A DNA stretch of 64,000 bases, from NCBI RefSeq assembly GCF_022809775.1, contig NZ_CP094380.1:3545902-3609901 (forward strand), written 5' to 3'. The notes under the pieces are model-generated. The model did no database searches. It was not told the DNA's origin and saw only the letters and a program-made list of their open reading frames with translations. Source of the stretch: Pseudodesulfovibrio tunisiensis (GTDB lineage: Bacteria > Desulfobacterota > Desulfovibrionia > Desulfovibrionales > Desulfovibrionaceae). Every line of letters begins with the position of its first letter. Within the stretch, counting starts at the first letter, position 1. Position numbers and translations under genes: made by a program. Of this stretch, positions 1 to 64,000 are shown one piece after another.

Positions 1-1888
1 TCATGCCGGTAAGGGATTCCTGGGCAATGGTGTTCACTTCGTCCACGGCCTGATTGATCTGTTCCGCGGAAGCGGATTGCTGTTCCGCAGCCGAGGCTAT
101 GTCCGTCACCTGCATGGTGTTTGCCTGAACGAGTTGCACGATTTCCTGCTGGGATTGGCCGGATTCCGTGGCCAGCCGCGTGCTTTCCTCCACGGCTTCC
201 ACCGCGTCGTGCATGTTCCTGATGTTGTCGCCGGTAGCCTCGCGGATGGAATGGATGCTGCGATCCACTTCCTGCGTGGCCTGCATGGTCTTTTCGGCCA
301 GCTTGCGGACCTCGTCCGCGACCACGGCGAATCCCTTGCCCGCTTCGCCTGCCCGCGCCGCCTCGATGGCCGCGTTCAGGGCGAGCAGGTTGGTCTGGTC
401 CGCGATTTCGTTGATCACGTCCATGATTTCGCCAATGGATTCCACCTGACGTTCCAGATTCTGCATGCCGTCACGCATGTGGTCGGTGTGTTCGTTGACC
501 ACGGCGATGGCCTTGACCGCGCATTCCACGAGCTCCGCGCCCCGAGTCGCCTTTTCCTTGGCGTCCTGGGCATTGGTGGAGGCGTCACTGGCGTTTTTCG
601 CCACCTGAAAGACGGCGGCGTTCATCTGTTCCATGGCAGTGGACGTTTCCCGCATGCGCTGGGTCTGCACCTGCGCGCCCTGCTGCACCTGTTCGATCAT
701 GGCCGCGAGTTCCTCGGCGGATCGGGCGACCCGGCCGGAAAAGTCTTCGGCCAGCACTGCGGATTCCTGCATGCGTTCCCAGAGCAGCCGGACTTCCTGT
801 TCCTGACGTTTGGCCTCTTCCATGGCCTTGCGGGCGTTTTCCGCCTGCTGCTGTGCTTCGATGCGTTGTTCGCGCACATCTTCCAGCTTGAGTTTGAGTT
901 GTTCGACCATTGTGCTGATGTCGTTTCTCAGCATGTCGAATTCCTTGGAGAACTTGCCATCCGCGCTGGAGTCGAGGTCTCCGGTGGAAACCGCATGGGA
1001 ATATTCGGTCAGTACCTTGAGCGGCTTGGTCACGCCAAAGAAGACCCAGAGAGAAATGATGCCAAGAATCGCGGCCACCGCCACTTCAATGCCCACGATC
1101 CAGTAGTCGACCATGTTCTGGATACGTTCTTCTTCCGCCTGGAAATGATCGCGCAGCGCCTTGACCGCGGGTTCGAGCTTGCGGCCGTTCTCGATGAACT
1201 GCTGCACGAAACTGGTTGCTTGCGTCTTGGCCTGCACCAGTTCCCGGAAGGCATCGTAATACGCGGTCAGCGTGGCCTTGAGGTCGAGCTTGGTCCCCTC
1301 GGGCAGGATCATGTCATCCACGAGTCCGACAAGGCGGTTGTATTCCTTGTTGGTCTTGTCCACATAGACCTGCGTGCCGCGGATCAGGTAGTTTTTTTCG
1401 TGGCGGCGGACCTGAAGCAGGGCGATGAGCGCCTCTTCCTTGTCCAGCGCCTTGAGCTTGCGTTCCATTGCTCTGGCCGCGCCGATGAACACCGCGCGCA
1501 ATCCGTCGGACTCGGTGAGCCCCACCTTGCGTTCGATGTTGACCACGCGGGTGAAGCTTATTCCGTATGCTTCAAGGGATTTGGCTATGATTTCCCGATC
1601 CCTGGCCGTGGCATTGGTGTCACCTGCTCCCGCAATGTAATTGAGCGAAGCCTTGGCATTGCCCAGAGCGGACTGGAACCGGGTTGCGTATTCCTCGTCC
1701 CTGCGGAGCAGGAAGTTCTTTTCCTGTCGTCTGCATTGCAGCACCGCGAGGTTGCAGGACTCGGAAGCCGTCTGTAGGCATTGAATTCGGCGTGTCTCGG
1801 TTTTTCCCACGATGTTTGCGAGAAAAACAAGGACAAAGCCGGCAATGGACACTGAGAGCAACAAGATGAGCTTTGATCTTACGGACAT
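1..1888 (-). CDS. methyl-accepting chemotaxis protein, C-terminus beyond the window edge
   Basis: Inner-membrane chemoreceptor that would signal to CheA/CheW. Reading leftward from ATG at 1888, 629 codons are open to the window edge. Order: one TM helix (about residues 7-29), a helical periplasmic domain with two RRxEKN(F/Y)L(I/L)R motifs typical of helical bimodular (HBM) sensor domains, TM2 (about 258-285), HAMP, a Gln/Glu-rich coiled coil, and the conserved signalling hairpin with [20 protein letters not shown] (about 487-510). A GGAGG ribosome-binding site lies inside the end of the upstream gene, which it overlaps by 10 bases, so the two are probably translationally coupled. The last codons visible are in-frame, so the tail of the signalling domain and any CheR/CheB tether are unseen. 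The ligand cannot be told. The long open frame on the opposite strand is a shadow. Confidence 0.95.
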
Positions 1889-3234
1889 ACCTGCAGTCCT
1901 CCCTGTCGGATCATGATGGTTCCGGTTGCGATCAAATCCTTGAGCGCATCACACACATTCCTGTCAAAGGCCGTTCCTCGCATTCCCATGACCGTGTCCA
2001 GAGCCAGTTCGAGCCCCAGCGCGGGCCGGTACGGCCTGTGCGAGGACATGGCCTCCAGCACGTCGGCCACGGCAATGATCCGTGCGCCGATGCACAGGTC
2101 CTCGCCCATGACTCCGTTCGGATAGCCGCTACCGTCCAGACGTTCATGGTGCTGGTGGATGATCTGGCCCACCGGCCAGGGAAAGGGGATGTTCTTGGTT
2201 ATGTCGAGGCCGGTTTCCGGGTGATCCCGGACAAGGGCCATTTCACTGGGGGACAACCGGCCGGGTTTGTTCAGGATGGCCATGGGAATGCGAATCTTCC
2301 CGATATCGTGCAGCAGTCCGGCCATTCTGATGGCCTGAATGTCGTTTCTGTCCAGTCCCATGCGCACGGCTATGGCCTGTGCACACATGGATACCCGAAG
2401 CTGATGACCCGCCGTGTACAGGTCGCGTTGTTCCAGCGTCGTGGACAGGGCCTTCACGGTTTCTTCCAGCAGGTTGTTGAGGCGGCCGTGGCTGTCCTTG
2501 AGTTCGTGTTCCACGCGTTTTCGTTCGGAAATGTCGCGGGAAATGGCGGACATGGCCTGAACATTGTCGCCCTGAAAAATGGGAGAGTAGGTGACGGAGA
2601 CCGGGAATATTTCGCCGTTGCGCCGTTTTCGATAGGTCTCGAACCGGGAGGTTGACTCCCCGGCCGCACATTTGGCGAGGATGGCGGCCATCTCCTCCTT
2701 GCGGGAATCCGGAACCATCACGTAGACCGAATGCCCCAACAGTTCCGCGGAGGAGTAGCCGTAGATGGTTTCCGCACCCTTGTTGGCCGTACGGATCGTC
2801 GCGTCGTGATCAATGCTGATGATGGCGTCGTCCGTGGTGTTGATGATCGTGGCCAGCCGACTGCACTCCTCCAGAGCGCGTTTGCGTGTGGTCACGTCCG
2901 TAAGTACGGCGACTATGCCGCTTCTGCTCATGTTCGGGTCGGCCTTGGCCAGCCTGAACTTGAATTCGAGCGGCAGGGACTCGTCACCTTCAAGTGTCTT
3001 TTCAAATGTCATGGACGAGGCTCTGTTGTTTCTGAACCTGTCCAGTTCGTTCAAAATGCATGGGAGCAGCATTTTTTCCATGCGTTCAACCCCCTGTCCC
3101 GGAGACTCTGTTTCCTTGTCGGCAAAAGCCTGCATTGCGCGAACATTTGCATCGGCGATGCAGTTGTTCCGGGTGATGACGATTGCCGGTTGAGGAAGGT
3201 GCTTGAATAGCGTTCTGTATTCCATTTCTGTCAT
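1879..3234 (-). CDS. PAS-PAS-HD-GYP cyclic-di-GMP phosphodiesterase
   Basis: Probable cytoplasmic c-di-GMP hydrolase of 451 residues. Two PAS domains (about 1-115 and 125-245, the second ending in [12 protein letters not shown]) precede an HD-GYP domain (about 265-440). The catalytic signature is intact: [11 protein letters not shown] near 305, [18 protein letters not shown] near 360-372. I chose ATG at 3234 ([10 protein letters not shown]) because the open frame upstream of it, to 3645, is Arg/His/Pro-rich and looks non-coding. No membrane segment is seen. It overlaps the chemoreceptor gene by 10 bases, which links c-di-GMP turnover with chemotaxis. The signal sensed by the PAS domains is unknown. 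Confidence 0.92.
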
Positions 3235-3933
3235 GCCGAATGCGGTCTCCGCACCGCTGTTGCAGTTTGTGCCCGGGGGGAAGGCGTTGTGATGCCGTGG
3301 ACAAAGGCAAAATGCGTTCCAAGCGATATGCCGGATTTTATATGCTGATATGCTTGGATATAAATCCCGGCTGGGAAAACAACGATTTCTCTTGCCGGAA
3401 ATGCCGGGAGACAACGGCGAGAAGCCGTAAGTCGCTTGCGCGTTCTTTTCGTGCTTTTTTCTCTCCCGCGCGTATGGATTGCGTGAATTTGGATGATGCA
3501 GGTGTGCCGGATGGCGGGACGTGGGCCTCCGGTGCTGCGCATTGCGAATACGGCATGTTATAAATGGAAAAATAAAGTCATGTTTTTTCGAGCTGTTATC
3601 AAGGGCCTGCCAAGAGCTTTTCCGAGGTGACTCGGGGCTGTCCATTTTTAGTGGATTGAGGCGGCCTGTTTGACCTTTTGCCTTTGCACGACGCTTGCGA
3701 ATTCATGGCAAAAAGTTGCGCGATGTCCGTTTTGCGCTTTCCCCAAGCGTGCTGAATCCTTTGTTTCCCTAGTATTCCAGTCTGTTGTGGATTTTTCCGG
3801 GTGAGGACATGTTCCGAGGCCTGCCCGTCGATGAGGATTCCCAGCCCGATCCGCACATCGGTTCTGCCAGGTCCATTCTGGCACAAAGTCTGTTTTTGCA
3901 TGAATAAATACAATAAAAACAGCTACTTTCATG
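3235..3933. other. long intergenic region without a credible gene
   Basis: About 700 bases lie between the divergent HD-GYP gene and the sigma-54 promoter of the transporter/signalling cluster. Open frames here (up to about 107 codons) overlap each other on both strands, have no family resemblance and unusual Arg/His/Cys content, so none is called. The region holds the leader of the HD-GYP gene and probably enhancer sites for a sigma-54 activator, though no clear inverted repeat was identified. At 3646-3682 it carries a short motif repeated at 38436-38470. Confidence 0.55.
3646..3682 (+). repeat. short dispersed intergenic motif, copy 1
   Basis: The run TTTTTAGTGGATTGAGGCGG, then CTGTTTGACCTTTTGCCTT, aligns with 38436-38470, which reads TTTTTGGTGGATCGGGCGGT then TTGACTCCTTTTGCCTT. 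Only a few substitutions and small gaps separate them. Both copies are intergenic. Function unknown; it may be a fragment of a larger dispersed element. Confidence 0.45.
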
Positions 3934-3949
3934 TGGCATAGTGATTGCT
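3934..3949 (+). promoter_or_regulatory. sigma-54 (-24/-12) promoter of the transporter/phosphorelay cluster
   Basis: TGGCATAGTGATTGCT fits the RpoN consensus TGGCAY-N5-TTGCW exactly, with GG and GC ten bases apart. Transcription would begin near 3961, giving a leader of about 95 bases before the response regulator at 4055. It implies control by a sigma-54 activator; one is encoded at 43610-46474, but a link is only conjecture. Confidence 0.75.
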
Positions 3950-4054
3950 TTGTATCCATGCATGAATGGAGGTTCAGCATCGCGTAATGGCACATGCGAA
4001 TCAAATAAGTAATCCCCATAGAGATAGTAAAACAACGCATCAGAGAGTGTAGAC

Positions 4055-4507
4055 ATGGAAGCTATGAAGATAATGCTTGTGGATGATGAAGAAAGATTGC
4101 TTCAGACCACGAAAAAACTCTTCAACAAGATGGGGATTGAAGTCATTACCACCACAAACGGTGAAGAGGCTGTCGATCTCATAAACAAGGAAAACATTCA
4201 TGTCGTTTTCATGGACATCAAGATGCCGGGAATCGACGGCATGGAGACACTCCGCAAGATAAAGAAGGAAAACCCGTTGGTCGAAGTCATTATCCTCACA
4301 GGCCATGCAACCATGGAATCGGCTGTGGAAGGATTGAAACTCGGCGCAATGGATTACCTTATAAAGCCCCTGAGCATGAAGAACTTTCTCGAGAAGGCTG
4401 AAGACGCGTTTGAAAAGGTCAAAAGGCAGAAGCAAAAAATCCTTAAGGCCTGCCGGACCGAGCTGCCGGTTGCGGGCAGGGACACGGAAAACACCGAGAG
4501 GAGGTAG
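4055..4507 (+). CDS. response regulator, receiver domain only
   Basis: A CheY-like receiver of 150 residues with a charged tail and no output domain. Acidic pair at DDE near residues 11-13, phospho-acceptor D54 in FMDIKMPG, Thr in ILTGHA, Lys in YLIKPL. First gene after the sigma-54 promoter, ending two bases before the next regulator gene. An internal ATG at 4064 (MKIMLV) is an alternative start; the ribosome-binding site is weak for both. Its base composition is visibly more AT-rich than that of its neighbours. It probably receives phosphate from one of the cluster's kinases and acts by protein contact. Confidence 0.92.
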   Translation: MEAMKIMLVDDEERLLQTTKKLFNKMGIEVITTTNGEEAVDLINKENIHVVFMDIKMPGIDGMETLRKIKKENPLVEVIILTGHATMESAVEGLKLGAMDYLIKPLSMKNFLEKAEDAFEKVKRQKQKILKACRTELPVAGRDTENTERR

Positions 4508-4509
4508 CA

Positions 4510-5412
4510 ATGTCGACGAACATAAAAGTTCTGATGGTCGACGACGAGGAGCGTTTTCGCACCACGACTGCGAAAATACTTGCCAGGAAGGGGTTCGAGA
4601 CGATCCTCGCCGAAAGCGGCGAGCAGGCGCTCACCATGCTGTCCGAGAACCCGGACGTGGTTGTCCTGGATGTTCGGATGGCAGGAATGGATGGACATGA
4701 AACGCTGACCAGGATCAAGGCTGCCAAGGCCGACCTCGAGGTGATCATGCTGACCGGACACGGCGATTTGCCGAGTGCGCAGCAGGCCCTCAAGAGCGGT
4801 GCCTTCGACTATCTGGCCAAACCCTGCGACATCGATCTTCTCGCCGCCAAGATCGAGGACGCCGTGGCTCATGGCGGCAAGCACGTCTACAAGGAAAAGA
4901 CCGCAGCCGAAGTGATGATTCCCATCGAGGATTACACGGTCATCGATGAGAACAGCACGATCAAGGATGCCATCCTTGCCCTGCAGGAAGCCAAGAAACG
5001 GCTGCTCGCCACGGACAGGCTCATCGACTCCGTGCATCGGTCGGTTCTGGTTCGCCGTCGCGACGGTTCGCTGGCCGGCATTCTCAGCCCCCGGAATCTG
5101 ATCGGCGCGGTTCGCCCCGAGTACCTTTCCGCCCCCAAACCGTCCACGGCCGACAGTCTTCAGTACTCGGCCATGTTCTGGCAGGGGCTGTTCACCTCCC
5201 GCACCCGTGAAGTCGTTGCTCAGCCCGTGAGCAGCTTCATGTCCGACAACCCGCCTTCGGTCGATGCGAAAGCCAACCTCATGGACGTGGCCGACACGTT
5301 GGTCACCAACGGGGTCAGGCGGCTGATCGTCACCGAGAACGGCAAGGACGTCGGCGTGGTCAGGGAACAGGAACTCTTTTTCGAAATCTCGCGGATCGTT
5401 TCCGCAAGCTGA
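4510..5412 (+). CDS. response regulator with CBS-domain output
   Basis: 300 residues. Receiver at about 1-120 with D54 in VLDVRMAG (Ala where Pro is usual), ILTGHG-type loop and Lys in YLAKPC. About 125-300 resembles a pair of CBS motifs: AAEVMIPIEDYTVI with a following NSTIKDA, and SFMSDNPPSVDAKA through VREQELFFEIS. CBS pairs typically bind adenine nucleotides or similar ligands and gate transporters or enzymes. The AGGAGG site overlaps the end of the previous gene, and the gene sits 24 bases before an anion transporter. It may couple phosphorylation and nucleotide status to that transporter; this is inference. Confidence 0.88.
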   Translation: MSTNIKVLMVDDEERFRTTTAKILARKGFETILAESGEQALTMLSENPDVVVLDVRMAGMDGHETLTRIKAAKADLEVIMLTGHGDLPSAQQALKSGAFDYLAKPCDIDLLAAKIEDAVAHGGKHVYKEKTAAEVMIPIEDYTVIDENSTIKDAILALQEAKKRLLATDRLIDSVHRSVLVRRRDGSLAGILSPRNLIGAVRPEYLSAPKPSTADSLQYSAMFWQGLFTSRTREVVAQPVSSFMSDNPPSVDAKANLMDVADTLVTNGVRRLIVTENGKDVGVVREQELFFEISRIVSAS

Positions 5413-5436
5413 ATCGAGCGGAAATAGAGGTGAATC

Positions 5437-7287
5437 ATGGCTCAAGCAAAGAAGAAAGCAACCGGATACGACAAGTATGTGGACTGGAAGCTGTTCATCA
5501 TACCCGTGGTGCTGTTCACCATAATGGTCCTTCTTCCCACGCCGGACGGCATGAGGAAGGTTGGCATGCAGTACCAGGTCGGCCCCAGCGCCGTGACCGG
5601 GCTGATTACCGAGCAGCTTTTCAACAAGGATTCCTCCCAGGCCGAGCAGTGGGAGATTCTCACGGCCCGGATGATGGAACGCAACATGCGCATGGGCGCG
5701 CTCTCCAAGGAGCGTTTTCTCAAGCGTAACGAAAAGTGGTGCACAAAGTACAAGATTCCTGTTGATCAGGCCAACTTCAAGCAGGCAAGGGATTTCATCC
5801 AGCAGACCGTCAGCGCCGAGCGCTACAAGGAAGTCATGCAGAATGCATTCGACTATCGCATGAAGACGCTGGATTACGATGATCTCACTGCCAGAGACAA
5901 GAAAAAGGCCGACAAGGGCGCCTGGCACATCAAGGTCGCCATTGCCATGGTCGTCTTCGTTGTCTTCTGCTTCATGACGGAATGCATCCCGCTGCCGGGC
6001 GTGGCATTCTGCATCGGTCTGATCCTCGTCTTCTTCGGCGTCGTCACGCGACAACAGGTGGCCATGCTCTACTGGTCCGACGCATGCTGGTTCATCATGG
6101 GTTCACTCATGTTCGCCACTGCATTCGTCAAGACCGGTGTGGACAAGCGCATGTGCCTGCTCATGTTCAAGAAGCTGGCCGTGCCCAACGTGCGGTGGAT
6201 CACGCTGATCTTCTTCATCGTGATCGCTCCGTTGGCCGCGTTCATCTCCGACCACGCCCTCGCCGCCATGTTCCTGCCCATCGGCATGCTGCTCTACCAG
6301 AACAGCCTGACCGAGGAAATCCCCGAGGACAAGGAACTTGCCAAGATGCTGATGATCACCATTGCCATGGCGTGCAACATCGGTGGTCCCGGCGCCCCGT
6401 CCGGCGGCGCACGCAACGTCATCATGATGACCTACCTGACCGACATGTTCGGTTTCGACATCGGCTACTTTCAGTGGGTTACCTACTGCATGCCCTTTGT
6501 CATCGTCATGATCCCCATCACCTGGATCGCCGTGAACATGCTGTTCAAGCCCAGAATCAAGTCCCTCGCTCCGGCCATGAAGCATCTGGAAAGCGAAATC
6601 GACAAGATGGGCAAGTGGAACAGAAACCAGATCTGGGCAGTCATCATCTTCGTCGTCATGGTCTGGGGATGGTTCACTGAAAAGATCTTCTTCAACATGG
6701 GCATCTACCCCGTCCGTCTCGGCATCGGCGTGATTGCGGTTGCCGGTGCTGTCGCCTACCTGCTGGCCGGTGTGGTCAACTGGCGCGACTATCAGGAAAA
6801 GGTGGACTGGGGTGTTGTGTGGCTGTACGCGGGCGCGATCATCTTCGGTCGTACCCTGGACTCCACGGGTGCAGCATACTGGCTCGCCAGTTCGGTTGTC
6901 GATCTCCTGGCCCCGCTGGGCATGGACCACGGCATCCCGCTGATGCTCACCTCCAACGGTCTTACCGCTGTGCTGACCAACCTCATGGCTGACGGTCCGG
7001 CCGCTGCGGCAGTCGGTCCCATCACCCTGAACATGGCTGGCATCGTGCATCCCGGCACCACCTTCCTGCCCTTCATGGCCATGGCCACGGCAGTGGCATC
7101 TTCCTTCGCCTACTGCCTCATCATCGGCACCCCGCCCAACGCCATTGTCTACGCTTCCGGTTATCTGGAGCCCAAGGACTACCTGCGTGTTGGCGTGCCC
7201 ATGTGGTTCGTGGCGAACATCATGATCGTGGTGCTCACCGCCGTATACTGGAACATCAGAGGATTCTCCGGACTCCCCGGATTCTGA
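5437..7287 (+). CDS. SLC13/DASS-family sodium-coupled anion transporter
   Basis: Inner-membrane protein of 616 residues with about a dozen hydrophobic segments. The DASS signature is clear near the C-terminus (SFAYCLIIGTPPNAIVYASG, about 546-565), with the inner-repeat motif NIGGPGAPSGGARN near 318-331. The family imports sulfate, di- or tricarboxylates, usually with Na+; substrate is not readable here, sulfate being attractive for a sulfate reducer. Unusual is a charged insert of about 120 residues between the first TM helix (about 18-36) and the second (about 167). It follows the CBS regulator by 24 bases; GAGGTGA precedes the ATG. Confidence 0.9.
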   Translation: MAQAKKKATGYDKYVDWKLFIIPVVLFTIMVLLPTPDGMRKVGMQYQVGPSAVTGLITEQLFNKDSSQAEQWEILTARMMERNMRMGALSKERFLKRNEKWCTKYKIPVDQANFKQARDFIQQTVSAERYKEVMQNAFDYRMKTLDYDDLTARDKKKADKGAWHIKVAIAMVVFVVFCFMTECIPLPGVAFCIGLILVFFGVVTRQQVAMLYWSDACWFIMGSLMFATAFVKTGVDKRMCLLMFKKLAVPNVRWITLIFFIVIAPLAAFISDHALAAMFLPIGMLLYQNSLTEEIPEDKELAKMLMITIAMACNIGGPGAPSGGARNVIMMTYLTDMFGFDIGYFQWVTYCMPFVIVMIPITWIAVNMLFKPRIKSLAPAMKHLESEIDKMGKWNRNQIWAVIIFVVMVWGWFTEKIFFNMGIYPVRLGIGVIAVAGAVAYLLAGVVNWRDYQEKVDWGVVWLYAGAIIFGRTLDSTGAAYWLASSVVDLLAPLGMDHGIPLMLTSNGLTAVLTNLMADGPAAAAVGPITLNMAGIVHPGTTFLPFMAMATAVASSFAYCLIIGTPPNAIVYASGYLEPKDYLRVGVPMWFVANIMIVVLTAVYWNIRGFSGLPGF

Positions 7288-7310
7288 CGAGACACATCCT
7301 CACTCACCTC

Positions 7311-7336
7311 CCCGGCGGTCCGCAAGGGCCGCCGGG
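7311..7336 (+). other. GC-rich intercistronic hairpin
   Basis: CCCGGCGG and CCGCCGGG pair perfectly around a 10-base loop between the transporter and the tiny membrane protein gene. There is no U-tract after it. It may be an RNA-processing or attenuation element that sets relative expression within the operon. Confidence 0.45.
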
Positions 7337-7355
7337 CCATCCAAGGAGACAGGAC

Positions 7356-7505
7356 ATGAATGGCACAAGCAATGAAACCAACACCAGATTTTTCGAACAC
7401 AAGAAAGGCGTGACCTATTTTTCCAAGCGAACCGAGCGGATCATCTGCTTTCTGCTGACCCTGTGCATGCTGTGCTGGGGCGTGGTGGAATCGTTGATCC
7501 AGTAG
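7356..7505 (+). CDS. small single-pass membrane protein
   Basis: 49 residues beginning MNGTSNETNTRFFEHKKG, with one hydrophobic helix at about 30-47 (CFLLTLCMLCWGVVESL). The start is supported by AAGGAG at 7343-7348, eight bases before the ATG. It lies just after the SLC13 transporter and could be an accessory subunit, as seen for other transporters with tiny partners. No family recognised. Confidence 0.65.
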   Translation: MNGTSNETNTRFFEHKKGVTYFSKRTERIICFLLTLCMLCWGVVESLIQ

Positions 7506-7532
7506 AAACCCGACGGGACAGGAGGGTTCAAC

Positions 7533-8081
7533 ATGAGTGCGGCAACCGAAACTGTGAAAAATCTCAATATCAAGGAATATTTCGAGATTCTGATCAATTT
7601 GATGCGACATCCAGCGGTGTTCTTTGCGGATGTGGCCGGGGAGACAGGCACGCGCAGGGCGTGGATGTTCCTGTTCATTTCGGCCCTGTTCTATGCCTCG
7701 GTCAGCATGAGCTATTTTTTCGAGAGTTCCTTGCAGATGGGCGTGGTCATGATGGCCAACGGCCTGCTCATGCCGCTGCTGGCAACCCTGTTCACCTACA
7801 TTCTGGTGGGCATGTTTCACACCGAGCGGATCGAGTTCGCCAGAATTTTCAACATCTATGCCTATGCCACGGGCGCGATGATGGTCGTGTCCTGGATTCC
7901 CGGGCTGGCCATTGTGCTGGAACCGGTGCGGGCTCTGCTGGTGGGCGTGGGGCTGGTCAAGGCGTGCGGCCTCGGCAAGCTCAAGGCCGCGTCCATGGTC
8001 GTTGCCACCGCCTTTCTGCTGCTCATGTTTTTCTGGACCCTGGCTCCGGTGGTCATGGAGCTTCGCGCCCTCTTGGCCTGA
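7533..8081 (+). CDS. Yip1-family integral membrane protein
   Basis: 182 residues with about five TM helices spread over 45-180 and a short cytosolic N-terminus. The layout and the segment RIFNIYAYATGAMMVVSWIP match the bacterial Yip1 domain, whose role is poorly defined. AGGAGGG lies upstream of ATG. It is in the sigma-54 cluster, 27 bases after the small membrane protein and 130 before a response regulator. It may organise or modulate the neighbouring transporter; no direct evidence. Confidence 0.75.
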   Translation: MSAATETVKNLNIKEYFEILINLMRHPAVFFADVAGETGTRRAWMFLFISALFYASVSMSYFFESSLQMGVVMMANGLLMPLLATLFTYILVGMFHTERIEFARIFNIYAYATGAMMVVSWIPGLAIVLEPVRALLVGVGLVKACGLGKLKAASMVVATAFLLLMFFWTLAPVVMELRALLA

Positions 8082-8211
8082 CGGCCGCCCCGGGGACCGG
8101 GGCATCCGGCCCCCGTTTACATAATCGCTGTCGGCTCAGGCAGCACCATTCCTGTCCCCGGGCCGGGGCCCGCACGCCTCGGCCCATCGGGACGGAACCC
8201 GGAGGATCGCC

Positions 8212-8595
8212 ATGCGCAGGATACAGCTTCTTCTTGTCGACGACGAGAGTGACTTCCTCATCGCCTATGCACGCAGACTGGCGCGCCGCAATGTCGAGGT
8301 CAGCACGGCTCCCAGAGCCAGGGATGCGATCGAGGCCATCAAGGCCGCGCATTTCGATGTGGTGGTCATGGACGTGATGATGCCGGGCATGAGCGGCATC
8401 GAAGCACTCAAGACCATCAAGAAGATCGCCCCGGGTCTGCCAGTGATTCTGCTGACGGGACACGCCAATTCCGAAGCCGCGCTTCAGGGCATGGCATACG
8501 GCGCATTCGACTACATGCTCAAGCCCGTGGGAACCGACGAACTCTACTTCAAGATTCAGGAAGCCGTGCGCGCGGGCGTTGCGGGCGTGGCCTGA
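8212..8595 (+). CDS. response regulator, receiver domain only
   Basis: 127 residues, nothing beyond the receiver fold. DDES near 10-13, D54 in VVMDVMMPGM, ILLTGHANS, and Lys in YMLKPVGT. GGAGG precedes the ATG. Clearly paralogous to the other receivers of the cluster. It ends 13 bases before the PEP-synthase-like gene, so the simplest idea is that it reports to, or is read by, that enzyme. Confidence 0.92.
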   Translation: MRRIQLLLVDDESDFLIAYARRLARRNVEVSTAPRARDAIEAIKAAHFDVVVMDVMMPGMSGIEALKTIKKIAPGLPVILLTGHANSEAALQGMAYGAFDYMLKPVGTDELYFKIQEAVRAGVAGVA

Positions 8596-8608
8596 CCCGG
8601 AGGCGGAC

Positions 8609-11251
8609 ATGATGATCCTGGACTCACTTCGCCCGGGACGCAGAACCGCATGCAGGGGCGACGAGGAGCGCATCCGGCAGTGCCGTGCGCGCTGCGAGAA
8701 TTTCCGGCTGCTGCTTTCGGCCAATGCCGAGGCGCTGGATGCCATGGCCGACATGAACGACAGCCTGATCGGGGAGCGCCCCTTCGGCATGACCCAGGTG
8801 CGCTCCCATTGCGTCAAGGCCGCATCCGGAGTCAGTCGCATGATCGATCGGCTCTGCCGAATGGCCCCGGGCCGTCATGATGCACTCAAGGATGTCTTCA
8901 ACCGCATCGTTCTGGAAATAAACGAGATCGTCAAACCAGTGGAGGGCCCCATTCACGGTCCCTTGTGCGTGCCGCTGTCCCGTGCCCGCAGACAGATGGC
9001 CGGCGACATCGGCCCCAAGATGGCCATGCTGGGAGAGGCGAGGCATCTACTGGGCGTGACCGTTCCTCAGGGGTTCGTGATCACGGCTGCCGCATTTCGG
9101 CGTTTTCTGCTTCAGAGCGGACTGCGCGACGAGATCGACCGCATGATTCAGGTTGCCGAGGCCGAGGAACTGGACGCCCTGTTCGCTCTGGAGTCCCGCA
9201 TCAGCCGCCTCATTGCCGAGGCCCCGTTTCCGGACGGGCTGGAAGAGGCGGTCGCCGAGGAACTGGAACGGATGAATTCGGATGGATCACTCCGACTGGC
9301 CGTTCGCAGCAGTGCGGTTGGCGAGGACTTGCCGGGCATCAGTTTTGCCGGACAGTACAGGACCGTGCTGAACGTGGTCCCCTCCGAAGTGCTGGAAGCC
9401 TATCGCGAGGTCGTGGCCAGCATGTATTCGGTTTCGGCCATGACCTATCGGCTCAACCGGGGCATCGGCGGCGAGGAACTTGCCATGTGCGTGGGGTGCA
9501 TGCGCATGGTACCGGCTCGTGCCGGTGGGGTGGCCTATTCCGTGGATCCCATGGACGCAACAGGACGCACCTTGTCCGTAAGTGCTGTCCCCGGGCTGCC
9601 GGTCGGCGTCGTGGACGGCAATGCCAGCCCGGATGTCTGGTCGCTGGATCGTGATTCCCTTGAAATCGTGTCCGGTTCGGTGCCGGAAAAGACCTGGAAA
9701 TACGGACAGGCCGAAGGCGGAGGATTGGAGCGGGTTCCCGTGAACGGACATGGCTCCGCTTCCGTGCTTGGCCCCGAGGAGCTTGATCGACTGGCGCGAC
9801 TGGTGCTTCGGCTCGAATCCGAGTTCGACGGCCCGCAGGATGTGGAATGGGCCGTGGCCGAGGACGGCGGGCTGATTCTTCTACAATGCCGTCCATTGGA
9901 CAGGGAAGAGGACGCCTTTGTCGCCCCTCGGGGGGATGCGCAGCATCTGCTCCTTTCCGGCGGCATCCCGGCCAGCCCGGGCGTGGGCGCAGGCAGACCG
10001 TACGTGGTGGACAAGGACGCGGACATGCTCGGATTTCCGGATTGCGCGGTACTTGTGGCACGCAATGCCCGCCCCAGATTGGCCGCCATATTGCCAAAGG
10101 CGGCGGCATTCGTGGCGGAAAACGGCAGTGCCACAGGGCATCTGGCCAATGTGGCACGTGAGTTTTCCATTCCCGCCGTTGTCGGACTCAAGGGCGCGGT
10201 GGACATGCTGGCCGGTGTGGAGACCGTCACCGTGTCGGGCACGCATGGCGAAATATATTCCGGACGGAGGAGCGAGATGTTTCCGGATTCCGTGTGTCGG
10301 CTATCCGTCATGGAAGGCACGCCGGTCATGGAGAAGCTTCAGAAGGTCGTCCCCCTGGTCACGCCGCTCAATCTGCTGCATGCGGATGGTCCCGAATTCG
10401 CGCCGGAACATTGCCGGACACTGCATGATCTGACCCGCTACTGTCACGAAATGGGCGTGCGCGAAATGTTTCGCGGCAACGGCGACATGCCGCTGGGCAG
10501 GCGACTCGTGGCCGAACGGACCATGCAATACTGGATTGTTGATCTGGGCGAGGGCATTTCCCGGGATGCGGACCCGGAATCCGACACCGTGGACCTTGAG
10601 CATATCTGTTCCGACCCCATGCTTGCCCTGTGGCGCGGCATGACCGCGATGCCCTGGCAGGGACCGCCTGCGCCGGATGCGCGCGGGCTGGTCGATCTGT
10701 TCGGGCAGGCTGCGGCCAATCCCGCACTCTCTCCGGAATTGGGGAGTTCCATGGCGGATCGCAACTATTTCATGATCGACCGGCACTACTGCAATCTGCA
10801 ATCCCGGTACGGATTTCATTTCAGTACGGTCGAGGGCCATGCCGGTCCGGACTCCGGCGAAAATTACGTGTTCTTTCAATTCAAGGGCGGGGCCGCGGCA
10901 CAGGACCGACGCGAGCTTCGGGCCGAACTGATTCGGCGGGTGCTGGAACCGCTCGGATTCGTGACCGAGGTCCGGGGCGACGCCCTGTATGCTCGCATGG
11001 AAAACGAGGAAGCTTCCGTGGTGCTGGATGCCATGGTCGTGCTGGGGCATCTGGCCGTGCACACCCGGCAACTGGACATGGCCATGACCGGACCCGAGGT
11101 CGTGGACGCGTATCTCAAGCGAATCGAAACGGAAATCGAAACCTTTCTTCACCCGACTGGAAAGCCTGACAGCATTCCTCACCCTCATCCCCAAGGCCCC
11201 GGACGTTCCGGGGCCGACGGGGAGCCGGAATCCGGGGAGGATTCGCAATGA
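8609..11251 (+). CDS. PEP synthase/PPDK-like phosphotransferase with an unrecognised C-terminal domain
   Basis: 880 residues from ATG at 8609, chosen because GGAGG sits just upstream; the longer frame starts inside the previous gene. After about 130 helical residues comes a PPDK-type ATP-binding domain (about 135-435): GVTVPQGFVITA, AVRSSAVGEDLPGISFAGQY, GGVAYSVDPMD, PQDVEWAV then LLQCRPLD. A phosphohistidine swivel domain follows (about 450-555) with the active-site His in GSATGHLANVAREFSIPAVV. The last 330 residues are not the TIM-barrel PEP-binding domain of PpsA/PPDK and I do not recognise them. By analogy with rifampin phosphotransferase it may phosphorylate another substrate. It overlaps the next gene in ATGA. 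Confidence 0.85.
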   Translation: MMILDSLRPGRRTACRGDEERIRQCRARCENFRLLLSANAEALDAMADMNDSLIGERPFGMTQVRSHCVKAASGVSRMIDRLCRMAPGRHDALKDVFNRIVLEINEIVKPVEGPIHGPLCVPLSRARRQMAGDIGPKMAMLGEARHLLGVTVPQGFVITAAAFRRFLLQSGLRDEIDRMIQVAEAEELDALFALESRISRLIAEAPFPDGLEEAVAEELERMNSDGSLRLAVRSSAVGEDLPGISFAGQYRTVLNVVPSEVLEAYREVVASMYSVSAMTYRLNRGIGGEELAMCVGCMRMVPARAGGVAYSVDPMDATGRTLSVSAVPGLPVGVVDGNASPDVWSLDRDSLEIVSGSVPEKTWKYGQAEGGGLERVPVNGHGSASVLGPEELDRLARLVLRLESEFDGPQDVEWAVAEDGGLILLQCRPLDREEDAFVAPRGDAQHLLLSGGIPASPGVGAGRPYVVDKDADMLGFPDCAVLVARNARPRLAAILPKAAAFVAENGSATGHLANVAREFSIPAVVGLKGAVDMLAGVETVTVSGTHGEIYSGRRSEMFPDSVCRLSVMEGTPVMEKLQKVVPLVTPLNLLHADGPEFAPEHCRTLHDLTRYCHEMGVREMFRGNGDMPLGRRLVAERTMQYWIVDLGEGISRDADPESDTVDLEHICSDPMLALWRGMTAMPWQGPPAPDARGLVDLFGQAAANPALSPELGSSMADRNYFMIDRHYCNLQSRYGFHFSTVEGHAGPDSGENYVFFQFKGGAAAQDRRELRAELIRRVLEPLGFVTEVRGDALYARMENEEASVVLDAMVVLGHLAVHTRQLDMAMTGPEVVDAYLKRIETEIETFLHPTGKPDSIPHPHPQGPGRSGADGEPESGEDSQ

Positions 11252-12921
11252 CCATCGCCACGTATCGCAAGCTTCGCTGGAAGCTCATCGTCATCACGCT
11301 CTGCTTTTCGCTCATTCCTCTGCTGGCTCTCGGATATTTTCTGCACTCCGAATTCAGCGAGAGCTATACCACCAAGGTCGAGGACCATCTGCGCCTCATC
11401 GTGGCCAACAAGCGCGATGCCGTGGATGTGTTTCTGGCCGAGCGCGTGGTTCAGCTCAGGAATCTGGCGGGCACGCATACCTATGCCGAAATGACCGATC
11501 AGAAATATCTGGACTCCCTGCTCGACACGCTGCTCGGCACGTCCCGCTCCATCATTGATCTCGGCATCATCGACAGTTCCGGCAAGCAGGTCGCCTATGC
11601 CGGCCCCTATGAACTCAAGGGCCTCAACTACAAGGAACAGCCGTGGTTTCATCAGGTGCTGCTCAAGGGGCTGTACATCAGCAACGTGTTCATGGGGTTT
11701 CGGCAGTATCCGCATTTCATCATCGCGGTGACGCGACGCGAGGCCGGGCGGACATGGATTCTTCGCGCCACCATTGATTCGCATGTGTTTTCCACGCTGG
11801 TCCGCAGTCTGCAACTCGGCGAGGGCGGGGACGCCTATCTGGTGAACCGCGAAATGCAGTTGCAGACACCCTCCCGATTCCGGGGCAATGAATTGACCCG
11901 GGTTGATCTTCCCCTGCGTGACGTGGGCGGGGACGTGCGCGTCTTTCGCTGCAATACGCCCGAAGGCGAACGGGTTGCCGGAGCCACGCGGTTGCATCGC
12001 ACGGATTGGGTGCTTGTGGTCACGGAAGACCCGCGCGAGGAACTGTCGCCGCTCATGCGTTCCCGGTCCATTGCCGGGCTGCTGTTCGGCGCGGGCGTGA
12101 TCATGATTGCGGTCGGGGCGTTGCTGACCACGAATTCCGTGGTGCGCAAGCTGGTTCAGGCTGACCGGGAAAAGGCGGCCATGGACGCGGGCGTGCTTCA
12201 GTCCAGCAAGATGGCGTCTCTGGGCAAGATGGCTGCGGGCGTGGCGCATGAGATCAACAATCCCCTGTCCATCATCCGCGAGAGCGCGGGGTGGATACGC
12301 GATCTCATCAATGACGGCGAACTGGACGGATACGAGGCGCTGGACGAGTTGCAGGAGGCCGTGGGCGACATCGAACGCCATGTGGAGCGCGCCCGTCAGG
12401 TTACCCACCGCATGCTCGGATTCGCCCGGCGCATGGAGCCGTTGCAGGAAAACGTGGACCTCAACCATCTGGCGCGGGAAACCGCAAAGTTTCTGGACAA
12501 CGAGGTACTGCACCGCAATATCGACGTGAAATTCGATCTGAACGACCTGCCCGAGATCACCACGGACGTGAATCAGGTGCAGCAGGTGATTCTGAATCTG
12601 CTGGAAAACGCCATCGACGCCATTGGGCAGGACGGCGTGATCACGGTTCGGTCCGCGACCGGGGATCAGGAAGTGCGGCTCTCCGTGGAGGATACCGGAA
12701 CCGGCATTCCCAAGGAGTACCTGCACAAGGTGTTTGATCCGTTCTTCACCACAAAATCCGTGGGTGAAGGCACCGGGCTTGGTCTTTCCATCATCTACAG
12801 CACGCTCCGCAAGCTGGGCGGCGACATCACGGTGGAGAGCGAATTTGGCAAGGGAACCGTGTTCACGGTGCATCTGCCTGTTGGCGAGGCCGTGGCAAGG
12901 CATGAGGAGAGAGTGATATGA
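11248..12921 (+). CDS. membrane sensor histidine kinase with extracytoplasmic Cache-like domain
   Basis: 557 residues. TM1 (about 14-34), a periplasmic sensor of about 250 residues of dCache type (GIIDSSGKQVAYAGPY, YISNVFMGFRQYPHF), TM2 (about 272-292), then HisKA with H334 in AAGVAHEINNPLS and HATPase with NLLENAIDAI, DTGTGIP and TGLGLSI. Family NtrB/DctB-like. No HAMP domain is evident. Start ATG overlaps the stop of the PEP-synthase-like gene, and its own stop overlaps the next start, so three genes are translationally coupled. Likely phosphodonor for the neighbouring receivers. Confidence 0.92.
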   Translation: MTIATYRKLRWKLIVITLCFSLIPLLALGYFLHSEFSESYTTKVEDHLRLIVANKRDAVDVFLAERVVQLRNLAGTHTYAEMTDQKYLDSLLDTLLGTSRSIIDLGIIDSSGKQVAYAGPYELKGLNYKEQPWFHQVLLKGLYISNVFMGFRQYPHFIIAVTRREAGRTWILRATIDSHVFSTLVRSLQLGEGGDAYLVNREMQLQTPSRFRGNELTRVDLPLRDVGGDVRVFRCNTPEGERVAGATRLHRTDWVLVVTEDPREELSPLMRSRSIAGLLFGAGVIMIAVGALLTTNSVVRKLVQADREKAAMDAGVLQSSKMASLGKMAAGVAHEINNPLSIIRESAGWIRDLINDGELDGYEALDELQEAVGDIERHVERARQVTHRMLGFARRMEPLQENVDLNHLARETAKFLDNEVLHRNIDVKFDLNDLPEITTDVNQVQQVILNLLENAIDAIGQDGVITVRSATGDQEVRLSVEDTGTGIPKEYLHKVFDPFFTTKSVGEGTGLGLSIIYSTLRKLGGDITVESEFGKGTVFTVHLPVGEAVARHEERVI

Positions 12922-14240
12922 TCCGGGTTCTAGCCGTTGACGATGAAAGGGATTTTCTGAAGCTCCTGCAAAAGCGTCTGGCCAAGCGCAATCTGGAGAT
13001 TGCCGTGGCCCAGTCCGGGCGCGATGCCTTGGAATACATGTCCGCGAATCCCGTGGATGTGGTTGTTCTGGACGTGAAAATGCCGGGCATGAACGGTCTG
13101 GACGCGCTCCAGGAAATGAAGAAGCGGCACCCGGACGTGGAAGTCATCATGCTGACGGGCCACGGTTCCGTGAAGTCCGGGCTGGAAGGCATGAGCCGGG
13201 GCGCGTACGACTACGTGCTCAAGCCGTTCACCATAGACGACCTGCTGGAACGCATCCGGGCCGCCTTTGAACGGGTGCGGCGCAACCGGAGCGAGGTGTG
13301 GGGCGTGAGGCTCAACTCCACCAGAAACATGCTCATCGGGGGCAGCATCCTCCTGCCCCTGAGCTTTGCCGCCGCCGTGCTGATCATGCCCCGGCACCCC
13401 GTGCATGCGGCCGTGATCACGGCCGCGGCCGGGGTTGCGGTGTCATGGCTGCTCATGCGCGCCCAGGTTGATCTCGGCAATGCGGCCCGGGAGCGGGCCA
13501 GTCTGAACGAACAGCTCATCCGTTTCCAGAAGACCGTGTCCCTCGGCCAGCTTTCTGCGGGCATAGCCCACGAGATCAACAACCCCCTGAACATCATTCT
13601 GCAGGAAGTGGAGTATCTGGACGCGTATCTGGATGCCGTGGATCAGGATGAGCTTCGCGACGGCCTCAGACAGGTGCGCAAGCAGGTGGTGCGCTGTTCG
13701 GACATCACTCGCAGGCTTCTGGATTTCGCGCGGAGCCGGAAACCCGTGCTGCAGGAGGTCGATCTGAACAAGATGGTTTCGGACATGGTGCACCTCGTGC
13801 GGCGCGAGGTGTCGCCGGACGGTGTGGAGATCATCAACATTCTTGGTCGGGACATGCCCCGGCTCACGACCGACCCGCCCCTGCTGCGGCAGGCCCTGCT
13901 CAATCTGCTGGACAATGCCGTGCAGGCAGTGAGTCACGGTGGCGTGATTACCGTGGTGACCAGCAAGAGCCGCAACCATGCCTTTGTTCGCATCAAGGAT
14001 TCCGGGCCGGGCATTTCCCGGGATGACCTGCCCAGAATATTCGATCCGTTTTTCACCACCCGCCCGCCGGGCGAGGGCACGGGACTCGGCCTTTCCATGT
14101 GCCGCAGGATACTCGGCCAACTCGGAGGGGACGTGTACGTGGATTCCAAGAACACACAGGGGGCCGTATTTACCGTGCGACTTCCCCTGAAGACCGAAGA
14201 GGTGGAACATGCAGCGCTTACCCAGGATTCTCGTGGTTGA
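12918..14240 (+). CDS. REC-transmembrane-histidine kinase fusion
   Basis: 440 residues with an inverted hybrid order: receiver first (1-120; DDERDF, D52 in VLDVKMPGM, Lys in YVLKPF), then two TM helices (about 138-180) with almost no loop, then HisKA (H218 in AGIAHEINNPLN) and HATPase (NLLDNAVQAV, DSGPGIS, TGLGLSM). No periplasmic sensor domain is present, so input must be through the receiver or the membrane. It could be driven by phosphate from the upstream Cache kinase and pass it on to the overlapping receiver gene. ATGA overlap with the gene before and a 32-base overlap with the gene after. Confidence 0.9.
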   Translation: MIRVLAVDDERDFLKLLQKRLAKRNLEIAVAQSGRDALEYMSANPVDVVVLDVKMPGMNGLDALQEMKKRHPDVEVIMLTGHGSVKSGLEGMSRGAYDYVLKPFTIDDLLERIRAAFERVRRNRSEVWGVRLNSTRNMLIGGSILLPLSFAAAVLIMPRHPVHAAVITAAAGVAVSWLLMRAQVDLGNAARERASLNEQLIRFQKTVSLGQLSAGIAHEINNPLNIILQEVEYLDAYLDAVDQDELRDGLRQVRKQVVRCSDITRRLLDFARSRKPVLQEVDLNKMVSDMVHLVRREVSPDGVEIINILGRDMPRLTTDPPLLRQALLNLLDNAVQAVSHGGVITVVTSKSRNHAFVRIKDSGPGISRDDLPRIFDPFFTTRPPGEGTGLGLSMCRRILGQLGGDVYVDSKNTQGAVFTVRLPLKTEEVEHAALTQDSRG

Positions 14241-14631
14241 TGACGAGGCGCGTTTCAGGGAAAATCTGGTGCGCGCCCTGCACATCGAGGGCTTTGAGGC
14301 AGAGGGAGCGGAAAACGGGTTTCGCGCTTTGGAAAAGCTGATGCAGGATCCGTTCGACGTGGTTCTGCTGGACATGAAGATGCCCGAGCTTTCCGGCGAA
14401 GACACCCTGTTCTGCATCCGCGAGCGCGACCTGGACTGCGCCGTGATCTGCCTCTCCGGTCACGTGTCTCTGGATGACGCCACGGCCATGATCCGTCAGG
14501 GGGCTTTCGATTATCTGATCAAGCCCGCATCCCTGGAGGAGATCGTGGAAAAGGTGCGGCTCGCCCACGAGCGGCGGCTGGTGGAAAAGGGGGAAGCCGA
14601 TGCCTCGGACATCGCCCCCGGCACGATCTGA
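14209..14631 (+). CDS. response regulator, receiver domain only
   Basis: 140 residues: receiver with DDEARF, D55 in [16 protein letters not shown], Lys in YLIKPA, and a short acidic tail. It begins inside the last 32 bases of the REC-TM-kinase gene, preceded by GAGGTGG, and is followed by nhaB. Together with 4055, 4510 and 8212 it is the fourth free-standing receiver in the cluster, and none carries a DNA-binding domain. Confidence 0.92.
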
Positions 14632-14699
14632 TACGCGGCCTCGGCCGAACGCCTGCCGCCACTGCATTCACTTTCACGCGATCACCAAGGAGTTTCAAC

Positions 14700-16346
14700 G
14701 TGGTCAAGACGCTCAAGGAATCCTTCGGGGCCAACTTCCTCGGCAATGCCCCGGGCTGGTACAAAAGGGCCATACTCGCCTTTCTCGTCCTGAATCCCAT
14801 CCTGCTGCATACCGTAGGGCCGTTCGTCACGGGCTGGGTGCTCATCGCCGAATTCATCTTCACTCTGGCCATGGCCCTCAAGTGCTATCCGCTTCCGGCT
14901 GGCGGCCTGCTCGCCATTGAGGCCGTGTTTCTGGGCATGACCACTCCCGCAGGGGTCTACCATGAAGCCCAGCACAACTTCGAGGTCATTCTGCTGCTCA
15001 TCTTCATGGTGGCCGGCATTCATTTCATGAAGGATTTCCTTCAGTTCACCTTTACCCGCATTCTGGTGAAAGTGCGGTCCAAGATCATGATCTCCCTGCT
15101 GTTCAGCTTTGCGGGCGCATTTCTGTCCGCGTTTCTGGACGCGCTTACCGTCACGGCCGTGATCATCGCCGTGGCCTACGGATTCTACAATGTCTATCAT
15201 CGCTATGCTTCGGGAAAGGCCATGGGAGGAACCCATGACCTGTGCAACGACGAACTGGTCAAGCAGAAGGATCGTGCAGATCTGGTCGAGTTTCGCGGCT
15301 TTCTCCGCAACCTCATGATGCACGGTGCAGTGGGTACGGCTCTTGGCGGGGTCTGCACTCTGGTGGGTGAACCGCAGAATCTGCTTATCGCTTCGGAAAT
15401 GGGCTGGCATTTTGCGGATTTCTTCATTCAGGTTGCCCCCATCTCCATGCCTGTACTCGCGACCGGGCTGCTGACCTGCGTGGTGGTGGAAAAATTCCAT
15501 CTGTTTTCCTATGGATACCAGATGCCGGGCAACATCCGGTCCCATCTGCTGGAGACCGCAACGGCGATGGAAGCCAAGCGCGGGCCGCAGGGCAGGGCTT
15601 CGCTCGTGGTGCAGGGATTGGCCGGTGTCTGGCTGGTCATCGCTCTGGCAATGCATCTGGCCGAGGTCGGGATCATCGGTCTGTCCGTGATCGTGCTGCT
15701 CACGGCCCTGACCGGCATCACCGAGGAAGGCCGCATCGGCCATGCGTTCGAAGAGGCGCTGCCGTTCACGGCCCTGCTCGTGGTCTTCTTTTCCATCGTG
15801 GCCGTGATTCACGACCAGCATCTGTTTCGTCCGGTCATCAACTACGTGCTCAACCTGACCGGGCAGACCCAGTTGGCGGCCTACTATCTGGCCAATGGCC
15901 TGCTTTCCATGATCTCGGACAACGTGTTCGTGGCCACGGTGTACATCTCGGAAACCAAGATGCATTTCGTGAACATGCTGGCTGCTGTTCCGGACATCGG
16001 CATGACCGGCCAACAGCTCATGGACAAGCTCACGGACCCGCATCTGAACCGCGCCGACGTGGTGGCAGGAATGCCGCAGGCCGCAGCAACGCAGGCCCTG
16101 AGCATCGTCGCCCATCTGGACAAGCTGGCCGTGGCCATCAATACGGGCACCAACATTCCGAGCGTGGCCACGCCGAACGGGCAGGCCGCGTTCCTGTTTC
16201 TGCTCACCTCGGCCCTGGCTCCGGTCATCCGGCTTTCCTACGGCCGCATGGTGCTGCAGGCCCTGCCCTATACGATAACCATGTCGCTGGCCGGACTTGT
16301 GGCTACATGGTACATGGAAGACATTATCCGATTCTTCGGAGGATAG
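14700..16346 (+). CDS. nhaB: Na+/H+ antiporter NhaB
   Basis: 548 residues, about 12 TM helices, inner membrane. It follows enteric and Vibrio NhaB closely along its length: [20 protein letters not shown], a [11 protein letters not shown] motif, [27 protein letters not shown], and [18 protein letters not shown] near the end. It exports Na+ in exchange for H+. GTG start at 14700 supported by AAGGAG at 14685-14690; the ORF does not extend upstream. Compared with the enteric protein it has an extra stretch of about 40 residues (about 425-465, [18 protein letters not shown] onward) before the last conserved block. Placement inside a kinase/receiver cluster is unusual and suggests signalling over Na+ homeostasis. 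Confidence 0.95.
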
Positions 16347-16357
16347 CGCAACGCATC

Positions 16358-16385
16358 GCGCCGCGCCGGGGTTCCGGCGCGGCGC
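16358..16385 (+). other. perfect 12-bp GC hairpin between nhaB and the kinase gene
   Basis: GCGCCGCGCCGG and CCGGCGCGGCGC are exact inverted repeats around GGTT, ending five bases before the GGGAG ribosome-binding site of the next gene. No U-tract follows. Processing signal, attenuator or partial terminator are all possible. Confidence 0.5.
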
Positions 16386-16401
16386 AAAGGGAGCTGAGAC
16401 A

Positions 16402-17907
16402 ATGACGGATTTCGCGTACGATTCCCTGGGCACCTGCTACTGGGACGGCAACGAGACCGGGTTCAACATAGGCATCGTAGGCAATCGGTCCGGATTCGAC
16501 GCCATTCTCGACGTGATTTTCAACAATGCATTTCACGAGTTTTTTCCGGACATGCGGCTCGTGGCCCTGTCCGAACTGAATTTTCCCCTGCGGCCGCATC
16601 AGAATGTGACCGTGCCCGTGTACCGTTCGTGGCAGGCCATGCTGGACAAGCATCACGACATCAATCTGGTTGTGGAACTGACCGGAAGCCAGCGCAAGCT
16701 GACCAACATCCGGCGGAACCTGCCGGACGACGTGTCCCTGATGGATCATCGGGAGGTCGTGTTCTTCTGCGGCCTGCATGACATGGCGCTGGTCAAGGGG
16801 CATTTCCGGGACGACTCGGAACGGCAGCGCGTCCTGCTCAAGTCCATCATCGATGAAATCCGCGAGGACATTTTCCTGCTGGACAAGTCCGGCAACGTGG
16901 TGGACCTGAACCGGCCCGTGTGGCAGCGCGCGGGATTGCGGCGCAAGGATTTGCTCGGGCATCAGTGCTGGGAGGCGGCCCGGCTGCCGGACGGTTCCGC
17001 ATTCTGCGACTGTCTGGTGCCTTCCTGTCCCTTCTATCGGACCCTTGCAAGCGAAACCAAGGACGAGGCCATGATGACCCGCGTGGATCGCAATGGCCAA
17101 CTCCGCTACTACCGCATCTATTCCTATCCGCTTTTCGACATTCGGGGGCATATGACCCACGTGATGATCATGCATCGCGACATCACGGACCGCACCTATC
17201 GGGAAAAGCATCAGCAGAAGCGTGAACGTCTGGCCGTGGTCGGAGAAATGTCCACGTATCTTGCCCATGAAATTCGCAACCCCTTGTTCGCCATTGGCGG
17301 ATTCGCCAATTCCCTGTTCAAGTCCAAAACCATATCGGACAAGGACAGGGAAAAGGCGGCGATTCTCGTGGAGGAGACCAAGCGTCTCGATACCATGCTT
17401 ACCAGCATGCTCAAGTTCGTGCGGCCTACCGCGAGTGCGGATGAAGCCTCGGACCTGTGCGCCGTGCTCAAGGATACCATAGAACTCATGTCCATTGGTT
17501 ACGCCGGGCAGGGCTATGAGTTCGAAGTCCACTGTTCGCAGGAAATGCCCAAGGTGGCCGGGAGCGCGGAAACCATCAAGCAGTGTCTGGTCAATCTGAT
17601 CAAGAATGCTCTTGAGGCCATGCCGTCCGGCGGGATTGTCGAAGTGACCGCGGAATTGCGCGGCGATTCCGTTGCTCTGGCTGTTCATGATACCGGAACC
17701 GGCATGTCCGAAAAGGAAATGGATCGTGCGTTCAGCCCGTTCTTTTCCACCAAGAACGGAGGTAGCGGACTCGGGCTGGCCATGATCAAGAAGATCGTGG
17801 AGGAGCTGGGCGGTTCGGTCCGGCTGGAAAGTCGTCAGGGGCAGGGCACCACCGTGACTCTGCTTTTGCCGCCAGCCATGGCTTCCGTGGTTCGCAACGT
17901 GAACTGA
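16402..17907 (+). CDS. soluble PAS histidine kinase with NAD-binding-like N-terminal domain
   Basis: 501 residues from ATG at 16402 (GGGAG upstream; the frame further upstream crosses the hairpin and is not coding). Residues about 15-145 (FNIGIVGNRSGFDAILDVI through NLVVELTGSQRK) look like a Rossmann-type dehydrogenase N-terminus rather than a usual sensor. A PAS domain follows (about 150-265), carrying four Cys (GHQCWEA, CDCLVPSC) that could bind metal. Then HisKA with H289 in YLAHEIRNPLF and HATPase with NLIKNALEAM, DTGTGMS, SGLGLAM. No TM helix. Last gene of the cluster; it may sense redox or a nucleotide cofactor. Confidence 0.9.
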   Translation: MTDFAYDSLGTCYWDGNETGFNIGIVGNRSGFDAILDVIFNNAFHEFFPDMRLVALSELNFPLRPHQNVTVPVYRSWQAMLDKHHDINLVVELTGSQRKLTNIRRNLPDDVSLMDHREVVFFCGLHDMALVKGHFRDDSERQRVLLKSIIDEIREDIFLLDKSGNVVDLNRPVWQRAGLRRKDLLGHQCWEAARLPDGSAFCDCLVPSCPFYRTLASETKDEAMMTRVDRNGQLRYYRIYSYPLFDIRGHMTHVMIMHRDITDRTYREKHQQKRERLAVVGEMSTYLAHEIRNPLFAIGGFANSLFKSKTISDKDREKAAILVEETKRLDTMLTSMLKFVRPTASADEASDLCAVLKDTIELMSIGYAGQGYEFEVHCSQEMPKVAGSAETIKQCLVNLIKNALEAMPSGGIVEVTAELRGDSVALAVHDTGTGMSEKEMDRAFSPFFSTKNGGSGLGLAMIKKIVEELGGSVRLESRQGQGTTVTLLLPPAMASVVRNVN

Positions 17908-17934
17908 CGCGTGCGTTCCGGCATGAGAGAAGAG

Positions 17935-18170
17935 GCCTCCGGCGGCACGAGAAACTTTGATTCGCCCCGTCCAGGGCCTCTCCCTTCGGGCGCTGCGAAT
18001 GCCGCGTCCAGATCTGCCGTCCTGCGGATTTGTCCTGTCGAGGAATATGCTTCCGGGAAACAGGTTGTAAGGAGCAGAAAGGATTTGTTTTTTGGGCAAC
18101 CCGTTTCGGGGATCCAAGGGGCCTTGCTCCTTGGCGGGTCTGGGTAGCGCCCAGCCCCCCCGGGAGGGGC
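17935..18170 (+). repeat. dispersed intergenic repeat, copy 1, with terminator-like end
   Basis: Begins GCCTCCGGCGGCACGAGAAA and ends GGTCTGGGTAGCGCCCAGCC followed by a C/G run. The same start, middle (CCTGTCGAGG) and end recur in the same order at 51880-52227, while the stretches between differ. It fills the gap between the last kinase of the cluster and the convergent cyclase gene. Its end (AGCCCC...GGGGCT then TTTT, 18152-18174) can fold as a terminator for the kinase mRNA. Elements of this look are common between Desulfovibrio genes. Confidence 0.65.
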
Positions 18171-18172
18171 TT

Positions 18173-20542
18173 TTATTTGCTGGTCATGATCCAGACACCG
18201 TCCCATTTGTCCTGTGGCGGATTCTTCAGGAAATGTTCGCATCGCTGGACGTAGAGCTGCGACATGCGGTCGTTGGGATTCGCGGCCAGAGCCTTTTGGA
18301 AGAGGGGGAGCGCCTTGTTCCAGTCTCCGGCCCGATACAGGGCGAGTCCCCGGGCGAATGCGTCCAGCACTTCATCCATGTTCGAAAAGGTGGCTGGCGT
18401 GTGAAAGTCGAGGATTTCGTGAATCGCGACCGGCCGGGTCTTGCCCTTGACGCGGATGAGATCTGCCTCGCGAATGGTGTAGCCGTTGTGCAGTTCGGCA
18501 AGGGTGAATTCGCTGATCAGGATGTTGGAGCCATAGACCTTGTTCGCACCTTCAAGGCGGGAGGCGAGATTCACGCCGTCGCCGATCACGGTATAGTCCA
18601 TGCGCTTTTCCGAGCCGATGTTGCCGACAACCACCTCGGCGGTATTCAGGCCGATGCCGATGTCCAGCGTCTGCTTGCCGATTTCGAGCCGCTGCCGGTT
18701 GAAGGCGTGCAGGGCGCGCATCATGCGCACGGCAGCAGTGACCGCGTTGTCCGCATCCCGCTCCGTGGGAAAGGGCGCGCCGAACACGGCCATGATTGCA
18801 TCGCCGATGTATTTGTCCAGAATGCCATTGTATTCGAATATGATGTCCACCATGTCCGTGAAATAGTCGTTGAGCATGGACACGGTTTCCTGTGCGCCCA
18901 GACTTTCGGATATGGTGGTGAAACTGCGGATGTCTGAAAAGAAGATGGTAACCGGCTTCATCTGCCCGCCGAGTTCGCTTTCTCCTGCCTCCATGAGCTG
19001 CTCCGCGACTTCCTTGGTCATGTAGCGTGCCAGCGTGCCCTTGAGCCGTTTTTCACCGGTGATGTCGTCAAAGGCGATGAGTGTACCGATGATGGCGTCC
19101 TTGTCGTTGATGAGCGGCAGGGCCGTAAGGTTGACGGAAACCGTCCGGTTGTCCGCAGCCGTCAGTTCCGTGTCCATGACGAGTTCGGGTTTGCGCGTGG
19201 TTGCGGTGTGACACACGGTTTCCGCGACCCAGGCATTGGAACCGGTGAACGCGGTTTCCGGGGAGTGGCCGAGCAGGGCGTTCGCATCCATGCCCAGAAT
19301 TTCCACGGCTCTGCGGTTGCATTTTTCCACCTTGCCTTCCTCGTCCAGGGTAATGAGTCCGCTGGACATGGATTCGAGGATGGATTCGTTGTAGTTTTTC
19401 ATGTTCAGGACGTTTTCGAAGAGCCGGGCGTTCTCGATGGCAATGGCGGCCTGTGCCGAGAATGCCTGAATGCGGCCTTCGTCCTTGGGCGTGAACGGGC
19501 CGTCCTTCTTGTTCAGGGACTGGATCACGCCGATGACGTCGCCTTTCTTGTTCAGCACGGGCATGCATAGAATGGTGTCGGTCCGGTAGCCCGTCTTGCG
19601 GTCGACCTCGGGGTTGAAGCGCGGGTCCGCATAGGCGTCCGGGATGTTCACGGTCTGTCCGGTGGTGAACACGTGCCCGGCAATGCCGAGATGGTTGGGA
19701 AAACGTATCTGCCGGGATTCCACGCCCTGCGCGACCATGGCCCACAGCTCCGAGGTCTTGGGATCGTTCAGGAACAGGGTGGAGCGGTCCGCGCCCAATA
19801 TGGCGGATGCGGTCTGCATGATCCTGGTGATGAGCGGCTGAAGATGGATTTCCGTGGAAATGGCTCGGGTGACCTCGAACATTTCGCGTTCTTCCTTGCG
19901 GGAGCGTTCCACCTCTTCATACAGCTGGGCCTTGATGAGTGCGGCGGATGCCTGTGAGCCCATGGCTTCGAGCATGGACAGGTCGCCCTCCGAGAAATTC
20001 CCTTCGAGCTTGTTGAGAATCTGGATGACACCGATGGGCGTGCCGAATTTGTTCTTGATGGGCGCGGTCAGAATGTTCCGTGTCCGGTATCCGGTCTTAC
20101 GGTCGATGTCCTGATTGAATCGTGGGTCTGCGTAGGCATCCGGTATTATGAGGGATTGATTGTTCGAGAAGACGTTTCCGGCAATGCCTGCCCGATTGGG
20201 AAAGCGGATTTCCCTCGTGCCTTCGCCCATGGCCATGCGGGAAAAGAGTTCACTGGTTCCGGTGTCGTTCAGAAAGATGGTGCCCCGATCCGCATGCAGG
20301 GCCTCGGTGGTGAGAGATACCAGTCTGGAAAAGAGTACATCCAGAGAAAGCGAGTCGGCAAGTCGATTGGAAACTTCAAGAAGTGCGGTGAATTTTTCGA
20401 ATGTTTCCGAAATCTTGTCCAGAAACATTTCCCGATCCCGGGAACTCAGGCTATCCAGAACGCGTCGGATGTCGTCCTGTTGCAGGCGATGGTCAAAGAC
20501 CTGGGAAAGCAGTTCGGGCGCGTAGTCCTGGTATTTTGCCAT
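18173..20542 (-). CDS. GAF-GAF-PAS class III adenylate/guanylate cyclase with TPR-like tail
   Basis: 789 residues, no TM helix. Two tandem GAF domains (about 45-205 and 215-375; both contain FPN(R/H)xGIAGxVF and NIPDAYADPRFN-like stretches), a PAS domain (about 385-505), then a class III cyclase catalytic domain (about 525-715): IFFSDIRSFTTIS and KYIGDAIMAVFG give the two metal-binding Asp, and YTVIGDGVNLASRLEG the substrate region. The C-terminus (about 725-785) has TPR-like helices (ALYRAGDWNKALPLFQKAL). Likely makes cAMP in response to a small molecule bound by the GAF domains; specificity cannot be certain. Monocistronic, convergent with the sigma-54 cluster. Confidence 0.93.
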   Translation of the reverse strand: MAKYQDYAPELLSQVFDHRLQQDDIRRVLDSLSSRDREMFLDKISETFEKFTALLEVSNRLADSLSLDVLFSRLVSLTTEALHADRGTIFLNDTGTSELFSRMAMGEGTREIRFPNRAGIAGNVFSNNQSLIIPDAYADPRFNQDIDRKTGYRTRNILTAPIKNKFGTPIGVIQILNKLEGNFSEGDLSMLEAMGSQASAALIKAQLYEEVERSRKEEREMFEVTRAISTEIHLQPLITRIMQTASAILGADRSTLFLNDPKTSELWAMVAQGVESRQIRFPNHLGIAGHVFTTGQTVNIPDAYADPRFNPEVDRKTGYRTDTILCMPVLNKKGDVIGVIQSLNKKDGPFTPKDEGRIQAFSAQAAIAIENARLFENVLNMKNYNESILESMSSGLITLDEEGKVEKCNRRAVEILGMDANALLGHSPETAFTGSNAWVAETVCHTATTRKPELVMDTELTAADNRTVSVNLTALPLINDKDAIIGTLIAFDDITGEKRLKGTLARYMTKEVAEQLMEAGESELGGQMKPVTIFFSDIRSFTTISESLGAQETVSMLNDYFTDMVDIIFEYNGILDKYIGDAIMAVFGAPFPTERDADNAVTAAVRMMRALHAFNRQRLEIGKQTLDIGIGLNTAEVVVGNIGSEKRMDYTVIGDGVNLASRLEGANKVYGSNILISEFTLAELHNGYTIREADLIRVKGKTRPVAIHEILDFHTPATFSNMDEVLDAFARGLALYRAGDWNKALPLFQKALAANPNDRMSQLYVQRCEHFLKNPPQDKWDGVWIMTSK

Positions 20543-20597
20543 ATTCCTTCATACGCACATGACACAGTCAAGGCAAGGGGGCGGATACATTTGGGAA

Positions 20598-22874
20598 TCA
20601 TTCCCGTCGTGCTGCGAAGCGCGCCACGGTTCGCAGTACGCTTGCCTTGCTTACCGGCTTGGAAAGATAGGAGGTGCATCCTGCCTGGCGGCATTTGTTC
20701 CGGTCTTCGGTGAAGGCGTTTGCCGTGACTGCGATGATCGGGGTGGGAGGCAGAGCATTGGCCTCCTCGTATTCGCGGATCATGCGAGTGGATTCATACC
20801 CGTCCATTACCGGCATCTGGATGTCCATGAGCACAAGATCGTAATGTCCGGCAATGAATTTCTCCAAGGCTTCCTGACCGTTCTCCGCGAACTCGATGCC
20901 GCAGCCTGCATTTTTCAGGTAGAGTTCGATAAGTGCCTGGTTGCTTTCCGAATCCTCGGCAACGAGCACCAAGGGAGCGCGATGGCTGAGCAGGTCCCGA
21001 AGTTCCTCCACGCTTTCCGTGGGCTCCGGAGGAAGTTCCGCCGGCATTTCCACGAGCTCCGGGGTCAGGGAGAAATGGAACCGGGCCCCCTTGCCCGGGG
21101 TGCTTTGCAGGAGCAGTTCACCGCCCATGAGGTGGACGAGCTTGCGCGATATGGCGAGCCCCAGTCCGGTTCCGCCATATTCGCGCGTGGTGGAGGAATC
21201 CGCCTGGGTGAAGCGTTCGAATATTTCGGTCTGGGCCTCTTCGGGAATGCCGATGCCCGTGTCCGAGACCGAGAAGGTCAGCGCGTTGTCCGGTGCGCCC
21301 GGTTCGTGTGTGACGCTCAGGACAACCTCGCCGTCTTCCGTGAATTTGACGCCGTTGTCGATGAGGTTGACCAGAACCTGCCGGATGCGAAACGGGTCGC
21401 CAAGGAACCGTTCCGGCAGGTCGGGATCGATTTCAATGCGCAGCCGCAGTCCCTTCTTGTGCACTCTGGCCTCGACAAGGGAGCGGGTGCGTTCGATCAG
21501 GGATTTCAGGTCGACGGTCGTGGTCTCCAGTCGTATCTGGCCCGCCTCGATCTTGGACAGGTCGAGGACGTCATTGATGATGCCGAGGAGCATCTCGCCG
21601 GAAGACTGAAATATTTCAATGTATTGTCGCTGCTCATTTGTCGGATTTGTTTCCAGCATGAGGTCGGCCATGCCCAGAATGGTGTTCATGGGCGTACGGA
21701 TTTCATGGCTCATGCCTGCCAGAAAATCGCTTTTTGCCCGGTCCGCCGCTTCTGCGGCATCCTTGGCCCGGGCCAGTTCGGCTTCGGTCCTGATCCGGTC
21801 CTGCACCTCCCGGGCCATGTTCTCGTTGGCTCTTTCAAGCTGTTGCGTCCGTTCGGCCAGCGCGGACATGAGCTTGCCCGTATGTTCCACTGCCGCGCGG
21901 ATTTCATCCATTTCCCGGATGCGCGCTCTGGGCTGGGTCAGCGGGGAACCGTTTTCCATGCTGCGCAGGCCATGGACATAGGAAACAATGGGCTTCACGA
22001 GGTTTCGGCTGGTGAAATACACGAGCACGAGAAGGATGAGCAGGAAAAAGCCGAAACCGGCAAGCGTGGTATATTGGACTCTGGCCGCGTTGGCCGAGAT
22101 CATGGTGAAGCTGTCGCTGGCCGTGACCGCCGCATTGATCGAGAGATTGTCGGCGAGCTGTTCCAGATTCCGATTCACGCGTTTCCAGAGCGAGCGGCAT
22201 TTGTCCTCATCCGCAAGGACCTGGGTACGCAGGGCGAGATAGGTCTTGGCCTTGGCCAGCAGGGCGTCCTGAGGTCCGGAGAGTTGGCCGAGCTGCGGAA
22301 TGAACTGAAGCAGCAGCTTCTTCTGCTGCTTCAGTTCCTGCATGGTGTTGGCCTTGTCCGTCCTGTAGAGCAGATTGACCAGCGTGATGCTGTCGGGCAG
22401 GGATTCGAGAATTCGGCTGTCCGCTCCGCCGGGCAGGAACGTGCGGATTATTTCGTCCGCCTTGGCTTGCGCGTCATCCTGTGCAAGCCGGAATTTGTAG
22501 ATGGAATCAATGTCCGAATATGCCTCCAGCACAGTACTGTTGACCCGGGCGTCCTTTTCGAACACCGAGTCCTGGGACAGGATGCGGGCGGCCAGCTTGA
22601 ATTGTCGTCTGACCTGCCGGGAGCGGGATTGGTATACGGTTTCCGCGAACCGGCCCAGACGTTCCAGATTCACGGCGGTCCGCTGGCGGCTGATGACCTC
22701 GGGCAGCACGGCGTCCCGCGTGTTCGTGGCCAGATTCGTGATGTCGGACAGGGATTGGAATACCACCAGACCGAAGGCAAGCAGCGTGACCAGAACGATG
22801 ACGGAGTAGGCTGCCACGGTCGGAACAAGGCCGGGGCGCGAGGTCGTCGAGAATATCTTGCTGTCAGGACTCAA
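20598..22874 (-). CDS. hybrid sensor histidine kinase with C-terminal receiver (TorS/BarA type)
   Basis: 758 residues. TM1 (about 20-42), a helical periplasmic domain (about 43-270), TM2 (about 272-292), HAMP/coiled coil, HisKA with [18 protein letters not shown], HATPase with [17 protein letters not shown] and TGLGLAIS, and a receiver (about 640-755) with D in [13 protein letters not shown]. No HPt or DNA-binding output. The start lies 20 bases after the stop of a solute-binding protein gene, so the pair probably works as a periplasmic-binding-protein-assisted sensor, as TorT/TorS do. Confidence 0.92.
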
Positions 22875-22894
22875 TGCAGGCTCCGTGCGTCGGG

Positions 22895-23659
22895 TCAGTA
22901 GATGCTGAACGGAAAATACTTGCGATTGATCTGATCATAGGTGCCGTTCAGGCGTATTTCCCGGAGCGCCGAGTTCAGGCGTTGGCGCAGGGAATCATTC
23001 CCCTTGCAAACGGCTATCTTGGCCTTGCTGGAGGGGTCGTCGACAGGCAGGGCCGTGCCGGCGAAGTCGAAACGTTTGCCGTCCGGGGACTGGAGAAAAC
23101 TGAATATTACCAGACTGTCCGTGAGCACGGCGTCCACTTTCTGTCGTACAAGCATGTCCAGTGCCATATCCAGAGTGTCCGTGAGCATGACTTGAGACAG
23201 TCTGCTGAAATGGTGTTCAAGATATTCGGCCTGCACCGTGCCGGATTGTGCGGCAAGCTTTTTCCCGGCAAGTCCTTCGGGAGTCTGGGTGAAGGGAATC
23301 CCCTGCCGGGCCACGAACATGGAACGCGAGCGGTAGTAGTCGTCCGTGAAATCGGCCACGCGTTCCCGCTCCGGCGTGCTGGCCATGCTTGCCACGATCA
23401 TGTCGTAACGCCCCTGCGCCAGTCCCGGAAGCAGGTCGTCCCAGTCGGCCGCGAGAATCCGGCAGTCAACGTCCATGGCCTGACACAGGGCGCGGGCTAT
23501 GTCCACGTCGAATCCGGCCGGATGTCCCTGTTCATCCAGATAGTTGAAGGGCGGATAGGCTCCTTCTGTCACCACCTTGAGCATTCCCTCGGCTCGGGCC
23601 GTGGGGATGCTGCCGAGAGACAGAAACAGGAGCACCGCCAGTGCACGGACAAAAGACAT
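22895..23659 (-). CDS. periplasmic solute-binding protein, amino-acid type (SBP_bac_3)
   Basis: 254 residues with a signal peptide ending ARAEG (about residue 23). Family 3 pattern: [48 protein letters not shown], and [15 protein letters not shown] at 23659 has AGGAGA upstream; the earlier in-frame Met would give no signal peptide. No ABC permease or ATPase gene is nearby. The hybrid kinase follows within 20 bases, so this is probably a sensing rather than transport component. Confidence 0.9.
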
Positions 23660-23788
23660 GGATTTTCTCCTGTCGTGAAAGTGTATTGGAACCATTCTAC
23701 ACCATAGATGAAACATTTCAAGGCGAGTAATGCCATGATAAAGCGCGGCCTTGCTTGCTTTTGGCCTCATGCGTGGTAAAAAGGCAGA

Positions 23789-25612
23789 ATGAAGGGACTG
23801 TCAAAATCGATCGGCCCGGCCTTGTTCGCTGCGGGCTTGTCTCCGTTGCTTGCGGGAGATGTCGCGCTTGCGTCTGCGGAACCGGTTGCCTTGCCTTCGG
23901 CCTCGTATCTGTGGCTTTGGGGCATGGTCGGTTTCGGCGTCATCTGTCTTCTGGGCGTGATTGGGACGCTGCATCGCATACGACGCATCGGAACCTCCTT
24001 CCGGGATCGGAACCTGCTGCTCCAGATGCTTATCGACAGCATTTCCAGTCCCATATTCTACAAGTCGCGGGAAGGAGTGTACCTTGGCGGCAACGAGGCC
24101 TTCTACCGCATGCTTGGCAGGACAGCCGAGGAAGTCGTGGGCAGGACCGTGTTCGAGGTGGCCCCCCCGGAGTTGGCGGAGATATATTACAAGGCCGATC
24201 AGGAATTGTACGAGAGCGGCGGGACCCAACGGTATGAAACCAGGGTCCGCTTTGCGGATAATGAAGTGCGCGACGTGTTGTTCACCAAGTCCCTGTTTCA
24301 TGACGGCGCGGGAAAGGTGGCGGGATTGATCGGCGTCATGGTGGACATCTCGCGGCGCAAGAAGGCGGAGCTGGACTTGCAGCAGGCTTACGGCCTGCTG
24401 GAGGCGCGTGTGGAAGAACGGACCCGCGAGCTGGCTCGGGCCGAGAGCGAGGCGAGGCAGCAGCGGGATTACCTGCATCTGATCATCGAATCTTTGGGTC
24501 ACGGCCTGCTCGTCATCAATGCTCGGGACTACCGCATCCTGCTCGCCAACTCTTCGGCGCGCAAATACGGCGATCCTCTGGGAAAGCGGTGTCACGAGGT
24601 GGCGCACGGCAGCTCGGTGCCGTGCGCGACGGAGGGGCACACCTGCCCGCTGGATGAAGTGGTTCGGACCGGAAAGCCGGTGGTCGTGGAACACATCCAT
24701 GAATTGCCTGTTTCCGGGACGCAGTATGTGGAGGTACACGCGCATCCTGTCTTCGACGACAACGGTGAAGTGAGCGCCATCATTGAAAACTGTCTGGACA
24801 TCACCGAGCGCAAGCAGGCCGAGATGGCCATGGTCGAGGCCCGGGACATGGCTGAACGGACCAGCTCGCTCATGTCCGAGTTCCTGACGACCGTGTCGCA
24901 TGAACTGCGAACCCCGCTGACCTCGGTTCAGGGATTCGCCAAGCTCATCGCCAGAAATTTCGATACGCACTTCATGCCCCTGTGCGTCGGGGAGGCGGAA
25001 TTGACCCGGCGGGCGCTGCGCATTCGGGAGAACCTGAACATCATCCTTTCCGAGGGAGACAGGCTCATTCATCTGGTCAACGAAAATCTCGATCTTTCCA
25101 GGTTGGAATCGGGCCGGGCCATCTGGAGCATGGAAAAGAGTCGACCAGCCGAGATGGCGGAACGCGCTGTCATGTCCATGCGCGTGCTGCTGGATGATTC
25201 CGGGCTTGAGTTTTCCGTGGAAGCGGCTTCGGACCTGCCGGACATCGAGTGCGATCCGGACCGGATTCATCAGGTGCTGGTGAATCTGCTTTCCAATGCC
25301 GTGAAGTTCACGCCTCGTGGCAGTGTGCGCATCGAGGTCGCTGCGGTGGAAGAGGGGGTTCGGTTCAGTGTTCGCGATACCGGGCCGGGCATTCCGGAAG
25401 CCGAGTACGAAAACGTGTTCAGCAAATTCGGCCAGCTTGGAAACAAGTTGACGGAAAAGCCGCAGGGGACCGGGCTGGGGTTGCCCATCTGCCGGGAGAT
25501 CGTGCGCCGTCACGGCGGATTCATCTGGGTGGAAAGCGAAGTGGGCAAGGGAAGCGAGTTCGTCTTTGTCCTGCCGCTGGTCCCGCCGGAAAGGCTTCAG
25601 GAGCAGGACTGA
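23789..25612 (+). CDS. membrane-anchored PAS-PAS sensor histidine kinase
   Basis: 607 residues. N-terminal hydrophobic region (about 8-28 and 40-62, probably two TM helices), two PAS domains (about 75-195 and 225-350; the second has Cys pairs in KRCHEVAHGSSVPC and EGHTCPLDE), HisKA (TTVSHELRTPLTSVQGF) and HATPase (NLLSNAVKFT, DTGPGIP, GTGLGLPI). No receiver is attached. Divergent from the solute-binding-protein operon; its 3-prime end overlaps the convergent DinB-like gene by 16 bases. Confidence 0.9.
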   Translation: MKGLSKSIGPALFAAGLSPLLAGDVALASAEPVALPSASYLWLWGMVGFGVICLLGVIGTLHRIRRIGTSFRDRNLLLQMLIDSISSPIFYKSREGVYLGGNEAFYRMLGRTAEEVVGRTVFEVAPPELAEIYYKADQELYESGGTQRYETRVRFADNEVRDVLFTKSLFHDGAGKVAGLIGVMVDISRRKKAELDLQQAYGLLEARVEERTRELARAESEARQQRDYLHLIIESLGHGLLVINARDYRILLANSSARKYGDPLGKRCHEVAHGSSVPCATEGHTCPLDEVVRTGKPVVVEHIHELPVSGTQYVEVHAHPVFDDNGEVSAIIENCLDITERKQAEMAMVEARDMAERTSSLMSEFLTTVSHELRTPLTSVQGFAKLIARNFDTHFMPLCVGEAELTRRALRIRENLNIILSEGDRLIHLVNENLDLSRLESGRAIWSMEKSRPAEMAERAVMSMRVLLDDSGLEFSVEAASDLPDIECDPDRIHQVLVNLLSNAVKFTPRGSVRIEVAAVEEGVRFSVRDTGPGIPEAEYENVFSKFGQLGNKLTEKPQGTGLGLPICREIVRRHGGFIWVESEVGKGSEFVFVLPLVPPERLQEQD

Positions 25613-26157
25613 GCTGCGGACAGTCCGTGGCGAACGGCCCGGGCAAGCTGCTGTTCGTGCGCTCTGGCATGCAGCACCGCCAGGCGCAAGGCCTGTTCCA
25701 TGGTGAGCTGGCCCGCAACGGGATGATGAAAGTTCGGGTAACGCAATTCCGCGTTCGTTGCCTGCTGGGCATATTGTCGAAGCCATGCGAGATTTTCTCC
25801 CCACATGGAGGCGAGTGCCCCGAGTGGCAATGCGCCGGAGGGCATCATGTCCGGCGATGCCAGCGGGACCGGGATGCGCCAGCGCAGGGCAAGCCCGACT
25901 CCCGAGCATTTCAGGGAGGCGAGCAGGGAAGCTCCGCTGGGGAGCGTCTCGGAAAAATCGTTGAAAGGCTCGCGGAGCACGGATTGTTCCGCCAGAATCA
26001 GGTGTTCGATTACCATGAGCGGCGACCAGTGTCCTGCGTTGCAATGGTTCAGCACGCGCAGGGGGAGGCCCTCTACCGAGGAGAGCAGGTCCTTGCGCAT
26101 TTCATCGAGGTTTTCGGCCTGCGCCTCGACATTGATTCGGGCATCACTGCGTTGCAT
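25597..26157 (-). CDS. DinB-family protein
   Basis: 186 residues with the four-helix layout of the DinB/YfiT superfamily: HWSPLMVIEHLILAEQSV early and HPVAGQLTMEQALRLAVLHA, RAHEQQL late. The three His usually binding a metal have plausible counterparts (H in VIEHL, and HARAHEQ). Members act as thiol-dependent transferases or are uncharacterised. Transcribed alone; it overlaps the end of the convergent PAS kinase. Confidence 0.75.
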   Translation of the reverse strand: MQRSDARINVEAQAENLDEMRKDLLSSVEGLPLRVLNHCNAGHWSPLMVIEHLILAEQSVLREPFNDFSETLPSGASLLASLKCSGVGLALRWRIPVPLASPDMMPSGALPLGALASMWGENLAWLRQYAQQATNAELRYPNFHHPVAGQLTMEQALRLAVLHARAHEQQLARAVRHGLSAAQSCS

Positions 26158-26202
26158 TTGTTCGGTCTATCCTTTTCGTTTCCTCGGGAAAAGCCGGATA
26201 AC

Positions 26203-26241
26203 GGAAGAAAAGGCCCGGCCCGCAAGTGCGGACCGGGCCTT
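26203..26241 (-). terminator. rho-independent terminator of the acyl-CoA synthetase gene
   Basis: AAGGCCCGG (26210-26218) pairs with CCGGGCCTT (26233-26241). On the minus strand the stem is followed by TTTTCTTCC. It lies 22 bases after the acyl-CoA synthetase stop. Confidence 0.8.
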
Positions 26242-26262
26242 TGAATGCATTGTCGCGGCACG

Positions 26263-27978
26263 CTACCGTTCGGTATCGTGCTTGTCCAGATACAGGAAAC
26301 GCTTGATCTTCTGCGTCGGTGTCTTTTCAAAGGGTTCGGCCTGTTCCATGATGCGCTGCACCCGGGCAAAGGAGGAAACCTTCTTGTTCACGCGCTTGCG
26401 GATGTCCTCAAGCATGGATTGCACCTTTTCGCGCACCTTGGATTCGATCATCTTGCCTACGCCGAAGGCCTCGTCCAGAGCATCGTAATTGAGATGGACG
26501 CGGGCGAAGAGCTGGTTCTCCCGGCTGAAGACCAGTGATTCCAGCACATAGTCGCAGGCATTGATCACGGACTCCACTTCTTCGGGGTAGATGTTTTCCC
26601 CGCTGGGGCCGATGATCACGTTCTTGATGCGTCCGCGGATGAAACAGTATCCGTCCTGATCGAAATAGCCGAGGTCGCCGGTCTTGAGCCAGCCGTCCTC
26701 GGTGAAGGTGTCCTCGGTATCCTTGGGCGCCTTGTAGTAGCCCTGCATGATGTTCGGACCCTTGGCCAGAATTTCGCCTTCCCCGGTCTTGGGGTCCGGA
26801 TTCTCCAGCATGAGCTGTACGCCCGGAACCGGGGGGCCGCAGGAACGGAGCTTCTGCCGTCCCGGGCCGATGCCCGCCAGCATGGGCGCGGCTTCGGTCA
26901 TGCCGTACCCGATGGCGTAGGGCATTCCGGCCTCGGCCAGGAATTCCTCCACTTCCGGGGACAGGGCCGCGCCACCTATGCACATGCACCGGAGTTCGCC
27001 GCCAAAGGCATCGAGCAGTTTCCTGCCTGCCACCTGAAACAGTTTTTTCCGGGCCGCTCCCAGACGCATGATGCTGCCGACCAGTCCCTTGCCCGAAAGC
27101 TTCGGTCTGATGCGGTTGCGATAGATTTTTTCAATGATGAGCGGAACGATGAGCAGGAACGTCGGCTTGATTTCGGCCATGGCCGGAAGCAGGGTGCGGG
27201 GGCTCGGCGGCTTCTGGAGATAGTAGACCGCCACGCCGCAGAGTACGGGCAGGACCAGCCCCAGAGTGCATTCGTAGGTATGCGCCATGGGCAGAACCGA
27301 CAGCATGCGGTCATCGTCCCGGATGTCCACCATGGATTGGCCTGCAAGGGCGTTGGAAACGATGTTCCGGTGGGTCAGGATGACGCCCTTGGAATGGCCC
27401 GTGGTGCCCGAGGTATAGAGAATGGCGGCCACGTCGTCCGGGCTGATTTCGAATGGTTTGCCTCTGTCCATGAGCTTGCGCGCGGCTTCGCCCCATTTGT
27501 TCATCTGCTCGCGGGCCGCGGCCACTGCCTCGCCAAAGGTGGTTTCCGGCTCTTCGCTGCCCGGAATGGAAAAGTCGTCGAGCACGAACAGGGTTTCCAG
27601 ATCCGGCAGGTTGCCCTCCTCCACCTTGTGGAGAAAGCGTCTGGATGCAAACGCGGCCTTGGCCTCGGAGTGGCGAATGATGTGGTGTACCGCAGTCTCG
27701 TGGAATTCCTGAAGAATGGGAACAATGATCGCGCCCATGGTGGTGACTGCGAAATAGGCCGCGCCCCAGTTGGGCATGTTTTCGCCGATGATGGCCACCT
27801 TGTCGCCCGGGCGGATGCCCTGATTGCGCAACAGGGTTTGCACTCCGGCGACGCGCTCCGCAAATTCGGAGAACGTAAGGGACTGACCGCCCACAAAGGA
27901 AAAGGCGGGACGGTCCCGGAACCGCTCGGCAGCGGCTTCCAACACTTCTTTCAGTGTCTGGATATCTGTTGAATTCAC
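26263..27978 (-). CDS. long-chain fatty-acid-CoA ligase (AMP-forming)
   Basis: 571 residues of the ANL adenylating superfamily. AMP-binding P-loop ILYTSGTTGHSKGVILTHRN (about 188-207), YGMTEAAPML (about 358-367), and KTGDLGYFDQDGYCFIRGRI with the hinge near 435-455. The expected catalytic Lys region near the C-terminus (TPTQKIKRFLYL) is present. Activates fatty acids to acyl-CoA via acyl-AMP; membrane-associated in most relatives. Single gene with its own terminator. Confidence 0.92.
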   Translation of the reverse strand: MNSTDIQTLKEVLEAAAERFRDRPAFSFVGGQSLTFSEFAERVAGVQTLLRNQGIRPGDKVAIIGENMPNWGAAYFAVTTMGAIIVPILQEFHETAVHHIIRHSEAKAAFASRRFLHKVEEGNLPDLETLFVLDDFSIPGSEEPETTFGEAVAAAREQMNKWGEAARKLMDRGKPFEISPDDVAAILYTSGTTGHSKGVILTHRNIVSNALAGQSMVDIRDDDRMLSVLPMAHTYECTLGLVLPVLCGVAVYYLQKPPSPRTLLPAMAEIKPTFLLIVPLIIEKIYRNRIRPKLSGKGLVGSIMRLGAARKKLFQVAGRKLLDAFGGELRCMCIGGAALSPEVEEFLAEAGMPYAIGYGMTEAAPMLAGIGPGRQKLRSCGPPVPGVQLMLENPDPKTGEGEILAKGPNIMQGYYKAPKDTEDTFTEDGWLKTGDLGYFDQDGYCFIRGRIKNVIIGPSGENIYPEEVESVINACDYVLESLVFSRENQLFARVHLNYDALDEAFGVGKMIESKVREKVQSMLEDIRKRVNKKVSSFARVQRIMEQAEPFEKTPTQKIKRFLYLDKHDTER

Positions 27979-28123
27979 TAGAAAACTCCCGGGTTCTATT
28001 GCACGGGCCAGCCCGAATCGGAATTCGTGGGTCGTCCGCGCCCGGAAGGCATACCATTTCAGCGGACGGGGTCAAGCATGAGTATGCGCCATCGGATACT
28101 TCAGCTTGATTCGCAAAAGGGAA

Positions 28124-30397
28124 TCAGACCTGCTTTCGCGGGCGGATTTCGGCCAGAATCGCGGCCAGATCGGAAAATTCCACGGGTTTCGCCAGATAAT
28201 CGTCCATGCCCGCAGCCAGAAATTTTTCCCTGTCTCCCTTCATGGCGTGGGCCGTGAGCGCAACTATGGGCACATCGGCAAGGGCGGCGAATTCCGGATC
28301 GCTTCGTAGTATTCCGGTGACCTCAAGCCCATCCATGCCCGGCATCTGGATGTCCATGAGCACCACATCCACCTGATTCTTTCGAAGTTTGTCCAGCACG
28401 GTCGGCCCGTTTTCCGCGCAGATTACCGAGTGCCCCATCTTTTCAAGTTGGCGGGTCACGGAAATGCGGTTGACGCGTTCGTCCTCGGCCAGCAGAACGG
28501 TCATGGCCGCTGCGGGATCGCGTCCGGGCGTGGTGGTGATTTTCGCGGGGGCGAGTTTGCCGTCTCCCGGAGACACCAGCATGAAGACGTGGATGCTGGT
28601 GCCCTGTCCCGGTTCGCTGTCCACGTGGATGTGTCCGCCCATGAGGCTGACGAGCCGGTGAACGATGCCAAGCCCCAGCCCCGTGCCGCCGTATCGTCTG
28701 GCATGGGATCCGTCCGCCTGGGAAAAGGCCGTGAACACCTGTTGAATCTTGTCCGGGGGAATGCCGATTCCCGTGTCCGTGATCGTGAGGTGCAGAGCCT
28801 GCTTTCCGTCAGGTGCCGGAAGCGTGAAGGCCCTGACCGAGACCTCGCCCTTGTTCGTGAATTTGATGGCATTGCCCAGCAGGTTGAACAGAACCTGTCT
28901 GATGCGCGCTTCGTCTCCGATCAGGACTTCGGGCATGTCCTTGTCCAGGGAGATGTCAAGGCGGAGGTCCTTTTCCCGTGCCGCCACGGTAAAGGTGTCC
29001 ATGACCTCGCGAATGGTCGAGCCGATGTTGAAGGGTTCGTTTTCAAACAGGAGCATGCCGGCTTCCATCTTGGAGAAGTCGAGCACGTCGTTGATGACCC
29101 GCAGCAGGTTTCTTCCGGAATTCAGGGCGGTTTCCACGTATTCCGCCTGTTCCTCGTCAAGCTCGGAGCCGCGTACGAGTTGCAGCATGCCGAATATGCC
29201 GTTCAGGGGCGTGCGTATTTCGTGGCTCATGTTGGCCAGAAATTCGCTCTTGGAGCGGTTGGCGTGTTCCGCGCTGTCTCTGGCCTTGACGATCTGTTCC
29301 TTGGCCATGCGGCGTTCCTCTTCCACGCGCATGGCCCCGACAATGATGCCGAACAGTCGCAGGTTGCTGTTGTTCGGTTTGAAATCGCGACGGAACAGGG
29401 TGGCGAGAACCGCGACCGGACGATCCTCGATCATGACGGCCTGTCCTGCATAGGCCCGTAGCCCGAAGGCGTTGACGTCGGGGTCGGTCGAGGCGAAGCG
29501 GGAGTCCTGCAGATTGTGCAGGACAATGGTCTTCTGTCCCCGGGAGGAAAACAGGGATTCGGAGATGTGTCCCTTTTCCAGAGGAGCCCATTCCCGTTTC
29601 AGGTCCGGGGCCCATGTATTGGTCCAGCAGTACGGTGGCGCATCCGGCCTGTTGTAGAACGCCGCGTCCGCCTGAAGTATTTTCCCGGCCAGATCGGTCA
29701 GGCGTTCCAGATTCTCCTCCGGGTCCGGGCCGAATCCCAGCATGCACTCGTTGATCATGGTCAGGCCCTGCTCGGTCATCTTGCGCTCGTTGATGTCGTA
29801 CATGACACCGGTCATGCGCAGGGGGCGCCCATCCGGGCTACGGCTGGAGATGCGTCCCTGTCCCACAAACCACCGCCAGCCGCCGGATCGGACCTTGAGC
29901 CGGAATTCGGCGCGGTATTCCGGGGCCTTGCCAGCCACATGATTCCAGATGGCTGCCTGAGCCGCCTCGCGGTCGTCCGGGTGCAGCCTGCGCTCCCAGA
30001 TGTCGAACCGTTCGCGCAGTTCGTCGAATTCGTATTCCAGCATTTCGGCCCATCGTTCGTTGAAAACGAGTTCGTCGGACTCGATATCCCAGTCCCAGAA
30101 TCCGAGGTCTCCGCCCTTCACGGCCAGTGACAGGCGTTCTTCGCTTTCGGCAAGGGCTTTTTCCGTGCGTTTCTGGCCTGATATGTCCATGCCGTAGACA
30201 TTCACGTATCCGGCTTCGCGAATCGGGGCAAAGGTCAGGGCATAGGTTCGTCCATTGGGGAAAACTTCGGTTCCTTGATTCTTCCCGGAAGAGAAAACCT
30301 GCCGTACGATTTCCAGATATTGGTCCGGCAGAGAGCATTGCTCGATTTCCTTGGAAAGCGAGCAGCCCCAGCAGCGGTTCGCACGCCTTGTTCGCAT
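28124..30397 (-). CDS. hybrid histidine kinase, C-terminal part of a frameshifted gene
   Basis: This frame carries PAS domains (about 20-95, 95-215 with FDELRERFDIWERRLHPDD), a GAF-like region (about 225-370), HisKA ([18 protein letters not shown]), HATPase (NLLGNAIKFT, DTGIGIP, TGLGLGI) and a receiver (about 635-755; D in [13 protein letters not shown]). The nominal start ATG at 30397 is inside what is normally PAS sequence and has no ribosome-binding site. The 5-prime half of the same gene is in another frame (to 31760). Removing one G from the G4 run at 30366-30369 (CCCC on the plus strand) joins them as ...ACEPLLGCSLSKEIEQ. Confidence 0.85.
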   Translation of the reverse strand: MRTRRANRCWGCSLSKEIEQCSLPDQYLEIVRQVFSSGKNQGTEVFPNGRTYALTFAPIREAGYVNVYGMDISGQKRTEKALAESEERLSLAVKGGDLGFWDWDIESDELVFNERWAEMLEYEFDELRERFDIWERRLHPDDREAAQAAIWNHVAGKAPEYRAEFRLKVRSGGWRWFVGQGRISSRSPDGRPLRMTGVMYDINERKMTEQGLTMINECMLGFGPDPEENLERLTDLAGKILQADAAFYNRPDAPPYCWTNTWAPDLKREWAPLEKGHISESLFSSRGQKTIVLHNLQDSRFASTDPDVNAFGLRAYAGQAVMIEDRPVAVLATLFRRDFKPNNSNLRLFGIIVGAMRVEEERRMAKEQIVKARDSAEHANRSKSEFLANMSHEIRTPLNGIFGMLQLVRGSELDEEQAEYVETALNSGRNLLRVINDVLDFSKMEAGMLLFENEPFNIGSTIREVMDTFTVAAREKDLRLDISLDKDMPEVLIGDEARIRQVLFNLLGNAIKFTNKGEVSVRAFTLPAPDGKQALHLTITDTGIGIPPDKIQQVFTAFSQADGSHARRYGGTGLGLGIVHRLVSLMGGHIHVDSEPGQGTSIHVFMLVSPGDGKLAPAKITTTPGRDPAAAMTVLLAEDERVNRISVTRQLEKMGHSVICAENGPTVLDKLRKNQVDVVLMDIQMPGMDGLEVTGILRSDPEFAALADVPIVALTAHAMKGDREKFLAAGMDDYLAKPVEFSDLAAILAEIRPRKQV

Positions 30398-31760
30398 AGA
30401 GCAGCCTTCCTTCAGAGGATATTCGCAGAACCGGATTCGGATTTTCCTCGGGAAATCGGGCCAGATTCGCGACTTCCAGCTCCACCCTCATGCGTTCGGT
30501 GATGTCGATCACCGTGACCAGATGGTGTTCCCGTCCCTCCACGAACAGGGGGCTGAGATGGACCTCCACGTTGCGCAGCTCCCCGGAGGCAAGGCGGTGC
30601 ACCGTGTCCACCGACGTCCTTTCTCCGCTTTGCAGACTGCTGACAAGACCTTGGAACCGTTCCGGGACTTCCGCATTGATGTCCCATGCCTTCATTGTCT
30701 GTAGTTGTTCCGAAGGGTAGCCGTAGAAGTTTTCGGCAGATGGATTGACCTCCAGTATGCTCTTGGAGGCGGGATCGATCACCAACTGGGGAAGCCGATT
30801 GTCCGTGAACATGGCCCGGTGGCGCTCGACGCTTTCCCACAACGCCTTTTGCGCCAGCTTGCGGACCTGCGTTTCCTTGTGCAGTTCCCTGTTGGCAAGG
30901 GTGACTTCATGGGATTTCCGGTAGAGCATTCGGCCGAACCAGATGCAGAGGACGGCAAGGGTGGCGAGCAGGGTGGCCAATCCCCATGCTGAAGGCGAAT
31001 CAAGCCGCCAGAAGGCGTTTTTTCGTTGGTTGAGCCATGTGGTGTCGGTCGAATGGAATGCGGGATCCTGCTCCGCCTTGAGAGTGCGGATCGTGTTGTT
31101 CAGCTCGGCAAGGACCGATGGAGGGGTGGATCGGGATGCGGCAAAGCGCATGGATACCGGATTGAACAGGATGCTGGTGGCGCGCAGCCCCAGTTTCCGG
31201 GCATGGCGCACACCGTAGAGGCGGCTGACCACCCCCGTGAAGACCTCGCCCTTGACCAGCGCCTTGAACACCTGAGCGTAGTTCGGATACTCGATGAGGT
31301 CGGGCTCGACTTCCAGACGGGCCATGAGATCGCGGAATTTTTCGTTGTGCATGCCGCCGCGCACAAGGGCCACCCGTCTGCGGTTCAGTCTGGTAGGGTC
31401 CGTGATGGTGTCATCCTGACGGGTGTAAAGGACTGCCCAGTCCACAGAGACGGATTCCCCGGTGAAGTCGAGCGCCTCGTCTGTTTCCCGGGAAAAGTCG
31501 ACCGCCGGAAGCAGGTCGATTTCTCCTTGCGACAGGCGGTCCATGTTCTGTTCGAAAGTTCCGGAAACATAGGTGATGCGCCAGTCATTGCGGGAAGCGG
31601 TTTTTGACAGAATGTCCACGAAGATGCCCGAGGGCGGGGAATCGGCAAGCAGCGGGGCGTTGTCATGGATGCCGACGCGCAGGTCGAGCCCGGCTCCGAA
31701 GACAGCCGGTGACAGGCCGAAAAGCAGAACGGCCACAATCGGAAAGACAACACGTTTCAA
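29838..31760 (-). CDS. solute-binding/PAS sensor, N-terminal part of the frameshifted hybrid kinase
   Basis: Authentic coding covers about 31760-30370 (some 463 residues): signal-like N-terminus, SBP_bac_3 sensor domain (about 25-255; LRVGIHDNAPLLADSPPSG, FEQNMDRLSQGEIDLLPAVD), a TM helix (about 274-294), then PAS domains (about 320-440 and on). Beyond the G4 run near 30368 the frame turns to nonsense rich in Arg/His. With the downstream frame it would make a protein of about 1,210 residues of the BvgS-like class. Whether the gene is dead, or the extra base is a sequencing error, cannot be decided here. Confidence 0.8.
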   Translation of the reverse strand: MKRVVFPIVAVLLFGLSPAVFGAGLDLRVGIHDNAPLLADSPPSGIFVDILSKTASRNDWRITYVSGTFEQNMDRLSQGEIDLLPAVDFSRETDEALDFTGESVSVDWAVLYTRQDDTITDPTRLNRRRVALVRGGMHNEKFRDLMARLEVEPDLIEYPNYAQVFKALVKGEVFTGVVSRLYGVRHARKLGLRATSILFNPVSMRFAASRSTPPSVLAELNNTIRTLKAEQDPAFHSTDTTWLNQRKNAFWRLDSPSAWGLATLLATLAVLCIWFGRMLYRKSHEVTLANRELHKETQVRKLAQKALWESVERHRAMFTDNRLPQLVIDPASKSILEVNPSAENFYGYPSEQLQTMKAWDINAEVPERFQGLVSSLQSGERTSVDTVHRLASGELRNVEVHLSPLFVEGREHHLVTVIDITERMRVELEVANLARFPEENPNPVLRISSEGRLLYANKACEPLLGLLAFQGNRAMLSAGPISGNRTAGFLFREESRNRSFPQWTNLCPDLCPDSRSRIRECLRHGHIRPETHGKSPCRKRRTPVTGREGRRPRILGLGYRVRRTRFQRTMGRNAGIRIRRTARTVRHLGAQAAPGRPRGGSGSHLESCGWQGPGIPRRIPAQGPIRRLAVVCGTGTHLQP

Positions 31761-31845
31761 CGGGCAAGCCCCTTGTCAGGACGGGTTCAGCAAGCAGTCC
31801 CGGTACGTTATGCTCTCCTCGGCGGCAACTCCATGATAATCTGAA

Positions 31846-31890
31846 CAAAAAGCAGAGAGCGGCATCCTCCCGGTTCGGAGGATGCCGCTC
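31846..31890 (-). terminator. rho-independent terminator of azlCD
   Basis: GAGCGGCATCCTCC (31857-31870) and GGAGGATGCCGCTC (31877-31890) form a 14-bp perfect stem with a 6-base loop; on the minus strand it is followed by TCTGCTTTTTG. It sits 21 bases past the azlD stop. Confidence 0.88.
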
Positions 31891-31910
31891 TGGTCGGATG
31901 CGGGGCATGA

Positions 31911-32237
31911 TCAGCCGAAAAAGTGTCTGGCTCCGGCGACCAGTGCCATGCCCAGAGCAACCGTGCCGAAAAAGCTGCGTGTCTTCCAGGCGACAAGAAA
32001 GGCCGGAATCGCGGCCCACAGGTAGTAGTTGTCCGTATTCAGGGCAATGGCGCCATCGTGGACCAGCAGGGCCGGGGCGAGCATGGCCGACAGCACTGCC
32101 GCGGGCACGAAGGAGAGCCAGCGCACCACCGGAGCCGGAAGAGGCCGGGAGGTCAATGCCAGCACAGGAAGGATTCTCGGTCCGCAGGTGACCAGTGTCA
32201 TGCCCGTGATGGTCAGGAAGAGTGTCGTTTCATCCAT
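31911..32237 (-). CDS. azlD: AzlD-family branched-chain amino-acid exporter subunit
   Basis: 108 residues, about four TM helices (MDETTLFLTITGMTLVTCGP, WLSFVPAAVLSAMLAPALL, WAAIPAFLVAW). The small AzlD subunit works with AzlC to export branched-chain amino acids or analogues. ATG at 32237 lies inside the end of azlC (25-base overlap), the usual coupling. The longer frame upstream is a shadow of azlC. Confidence 0.9.
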   Translation of the reverse strand: MDETTLFLTITGMTLVTCGPRILPVLALTSRPLPAPVVRWLSFVPAAVLSAMLAPALLVHDGAIALNTDNYYLWAAIPAFLVAWKTRSFFGTVALGMALVAGARHFFG

Positions 32238-32935
32238 GTTTCCGCTCCCGCGCCAAAGGTTGCTCCAAGTATGGTGGCCAGAATCACGCTCCAGTTGTCC
32301 GCTCCGCTCAGGGTCATGAGAACGGCTGCCGCTCCGGATAGCACGGCCACGGCCACGTGCAGTCGCGTGGCGGTCTGGGCCACGAGCAGGCCGATGAACA
32401 TGGCGGGCAGGGCGTAGTCCAGTCCGAGCGGTTCCACCGCCGGAATCGCGGTCCCGGCCGCGTAGCCGAGCCATGAGGCCAGCACCCATGTGCCGTGACA
32501 GATCGCGTTGATCAGAAACGTGGTTCGCGTATCGTGGTCGCCCCGGGAAAATCGGGTGGTGTGCAGGGCGAATGTCTCGTCCGTGACCTCATAGCCGAAC
32601 GCGGCGAGCTGCCATGCTTTCCAGCCCCGCAGATTCGGGGCAAGGGAGGCGGACATGAGCATGTGTCGCAGGTTGACCACGAAGGTGGTGGCGATGATCG
32701 TGGCTGGAGCCAGTCCGGCTGCCAGCATGGCCACGGCCACGAGCTGGGATGATCCGGCATAGACCATGACGGACATGAGTACCGTGTTCAGCATGGACAT
32801 GCCGGTTTTCTGCGCCAGCACGCCAAAGGCCGCGCCTACGGGCAGAAATCCCATGATCACGGGCGAGCAGTGCTGGAGCGCGGACAGGAGCGCCTGATTG
32901 GTTGTTTGCGTTTTCACCGCGGTGTGCGCGGACAT
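32213..32935 (-). CDS. azlC: AzlC-family branched-chain amino-acid exporter
   Basis: 240 residues with about six TM helices and the family motif GFLPVGAAFGVLAQKTGM near 25-42, plus VYAGSSQLVAVAMLAAG and NLRHMLMSASLAP. Start ATG at 32935 follows GAGAGAAG; the frame continues upstream into the divergent promoter and is not coding there. Exports branched-chain amino acids with AzlD. Divergent from the MocR-like regulator, its likely controller. Confidence 0.92.
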   Translation of the reverse strand: MSAHTAVKTQTTNQALLSALQHCSPVIMGFLPVGAAFGVLAQKTGMSMLNTVLMSVMVYAGSSQLVAVAMLAAGLAPATIIATTFVVNLRHMLMSASLAPNLRGWKAWQLAAFGYEVTDETFALHTTRFSRGDHDTRTTFLINAICHGTWVLASWLGYAAGTAIPAVEPLGLDYALPAMFIGLLVAQTATRLHVAVAVLSGAAAVLMTLSGADNWSVILATILGATFGAGAETWMKRHSS

Positions 32936-32997
32936 GGCTTCTCTCTTTCTCTCGGGTGTTTTGCAGGGAACCTCAGCCTGTGATTGCAGAAGACCAG

Positions 32998-33028
32998 AAA
33001 AACTGTCATGAGTACAGATACAGTTTTT
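32998..33028. promoter_or_regulatory. candidate operator between azlC and the MocR gene
   Basis: AAAAACTGT (32998-33006) and ACAGTTTTT (33020-33028) are exact inverted repeats with 13 bases between them, with an extra ACAG inside. It lies 35 bases ahead of the regulator start and about 60 ahead of azlC, where a shared regulator should bind. Inference from position and symmetry. Confidence 0.5.
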
Positions 33029-33062
33029 TGAAAAAAAGAGCACAACAGATCAGCGAGACAAT

Positions 33063-34508
33063 ATGCAATCCCATGGAAAGGAACAGGGCGAGTATCTGTA
33101 CCAGGCCGTTGAACGGCATGTTCTGGACATGATCGAATCCGGGAGTCTGGGGCTTGGGGATCGGCTGCCCTCCCTGCGCATTCTGAGCTCCAAGACCGGA
33201 TTGAGCCTGTCCACGGTGAATCAGGCGTATCTGGAACTGGAGCGCAAGGGGGTTATCGAGTCCCGTCCGAGATCCGGGTTTTTCGTGAGTCGGAAATCCC
33301 GTCGTCTGCCGCGCACCGAAGGACCGCCGCCCGGCAATCAGGGCGGACCTCGGCCAGTGACGCGCTCCGGGCTGATTCGCACAGTTCTGGAATGTCTGGG
33401 CAGGCCGGACGCCGTGCCGCTGGGCGTGATAGCCCCGGATGCCGATCTGCTGCCGCTCAGGGACGTGACGAAAATCACCACGGCGATCTTGCGCGACCAC
33501 ACCCGGGAGGCATTGGACTATGCGCCCGTGTCCGGTGTGCCTGCACTGCGCACGCAGGTGGCGCTTCGGTGCATGGAGCATTCCATGAGCGTGATCCCGG
33601 AGGATACCCTGATCACGGCGGGGTGTCTGGAGGCCCTGTACATTTCGCTCAGATCGGTCTGCCGCACCGGGGACACCGTGCTCATTCAGTCCCCCACCTA
33701 CTACTGCTTTCTCCAGTTGCTGGAAAATCTCGGGCTCAGGGCGGTCGAGGTCCCGTCCCATCCCGACCGGGGCGTGTCTCCGGCGGACATTGCCCGGGCC
33801 CTCAAGACCTTTGATATCGCCGCGTGTGTTCTTGCGCCCAACTACAACAACCCCGATGCCAGCCTGACCCCGGACAGTGCCAAGCGGGAGATCGTGGGCC
33901 TGCTGGCCCGGCGGGACATTCCCCTCATCGAGGACGATGTGGTCACGGACCTGCATTTCGGTTCACGGCGGCCCGGCACCTACAAGCAGTTCGACAGGGA
34001 CGGGCGCGTGCTGCTCTGTTCCTCGTTTTCCAAGACCATTTCCGGCGGGTTTCGCGTGGGCTGGCTTCTGCCCGGACGGTATCGGGAAAAGGCGTGGGAA
34101 ATAAAGGCCACCACCAACGTGCATTCTTCGGTTCTTCCGCAGATGGCCGTGGCCGAATACCTGCGTCAGGGGCGCATGGAGCGGCATCTGCGCAAGCTGC
34201 GGGCCACGGTGGAGCAGCAGATGGACACCATGCATCTGCATCTGACCCGCTATTTCCCCAGGGGAACACGTGTCACGCACCCGGAGGGCGGACTGGTGCT
34301 CTGGTTGGAACTGCCGGAAAAGGTCAATGCCGTGGACCTCTTCTTCGAGGCCCGGGATGCTTCCATAGGCATAGCACCGGGCGCGATCTTTTCCACGCAG
34401 GACAAGTTCAGCAACTACATCCGGCTGAGTTGCGGCACGATCTGGAGCGAGCAGATACGACAGGGACTGGAAACCCTCGGCAACATGGCCCGACGCATGG
34501 CCGATTGA
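33063..34508 (+). CDS. MocR-type regulator (GntR winged helix plus class I aminotransferase)
   Basis: 481 residues. N-terminal winged helix (about 8-75; LGDRLPSLRILSSKTGLSLS, TVNQAYLELERKGVIESRP) and a PLP-binding aminotransferase-fold domain (about 110-480) with the Schiff-base Lys in CSSFSKTISGGFRVGW, plus ESDV-like EDDVVTDLHF. MocR proteins sense amino acids or B6 vitamers. Divergent from azlCD across 127 bases containing a symmetric site, so it probably regulates amino-acid export. Closest in style to YdcR rather than PdxR; not certain. Confidence 0.9.
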   Translation: MQSHGKEQGEYLYQAVERHVLDMIESGSLGLGDRLPSLRILSSKTGLSLSTVNQAYLELERKGVIESRPRSGFFVSRKSRRLPRTEGPPPGNQGGPRPVTRSGLIRTVLECLGRPDAVPLGVIAPDADLLPLRDVTKITTAILRDHTREALDYAPVSGVPALRTQVALRCMEHSMSVIPEDTLITAGCLEALYISLRSVCRTGDTVLIQSPTYYCFLQLLENLGLRAVEVPSHPDRGVSPADIARALKTFDIAACVLAPNYNNPDASLTPDSAKREIVGLLARRDIPLIEDDVVTDLHFGSRRPGTYKQFDRDGRVLLCSSFSKTISGGFRVGWLLPGRYREKAWEIKATTNVHSSVLPQMAVAEYLRQGRMERHLRKLRATVEQQMDTMHLHLTRYFPRGTRVTHPEGGLVLWLELPEKVNAVDLFFEARDASIGIAPGAIFSTQDKFSNYIRLSCGTIWSEQIRQGLETLGNMARRMAD

Positions 34509-34605
34509 TCCGGCCTGGTCCTGCTTGCCTCCCGTTGCCTGATTGGCCGGCTGCCGCCGGAATTTCGCTTTACCTCGGCATGGGCTCCGCGTACTCTCCC
34601 CGGCC

Positions 34606-35529
34606 ATGCAGAAAGAATCCCTGTCTTCGGAAAGTCCTGTTGCCGGAGTGATGGCGGGACTGGGCGCTTTTGCGGCCTGGGGCCTGCTGCCTGTCTACTG
34701 GAAGGCCCTTCAGGGCGTTTTTCCTGTGGAAATCCTGTGTCATCGCATTGTCTGGTCTCTGGTCTTCGTGGCGGGCATCCTCACGTTTCAGGGGCGGTGG
34801 CGCGAGGCTCTGGCCCCGTTTCGTTCCGGGCGCGACGTGTTTCTGCTTCTGTGCAGCAGTCTGCTCATCGGCGGCAACTGGCTGCTCTACATCTGGGCCG
34901 TGACCGCGAACCGGGTGGTGGAGACCAGTCTGGGCTATTACATCAACCCGCTGGTTTCCGTGCTGCTGGGGTTCGTGTTTCTGCGCGAGCGGATGCGGCC
35001 GCTGCAATACGTGGCCATTGCTCTGGCCACTGCCGGAGTGGCGAATTCCATGCTCGGCTACGGCCAACTGCCGTGGGTCGCCCTGTCTCTGGCCGTGTCC
35101 TTCGGCCTGTACGGGCTGATCCGCAAGATCGCAGCCGTGGCATCCATGCCCGGCCTGTTTCTGGAAACCCTGCTGCTGAGTCCGTTGGCCGCGGCATATC
35201 TCGTCTATGTGTACTGGAGCGGGGACATGGCATTTCTGCACGTTTCCCGCACAACGGACGCCCTGCTCATCGGAGCCGGGGCTGTCACGTCCCTGCCTCT
35301 GCTCGGATTCGCGTTTTCCGCGCGGTGCATCAGGCTGTCCACGCTGGGCATTCTGCAATATCTCGGCCCGAGTCTTGCCTTCATCCTCGGCGTTTTCGTA
35401 TACAAGGAACCGTTCACGTCCGGCCATCTCGTGACATTCGTCTGCATCTGGGCCGGACTGGCCGTGTTCTCCGGGGAAACCCTCTGGAACTACAGACAGC
35501 CCCGACTGCCGGGTGCAAGGAAGTCGTGA
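34606..35529 (+). CDS. rarD: EamA-family permease RarD
   Basis: 307 residues, ten TM helices. It follows E. coli RarD throughout: AWGLLPVYWKALQGVFPVEI, LIGGNWLLYIWAV, SLGYYINPLVSVLLG, and RLSTLGILQYLGPSLAFIL. The natural substrate of RarD is not settled; the name comes from chloramphenicol resistance. I chose ATG at 34606 because it aligns with the RarD N-terminus, although the ribosome-binding site is poor. It follows the MocR gene by 97 bases and precedes the peptidase gene by 4. Confidence 0.9.
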   Translation: MQKESLSSESPVAGVMAGLGAFAAWGLLPVYWKALQGVFPVEILCHRIVWSLVFVAGILTFQGRWREALAPFRSGRDVFLLLCSSLLIGGNWLLYIWAVTANRVVETSLGYYINPLVSVLLGFVFLRERMRPLQYVAIALATAGVANSMLGYGQLPWVALSLAVSFGLYGLIRKIAAVASMPGLFLETLLLSPLAAAYLVYVYWSGDMAFLHVSRTTDALLIGAGAVTSLPLLGFAFSARCIRLSTLGILQYLGPSLAFILGVFVYKEPFTSGHLVTFVCIWAGLAVFSGETLWNYRQPRLPGARKS

Positions 35530-35533
35530 TCGC

Positions 35534-36436
35534 ATGGAACCGAAGCTCATCGTGCATGGTGGAGCCTGGGATATTCCCGACGAGTTCGTCGAGGATCACC
35601 TGCGGGGCGTCGAGCATGCCGTGGCCGAGACCTTTCCCCTGCTGCAACAGGGATGCAGTGCTCTGGACGCCGTGGAAAAGGCGGTCAACCTGCTTGAGGA
35701 AGACCCCACGTTCGATGCCGGGCGCGGATCGTTTCTCAATGCCGAGGGCGACATCGAACTGGATGCCTTGATCATGGACGGCGCGACACTCGATTTCGGG
35801 GCGGTGTGCGCGGTGCGCAACCTGCTGCATCCGGTTTCCCTGGCGCGTCGGGCCATGCACGGCGACGGGTTCCGTTTTCTGGCCGGACAGGGAGCCATGC
35901 AGTTTGCCCGGGAATGCGGATTTCAGGAACTCGACCCTTGCGAGCTGCTTACGGAACGGGAACTGGCGCTGTATCGACGCCTCAGGGATGACAGGGACTT
36001 TCAGCCCATCAAGGCGTTCAGCGGGCCGTCTGATACCGTGGGGGCCGTGGCTCTGGATCATGACGGCAATCTGGCCTGTGCCACGTCCACGGGTGGTACT
36101 CCGCGCAAGCACCCGGGCCGGGTGGGCGATTCCCCGATCGTGGGAGCCGGAGGCTATGCGGACAACGAGTTCGGCGCGGCCTCGGCCACCGGGTACGGCG
36201 AATCCATTCTTCGTGTACTGCTCTGCCGGACCGCATGCGACAACCTGAACGGTGCCTCGGCCATGGATGCGGCTGGGCTGGCCGTGAACAGGCTTCTGGA
36301 TCGTGGAAAGGGGTATGGCGGCGTGATCGTGATTTCGCGGGACGGCGAATACGGATACGCTCACAACACTCCGCGCATGGCGTTCTGCCATGCCGACGAA
36401 AACGGCGTTCCCCGGCCGTTCATCCGTATCAACTGA
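35534..36436 (+). CDS. isoaspartyl peptidase/L-asparaginase (Ntn hydrolase)
   Basis: 300 residues. N-terminal IVHGGAWDIPDE and FDAGRGSFLNAEGDIELDA, then the autocleavage site with nucleophilic Thr in SDTVGAVALDHDGNLA (about 171-186) and the glycine-rich STGGTPRKHPGRVGDSPIVG. The protein should self-cleave into alpha and beta chains and hydrolyse asparagine or isoaspartyl dipeptides. ATG at 35534 is four bases after rarD, with AAGGAAG inside the end of rarD. No signal peptide, so cytoplasmic. Confidence 0.92.
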   Translation: MEPKLIVHGGAWDIPDEFVEDHLRGVEHAVAETFPLLQQGCSALDAVEKAVNLLEEDPTFDAGRGSFLNAEGDIELDALIMDGATLDFGAVCAVRNLLHPVSLARRAMHGDGFRFLAGQGAMQFARECGFQELDPCELLTERELALYRRLRDDRDFQPIKAFSGPSDTVGAVALDHDGNLACATSTGGTPRKHPGRVGDSPIVGAGGYADNEFGAASATGYGESILRVLLCRTACDNLNGASAMDAAGLAVNRLLDRGKGYGGVIVISRDGEYGYAHNTPRMAFCHADENGVPRPFIRIN

Positions 36437-36593
36437 TTCTCGAACAATCCGTTGCTGCCGTCATCCGGAGGGAATGATTCCGGATCGTGGCCGAAATTTC
36501 GGCATGCACGGAAGGCTCGGGTGGCAAGCCGGGCGAATTGATCGGCATTGTGTTTATCATGTGAATCCCTTTTGGGAACTGACATGAAAAGGT

Positions 36594-38399
36594 ATGGCAC
36601 GATTCAAATTTCGCTACCAATACCCCGCGCTCAAGACTGCGTGCATCTACGCTGCTTTCGGCGGTGCATGGATTCTGCTGTCCGATCACGTTCTCGGTTT
36701 GCTGGTCAGAAACATCGACCTCTATGCACGGATTCAGACCTGGAAGGGGTGGCTGTACATCCTGATAACCGCGGGGCTGATTTTTCATCTGACCGCCAGA
36801 TATCTCAAGCGTGTGGAAAAGGTTGCCCGGGAGCTGGACATCAGCCGGGAGCGTCTGACCATGACCCTGACCGGAGCCGGAGTCGGCACCTGGGATTGGA
36901 ACGTGGTTTCGGGCGAGGTGGATTTCAGCGACGATCTCGTGACCATGATCGGGTACATGCCGGATCGGTTCCCGCCGTTTTTCGAGAGTTGGGAGGCCCT
37001 GCTTCATCCGGATGACAAGGCTCGGGTGCTCAAGCTGCTTCAGGAGCATCTGGATGGGCATTCCGAAAGCTACGAATGCGAGTACAGGCTGCTCAACGCG
37101 GATGGCGGATGGACATGGGTTCTGGCCAAGGGGCGGGTCTGCATGCGGGATGATCTGGGCAGACCGCTTCGCGTGGTGGGCATTCACATCGACCAGTCCG
37201 AGCGGAAAAAGGCCGAGGAGGAATTGATCATTGCCCGGGAGGCTGCCTTGGCTGCCAATAGGGCCAAGAGTCTGTTTCTTGCCAACATGAGTCATGAAAT
37301 CCGAACACCGCTCAATGCCGTGCTGGGCATGCTGCAATTGCTCGAATATTCCGGTCTGGAGGAGGAACAGAGCGAATATGCGGCCAGCGCCGTGGCTTCG
37401 GGCCGGGCCTTGCTTGCCGCGCTGGAAAACGTGCTCAACCTGACTCATGCCGACCCTCGACGCGATCAAACGTGTCACGAACATTTTGTCCCGGCGGAAC
37501 TGGCTGAATGGGCCATGCGGATTTTTCGGCCCACGCTGAAGCAGTGCGGTGCCGAGCTGCACGTTTCCATTGCCCGGGGAACTCCTTCGCTGCTGTGTGG
37601 CGATGCCGACAAGCTGCGGCAGATTCTGTTCAACCTGCTTTCCAATGCCTTGAAGTTTTCCCGTCAGGACGTCGATCTGGAAATGCTGGCCGTGACCGAC
37701 TCCCGGGTGGAGCGCGGTGCAGTCTTTGTCCTTCGCATCGCGGACAGGGGAAAGGGCATGAATGTGGAACAGCTTGCCGATCTCTTCCGGTTCGAGACGA
37801 CGAACGGACTCCCGTACTCGGGCGATTATCTGCACAAGGGACTTGGCCTGCGTGTGGTCCGTGATCTGGTGTTTTTGCTGGGCGGCGAACTGTGCCTGAG
37901 CAGCGAACCGGACAAGGGAACCGAAGCGCTTCTGTCCATTCCTGTGTCGCTTCCCCTGCCGGAACAGGTGAGTTCGGGAACGCAGACGGGGGCACAGGTT
38001 TGCCATCGGGTTCTGCTGGTCGAGGACGAGGCCGTGAACCGGCTTGCCGCACGCCGGTTTCTGGAAATCCTCGGGCACAAGGTCGCGACAGCCTCGACAG
38101 GTCCTCAGGCATTGAAAATGGCCTCGGAGCAGGCGTTCGACTGCATTTTCATGGATATCCGCATTCCGCAGATGGATGGACTGGAAGCGGTTCGGGCAAT
38201 ACGGGATTTGCCCGGGCAGCGGGGCAGGGTGCCCATCATTGCCCTGACGGCCCACAGCATGCCCAACGACAGGGAGCGTTTTCTGTCTCACGGCATGGAC
38301 GGCTATGTGGCCAAGCCCATGACCATGGAGGACCTCCGTCGGGAGTTGGAGCATGTGCTGGGCCCTGCTGCCGAGGATGCCGGCGAGAATGTCGAATGA
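36594..38399 (+). CDS. membrane hybrid histidine kinase, PAS-HK-REC
   Basis: 601 residues. Two TM helices (about 15-33 and 50-68) joined by a very short loop, one PAS/PAC domain (about 85-205; WDWNVVSGEVDFSDD, HIDQSERKKAEEE), HisKA ([18 protein letters not shown]), HATPase (NLLSNALKFS; the G box is less conserved, KGLGLRV), and a receiver (about 470-590) with D in CIFMDIRIPQMDG. Stand-alone gene, 157 bases after the peptidase gene. No periplasmic sensor domain, so the cue is internal or membrane-borne. Confidence 0.9.
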   Translation: MARFKFRYQYPALKTACIYAAFGGAWILLSDHVLGLLVRNIDLYARIQTWKGWLYILITAGLIFHLTARYLKRVEKVARELDISRERLTMTLTGAGVGTWDWNVVSGEVDFSDDLVTMIGYMPDRFPPFFESWEALLHPDDKARVLKLLQEHLDGHSESYECEYRLLNADGGWTWVLAKGRVCMRDDLGRPLRVVGIHIDQSERKKAEEELIIAREAALAANRAKSLFLANMSHEIRTPLNAVLGMLQLLEYSGLEEEQSEYAASAVASGRALLAALENVLNLTHADPRRDQTCHEHFVPAELAEWAMRIFRPTLKQCGAELHVSIARGTPSLLCGDADKLRQILFNLLSNALKFSRQDVDLEMLAVTDSRVERGAVFVLRIADRGKGMNVEQLADLFRFETTNGLPYSGDYLHKGLGLRVVRDLVFLLGGELCLSSEPDKGTEALLSIPVSLPLPEQVSSGTQTGAQVCHRVLLVEDEAVNRLAARRFLEILGHKVATASTGPQALKMASEQAFDCIFMDIRIPQMDGLEAVRAIRDLPGQRGRVPIIALTAHSMPNDRERFLSHGMDGYVAKPMTMEDLRRELEHVLGPAAEDAGENVE

Positions 38400-38435
38400 T
38401 CCATAAATCATGTATTGGCGACCGGTGAACTCTCT

Positions 38436-38470
38436 TTTTGGTGGATCGGGCGGTTTGACTCCTTTTGCCT
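38436..38470 (+). repeat. short dispersed intergenic motif, copy 2
   Basis: Matches 3646-3682 as described there. It lies just past the hybrid kinase stop, upstream of the tad promoter. Confidence 0.45.
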
Positions 38471-38541
38471 TCCTGTTTTCTGTTCTTCATAACCATCTTG
38501 AAATAATACATGTTTTTGGACCTGGTGTCGGTGCCCGGATT

Positions 38542-38557
38542 TGGCATGTGCCTTGCT
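38542..38557 (+). promoter_or_regulatory. sigma-54 (-24/-12) promoter of the tad minor-pilin genes
   Basis: TGGCATGTGCCTTGCT fits the RpoN consensus with correct GG-N10-GC spacing. Transcription would start near 38569, about 34 bases before the first tadE. The short leader contains TTCGGG/CCCGAA and GCTTTG/CAAAGC complementarity reaching the ribosome-binding region. Confidence 0.72.
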
Positions 38558-38602
38558 TTGGTTCGGGTGGGGCCGTGTGCCCGAAACCGGACGAGGCAAA
38601 GC

Positions 38603-39004
38603 ATGAGAAACGACAGACGGAATACGCGAAGCAGAAGTGGACAGGCCGTGGTGGAAACCGCGCTGATCCTGCCGCTGTTTGTGGTGGTTCTGTTGGGGAT
38701 CATGGATTTCGCCCGGCTGTACTGGACGCAGAGCGTGGTACGCGGCGCAGCCAACGAGGGCGCGCGCATGGCCATTCTGGTCGAGGCCGAGGAAAACGAC
38801 ATACTGGACCGGGTGATCGGGGAGATCGCTTCGGGCGGTCTGGATCAGACTCCGAACGTGAGCGTGGGTGAGCGAAATTCCGGCCAGCCCGTGTCGGTTT
38901 CCGTTTCCGTCCCCTTTGAATTCGTGGTGGTCGGTTCCATCGTGCCCGGCCTTGAAAGCGTGAATCAGGTCGCGGCGACCGCGGTCATGACCCGGGAGCG
39001 GTGA
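38603..39004 (+). CDS. TadE-like minor pilin
   Basis: 133 residues. N-terminal TadE motif GQAVVETALILPLFVVVLLG (about 13-32), a prepilin-like hydrophobic helix with the characteristic Glu, then a small extracytoplasmic domain. TadE pseudopilins are processed and assembled with Flp/Tad pili. ATG at 38603 follows GAGG and removes a non-coding upstream extension. First of three co-directional genes behind a sigma-54 promoter. Confidence 0.88.
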   Translation: MRNDRRNTRSRSGQAVVETALILPLFVVVLLGIMDFARLYWTQSVVRGAANEGARMAILVEAEENDILDRVIGEIASGGLDQTPNVSVGERNSGQPVSVSVSVPFEFVVVGSIVPGLESVNQVAATAVMTRER

Positions 39005-39006
39005 GC

Positions 39007-39393
39007 ATGAAGCGCACGCAGGAAGGCAGACAAGGCGCGGCCGCCGTGGAATTCGCCCTGGCACTGGCCTTGGTCCTGATTCCGATCATGGCCGGGGTCT
39101 GGGACATTTCCAAGTTCATCGACATCAACCATGTCCTTGCCCGTGCCGCGCGGGAAGGCGTGATCATGGCTTCCAGAGGCCATGACCCCACCGAGGCGGT
39201 GCGGGAATGCGTCTCCCGTGCCGGACTCATGGATCAGAATCTGGATGTGGCCGTGACCACGGCCTCGAATCCCGGTCTGGGGCAGGAAGTGCAGGTCGAG
39301 CTGGCCTATGATTTTTCCGGATATACGATCTTTCCGTGGGAGGAGTTCATGCCGCAGGGAGTGACAACCGCAGCCGTGGCCAAAATGGAGTGA
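39007..39393 (+). CDS. TadE-like minor pilin, second copy
   Basis: 128 residues starting MKRTQEGRQGAAAVEFALAL; same N-terminal pseudopilin helix with VEFALALALVLIPIM. ATG at 39007 is eight bases from GGGAG, better placed than the in-frame GTG at 39001. The C-terminal part differs from the first TadE. It may pair with it as TadE/TadF do. Confidence 0.85.
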   Translation: MKRTQEGRQGAAAVEFALALALVLIPIMAGVWDISKFIDINHVLARAAREGVIMASRGHDPTEAVRECVSRAGLMDQNLDVAVTTASNPGLGQEVQVELAYDFSGYTIFPWEEFMPQGVTTAAVAKME

Positions 39394-39403
39394 GGGCGTC
39401 GTG

Positions 39404-40570
39404 ATGCGTTTTCATCATGTATTCAGGGATGAGCATGGGCTTGCCAGCGTGGTTGTGGCCCTGTCCATGACCGTGATCATGGGCATGGTGGCTCTGGCCG
39501 TGGATCTGGGACACATTCATCTCAAGCGGGCCCGGTTGCAGACCGCTGCTGATACCGCCGCGCTTGCCGGGGCCAATTCCCTGCTTGCCTATGGTCGGGA
39601 TTTCACGGGACTGCGGGCCGTGATCAGGGCATATGCCGCCAGAAACATGGATGAGGCGGATCAGGTTGCGGTCGCGATACAGGATGCGGACATCGTGTTT
39701 CTCGGAAACGGAGCGCCCGATCCTGATGATCCCGATCAGGTGGAAGTGACCATTACGCTCAGCCGGGAACGGGAAAATCCCCTGGCATTGCATTTCGGCG
39801 GAGTCATTGGCGTGCCCGTGGTGGACCTTTCGGTCACGGCCCGGGCCGGGCTGGTTCCGGTGTGCGGCTCCAAGTGCGTCAAGCCGTTCGTGGTACCCAC
39901 CAAGTTCGAGTGGGACGACTATGCGGACCCGGGCACCAAGGGCTACGGGAACGGGGAACTGGACGTGGAAAGTCCGGGCGAGCTCGCTTCGGTGAACGTG
40001 CTTGGCTACGATCAGGGCGACGTGGGCACGCAGATCATCATCAAGCCCGGTGATCCGCAGCTCGCCATTGCTCCGGGGCAGTACAACCTCGTGGACCTGC
40101 CGCCCGTGAACAAGGGCGATCCCGTGACCGGGGCGGATGCGGTGCGCGAGAACATCGCGGGGTGCACCGGGTCCAACGACACCTTGGTGGAACCGGGCGA
40201 CGAACTGCTGCTGGAGCCGGGCAACAGCGCCGGGCCGGTCAAGCAGGGAGTGAACGATCTTCTGGGCGAGGACCCCTATGCGTATTGGGATTCGTCCAGG
40301 AATGCGGTCGAGGGCAGCGTGTACGATGATCCCATGGACAGCCCCCGGGTCGCGCTCATGGCGTTCTACGACCCTCGGCAGCCGCCGATTTCCGGCAGAA
40401 ATTCGATTTATGTCTATGAGCTGGGTGCGTTCTTCATCGAGGGAGTGGACGGGCAGGGCAATGTCTCGGCCCGATTCATCAATGCCGTGGCCGTGGACCC
40501 GGACCCCTCGGGAAACGATGACTGCATTCTGCGCATGAGCCGTCTGCTCATGGATTCCAGCCGCAGTTGA
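39404..40570 (+). CDS. TadG-like pilus-assembly protein
   Basis: 388 residues. N-terminus HGLASVVVALSMTVIMGMVA is a TadG-type membrane helix, followed by DLGHIHLKRARLQTAADTAA, typical of the TadE/TadG family. The rest is an extracytoplasmic domain with two Cys in VCGSKCVKP. No von Willebrand A domain is recognised, although some TadG proteins carry one. ATG at 39404 preceded by GAGGG (an overlapping GTG at 39401 is possible). Confidence 0.82.
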   Translation: MRFHHVFRDEHGLASVVVALSMTVIMGMVALAVDLGHIHLKRARLQTAADTAALAGANSLLAYGRDFTGLRAVIRAYAARNMDEADQVAVAIQDADIVFLGNGAPDPDDPDQVEVTITLSRERENPLALHFGGVIGVPVVDLSVTARAGLVPVCGSKCVKPFVVPTKFEWDDYADPGTKGYGNGELDVESPGELASVNVLGYDQGDVGTQIIIKPGDPQLAIAPGQYNLVDLPPVNKGDPVTGADAVRENIAGCTGSNDTLVEPGDELLLEPGNSAGPVKQGVNDLLGEDPYAYWDSSRNAVEGSVYDDPMDSPRVALMAFYDPRQPPISGRNSIYVYELGAFFIEGVDGQGNVSARFINAVAVDPDPSGNDDCILRMSRLLMDSSRS

Positions 40571-40593
40571 TTCCGCGGATGCCTGCATGCATG

Positions 40594-40632
40594 ATGAAAA
40601 AACGCCGCGTCCCGAATGGGGGCGCGGCGTTT
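40594..40632. terminator. bidirectional terminator between tadG-like and cyclophilin genes
   Basis: AAACGCCGCG (40600-40609) and CGCGGCGTTT (40623-40632) are exact inverted repeats. On the minus strand the stem runs into six T; on the plus strand the T-tract is short. It separates convergent genes. Confidence 0.8.
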
Positions 40633-40653
40633 CGATTGGTTCGACTTGTCTGG

Positions 40654-41204
<551 letters not shown>

Positions 41205-41208
<4 letters not shown>

Positions 41209-42485
41209 TGAGCTGTCCGTGTTGCGGTTGTCGCGGGTTCCGGCGTCGGAAGCTGGATATTGTTCCGAACGACCCGGTCCAGCAGGTTCAGGTGGATCGG
41301 CAGGCATTTGGTCAGACAGAATCTGTTCAGCACCGTACGCCGGGCGTTTTCGCGCAGGGGGCCCGTGTCCGGGCCGCGTTCCAGCGCATCCACCACCGAG
41401 GCCGCGATCTTTTCCGAATCCCGGAAATCCGTCAACAGTCCGTTTCGCTCATGGGCAATGACTTCGCGTACGGGTGAAGTGTCCGAGGCCACGCACAGGC
41501 AGCCGCAGCTCATGGCTTCAAGCAGCGACCAGGACAGCACGAACGGCCATGTCAGGTAGACATGGGCATTGGAGGCCCGGAGTACCTGCCGGTATTTTCC
41601 GTAGGGCAGGGGGCCGGTGAAATGCACCCGGGATTCGTCAAGCTCGACCTCGCTGGTCAGGGCCTCCCGGTAGGTTCGGCCGTCCTTGCGCGGCTGGCTG
41701 TAGCAGATGCGGTCCTCGCCCACGATGAGCACGTGGCAGCCGGGCCGGGCTTCCAGTATGGCGGGCAGGGCCCTGTAGAACTGGGGAAATCCGCGGTACG
41801 GTTCCATGCCCCGGGAGCAGTAGGTGACCAGCTCGGTGGCTTTGGTCAGGTCCACGCCGTCCAGAGTCAGTGCCGAAGGTGGAAGCGGACTGTGATCGGC
41901 GGGCGAGAAATAGCGCGTGTTGATGCCGTCGTGCACCCGAACGATCTTGTCCCGGAATTCCCGGGGGAACCGGGAGCGCTGCCATTGGGTGGGGGATATG
42001 CCGACGTCGCAGGCCACGAGGTCGTGCAGGATGGCGCTGTTGCGCATGCGCAACAGCGCCTTTTCCGTGACGGAACGTTCCCGTCCGTCAAAGGTGATTT
42101 CCTCGCTTCGTGCATCATAATACCATTCGAAATAGCCCACGAACGGCGTGTCCGGAAACACGTCCTTCACGAACAGGGTCTGGCCCCAGCCCGAGTGTCC
42201 GAGCACGACGTCGGGCACGAACCCCTGTTTCCTGAGCTCGTGACAGAGCCGGGCAAGGGAGGCACCGTGCCGAACCGCAGTGTCCAGAGACGTGGCAAAC
42301 GGGTGGGTTTCTCTGGTGGTTTCCCCGACCTCGGAGAAAATGGCCTTGCGCACGCCGGGAATCTCCCATTCGGGACGGGGATTCTTGGTGGCGAAGACCA
42401 CCTGGTTGCCCGGGGAACGGCCGAGATATTCCGCGACATGACGAAATTGTGCCGGGAAATTGTTGTGCGTGATCAGGATTCGCAT
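41205..42485 (-). CDS. group 1 (GT4) glycosyltransferase
   Basis: 426 residues, GT-B fold. N-terminal MRILITHNNFPAQFRHVAEY with an N-domain containing GYFEWYYD; C-terminal nucleotide-sugar site with WSLLEAMSCGCLCVASDTSP and VREVIAHERNGLL, carrying the ExxxxxxG-type pattern of retaining GT4 enzymes. Soluble, perhaps membrane-associated. No lipopolysaccharide or capsule genes are near, so its acceptor is unknown. Confidence 0.9.
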
Positions 42486-42522
42486 GGATGCCTGCCTGGT
42501 TGTGCTGGTGAACGAATCAGGG

Positions 42523-42550
42523 CGTGCCGAGGCCTGAATGTCTCGGCACG
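42523..42550 (-). other. hairpin between receiver and glycosyltransferase genes
   Basis: CGTGCCGAG and CTCGGCACG pair perfectly around a 10-base loop. It lies between two same-strand genes and has no U-tract, so it could be an attenuator or mRNA 3-prime protector rather than a full terminator. Confidence 0.4.
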
Positions 42551-42596
42551 GAAAACGACGGGAGGAGCCGGGGTGGGGAGTCGGAACATTGTTGCG

Positions 42597-42977
42597 TCAG
42601 TTGTTCGCGCCGTCCTTGAGACATCGGCGAATGTATTCCTGAAGCTCTTCTCTTTCCAGAGGTTTTGCCAGAAACAGAGTCGCTCCGAGGCGGAGCAGGT
42701 TGGATATTTCACTGAGACCGACCACTGCGGACATGATGATGATCGGAAAGTTCATGAAGCGCTGGTCGCCGCGCAGGGTCTGGATGAGCTGCCTGCCGTC
42801 CATTTCGGGCATCATGATGTCCGTGATGAGCAGGTCGAATTCATTGCTTGCGTTCAGGGTTTCGTAAGCGTGTTTGCCATGCGGACTGACAAAGGCGGTA
42901 TGGCCCATTTCCTCGACGATTTTGGCCGCGAGTTTCTGGGAGATGCGGTCGTCTTCGGCTATGAGAATCTTGGCCAT
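42597..42977 (-). CDS. response regulator, receiver domain only
   Basis: 126 residues, complete receiver with no output: AEDD at 8-10, D53 in LLITDIMMPEMDG, Lys in FLAKPLER. ATG at 42977 follows GGGAG. No kinase is adjacent. The Glu-Asp-Asp start and the C-terminal helix resemble receivers of hybrid kinases and CheY-like proteins. Confidence 0.9.
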   Translation of the reverse strand: MAKILIAEDDRISQKLAAKIVEEMGHTAFVSPHGKHAYETLNASNEFDLLITDIMMPEMDGRQLIQTLRGDQRFMNFPIIIMSAVVGLSEISNLLRLGATLFLAKPLEREELQEYIRRCLKDGANN

Positions 42978-43193
42978 GATGGATGTCTCCCGACGCAGGA
43001 CATTGACGTTTTGCCGTCGGGAACGTCCGGACGGCTTTCGGGTGGATACTGTCCCGAATGTAGCATGATGCGGGCAAAAGTAAAGTCCCTGGGCGTCGGG
43101 AGGCGTGGAAAAGGCCGGGGCTGGCCGGGATGGGAATGCAGCCGGAATCGGCCGGCCCGGGCTGTCCCGGGCCGGGGGCCGCATTTGGGCGGA

Positions 43194-43436
43194 TTACTTC
43201 TTTTCGATTTTCATGGAGTCTTCAAAGGAACAGGTCATGCAAAAGGAATTGCCGCCCGCCTGAACAGTGAATTCATTGCCCGGAAACAGAGTCGCAGCCG
43301 GGGCGAAGTCATCATTGATCATGACGTTCTTGGCTTCGCCGTTGGATTCGAATCGAATGGTCGTGCCATCGTTTAGGGTGACCATTTCCCCATGGTGCAC
43401 GTCGACGGGAAGGTCGGCTTCGTTGTAGTTTGGCAT
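43194..43436 (-). CDS. small hypothetical protein with CxxC
   Basis: 80 residues (MPNYNEADLPVDVHHGEMVT start), with NDGTTIRFESNG and a C-terminal FCMTCSF motif that could bind metal or form a disulfide. No signal or TM segment. ATG at 43436 has an excellent ribosome-binding site, AAGGAGAAGAGG. GC-rich inverted repeats just past its stop (about 43148-43175, CGGCCCGGG/CCCGGGCCG) may end the message. Function unknown. Confidence 0.7.
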   Translation of the reverse strand: MPNYNEADLPVDVHHGEMVTLNDGTTIRFESNGEAKNVMINDDFAPAATLFPGNEFTVQAGGNSFCMTCSFEDSMKIEKK

Positions 43437-43609
43437 ACCTCTTCTCCTTGACTGATATAGGGTTTGCGTAAGCAATAGCACACGATTTGGCGTTTGTCCG
43501 CTTTTTGTCGTATTCCTACCCGATAAGTGGGATGATGCATTGCTCTGTGGGCAAAGCACTCGTAATGATGTAGTCTCGAAAAAACAGGATTCTCCATGCG
43601 GGAGTGGAC

Positions 43610-46474
43610 GTGAGCACCATTTTCATTGCCGAAAGCGACATCGACATACTGCGGCTTGTGCGCGATCTGCTGGAGCGTTCGGGACATGCGGTCGTGGAAG
43701 CGGCGGACCTTGAGCAGGCCGTGGCGGTTCTGGAACGCGTGGACCCGGATCTGGTCTTCTGCGCCGTCGATCTCATGGGAGGAGAACGGCGCGGACTCAT
43801 GGAGGAGATGTCGCGTTTCGGTCGCGAGGCCCCTGTCATTCTTGTTTCCGACCGTCTGGAACCCGATCCGCCCGCGCTGACCATGTCTCTCGGAGCCTTT
43901 GCCTACATTGGCAAGCCCGTGGGACGTTCCCGGCTGGAATATCTGACCCGGCACGGCCTTGCCGAACGGAAGCGCAGGCAGCGGGAAAAACGCCTTGCCG
44001 GCAACATGACCCGGATGCACAGCCTTCTGGAGGCGCTGGTGGAGGGCGGGAACGAAGCCGTTTTCGTGCTGGGCCCTGCCGGACGCATCACCCATGTGGG
44101 CGGCACCGGAGCCGCCTATCTTGGCCGGACCGTCGAGGAACTGCTGGGAAACGATTTTCTGAGTGTTCTTCCCAAGGCCTCGGTGCATCTGTACCAGAGG
44201 CTGCTGGACCGGGCTCGTCGCCGGGGCACGCCCGGACATGTGGAGGAGTACCGGGGCAATGCGGTCTACGATGCCATGCTGCGTCCCGTGGCCGACAAGG
44301 GGGAGCTTCTCGGATTCGTGGTGGTGGCGCGGGACGTGACCGCGCGATATCAGTCCGAGCAGGGACTTGCGGAAAGCGAAAAGCGCTACCGGAGCGTGTA
44401 CGAGGCCGCACGTGACGCCATCATCATGATCGACAAGCAGACTGGAGCCATTCTCGATTTCAACACGGCTGCCAAGCACATGTATGGATACGAGGCCGAG
44501 GAACTGGCCCGGCTCGAGTACATGGACCTCTCTGCCGATCCGGAACGATCCATGGGCCTGATCCGTTCCGGGCTGGAACGCCTGCCTCTGCGGCATCACC
44601 GCAAAAAGGACGGCACGGTCTTTCCGGTGGAGATCACCACCAGTCATTTCGTGCATCAGGACCGGGAAGTCTGCACGGTCTACATTCAGGACATCTCGCA
44701 TCGAAAGATCGCGGAAGAGGCGTTGCGCGAGGGCGCACGGCTTTACCGCGCCGTGGTCGAGGACCAGACCGAGCTCATCACCCGGTTTCAGCCGGATGGA
44801 GTGCTCACGTTCGTGAATCCGGCCTGTGCGCGATTTCTGAACAGGGATGAGGATGATCTCGTGGGCCAGAACTTTCTTCCCTGGGTACCGGAAAAGGAAC
44901 GGGCCGTCCTGCTGGACTGGATGCACAACGTGTCTCCCGAAAACGACGTGTGCGAGCTGGAGCAGCCTCTGCAGCATTGGGACGGCGAATGGCGCTGGTT
45001 CAACTGGACCAATCGCGCCATTTACGACCATCGGGGCAACCTGACCGAGATTCAGGCCGTGGGCCGGGACATTACGGACCGGAGAAAGGCGGAGCACGCT
45101 CTGGAACGGGCCAATCTGGAAAAGGAACGGTACCGTCTGAATCTGGAAGCCACGTTTCGAAGCATTCCGGACGCCATCATTGCGGTGGACAGTCGGATGC
45201 GGGTCATTGCCACGAACAGTGCGGCCGCCGTTCTGTGCGCGGCCCGGGCCGAGGAGGCACAGGGCAAGCCTCTGCGCGACCTTGTGCCGCCCACAGCCGG
45301 GGAATGGCTCGGGGTGCTCGATCAGGTCGTGCGGACCGGCAAGGCCGTGCGCGGCTACGAAACACAGGTGGACCTGCCGAATCTGGGCGAGCGCATGGTG
45401 GAAATCCATTGTTCTCCACTCATTGACGAGGAGACGCACCATGTCGGCGCCGTGCTCGTGGTACGCGACGTGTCCCGCATTGCCGATCTGGAGAAACGGC
45501 TTCAGGAGCGGCTGGGATTCCGGGGCATAGTGGGGCGCAGTTCCCGGATGCAGGAAATCTATCGTCTGCTGGAGCAGCTTTCCCAGCTCGACTCCACGGT
45601 TCTGATTCTTGGTGAATCCGGTACGGGCAAGGAACTTGTGGCCGAGGCCCTGCATTATGGCGGTGCGCGCGCCGGAGGACCACTTGTCAAGGTCAACTGT
45701 TCGGCGCTGACCGAAAGCCTGCTGGAGAGCGAGTTGTTCGGACACGTGCGCGGCGCGTTCACTGGCGCGGTCAAGGACAAGGTGGGCCGCATTCAGGCCG
45801 CGCAGGGCGGCACCCTGTTTCTGGACGAGATCGGCGACATTGCACCGCTCATCCAGCTCAAGCTGCTTCGATTTCTGGAACAGAAGGAATACGAACGCGT
45901 CGGGGAGTCCGCGACACGCTCCGCGGACGTGCGCATTCTGGCCGCCACCAATGCGGACCTGATGGAAAAGGTCCGGCAGGGCATATTCCGCGAGGACCTG
46001 TTCTATCGTCTCAACGTCATGCCGATCAATTTGCCGCCGCTCAGGGAGCGGCAGGCCGACATCCCCCTGCTGGTCGAACACTTTCTCGAAGTGTTCGGGG
46101 ACCAGTTCAACAAGACCTTCACCGGGCTGTCGCCGGAGGTACTGGACCTGATCATGAAGTACGACTGGCCCGGCAACATCCGCGAGTTGAAGCATCTGCT
46201 GGAACATGCGTGCATTCTGTCCCCCAGCGGGAAAATCGGGCTTTCCGCCATCCGCGGGGACCTCGTGGACCATATGCGACGTCTTGCCGGGCAGTCTCAT
46301 GCCAGCGATGTGCACGAAGCGCCCCTGTCATCCTTCAGGCGCGACACCGGACCGGAAGCCGTGGCCGAGGCCATGCTCAAGGCAGGAGGCAACAAGGTCA
46401 GAGCCGCTCGCATTCTGGGGGTTCATCGTGCTACCTTGTACCGGAAATTGCGCGCCTACGGTCTGGATTACTGA
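43610..46474 (+). CDS. sigma-54-dependent activator with degenerate receiver and multiple PAS domains
   Basis: 954 residues, GTG start at 43610 with GGGAG five bases upstream. Order: receiver-like domain (about 1-120) in which the phospho-acceptor Asp appears replaced ([10 protein letters not shown]) while the Lys of GKPVG remains; four PAS domains (about 135-255, 255-375, 380-505, 510-635); AAA+ domain (about 640-870) with Walker A GESGTGKE, the sigma-54 contact motif GAFTGA and [11 protein letters not shown]; Fis-type helix-turn-helix ([20 protein letters not shown]). It activates RpoN promoters. Because of the degenerate receiver it is probably ligand-driven via PAS. Confidence 0.93.
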
Positions 46475-46629
46475 CCGAATTCTGCCTGCCCTTTCGATTT
46501 ATAATCGTTCTAATGGCTTGTGATAATGCAACTTTGCCGTGGAGTTGTTATCTATTCCCTATGAGATCACAGGGAATGGAGCCGTGGCGGCATTTTTTGC
46601 GGAGGAAGCTGCCGCGGGGGAGGGGCGGT

Positions 46630-46965
46630 ATGGTGAAAAACATTGATCCCGGCATGTTCGATCTTGAGTTGCGGACTCAGGATCGTCCCATGCTTGTCGC
46701 CTTTCTCAAGCGCAACGACAGGTATCGCATGCAGGAGCAGGCGCTTGACGATGTGGCCCGTCGGTATTCCGGCAGGGTCCGCTGCTTCCTGTTCGATGCG
46801 GATTTTCTGGAAGCGGCCATGAAGCGGTTCATGGTTCGCGGAACTCCCACGTTTCTGCTGTTCGAGCAGGGCAGGGAGACCGGAAGAATCATCGGTGAGA
46901 CCGACAGCGATGGTCTGGATGAACTGCTCCATTCCGTCTTGCGGAGCGAACCGCCAGCCGCCTGA
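46630..46965 (+). CDS. thioredoxin-fold protein lacking the CxxC motif
   Basis: 111 residues from ATG at 46630 (GAGGGG upstream). It keeps thioredoxin landmarks: strand LVAFLK at the place of the active site followed by RNDRYR instead of WCxxC, and the cis-Pro loop FMVRGTPTFLLFEQGRETGR. Without redox Cys it cannot be a normal oxidoreductase and may be a binding or scaffold protein. Follows the sigma-54 activator by 155 bases. An earlier in-frame ATG at 46561 would add a basic leader. Confidence 0.75.
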   Translation: MVKNIDPGMFDLELRTQDRPMLVAFLKRNDRYRMQEQALDDVARRYSGRVRCFLFDADFLEAAMKRFMVRGTPTFLLFEQGRETGRIIGETDSDGLDELLHSVLRSEPPAA

Positions 46966-47127
46966 ATTCCACGGGAACATGGTTCTGCCCACATGAAAAA
47001 CCGGCATTTTGCCATGGCTGATTTCCCACCTGACCGGTCTTGAAAAATCCCTGCTTGGCCCGAAGATCGTTTTTGTTGTACCATTGTCCTGAAATCATGC
47101 GGAAACTCTCCAGCGGGAGCTGTGACC

Positions 47128-48411
47128 ATGTGGGCAAGGATACAGGAAATGGCCATTCGGGGGGCTGCCCCGGAACCTTTGGAGCCGGGGAGCGAGATCA
47201 ACGGCGCGCGTGTGCGTCGTCGCATTCCTTCCATCATGGGCTTTCGCCGCTATGAGGCGGTACGGGATTATGAACCGCTTGAAATTCGGCAGTTTCTGGA
47301 CGTGGATACCACGGCGTTTCTCTCCTGGCAGAACGCGGCCCGGTTTGCCGGTCTGCCGCATGACTGCCGTTTTCTCTGGCCTGTGGAGGAATGGGAGCAG
47401 GGACTGATATTGCCGGCACCCAAACGTCCTGTTCTGGCTGATCTTCTGGATGATTCCGAATTTGGCATCGAGCAGGGGCTTTCCCTGTGCGCACGGCTCG
47501 TTGCTTCGCTGGCCGATCTGCACGAAGCGGGTATCGCGCATCTGGCTCTGCATCCCGGGAATCTGCTCGTGGCACCGGCAAACGGACCTTTGTGGATACG
47601 GGAGTTCGGCCTTGCCCACAGGCGGGGGTGGAATGATTTCTGGGGCGGAAGCGCTCCGTCTCCGGCCGATGTGCGGTATGCGGCCCCGGAACAGTTGCGC
47701 GGCAGGCATGGAGCGCGGGTTTCGGACATCTTTTCCCTTGGCGTGCTGGCGTTTCGCATTCTTGCCAATCGGCTGCCCTTTGCCTTTCATCACCGTCTGT
47801 TCGACGGCTGGCCCATGTTTCTGTTCAAGCCCTCCCTGCTGCGGGACGATGTTCCCCGGGACGTGGTTGAAGTGGTACGAGCCTGTCTGGAGTTCGATCC
47901 TCGCGGGCGTCCCCGCATGGTGGATATCGTGGCTGCCTTTGCACCGTATCTGCCCGGAGAAGCGGGCCCGGACGCCTGTTCCGTTGATCTGCCGCCCCCT
48001 GCGTCGTCCGCTTCCCGGAGCAGGGTCATGGCCTTTGTACAGCCGGACGAGCGTGCCCCTCTGATTTTCGAAACGGCCCTGAATCTTGCTGCGCAGGAAG
48101 AGGTCGCCGTGCTGTTCGTGAGTCTGGTTCCGGTGCAGTTGCCGACCGGGGAGCTGGAGCGGTTCAAGGCTGCGCTTTTTGCCACGCTTGCGCCCGGGTT
48201 GCAGCTGTGCCGGGAGCAGGAACTGCTTTGGGGGTTGCGCGTGCTGGAAAACGTGGACCCCGGGCGGGCGGCTCCGGCATTGATCTGTCAGTACGGCCCG
48301 GACATTGTGCTGGCCGGGAGGTCGGAACGCTCCGGCATCAAGTCCAGACTCGCGCCCGGCGTGGTGCGGTGTCTGGAGAAGTGTGGCGCGAACCTCAGGC
48401 TCGTGGCCTGA
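47128..48411 (+). CDS. pseudokinase fused to a universal-stress-like domain
   Basis: 427 residues from ATG at 47128 (GGGAG eight bases upstream). Residues about 55-275 have the Ser/Thr kinase C-lobe pattern (LHEAGIAHLALHPGNLLV, VRYAAPEQLRGRHG, SDIFSLGVLAFRILANRLPF) but the HRD Asp is lost (HLA) and the DFG motif reads EFG; no glycine loop is seen. Residues about 290-427 resemble a UspA-like fold (VMAFVQPDERAPLIFETALN, GPDIVLAGRSERSG). Likely a regulatory pseudokinase. It abuts the convergent, intact Ser/Thr kinase gene with no gap. Confidence 0.72.
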   Translation: MWARIQEMAIRGAAPEPLEPGSEINGARVRRRIPSIMGFRRYEAVRDYEPLEIRQFLDVDTTAFLSWQNAARFAGLPHDCRFLWPVEEWEQGLILPAPKRPVLADLLDDSEFGIEQGLSLCARLVASLADLHEAGIAHLALHPGNLLVAPANGPLWIREFGLAHRRGWNDFWGGSAPSPADVRYAAPEQLRGRHGARVSDIFSLGVLAFRILANRLPFAFHHRLFDGWPMFLFKPSLLRDDVPRDVVEVVRACLEFDPRGRPRMVDIVAAFAPYLPGEAGPDACSVDLPPPASSASRSRVMAFVQPDERAPLIFETALNLAAQEEVAVLFVSLVPVQLPTGELERFKAALFATLAPGLQLCREQELLWGLRVLENVDPGRAAPALICQYGPDIVLAGRSERSGIKSRLAPGVVRCLEKCGANLRLVA

Positions 48412-49779
48412 TCAGGCGTTGCCACACACCGCGCGGGCGTGGAATCGGCACGTCCGGTCCTGCCACCACACGAATCCCAGTTCCGCATCCGCGTACCATG
48501 CTGCGGTGAACGCCTTGGTATCGCAACTCCAGAGTCGGGCCTTGGCCGGATCGAACACGGATTCCATGCAGAATTCCCCGGGTTCGGTGCGACCCGTAAA
48601 GAGCGTGGCGAGTTCGTCCACGGTGGGCAGCCGCCAATCCGAACGATTGGCGTATTTCTGCCGGTTCAGCCTTTCACAGTGCGCTTCGGCCCGTTCCCAG
48701 CTCAGGGGATGGCGCGATCCGTGCTTTTCCCAGATCAGGCCGGAAATCGCATCGGTCACGGTACCGTCTCCATTGTCGGTGAACGCGTGGCGCGGATACT
48801 GTTTCGGCCGCCACAATGCATCCAGCCCGAAAGTCTGGCGTGCCGATCCAAGCGGAGCCTTGATCGGCGTGCTGCGGGGCGCTGTTGCGGGCCGTGCGGC
48901 AGGTTCGTCAAGCTGGTCCAGCCCGGAACAGGTCGCGTCCCGGTGCTTGGCCCAGAGCGAGGCCATCCTGTCCAGTTCCCGGATCATGGTCATGGCGTCG
49001 GGAAAACGGCGTTCCGGCTCCGGGGCCAGAGCCGAGGTGAAAAAGTCATCCCACTCGCAGCCGAGGTCGGGATGCCGTGTGCAGATGGACGGACGATCCG
49101 CTTCCCGGGGTTCCGGCAGCCGTCCCGTGAGCATGCGGTACAGGGCAACGCCCACGGAGTAGAGGTCGGAGCGTGCATCCGCAGCCTCGGGATCGGTTTC
49201 CTGTTCCGGGGCCGTGTAGTAGGGCGATCCCACCACCATGCCCTTGTGGCGCGTCATGCGTTCGCCCCGGAGCTTGGACAGCCCGAAGTCGATGAGCTTG
49301 ACCTGCCCCATGCCGGATTCGTCGCCGGCAAGCATGACGTTGAAGGGCTTCACGTCCCGGTGCACGATGTCTTCATAATGCAGTCTGTCCAGCCCCGCGA
49401 GCATCTGACGGGCCGCATGCACCGAAAACTCCACGCCCAATCTGCGGGATTCCTGTTCCACTTCGTAGGTCTCGCCCATGAGCACGCCGAGGTTGCCGCA
49501 GAAGTATTCCATGGTGAAATGCGGTTCGATGTCATCGCTTCCGTCGTGAACGTCCAGAATGCCCGCCACGTTGGGGTGTTCGATGCGCGACATGGTCACG
49601 GCCTCGCGCAGGAACAGGTCGCGTATTGCGTCCATGCCCATGATGTCGGCCATGATTTCCGCGGGGCGGCATACCTTGAGCGCCACCATGCGTCCTGTCA
49701 CGGGCATGGCCGCCTTGTACACGACCCCCATGCCGCCCCTGCCGAGCAGTCCCTTGATGGCATATCGTCCGATTTTCAT
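48412..49779 (-). CDS. Hanks-type serine/threonine protein kinase with DUF1566-like C-terminal domain
   Basis: 455 residues, no TM helix. Kinase domain (about 5-270) is complete: GLLGRGGMGVVYKA, Lys in VALKV, HRDVKPFNVML (about 139-149), LIDFGLSKL, and GSPYYTAPEQ. After a linker rich in Pro/Ala (about 290-320) comes a Lcl/DUF1566-type domain (about 330-455) with DNGDGTVTDAISGLIWEK and RSDWRLPTVDELATL. The tail may be a ligand- or carbohydrate-binding sensor. It ends exactly where the convergent pseudokinase ends. Cytoplasmic phosphorylation target unknown. Confidence 0.92.
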   Translation of the reverse strand: MKIGRYAIKGLLGRGGMGVVYKAAMPVTGRMVALKVCRPAEIMADIMGMDAIRDLFLREAVTMSRIEHPNVAGILDVHDGSDDIEPHFTMEYFCGNLGVLMGETYEVEQESRRLGVEFSVHAARQMLAGLDRLHYEDIVHRDVKPFNVMLAGDESGMGQVKLIDFGLSKLRGERMTRHKGMVVGSPYYTAPEQETDPEAADARSDLYSVGVALYRMLTGRLPEPREADRPSICTRHPDLGCEWDDFFTSALAPEPERRFPDAMTMIRELDRMASLWAKHRDATCSGLDQLDEPAARPATAPRSTPIKAPLGSARQTFGLDALWRPKQYPRHAFTDNGDGTVTDAISGLIWEKHGSRHPLSWERAEAHCERLNRQKYANRSDWRLPTVDELATLFTGRTEPGEFCMESVFDPAKARLWSCDTKAFTAAWYADAELGFVWWQDRTCRFHARAVCGNA

Positions 49780-49935
49780 GCTCCGAATCTAGCCCGGCGG
49801 CACGAGTCGCGTCCACTCCGAAACGCCGGAAACCGGTCTTTTTCCCCTTCACTTTGAAAAAACGACAACGGGAGAACGATATTCGCACGTTTTTTCGCCC
49901 AACATGCAGGTTTTCCGTGATCAATTCGGCTTCTT

Positions 49936-50110
49936 CGGATTTTTTGATTGACTTGTTCGGAATTTTCTATCATCACGATGGGCGCTGATGCTGGCGGGGT
50001 CTATGGGGGACCTTCCGCAATTATCTGTATTTTCTGGGTGAATGTCGTTTTCGACCGAAAGGGGTTTCGGTCGGGATTGATGTCACAAATTCATTTTGGA
50101 GAGGTTGTTC
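49936..50110 (+). promoter_or_regulatory. candidate promoter and structured leader of the NhaC-type antiporter
   Basis: TTGATT and TATCAT with an 18-base spacer (within 49938-49972) could be a sigma-70 promoter. The 125-base leader that would follow includes a strong hairpin, CGACCGAAA with TTTCGGTCG (about 50050-50073), and GC-rich runs near 49980-50018. GGAGAGG precedes the ATG. The rest of the 330-base gap back to the kinase gene shows no gene. Whether the leader is a sensor RNA is open. Confidence 0.4.
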
Positions 50111-51817
50111 ATGAGAAAGCTGTTCACGCTGCTGTTGACCTGCGCCGCCGTGGGCCTGTTTCTGGCCGCCCCCGCCTTGGCTGCGGATTCTTCCAAGGGG
50201 GCGGCAAACGCCGAACTGTTCGGAGTTCTGACCCTGATTCCGCCTGTTCTGGCCATCGTTCTCGCCTTCATTACCAAAAACGTGGTGCTGTCCCTGTTTC
50301 TTGGCGTGTTTTCCGGCTGCTTCATGCTGGACCTCAAGGGCTGGGATATCTATTCCGCAGTAATCGACGGGTTTCTGCGTCTTTCCGGCGAGGTGCTGGC
50401 TTCTCTGGCCGATAGCTGGAACGCAGGCATCGTGCTTCAGTGCCTGGCCATTGGTGGCCTGATCGCGCTGGTTTCCAAGATGGGCGGTGCCAGAGCCATT
50501 GCCGACGCATTGGCCAAGCACGCCAAGACCCCGCGCAGTTCCCAGTTCGTGACCTGGGTCATGGGGCTGTTCATCTTTTTCGATGACTACGCCAACTCCC
50601 TGACCGTGGGCCCGATCATGCGTCCGGTTACCGACCGCATGAAGATTTCCCGCGAAAAGCTGGCCTTCATCATCGACGCCACAGCCGCTCCCATTGCAGG
50701 CATTGCCCTGATTTCCACCTGGGTTGCTTACGAGGTCGGTCTGATCCGCGACGGCTACCAGATGATCGGGATCAAGGCCAACGCCTATGGCATATTCGTG
50801 GAAACCATTCCGTTCCGCTTCTACAACATTTTCATTCTGGCCTTTGTTGTGTTCACCATCCTGTTTCTGCGCGAGTTCGGCCCCATGCGGCAGGCCGAGG
50901 TCCGCGCACGCACCGAGGGCAAGCTCGTGGCTGACGGCTCCACGCCCATGGCCTCGGAGGAGGCTTCCGGCCTCGAGCCCGAATCCCATGTGGTGCCCAG
51001 CATCTGGAGCGCCATCATTCCCATCGGCACCTTGATCGTGACGGCCTTTCTCGGCTTCTACTTCAATGGCTACCATGCGATTGAAGATCAGGCCCTGCTG
51101 GACCTGATCCACTCCTCGCCCATGAGCTTCACGGCCATGCGCGAATGCTTCGGCGCGTCCGACGCTTCCGTGGTTCTGTTCCAGGCCGCTCTGGTGGCCA
51201 GCCTCGTGGCGATCTTCATGGCCATCTTCAAGAAGGTCATGCCCATCAAGGACGCCATCGAAACCTGGGTCACGGGCGTGAAGTCCATGAACATCACCGC
51301 CGTCATTCTGCTGCTGGCCTGGTCCCTGTCCGGCATCATCAAGGAGCTGGGCACTGCGGCCTATCTGGTCAACGTGCTGTCCGACGCGCTGCCGCCGTTC
51401 CTGCTGCCCACCATCATCTTCATTCTGGGCTCCATCATCTCGTTTGCGACCGGCACGTCCTACGGCACCATGGGCATTCTCATGCCTCTGGCCATTCCCC
51501 TGTCCTTTGCTCTGCAGGCCGATCCGAACTACGTCCTGCTGAACGTGGGCGCGGTGCTCACCGGTGCCATCTTCGGCGACCACTGCTCTCCGATTTCGGA
51601 TACCACCATCCTGTCTTCGATGGGGTCGGCATGCGATCACATCGACCACGTCAGGACGCAGCTCTTCTACGCCATCGGCGTGGCGGGCGTGGCCATCATC
51701 TTCGGTTACATTCCGGCAGGATTGGGAATGCCTGCCTACGTCACCCTGCCTGTGGGCCTCGTTGCCACCGCGGCTCTGGTCCGGTTCGTGGGCAAGCCGC
51801 TTCCCAAGGCTTCCTAG
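50111..51817 (+). CDS. NhaC-type Na+/H+ antiporter family protein
   Basis: 568 residues. It begins with a signal-peptide-like segment ending ALAADSSKG (about residue 25), then about 11-12 TM helices. Family landmarks: FIFFDDYANSLTVGPIMRP, DATAAPIAGIALISTWV, FATGTSYGTMGILMPLA, and GDHCSPISDTTILSS near the end. Members exchange Na+ for H+, or malate/lactate in some relatives. A cleavable leader on such a protein is uncommon, although seen in some relatives. Single gene with its own terminator. Confidence 0.9.
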   Translation: MRKLFTLLLTCAAVGLFLAAPALAADSSKGAANAELFGVLTLIPPVLAIVLAFITKNVVLSLFLGVFSGCFMLDLKGWDIYSAVIDGFLRLSGEVLASLADSWNAGIVLQCLAIGGLIALVSKMGGARAIADALAKHAKTPRSSQFVTWVMGLFIFFDDYANSLTVGPIMRPVTDRMKISREKLAFIIDATAAPIAGIALISTWVAYEVGLIRDGYQMIGIKANAYGIFVETIPFRFYNIFILAFVVFTILFLREFGPMRQAEVRARTEGKLVADGSTPMASEEASGLEPESHVVPSIWSAIIPIGTLIVTAFLGFYFNGYHAIEDQALLDLIHSSPMSFTAMRECFGASDASVVLFQAALVASLVAIFMAIFKKVMPIKDAIETWVTGVKSMNITAVILLLAWSLSGIIKELGTAAYLVNVLSDALPPFLLPTIIFILGSIISFATGTSYGTMGILMPLAIPLSFALQADPNYVLLNVGAVLTGAIFGDHCSPISDTTILSSMGSACDHIDHVRTQLFYAIGVAGVAIIFGYIPAGLGMPAYVTLPVGLVATAALVRFVGKPLPKAS

Positions 51818-51840
51818 CCTGAACCTCTTTGCCAATAGCA

Positions 51841-51880
51841 AAGGCCGGGACTCCACGGAGTCCCGGCCTTTTTGTCTTTG
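51841..51880 (+). terminator. rho-independent terminator of the NhaC-type gene
   Basis: AAGGCCGGGACTCC and GGAGTCCCGGCCTT (51841-51870) form a near-perfect 14-bp stem followed by TTTGTCTTTG. It lies 23 bases past the stop. Confidence 0.92.
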
Positions 51881-52227
51881 CCTCCGGCGGCACGAGAAAC
51901 TTTTGAAAAAGTTTCTCGTGACTCTTCAAAACTTTCTGGTTCTACGCCGCCTGTGAGGATGCGGGAACCAGTTTTCCCCGTTTGGCGGCGTAGTTGGTTG
52001 CGGGACAGCCGGACTTGCCCTGTCGAGGGACAGGATTCAGGGGAAATCGGTCAATGGAAAAAGAGGAAGTGTATCCTTGGGACCACCCGTTTTCGGGAAA
52101 TCGAGCAGCCTGAGGAATGTCCCGGCAGGGCATTCATCAGGCTGCTCGATTTCCCGAAAACAGAATGGGGTCAAGGGGATGTCCGTCCCCTTGCAGGTCT
52201 GGGCAGCGCCCAGCCCCCCGGGAGGGT
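51880..52227 (+). repeat. dispersed intergenic repeat, copy 2, with internal hairpins
   Basis: Same opening (GCCTCCGGCGGCACGAGAAA), centre (CCTGTCGAGG) and ending (GGTCTGGGCAGCGCCCAGCC) as 17935-18170. It also contains a 14-bp perfect hairpin (CACGAGAAACTTTT with AAAAGTTTCTCGTG, 51891-51920), a TACGCCGCC/GGCGGCGTA pair, and the large palindrome at 52089-52161. It occupies the gap between the NhaC-type gene and the convergent MarR gene; nothing coding is seen. Confidence 0.65.
52089..52161. repeat. 25-bp perfect inverted repeat (73-base palindromic insert)
   Basis: Arms 52089-52113 and 52137-52161 are exact reverse complements (beginning GTTTTCGGGAAATCGAGCAG); the 23-base centre is itself nearly self-complementary (GAATGTCCC with GGGCATTC). 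The copy of the host repeat at 17935-18170 lacks it, which suggests insertion of a MITE- or REP-like unit. Confidence 0.7.
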
Positions 52228-52238
52228 CGCCGAAGGCC

Positions 52239-52655
52239 TTAAAACTCCGAATTCATGGCGCGCAGCATTCGTGCGAGCTCGTCGCGTTCCGAATCCGAGA
52301 GCTTGGAGGTGATGTCCCGAGTGAGTTGCAAATGGAGTTCGTCATGCTCCCGGAACAGGTCTCGGCCGGTGTCGGTGAGTTCCACCATGATGGATCGCCG
52401 GTCGGATTCGTGCGGGCGGCGGCGAACGAGTCCGGCCTTTTCCAGCCGGTCCACCATGACCGTGAGCGAGCCCGTGGTCACGCCCATGCGCTCGGCCAGT
52501 TCCTTCATGCGCAACTGTTCGTGCGTGCCAAGGATTTCCAGCGTGTGAATCTGGGGCAGCGTGAAGCCCTGATCGCGGACCACGCAGTGTTCCCATGATG
52601 ACAGCTTTTCATAGAATTCGACGATGAGTTGTGTGAGTTCGGCATTTCTTGTCAT
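52239..52655 (-). CDS. MarR-family transcriptional regulator
   Basis: 138 residues, winged helix with LPQIHTLEILGTHEQLRMKE, LAERMGVTTGSLTVMVDRLE, KAGLVRRRPHESDRRSIMVE. Cotranscribed 15 bases behind the His-rich transporter gene, so it probably controls that operon itself. A candidate operator overlaps the operon promoter at 53406-53449. Effector unknown; the metal-binding loop of its partner suggests metal stress. Confidence 0.92.
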   Translation of the reverse strand: MTRNAELTQLIVEFYEKLSSWEHCVVRDQGFTLPQIHTLEILGTHEQLRMKELAERMGVTTGSLTVMVDRLEKAGLVRRRPHESDRRSIMVELTDTGRDLFREHDELHLQLTRDITSKLSDSERDELARMLRAMNSEF

Positions 52656-52670
52656 GAGGTACTCCTGCTA

Positions 52671-53390
52671 TCAGGCAACGAAATCCGTGTACAGGGAATA
52701 GGTGCCGAACAGGATGGTCATGACGCCCACGGTGCGCATGATGGCCGGTTCGATCCACGGATGCTGCATCTTTCGCAGCAGCCCTGTTACCTTGTAGATG
52801 GCGAAGATGACGCCGCCGAGCGCCACGGCCGTGCCTGCGGCATAGATGGCAAAGACCGACATCGCCTTGGTCGCGCTGCCCGATTCGAGGGCATAGGAAT
52901 ACATGATGGCCACGGTGGGGCAGGGCACGATCATGTTCACGAACCCAAGTGTGCCGAGCCCCCACATGGTGGACCGTTTGGCTGTCGGACCGTGTACATG
53001 GCAGTCGCAACCATGCTCGCGATGATGGTGTTCGTGATCGTGATCCGTATGGTCATGCTCGTGGTCGTGACTGTGCAGGAGGTGCGGGCGGAAGATCAGT
53101 ATGGCACCCAGCACGATGATGATGGCTGCGGTGAGCGTGTCCGTGATGTATCGGGCCTGCGGAGGCAGGGTGGCGGAGAGTGACCCCAGTGCAAAGCCGA
53201 TGGCGAGGCAGCCCAGCGAGGTGCCGAGTATGAATGCGGAGGTCAGGCCGAACACGCGACGGCCGCTTTTGTCTCCGGCCACGAACGGAGCCAGAACCAG
53301 CCAGGAGTGCCCGCAGGGGTTCACGCCATGCACCAGCCCGAGTGTGAGCGATGATTGCAGGGCCACGAGGAACAGGGTGTCGGAAAACAT
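52671..53390 (-). CDS. six-TM transporter of the UreH/NicO/DsbD-like group with His-rich loop
   Basis: 239 residues, about six TM helices. TM1 carries HGVNPCGHSW; TM4-5 carry VPCPTVAIMYSYAL. The cytosolic loop (about 105-138) is packed with His and Asp (HSHDHEHDHTDHDHEHHH, then CDCHVHG), as in RcnA-like and UreH-like metal transporters. It likely moves nickel, cobalt or another soft metal; thiol transport cannot be excluded. First gene of the operon with the MarR regulator, AAGGAG upstream. Partial copies recur at 56031 and 58873. Confidence 0.8.
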   Translation of the reverse strand: MFSDTLFLVALQSSLTLGLVHGVNPCGHSWLVLAPFVAGDKSGRRVFGLTSAFILGTSLGCLAIGFALGSLSATLPPQARYITDTLTAAIIIVLGAILIFRPHLLHSHDHEHDHTDHDHEHHHREHGCDCHVHGPTAKRSTMWGLGTLGFVNMIVPCPTVAIMYSYALESGSATKAMSVFAIYAAGTAVALGGVIFAIYKVTGLLRKMQHPWIEPAIMRTVGVMTILFGTYSLYTDFVA

Positions 53391-53405
53391 TTGATCTCCT
53401 TATTG

Positions 53406-53449
53406 TTTGAAGATCAAAAAGAATTAGAATTGTGTATTTTGAATGTCAA
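53406..53449 (-). promoter_or_regulatory. sigma-70 promoter and probable MarR operator
   Basis: On the minus strand, TTGACA (53449-53444), 17-base spacer, TAATTC (53426-53421). Just downstream lies the palindrome TTTGATCTTCAAA (53418-53406), a fitting site for the regulator encoded second in the operon. It ends about 15 bases before the start codon. Confidence 0.65.
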
Positions 53450-53475
53450 GCTAAAATGCGGGCGCAACCGTTCGG

Positions 53476-53706
53476 TCACGGCTGGTCCCGGGTGCAGATG
53501 CGCAAGAGTTTGTCATACTTGCACCCGGTATGGATGGCCCATTTCAGACCGAACGGGGCCATGATGGTTGTGACAAAGGCCATGAGCACGAGGGCGGTGA
53601 ACTGGACGATCATGGCGGGCAATTCGAACCGTTTGAGCCGTTCCGCCAGACACCAGCTTGTCGTCAGGATGAGAATCGCGTCGAAGATCAGTTTCTGGGT
53701 GATCAT
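53476..53706 (-). CDS. small two-helix membrane protein
   Basis: 76 residues from ATG at 53706 (MITQKLIFDAILILTTSWCL). Two hydrophobic stretches (about 6-18 and 26-47, MIVQFTALVLMAFVTTIMAP) and a basic C-terminus. A longer frame exists to a GTG at 53808, but its first part lacks hydrophobic or family features. No family recognised. Divergent from the cysteine-cluster gene. Degenerate copies occur at about 56340 and 59358. Confidence 0.5.
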   Translation of the reverse strand: MITQKLIFDAILILTTSWCLAERLKRFELPAMIVQFTALVLMAFVTTIMAPFGLKWAIHTGCKYDKLLRICTRDQP

Positions 53707-53871
53707 GACCGTTTTTTCCGTTACGGATTTTCCGATTTGTGCCACCCTGGGCCAAGCCGTGGAAGTGGGCAAGGGGTTTTCAATCCCGAAAGGGATATCC
53801 CGAATCACGTTTGACTAATCGTGGATATGTGTTCCAATGGAAGCAGGCCTGTAAAAGGCAAGGAGCTGAAT

Positions 53872-54519
53872 ATGGAACAGGAATCACGCATTTTCCTGAC
53901 CCCGTCGGAAGCCGTTGAAGCCGTGTGCATCGATTTTTCCCAGTATGGGCCGCAGCCCGAACAGTTCGAGGAATTGTGCGCTGTTCTGGGTGTTTCCGTG
54001 CCTGAAGCTCCGTACGACAGCAGTACCGTGCGCAAGCTGTTGAAAGAAGCTGATCCCGATCCGGAAGCCTTGGCGCGGATATGTTCCGTGGTGTTTTGGT
54101 GCAAGGCGCATACGGGCACCGGGCCGGAAGGGCGGCTCGGCATATGGGTTCCCACGGGCATGCGGGACTTTGTCTGCATCCAGTGCGGCAGATGTTGTTC
54201 CGTGCTGGATTATCATCGGGATTGTACTGAAGAGGATGTGGCGCTGTGGCGCGAGCGCGGGCGTACCGACATTCTGGAATGGGTGGGGCGGAAGCCCGAC
54301 GGTTCCTACCGCATCTGGGTCCGTCCGGGCACGGACCTGCTTGCCGAGACCTGCCCCTGGCTCACCACGCTCGAGGACGGTCGTCGCGTCTGTTCCATCC
54401 ACGACTGCAAGCCGGAAATCTGTCGCCAGTATCCCGGCTCCCGCAAACACGCTGCCATGACCGGCTGCCCCACGGCCCTGCGCCTGAGGGAGGGAGAGGT
54501 ATGCAACGTCGAGGCCTGA
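53872..54519 (+). CDS. YkgJ-type cysteine-cluster protein (CxxCGxCC)
   Basis: 215 residues. Residues about 102-109 give CIQCGRCC, followed by CTEED, CPWL, CSIHDCKPEICRQYPG and a C-terminal CPT/C, the pattern of the UPF0153/YkgJ family thought to bind zinc or an iron-sulfur cluster. AAGGAG supports ATG at 53872. The N-terminal 95 residues are acidic and not recognised. Converges on the pentapeptide-repeat gene, 33 bases away. Frame-disrupted copies lie at 56731, 59747 and 61901. Confidence 0.85.
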   Translation: MEQESRIFLTPSEAVEAVCIDFSQYGPQPEQFEELCAVLGVSVPEAPYDSSTVRKLLKEADPDPEALARICSVVFWCKAHTGTGPEGRLGIWVPTGMRDFVCIQCGRCCSVLDYHRDCTEEDVALWRERGRTDILEWVGRKPDGSYRIWVRPGTDLLAETCPWLTTLEDGRRVCSIHDCKPEICRQYPGSRKHAAMTGCPTALRLREGEVCNVEA

Positions 54520-54552
54520 TATCCGGCTGCGTTGCCTCTCCGGCACGGATGC

Positions 54553-55788
54553 CTATCTTCGGAATCGATTTCGCAGGGCAAAGGCAAACAGGGCGGCCTG
54601 AATGGTTATGAGGAGTTGCCACCCGGCCATTTCGAAAGATTTCAAGACAGAGGATGCGTTCGCAATATTCCGTTGCATCAAGGGAATGTATTCCCGCATG
54701 TCCCCCGGGAAGAAGTAAGGCAGTACCAAAAGCAGCAAAAGCCAGCACAATCCACGAACAGGCTTTTCCCCGAACCCGCTGGACACCTTGTACAGCCAAA
54801 GAACAAAACAGGTCAGGAACTCTGAAGCCTTGCCGCCAAGCCATCGCGATCCACTTCGTACGTCTTCCCACTGAAAATATTCCTGATCTTCGCCTTGCTC
54901 CTGCGTCCAAGGACAAAGCGACCAGTCCTTTGCTTCTCGCCACAGCAGTTTGAGCTGAGCCTCCTTCTCGGCAATATGCCACTTGGAAGCCTCATATTCA
55001 TTGTTCTCCGCCTTGTACTTGGCCTTCATGCGCTGATAGAAATCGCGCGTAGGCTGAAGCAAATCTTTCTTACCTTCTGTACAAGCCTCGATGCAGCCAT
55101 TTTTTTCCCATGGAGAGTTTATGAAATGAATGTTTGTAATATCATATTGATTTATAAAATCAATTGTTTTTGGATTACATCCAATAACATCAATACCACT
55201 ATTTGAAATTATACAATTAAAAAAATGAAATTTACATTTACCATCATCTATTGATTCAAAATTAGACTTTCCCCCGAATACACAGTCTGTGAAATCAATA
55301 CCGTATACAGCTTCAACACGGCTAAAAACAGAACGGTTATTAAACTTTATTGAATTAAAATATACATAATCTCTGAATTCTGTTTTCCCAAAATATGCTA
55401 CACCATTGAATTTAGCCTCAGAGAGGCTAGCTCCTTGTGAAAAAATGGTTTCTTTAAACAACGCAAACCCACCAAAATCGACTTCGGAAAAATCAGCAAA
55501 TCCTTCAAAACACGCAGAATTAAACCGAACCTTTGGAAACTGCCCGACCTGTTGAAATTTAATCTCTTGCGGAAAAACAACCCCGCTCAAATCACAAAAA
55601 CGTCCAGATCCTTCAAAAAGCTTCGACTCTCGCAACCTCTCAAACACTCTCTTATTGAAATCGTCATTCGATATCCTTTTTTCATAGAGCGGTGCATGAA
55701 ACACACAATACCCCTTGCCTTCCGGATCGGTGTAGACAACTTCCTGCGGGTCGGCCCATTCATATTCCGCGCATTTGCAACACGTCAT
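54553..55788 (-). CDS. pentapeptide-repeat protein with C-terminal membrane helices
   Basis: 411 residues. N-terminal Cys cluster (MTCCKCAEYEW) and CVFH, then pentapeptide-like A(D/N)(L/F)xx repeats (about 60-215: FADFSEVDFGGFALFKETIF, ASLSEAKFNGVAYF) that form a right-handed beta helix. A charged helical stretch (about 240-300) and two TM helices near the C-terminus (about 345-362 and 388-405) follow. The 5-prime 750 bases are markedly AT-rich against the surrounding GC-rich DNA, a sign of transfer. Function unknown. Broken copies at 57414, 60419 and 62527. Confidence 0.82.
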   Translation of the reverse strand: MTCCKCAEYEWADPQEVVYTDPEGKGYCVFHAPLYEKRISNDDFNKRVFERLRESKLFEGSGRFCDLSGVVFPQEIKFQQVGQFPKVRFNSACFEGFADFSEVDFGGFALFKETIFSQGASLSEAKFNGVAYFGKTEFRDYVYFNSIKFNNRSVFSRVEAVYGIDFTDCVFGGKSNFESIDDGKCKFHFFNCIISNSGIDVIGCNPKTIDFINQYDITNIHFINSPWEKNGCIEACTEGKKDLLQPTRDFYQRMKAKYKAENNEYEASKWHIAEKEAQLKLLWREAKDWSLCPWTQEQGEDQEYFQWEDVRSGSRWLGGKASEFLTCFVLWLYKVSSGFGEKPVRGLCWLLLLLVLPYFFPGDMREYIPLMQRNIANASSVLKSFEMAGWQLLITIQAALFAFALRNRFRR

Positions 55789-55991
55789 TGAGAACTCCTG
55801 AGGATTTGTATCGACGGAGTGTATAACCTGTCGTCAATAGTCTCAAGAAATTGCAGATGGAAACACATTTTTCGTGGGCATCCCGCAGAGCAAAAAGGGC
55901 ATACTGCGAGGAATGAAAAAACGAGGAAGGGCGAAGCAAAGCGGAAGGCAATCCTTCCAGCGTATTACCACTTTGTATTACCAAAAGAAAA
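55789..55991. other. intergenic region upstream of the pentapeptide-repeat gene
   Basis: About 200 AT-rich bases containing the promoter and leader of the minus-strand pentapeptide gene. No gene is seen. It is repeated nearly unchanged in each copy of the array. Confidence 0.5.
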
Positions 55992-56020
55992 ACGGCTTGC
56001 AGTATATTACTGCAAGCCGT
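55992..56020 (-). terminator. palindromic terminator marking the right end of every array copy
   Basis: ACGGCTTGCAGTA and TACTGCAAGCCGT form a 13-bp perfect stem with a 3-base loop; the minus strand continues TTTTTCTTTTGG. It should end a leftward gene lying further right, but that gene never appears. Ten bases beyond it (56030) the sequence jumps back to the start of the next copy. The same hairpin is at 58834-58862, 61862-61890 and about 63962-63990. Confidence 0.75.
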
Positions 56021-56030
56021 TCATTTTGTC

Positions 56031-56250
56031 TGAGGCAGGGTGGCGGAGAGTGACCCCAGTGCAAAGCCGATGGCGAACAGCCCAGTGCCGGTATGAATGC
56101 GGAGGTCAGGCCAGACACGCGACGACCCGCTTTGTCTCTCGACACGAACGGAGCCAGAACCAGCCAGGAGTGCCCGCGGGGTTCACGCCATGCACCAGCC
56201 AGTGTGAGCGATGATTGCAGGGCCACGAGGAACGAAGTGTCGGAAAACAT
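56031..56250 (-). pseudogene. N-terminal fragment of the His-rich transporter, copy 2
   Basis: Matches the first 75 or so codons of the gene at 52671-53390, truncated by the copy boundary and carrying internal deletions, including loss of the LGLVH segment. Not functional as it stands. Confidence 0.75.
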
Positions 56251-56339
56251 TTTGATCTCCTTATTGTTTGAAGATCAAAAAGAATTAGAATTTGTGTATT
56301 TCGAATGGTGGAAGCTAAAATGCGGGCGCAACCGTTCGG

Positions 56340-56569
56340 TCGCGGCTGGTCCCGGGTGCAGATGCGCAAGAGTTTGTCATACTTGCACCCGGTATGGATA
56401 ACCCATTTCCGACCGAGCGGGGCCATGATGGTTGTGACAAAGGCCATGAGCACGAGGGCGGTGAACTGGACGATCACGGCGGGCAATTCGAACCGTTAGA
56501 CCGTTCCGCCAGACCCAGCTTGTCGTCAAGGATGAGAATCGCGTCGAAGATCGGTTTCTGGGTGATCAT
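56340..56569 (-). pseudogene. small membrane protein, copy 2, frame-disrupted
   Basis: Counterpart of 53476-53706. The start and the first helix are readable (MITQKPIFDAILIL), then the frame is lost and the original stop is changed. Confidence 0.65.
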
Positions 56570-56730
56570 GACCGTTTTTTCCATTACAGTTTTTCCGATT
56601 GTGCCCACCTGGGCCAAGACCGTGGTGGGCAAAGAGTTTTCAATCCCGAAAGGGATATCCCGAATCACGTTTGACTAATCGTGGATATGTGTTCCAATGG
56701 AAGCAGGCCTGTAAAAGGCAAGGGCTGAAT

Positions 56731-57380
56731 ATGGAACAGGAATCACGCATTTTCCTGACCCCGTCGGAAGCCGTTAAAACCGTGTGCATCGATTTACCCC
56801 AGTATGGCCCCAGCCCGAACAGTTCGAGGAATTGTGCGCTGTTCTGGGTGTTTCCGTGCCTGAAGCTCCGTACGACAGCAGTACCTGCGCAAGCTTTAAG
56901 AAGCTGATCCCGATCCGGAAAACCTTGGCGCGGATATGTTCCGTGGTGTTTTGGTGCAAGGCGCATACGGCACCGGGCCGGAAGGGCGGCTCGGCATATG
57001 GGTTCCCACGGCATGCAGGACTTCTGTCTGCCCCCAGTGCGGCAGATGTTGTTCCGTGCTGGATTATCCTCGGGATTGTACTGAAGAGGATGTGGCGCAG
57101 CTGGCGCGAAGCGCTGCCGTACCGACCTTCCGGAGTGGGTGGGGCGGAAGCCCGACGGTTCCTACCCGCATCTGGGTCCGTCCGGGCACGGACCCTGCTT
57201 GCCGAGACACTGCCCCTGGCTACACCACGCTCGAAGGACGGTCGTCGCGTCTGTTCCATCCACGACTACAAGCCGGAAATCTGTCGCCAGTATCCCGGCT
57301 CCCGCAAACACGCTGCCATGACCGGCTGCCCCACGGCCCTGCGCCTGAGGGAGGGAGAGGTATGCAACGTCGAGGCCTGA
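56731..57380 (+). pseudogene. YkgJ-type cysteine-cluster gene, copy 2, frameshifted
   Basis: Starts and ends like 53872-54519, but small indels shift the frame several times. The CGRCC and C-terminal Cys regions survive in different frames. The nearly unchanged length (650 against 648 bases) hides compensating gains and losses. Confidence 0.78.
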
Positions 57381-57413
57381 TATCCGGCTGCGTTGCCTCT
57401 CCGGCACGGATGC

Positions 57414-58630
57414 CTATCTTGGAATCGATTTCGCAGGGCAAAAGGCAAACAGGGCGGCCTGAATGGTTATGAGGAGTTGCCACCCCGCCATTTCAGATTC
57501 CAAGACAGAGGATGCGTTCGCAATATTCCGTTCCTCAAGGGAATGTATTCCCGCATATCCCCCGAGAAGAAATGGGGCAGTCCAAAAGCAGCCAAAAATG
57601 CCACACACAATCCACAAACAATTTTCCCCGACCCGCTGGACGCCTTGTACAGCCAATAACCAAAATCGTGGTCCAGAACTCTGAAGCCTTGCCGCCAAGC
57701 CATCGCGATCCACTTCTACGTCTCCTCCCGAAAATATTCCTGATCTTCCACTTGCTCCTGCGTCAGGACAAAGCGACCTCCTTTGCTTCTCGCCACAGCA
57801 GTTTGAGCTGAGCCTCCTTCTCGGCAATATACCTTGGAAACCTCATATTCATTGTTCTCCCGCCATGGTCTGGCCTTCGTACGCTGATAGAAATCGCGCG
57901 TAGGCTGAAGCAAATCTTTCTTACCTTCTGTATAAGCCTCGATGTATTTTTTATGGAAGTTTATGAAATGAATGTTTGTAATATCATATTGATTTATAAA
58001 ATCAATTGTTTTGGATTACATCCAATAACATCAATACCACTATTTGAAATTATACAATAAAGAATGAAATTTACATTTTTACCATCATCTATTGATTCAA
58101 AATTAGACTTTCCCAGAATACACAGTCTCTGTGAAATCAATGCAAATAATACAGCTTCAACACGGCTAAAAACAGAACGGTTGTCGACTTTGTTAAGTTA
58201 AAATATACATAATCTCTAGTTCTGTTTTCCCAAAATATGCTACACCATTGAATTTAGCCTCAGAGAGGCTAGCTCCTTGTGAAAAAATGGTTTCTTTAAA
58301 CAACGCAAACCCACCAAAATCGACTTCGGAAAAATCAGCAAATCCTTCAAAACACGCAGAATTAAACCGAACCTTTGGAAACTGCCCGACCTGTTGAAAT
58401 TTAATCTCTTGCGGAAAAACAACCCCGCTCAAATCACAAAAACGTCCAGATCCTTCAAAAAGCTTCGACTCTCGCAACCTCTCAAACACTCTCTTATTGA
58501 AATCGTCATTCGATATCCTTTTTTCATAGAGCGGTGCATGAAACACACAATACCCCTTGCCTTCCGGATCGGTGTAGACAACTTCCTGCGGGTCGGCCCA
58601 TTCATATTCCGCGCATTTGCAACACGTCAT
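57414..58630 (-). pseudogene. pentapeptide-repeat gene, copy 2, frameshifted
   Basis: The first 140 or so codons (58630 back to about 58220) are identical to copy 1; beyond that, toward the C-terminus, indels break the frame repeatedly. Confidence 0.78.
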
Positions 58631-58872
58631 TGAGAACTCCTGAGGATTTGTATCGACGGAGTGTATAACCTGTCGTCAATAGTCTCAAGAAATTGCAGAT
58701 GGAAACACATTTTTCGTGGGCATCCCGCAGAGCAAAAAGGGCATACTGCGAGGAATGAAAAAACGAGGAAGGGCGAAGCAAAGCGGAAGGCAATCCTTCC
58801 AGCGTATTACCACTTTGTATTACCAAAAGAAAAACGGCTTGCAGTATATTACTGCAAGCCGTTCATTTTGTC

Positions 58873-59275
58873 ACCGTGTACATGGCAGTCGCAACCATGC
58901 TCGCGATGATGGTGTTCGTGATCGTGATCCGTATGGTCATGCTCGTGGTCGTGACTGTGCAGGAGGTGCGGGCGGAAGATCAGTATGGCACCCAGCACGA
59001 TGATGATGGCTGCGGTGAGCGTGTCCGTGATGTATCGGGCCTGCGGAGGCAGGGTGGCGGAGAGTGACCCCAGTGCAAAGCCGATGGCGAAACGGCCAGC
59101 GAGGTGCCGAGTATGAATGCGGAGGTCAGGCCGAACACGCGACGGCACGCTTTTGTCCCCGGCCACGAACGGAGCCAGAACCAGCCGGAACACCCGCAGG
59201 AGAGTTCACCTATGCACCAGCCCGAGTGTGAGCGATGATTGCAGGGCCACTGAGGAACAGGGTGTCGGAAAACAT
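58873..59275 (-). pseudogene. N-terminal fragment of the His-rich transporter, copy 3
   Basis: Covers the start through the His-rich loop (about 135 codons in copy 1), cut at the copy boundary and frameshifted in its first third. Confidence 0.75.
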
Positions 59276-59357
59276 TTGATCTCCTTATTGTTTGAAGATC
59301 AAAAATTAGATTGTGTATTTTTTGAATGTCAAGCTAAAAGCGGGCGCAACCGTTCGG

Positions 59358-59585
59358 TCACGGCTGGTCCCAGGTGCGATGCGCAAGAGTTTATTATACA
59401 CACCCGGTATGGATGGCCCATTTCAGACCGAACGGGGCCATGATGGTTGTGACAAGGCCATGAGCACGAGGGCGGTGAACTGGACGATCATGGCGGGCAA
59501 TTCGAACCGTTTGAGCCGTTCCGCCAGCCACCAACTTGTCGTCGGGATGAAAATCGCGTCGAAGATCCAGTTTCTGGGTGATCAT
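59358..59585 (-). pseudogene. small membrane protein, copy 3, frame-disrupted
   Basis: Counterpart of 53476-53706 with start (MITQK) and stop positions preserved but internal single-base losses. Confidence 0.65.
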
Positions 59586-59746
59586 GACCGTTTTTCCGTT
59601 ACAGATTTTCATTTGTGCCACCCTGGGCCAAGCCGTGGAAGTGGGCAAGGGAATTTCAATCCCGAAAGGGATATCCCGAATCACGTTTGACTAATCGTGG
59701 ATAGTGTTCCAATGGAAGCAGGCCTATAAAGGCAGAGGAGCTGAAT

Positions 59747-60385
59747 ATGGAACAGGAATACCCCCAATTTTCCTGACCCCGTCGGAAGCCGTTGAAGCCG
59801 TGTGCATCGATTTTTCCCAGTATGGGCCGCAGCCCGAACAGTTCGAGGTTGTGCGCTGTTCTGGGTGTTTCCGTGCCTGAAGCTCCATAAACAGCAGTAC
59901 CGTGCGCAAGCTGTTGAAGAAGCTGATCCCGATCCGGAAGCCTTGGCGCGGATATGTTCCGTGGTGTTTTGGTGCAGACGCATACGGGCACCGGGCCGGA
60001 AGGGCGGCTCGGCATATGGGTTCCCACGGGCATGCGGGACTTTGTCTGCATCCAGTGCGGCAGATGTTGTTCCGTGCTGGATTATCATCGGGATTGTACT
60101 GAAGAGGATGTAGCGCTGTAGCGCGAACGCAGGCGTACCGACATTCTGGAATGGGTGGGGCGGAAGCCCGACGGTTCCTACCGCATCTGGGTCCGTCCGG
60201 GCACGGACCAGCGCCGAGACCTGCCCCTGGCTCACCACGCTCGAGGACGATCGTCGCGTCTTCCATCCACGACTGCAAGCCGGAAATCTGTCGCCAGTAT
60301 CCCGGCTCCCGCAAACACACTGCCATGACCGGCTGCCCCACGGCCCTGCGCCTAGGGGGGAGAGGTATGCAACGTCGAGGCCTGA
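59747..60385 (+). pseudogene. YkgJ-type cysteine-cluster gene, copy 3, frameshifted
   Basis: Counterpart of 53872-54519, about nine bases shorter overall. It has an early frame loss and a nonsense change (GTAGCG at about 60117 where copy 1 has GTGGCG). Confidence 0.78.
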
Positions 60386-60418
60386 TATCCGGCTGCGTTG
60401 CCTCTCCGGCACGGATGC

Positions 60419-61658
60419 CTATCTTCGGAATCGATTTCGCAGGGCAAAGGCAAACAGGGCGGCCTGAATGGTTATGAGGAGTTGCCACCCGGCCATTTCG
60501 AAAGATTTCAAGACAGAGGATGCGTTCGCAATATTCCGTTGCATCAAGGGAATGTATTCCCGCATGTCCCCCGGGAAGAAGTAGGCAGTACCAAAAGCAG
60601 CAAAAGCCAGCACAATCCACGAACGGGCTTTTCCCCGAACCCGCTGGACACCTTGTACAGCCAAAGAACAAAACAGGTCAGGAACTCTGAAGCCTTGCCG
60701 CCAAGCCATCGCGATCCACTTCGTACGTCTTCCCACTGAAAATATTCCTGATCTTCGCCTTGCTCCTGCGTCCAAGGACAAAGCGACCAGTCCTTTGCTT
60801 CTCGCCACAGCAGTACGAGCTGAGCCTCCTTCTCGGCAATATGCCACTTGGAAGCCTCCTTATTCATTGTCCTCCGCCTTGTACTTGGCCTTCATGCGCT
60901 GATAGAAATCGCGCGTAGGCTGAAGCAAATCTTTCTTACCTTCTGTACAAGCCTCGATGCAGCCATTTTTTTCCCATGGAAGTTTATGAAATGAATGTTT
61001 GTAATATCATATTGATTTATAAAATCAATTGTTTTTAGATTACATCCAATAACATCAATACCACTATTTGAAATTATACAATTAAAAAAAATAAATTTAC
61101 ATTTACAAAATCATCTATTGATTCAAAATTAGACTTTCCCCCGAATACACAGTCTGTAGAGCAATACCATATAAAGCTTCAACACAGCTAAAAACAGAAC
61201 GGTTATTAAACTTTATTGAATTAAAATATACATAATCTCTGAATTCTGTTTTCCCAAAATATACTACACCATTGAATTTAGCCTCGAGAGGCTAGCTCCT
61301 TGTGAAAAAATGGTTTCTTTAAACAACGCAAACCCACCAAAATCGACTTCGGAAAAATCAGCAAATCCTTCCAAAACACGCAGAATTAAACCGAACCTTT
61401 GGAAACTGCCCGACCTGTTGAAATTTAATCTCTTGCGGAAAAACAACCCCGCTCAAATCACAAAAACGTCCAGATCCTTCAAAAAGCTTCGACTCTCGCA
61501 ACCTCTCAAACACTCTCTTAGTGAAATCGTCATTCGATATCCTTTTTTTCATAGAGCGGTGCATGAAACACACAATACCCCTTGCCTTCCGGATCGGTGT
61601 AGACAACTTCCTGCGGGTCGGCCAAATTCATATTCCACGCATTTACGCACCACGTCAT
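60419..61658 (-). pseudogene. pentapeptide-repeat gene, copy 3, frameshifted
   Basis: The C-terminal 140 codons (60419-60847) read almost as in copy 1. Indels near 60865, 61100-61160 and 61290-61380 break the rest, including the Cys-rich start. Confidence 0.78.
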
Positions 61659-61900
61659 TGAGAACTCCTGAGGATTTGTATCGACGAATTGTATAACCTG
61701 TCGTCAATAATCTCGAAATTGCAGATGGAAACACACATTTTCGTGGGCATCCCGCAGAGCAAAAAGGGCATACTGCGAGGAATGAAAAAACGAGGAAAGG
61801 GCGAAGCAAAGCGGAAAGCAATCCTTCCAGCGTATTACCACTTTGTATTGCCAAAAGAAAAACGGCTTGCAGTATATTACTGCAAGCCGTTCATTTTGTA

Positions 61901-62492
61901 CATCGATTTTACCAGTATCGGCCAGCCCGAACAGTCTGAGAAACGCGCTGATCTGGGTGTTTCCAAGCCTGAAGTCTGCACGACAGCAGTACCGCAGCGC
62001 GCAAGCTGTTGAATTGAAGCTGATCCCGATCCGGAAGCCTTTGGCGCGGATAGGTTCCGCGGTGTTTTGGTGCAAGGCGCATACGGGCACCGGGCCGGAA
62101 GCGGGCGGCTCGGCATAAGGGTTCCCACGGGCACGCAGACTTTGTCTGCATCCAGTGCGGCAGATGTTGTTCCGTGCTGGATTATCATCGGGATTATACT
62201 GAAGAGGATGGCGCTGTGGCGTGAGCGTGGGCGTACCGACATTCTGGAATGGGTGGGGCGGAAGCCCGACGGTTCCTACCGCATCTGGGTCCGTCCAGGC
62301 ACGGACCTCTAGCACGAAGACCTCCCCTGCCTCACCACGCTCGAGGACGGTCGTCGCGTCTGTTCCATCCACGACTGCAAGCCGGGAAATCTGTCGCCAG
62401 TATCCCGGCTCCCGCAAAGGACGCTGCCATGACCGGCTGCCCCACGGCCCTGCGCCTGAGGGAGGGAGAGGTATGCAACGTCGAAGGCCTGA
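61901..62492 (+). pseudogene. YkgJ-type cysteine-cluster gene, copy 4, 5-prime truncated and frameshifted
   Basis: Lacks the first 56 bases of the gene at 53872 and has numerous indels; the CGRCC and HDCKP regions are still visible. Confidence 0.75.
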
Positions 62493-62526
62493 TATCCGGC
62501 TGCGTTGCCTCCTCCGGCACGGATGC

Positions 62527-63767
62527 CTAACTTCGGAATCGATTTCGCTGGGCAAAGGCAAACAGGGCGGCCTGAATGGTTATGAATAGTTGCCACCCGG
62601 CCATTTCGAAAGATTTTCAAGACAGAGGATGCGTTCGCAATATTCGCTTGCATCAAGGGAATGTATTCCCGCATGTCCCCGGGAAGAAGTAAGGCAGCAC
62701 CAAAAAGCAGCAAAAGCCAGCAAATCCACGAACAGTAGTTTTTCCCCGAACCCGCTGGACACCTTGTACAGCCAAAGAACAAAACAGGTCAGGAACTCTG
62801 AAGCCCTTGCCGCCAAGCCTTCACGATCCACTGTACGTCTTCCCCACTGAAAATATTCCTGATCTTCGCCGCTTGCTCCTGCGTCCAAGGACAAAGCGAC
62901 CAGTCCTTTGCTTCTCGCCCAGCAGTTTGAGCTGAGCCTCCTTCTCGGCAATATGCCACTTGGAAGCCTCATATTCATTGTTCTCCGCCCTTGTACTTAG
63001 CCTTCATGCGCTGATAGAAATCGCGCGTAGGCTGAAGCAAATTTTCCTACCTTCTGTACAAGCCTCGATGCAGCCATTTTTTTCCACAAAGAGAGTTTAT
63101 GAAATAATTGTTGGTAATATCATATTGATTTATAAGAATCAATTTTTTTGGATTACATCCAATAACATCAATACCACTATTTGAAATTATACAATTAAAA
63201 AAATGAAATTTACATTTACCATCATCTATTGATTCAAAATTAGACTTTCCCCCGAATACACAGTCTGTGAAATCAATACCGTATACAGCCTCAAACGGCT
63301 AAAAACAGAACGGTTATTAAACTTTATTGAATTAAAATATACATAATCTCTGAACCCTGTTTTCAAAATAACTACACCATTGAATTTAGCCTCGCAGAGG
63401 CTAACTCCTTATGAAAAAATGGTTTTAAACAACGTCAAACCCACCAAAATTCGACTTCGGAAAAATCAGCAAATCCTTCAAAACATGTGGCAGAATCGGG
63501 AACAGCACCTTAAAAACTGCCCGACCCTGTTTGAAATTTAATCTTTTGGAAAAACAACCCGCTCAAATCACAAAAACGTCCAGATCCTTCAAAAAAAGCT
63601 TCGACTCTCGTAACCTCTCCAAAACACTCTCTTATTGGAAATCGTCATTCGATATCCTTTTTCATAGAAAGCAAAAGCATGATACAATACCCCTTGCCTT
63701 CCGGATCTATGTAGGACAACTTCCTGCGGGTCGGCCCATTCATATTCCGCTGCATTTGCAACGTCAT
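62527..63767 (-). pseudogene. pentapeptide-repeat gene, copy 4, frameshifted
   Basis: Full-length counterpart of 54553-55788 in which no reading frame exceeds a fraction of the protein; homopolymers are both lengthened and shortened. Confidence 0.75.
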
Positions 63768-64000
63768 TGAGAACTCCTGGTTGTAACGACGGGAGTGTAT
63801 AACCTGTCGTCAATAGTCCCAAGAAATTGCCGGAAACAATTTGCATGGGCATCCCGAGAGAAAAAGGAGCATACTGCGAGGAATGAAAAAAAGAAGGGAA
63901 GGGCGAAGCAAAGCAGAAGGCAATCCTTCCAGTATTACCACTATATATTACCAAAAGAAAAACAGCTTGCAGTATATTACTGCAAGCCGTTCATTTTGTC

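Follow-up and report, generated by a model that had tools for sequence, protein, structure and literature searches.

A cluster of 12 genes, all on the + strand at 4055–17907 of the Pseudodesulfovibrio tunisiensis window (the whole stretch of 64,000 nucleotides that was analysed), is interpreted with evenly balanced confidence as an operon driven by sigma-54 that encodes a DASS anion transporter together with the means of controlling it post-translationally. Existence of the genes is confirmed by window ORFs and profile searches. Co-directional, Pfam-supported, with two transporters, kinases and receivers, they agree with the sequence-only reading that singled out the locus. The signalling content is three histidine kinases and five receiver domains. 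The four free receivers of that reading are four non-kinase receiver proteins; one of these is the receiver-CBS protein, and the fifth receiver domain is part of the second kinase. Its several tiny membrane proteins reduce to one, of 49 aa. Above-cut-off Pfam domains are receivers, CBS, DASS, Yip1, PPDK_N, PEP-utilizers, dCache, HisKA, HATPase_c and NhaB. No DNA-binding domain is detected by Pfam in any of the 12 proteins, the 49-aa protein being without any Pfam match.

3934–3949, +: predicted sigma-54 (-24/-12) promoter TGGCATAGTGATTGCT, exact match to TGGCAYN5TTGCW.
4055–4507, +: RR1, single-domain receiver, 150 aa (PF00072 109 bits).
4510–5412, +: RR-CBS, receiver and CBS region, 300 aa (PF00072 101 bits, PF00571 51 bits).
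5437–7287, +: SLC13/DASS anion transporter, 616 aa (TIGR00785 220.3 bits, curated cut-off 198.6).
7356–7505, +: 49-aa single-TM protein directly 3' of the transporter, one hydrophobic segment (29–47).
7533–8081, +: Yip1-like membrane protein, four hydrophobic segments (PF04893 34.5 bits, cut-off 28.6).
8212–8595, +: RR3, single-domain receiver, 127 aa (PF00072 100.8 bits).
8609–11251, +: PEPS-like (PEP-synthase-like) protein (PPDK_N 263.8 bits, PEP-utilizers 64.2 bits).
11248–12921, +: membrane histidine kinase with dCache sensor (dCache_1 50.5, HisKA 38.9, HATPase_c 100.6 bits).
12918–14240, +: receiver, two hydrophobic segments (138–156, 162–180) and histidine kinase (PF00072 109.2, HisKA 43, HATPase_c 99.7 bits).
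14209–14631, +: RR4, single-domain receiver, 140 aa, overlapping the preceding gene; alternative start 14233 (PF00072 94.5 bits).
14700–16346, +: NhaB Na+/H+ antiporter, optional member (PRK09547 814.6 bits, cut-off 640).
16402–17907, +: soluble PAS histidine kinase without hydrophobic segment (PAS_4, HisKA, HATPase_c).
18153–18171, +: terminator-like hairpin ending in a T run; only a consensus match, with 9 such in the region and 13.1 in shuffles.

No RNA family exceeds its gathering score within the window, and no tandem repeats are found at 3000–18500.

The core of the cluster consists of Cache kinase, receiver, DASS transporter, 49-aa membrane protein, Yip1-like protein and receiver-CBS protein. 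Its synteny extends beyond the order; absence of synteny beyond close relatives had been named in advance as counter-evidence. The receiver-CBS gene lies within 2.5 kb of the transporter gene in 50/50 loci with enough flank and is retained in 8/8 loci of a more divergent transporter group (52–55% identity). Near the transporter are also found RR1 (64/70 testable loci), the Cache kinase (51/57 testable loci), the 49-aa protein (64/78 loci) and the Yip1-like protein (64/70 loci). Signalling by contact on transport is supported, since loci outside the order also retain single-domain receivers and receiver-CBS next to the transporter. Of the lone receivers encoded within 6 kb of it, most are short (107/131 at most 180 aa); in eight of the ten with 181–260 aa the additional residues precede the receiver domain, on the side where start assignment is uncertain. 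A DNA-binding domain is absent from the single-domain receivers of the window (150, 127 and 140 aa) and from four receiver proteins tested in D. widdelii (148 and 151 aa among them) and D. alkanivorans loci.

Related DASS transporters of eight genomes (loci L143, L151, L116, L146, L118, L245, L246 and L247) have a receiver at the N-terminus of the same polypeptide (Pfam receiver 87–96 bits, DASS 113–138 bits), and these fusions are new here. On this ground, action of the receivers on the transporter by protein contact is the best reading. The fused receivers cluster together (support 97/100), and the fusion arose once; RR1 falls with receivers encoded upstream of DASS genes in other orders (support 93/91). 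The window transporter is itself unfused, and the fused ones are its paralogues, five of them at 35–37% identity. Because of this paralogy and the single origin, the fusions argue only by analogy. The main text of PMC11887813 makes no mention of receiver, fusion, fused, NhaB, antiporter or Pseudodesulfovibrio; figures S21–S23 of that paper may show fusions.

The predicted sigma-54 site, in keeping with the sigma-54 drive proposed from the letters, recurs across the genus: in 22/22 same-genus orthologues an exact site precedes the first gene by 27–129 nt (base-shuffled upstreams: mean 0.1, maximum 1). In the whole window, matches with at most one mismatch number 5, with 5.0 expected by chance. 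Of 57 loci with enough flank, 25 have an exact site in the 6 kb preceding the transporter, a raw count without control; locus L202 has none. NtrC-type sigma-54 activators are encoded within 6 kb of the transporter in 9/80 related loci and a LuxR-type regulator in one (L101); the ten long receivers tested near the transporter are nine NtrC-type and one LuxR-type. In view of these regulators and sites, transcriptional control clearly exists in this transporter-cluster family. Purely non-transcriptional clusters across the family are rejected on the same regulators, and the absence of DNA-binding output claimed earlier applies to the window but not to these ten loci. A membrane sigma-54 activator is encoded about 8.5 kb upstream of the operon (G000:C1:3539030-3541486) and is 47% identical to the activator adjoining TauE-PEPS genes in L066.

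It is unlikely that control is transcriptional only, the kinases sensing sulfate and the output being transporter-gene expression in a PhoR-PhoB-like manner, here via sigma-54. Such control is consistent with the conserved promoter, with the upstream activator and the nearby NtrC- and LuxR-type regulators, and with the available text of PMC11887813, where regulators of the homologous cluster are called WalR type, a promoter interaction is drawn and a PhoR-PhoB-like model is given. Against it stand the receivers of the window and of D. widdelii, devoid of DNA-binding domains, the upstream activator, in which no receiver is found by Pfam, and the receivers fused to transporters in relatives. Contact control is retained, with transcription probably a second layer beside it, since loci of nine relatives hold an NtrC-type activator. 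The earlier proposal of action on transport by protein contact thus gains from the eight fusions and from receivers kept beyond the order, but is probably not the whole of the output.

The window transporter belongs to the DASS family by its TIGR00785 score, and its most likely substrate, judged from the genomes in which it occurs, is sulfate. All transporter-positive genomes of the phylum sample carry dsrA (16/16, the window's own included), against 188/395 over cut-off in the sample. The available text of PMC11887813 (Sci Adv 2025) reports a DASS/two-component/CBS core from Desulfobacteraceae as a cluster for regulated uptake of sulfate, present in Desulfosarcina variabilis and related sulfate reducers, 26 species in total; its DASS proteins are abundant and constitutive, and a sulfate-uptake model is proposed. 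The earlier statement that no described system of this composition is known is therefore wrong. As of 2018, according to the available part of PMC5840216, the proteins by which sulfate reducers take up sulfate had not been identified in any study, and the transporter family was unlinked to salt preference. A role as universal marine Na+/sulfate permease is rejected: the transporter is found in 16/395 phylum genomes sampled and in 0/16 listed same-family genomes of other genera (E 1e-100), so patchy a distribution that it is not a general sulfate permease.

Two SNT motifs serve substrate and Na+ in VcINDY. Both are replaced in 104/104 orthologues of the window transporter, by SDH and ADGP, and R326 is invariant; in human SLC13A1, which carries sulfate, the first of the two is still SNT. 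This leaves both the substrate and the coupling to Na+ uncertain. A substrate other than sulfate, such as sulfite, a sulfonate or a dicarboxylate, is not very likely. The replaced motifs and R326 are compatible with it, as is the fact that most relatives found in the PDB are dicarboxylate or citrate carriers; restriction of the transporter to dsrA-positive genomes of the sample speaks for sulfate, as does the naming of the homologous proteins as sulfate transporters, by annotation and abundance, in the available text of PMC11887813.

Two members are not constant parts of the cluster. NhaB passes the equivalog cut-off of PRK09547 and misses that of TIGR00774 (706.7 against 826.1 bits). Present in 6/22 same-genus loci, it is rejected as an obligate partner in this cluster. 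Its link within the genus is with another, second DASS cluster, and it is therefore still a lead; optional presence here together with this tie is new. The PEPS-like gene is an add-on, found in 7/53 transporter-found loci. It is improbable that the cluster is a set of independent units sharing only a position, with a PEPS-kinase unit and NhaB added later to an old core for transporter control. Absence of PEPS from 46/53 and of NhaB from 23/25 transporter-found loci accords with such a history, as do kinase-receiver-PEPS units without detected DASS or TauE in L069, L079 and L081. Opposed to it are the single strand, gaps or overlaps of 2–32 nt at several junctions, the single conserved promoter and a gene order broadly kept in 22 same-genus loci. 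The preferred reading remains one operon with optional members.

The PEPS-like protein consists of an N-terminal helical part, an ATP-binding dikinase domain, a phospho-His swivel domain and a C-terminal domain (structure model: pLDDT 77.7). Its PEP synthase equivalog score is below cut-off (276.6 against 739.75 bits), and PEP-utilizers_C is absent at E 0.1. H511 is present in 89/89 PEPS-like sequences. Foldseek and VIA on a separate model give no clear relative of the C-terminal domain, which is not evidence for a new fold; no viral relatives of PEPS are confirmed. Neighbours within 6 kb of 88 PEPS-like genes, loci selected by the PEPS gene and in many cases related to each other, include a receiver in 81/88, a kinase in 73/88 and TauE or DASS in 56/88; 7/88 are without receiver and 32/88 without DASS or TauE. 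A random gene of the P. tunisiensis genome has a receiver within 6 kb in 0.25 of draws. From its domains and neighbours the protein is probably a further phosphotransfer protein; this make-up (ATP and phospho-histidine, no PEP domain) with its receiver neighbourhood is new here. Somewhat doubtful, though a serious possibility, is a metabolic role for the protein, with a small molecule as phosphate acceptor and no tie to the signalling genes beyond co-expression. Its first two domains are those of PEP synthase and rifampin phosphotransferase, and D607, H613 and R771 of the C-terminal domain, polar and conserved in 89/89 sequences, suggest a bound substrate; the receivers near 81/88 homologues speak against such a role.

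In the proposed mechanism the membrane kinase would sense an outside solute by its Cache domain and the soluble kinase a cytoplasmic signal by its PAS domain. Both would phosphorylate receivers without DNA-binding part, whose targets, reached by direct contact, would be the transporter and the small proteins that accompany it (49-aa and Yip1-like); receiver-CBS may contribute nucleotide or ion input. The PEPS-like protein would pass phosphate from ATP via the swivel histidine to an acceptor bound at its C-terminal domain. In clusters that include NhaB, this antiporter could expel the Na+ brought in, and sigma-54 transcription would form a second, separate layer. The receiver-transporter fusions of relatives suggest that anion uptake in sulfate reducers is adjusted directly, not only via genes; the cluster further suggests that the promoter model in the available text of PMC11887813 is incomplete for the homologous cluster. 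Tentatively, and with somewhat less than even confidence, a new class of two-component output is proposed, in which receivers, once phosphorylated, would directly gate the anion uptake of sulfate reducers, either as fusions with secondary transporters or by docking on them, and a new kind of ATP-to-histidine dikinase would feed energy status into the same DASS and TauE modules. A major marine carbon and sulfur process runs at a rate determined by sulfate uptake. The cluster, above all the receiver-transporter fusions, offers defined proteins for testing direct phospho-control of a secondary transporter, and the wide PEPS-like family gains a likely setting.

The cluster in the available text of PMC11887813 likewise unites DASS transporters, Cache-domain kinases, response regulators and CBS proteins and is tied to sulfate uptake; it differs in that WalR-type promoter control is modelled there, whereas the window receivers are without DNA-binding domain, and the window adds a PEPS-like protein, NhaB, a soluble PAS kinase, extra receivers and a sigma-54 promoter. 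With VcINDY, SLC13A1 and SLC13A5 the window transporter shares the DASS/SLC13 family by TIGR00785 and PDB sequence match, but differs by SDH/ADGP for SNT, by about 160 residues before the family match and by adjacent receivers, fused in relatives. Like PEP synthase and rifampin phosphotransferase, the PEPS-like protein has ATP-binding dikinase and phospho-histidine swivel domains; unlike them, it has no PEP-utilizers_C, and its C-terminal domain is without clear PDB match. PTS-Ntr and other phospho-histidine systems control K+ transport; PTS-Ntr is alike in a phosphotransfer chain ending on a transporter, not DNA, and unlike in its proteins. In SLC5-STAC histidine kinases (CrbS/CbrA), in the accounts available, a solute carrier is also joined to two-component signalling; there the carrier is fused to a kinase, whereas the DASS relatives described here have the carrier joined to a receiver.

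Twelve genes, all on the + strand, occupy 4055-17907 of the window (G000:C1:3545902-3609901 of a one-contig, 3.6 Mb genome). Pfam finds a receiver domain in five of them, once together with a CBS region and once on a kinase, HisKA/HATPase_c in three kinases, and also DASS, Yip1, PPDK_N with PEP-utilizers, and NhaB:

4055-4507, + strand, receiver RR1
4510-5412, + strand, receiver-CBS protein
5437-7287, + strand, SLC13/DASS transporter
7356-7505, + strand, 49-aa one-TM protein
7533-8081, + strand, Yip1-like protein
8212-8595, + strand, receiver RR3
8609-11251, + strand, PEP-synthase-like (PEPS-like) protein
11248-12921, + strand, Cache kinase
12918-14240, + strand, receiver-kinase
14209-14631, + strand, receiver RR4
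14700-16346, + strand, NhaB
16402-17907, + strand, PAS kinase

Genes overlap at 11248/11251, 12918/12921 and 14209/14240. Acceptor aspartates and kinase histidines are seen by eye in the translations. The genome holds 97 receivers above cut-off, and the cluster is its densest 10.5-kb receiver stretch (five starts). The gene list of the sequence-only reading is borne out overall, except that its plural 'tiny membrane proteins' is wrong. Ranked by transporter, records of Pseudodesulfovibrio and further sulfate reducers are the nearest named relatives. Few genes are called at 55000-64000, near the contig end.

Loci were collected by a search with the PEPS-like protein (60 genomes), and 40 regions were fetched. 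The cluster with SLC13 is present in 22 same-genus loci, selected via PEPS and containing it by choice, and in one locus of another family (L074). Gene order, NhaB aside, is as listed, the receiver-kinase often being two genes. By gene calling, the PAS kinase is missing in 5/22 same-genus loci (L044, L058, L059, L062, L065) and the receiver-kinase in two (L064, L065); NhaB is found in six. A protein of 948-1034 aa, absent from the window, is encoded divergently from the operon in 16 of the 22 (e.g. L043 1418-4465); the L043 copy has no Pfam match.

A separate transporter search gave 137 relatives, of which the best 80 (72-84% identity, partly from the same genomes) were kept. Among these, the core (Cache kinase, receiver, DASS transporter, 49-aa protein, Yip1-like protein, receiver-CBS) is found in Desulfobacterales too. 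In loci of the best 80 with enough flank, receiver-CBS lies ≤2.5 kb from the transporter in 50/50; counts for the others are RR1 64/70, Yip1 64/70, 49-aa protein 64/78, Cache kinase 51/57, PEPS 7/53 and NhaB 2/25. Receiver-CBS is also kept in 8/8 loci (L207-L214) of a transporter group at 52-55% identity. In a tree of 65 receivers, based on few columns, window RR1 and receiver-CBS group with counterparts from other orders at support 93/91 and 92/98, under the tool's mark for firm support.

At 3934 stands an exact sigma-54 match, which is also present ahead of the first gene in 22/22 same-genus orthologues (RR1 identity >60%), 27-129 nt before its start; upstreams with shuffled bases, one mismatch being allowed, gave a mean of 0.1 and at most 1 with a site. 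No site lies within 400 nt of ten RR1-like genes from more distant loci (43-59% identity). In loci found by transporter, an exact site stands ≤6 kb upstream of the transporter in 25/57 with enough flank, a raw count without control that takes in same-genus records. A membrane sigma-54 activator encoded about 8.5 kb upstream is a candidate activator of the window operon. This activator (L250 9031-11487, upstream of the window) shares 47% identity with the one that neighbours a TauE-PEPS cluster in L066; near it, at L250 13567-15693, a PiT-type transporter is encoded with a DUF47 partner. A second exact match in the window (38542-38557) stands 45 nt ahead of the TadE-like pilus gene at 38603, with another at 39007.

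The claim that the system has no DNA-binding output holds for the window, where Pfam detects no DNA-binding domain in any of the twelve genes, but not for all related loci. Receivers without kinase or CBS part, on the + strand and ≤6 kb from the transporter, number 131 in 80 loci: 107 are no longer than 180 aa, 10 have 181-260 aa and 14 exceed that. The 14 comprise five receiver-DASS fusions and nine NtrC-type proteins with receiver and sigma-54 activation domain. HTH_8 matches in seven of the nine (L137, L112, L153, L148, L149, L111, L106) and not in those of L097 and L091. Of the ten mid-length receivers, one (L101) is LuxR-type and nine are plain receivers (by script), eight with the extra length N-terminal to the receiver. 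Some relatives thus carry a transcriptional output next to the cluster. In L106, L111, L112, L137, L148, L149 and L153 the HTH_8 NtrC-type regulator adjoins a kinase-like gene (blastp map).

An N-terminal receiver is present on DASS transporters of 680-701 aa in eight loci. Five (L143, L151, L116, L146, L118) stand beside the core, with titles naming Desulfobacula, Desulfobacteraceae, Desulfococcaceae and Desulfobacterales, for L116 only Deltaproteobacteria. Three (L245, L246, L247) are from G036, G048 and G049, genomes of the window's own order, with PEPS-like genes on the same contig. G248 and G392, taken as duplicates of L116 and L151, and G201, with two internal stops, were left out of this count. 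Both domains exceed the Pfam cut-off in 8/8, and a kinase gene is near each. The D, D, T and K positions are kept in the fused receivers (by eye), and these form one group in the receiver tree (support 97/100), which points to probably one fusion event. In the window and 214 loci, many overlapping, 6 ORFs carry receiver and DASS and 168 DASS alone. Five fused proteins compared are 35-37% identical to the window transporter; the fusion evidence is therefore analogy for the window. For these clusters, the fusions are the strongest hint that the transporter is the receiver output. DASS proteins of up to 691 aa are described in group Cii (PMC5840216), in whose main text the word 'receiver' is absent; no paper on receiver-DASS fusions was found in open-licence literature. 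Clusters L186 and L187, of the same order, each have a pair of PEPS-like genes along with several DASS genes, kinases and free receivers; L187 encodes a CBS protein as well.

The window transporter scores over the DASS cut-off. When it is aligned with VcINDY and human SLC13A1, S271-D272-H273 takes the place of the first SNT motif, the second region reads A518-D519-G520-P521, and R326 sits in the loop that is GSPPN in VcINDY. These residues are the same in 104/104 orthologues. Substrate and ion coupling are therefore not fixed by sequence. The transporter occurs at E 1e-100 or better in 16/395 phylum-sample genomes, the window's own included. All 16 have dsrA (E 1.9e-168 or better; 14 among rows over cut-off, G092 and G446 beneath the printed rows), against 188/395 over cut-off overall, a comparison taking in related genomes as they are, kinship ignored.

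The ATP-binding and swivel domains of the PEPS-like protein resemble PEP synthase and rifampin phosphotransferase in sequence and fold. H511, R233, E239, D240, E413, Q426 and R428 are kept in 89/89 homologues, as are D607, H613, G677 and R771 of the C-terminal domain (566-850), which has no clear PDB relative. A receiver lies ≤6 kb from 81/88 PEPS-like genes (81 loci; none in 7/88) and a kinase from 73/88; for a random gene of the window genome, the share of draws with a receiver within that distance is 0.25. DASS is within 6 kb of 32/88, TauE of 27/88 (Pfam-confirmed in L005, L066, L070), either of 56/88 and neither of 32/88, in loci related to one another, selected by PEPS and partly hand-picked from the search list. 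At L069 3761-11911 a kinase-receiver-receiver-receiver-PEPS unit stands beside a CoA-ligase-like gene, with no DASS or TauE neighbour detected.

The genome holds one further such locus:

G000:C1:2974998-2983700 (L202 4999-13701), second DASS cluster

Its genes encode a receiver in which, by eye, the acceptor Asp is missing, a CBS protein, DASS, a hexapeptide protein, an NhaB 81% identical to that of the window, a kinase and two further receivers, plus a third that is weak. A sigma-54 activator gene is directly upstream (G000:C1:2973442). This DASS is carried by 21 same-genus genomes, and in 15 of them NhaB lies about 1.6 kb away, as it does in G038; among the other six, NhaB has no match in G004, and in five the two genes are on different contigs. 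This proximity lends support to the proposed DASS-NhaB linkage, but through the second cluster.

The cluster is real, conserved and partly known already. Four points are new: receivers fused to DASS, the association of PEPS with transporters, conservation of the sigma-54 promoter and the changed DASS motifs. For the window cluster, the substrate, the phosphotransfer and the direction in which control runs are inferred. PMC11887813 describes a DASS/two-component/CBS cluster from 26 species, Desulfosarcina variabilis and its relatives, in which DASS proteins are abundant; its proposal combines sensing of sulfate with control at promoters and CBS control. The window cluster is a variant of that kind. 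The WalR-type promoter model misfits the receivers tested here, although the NtrC-type regulators found close to some relatives allow for transcription as a second level of control.
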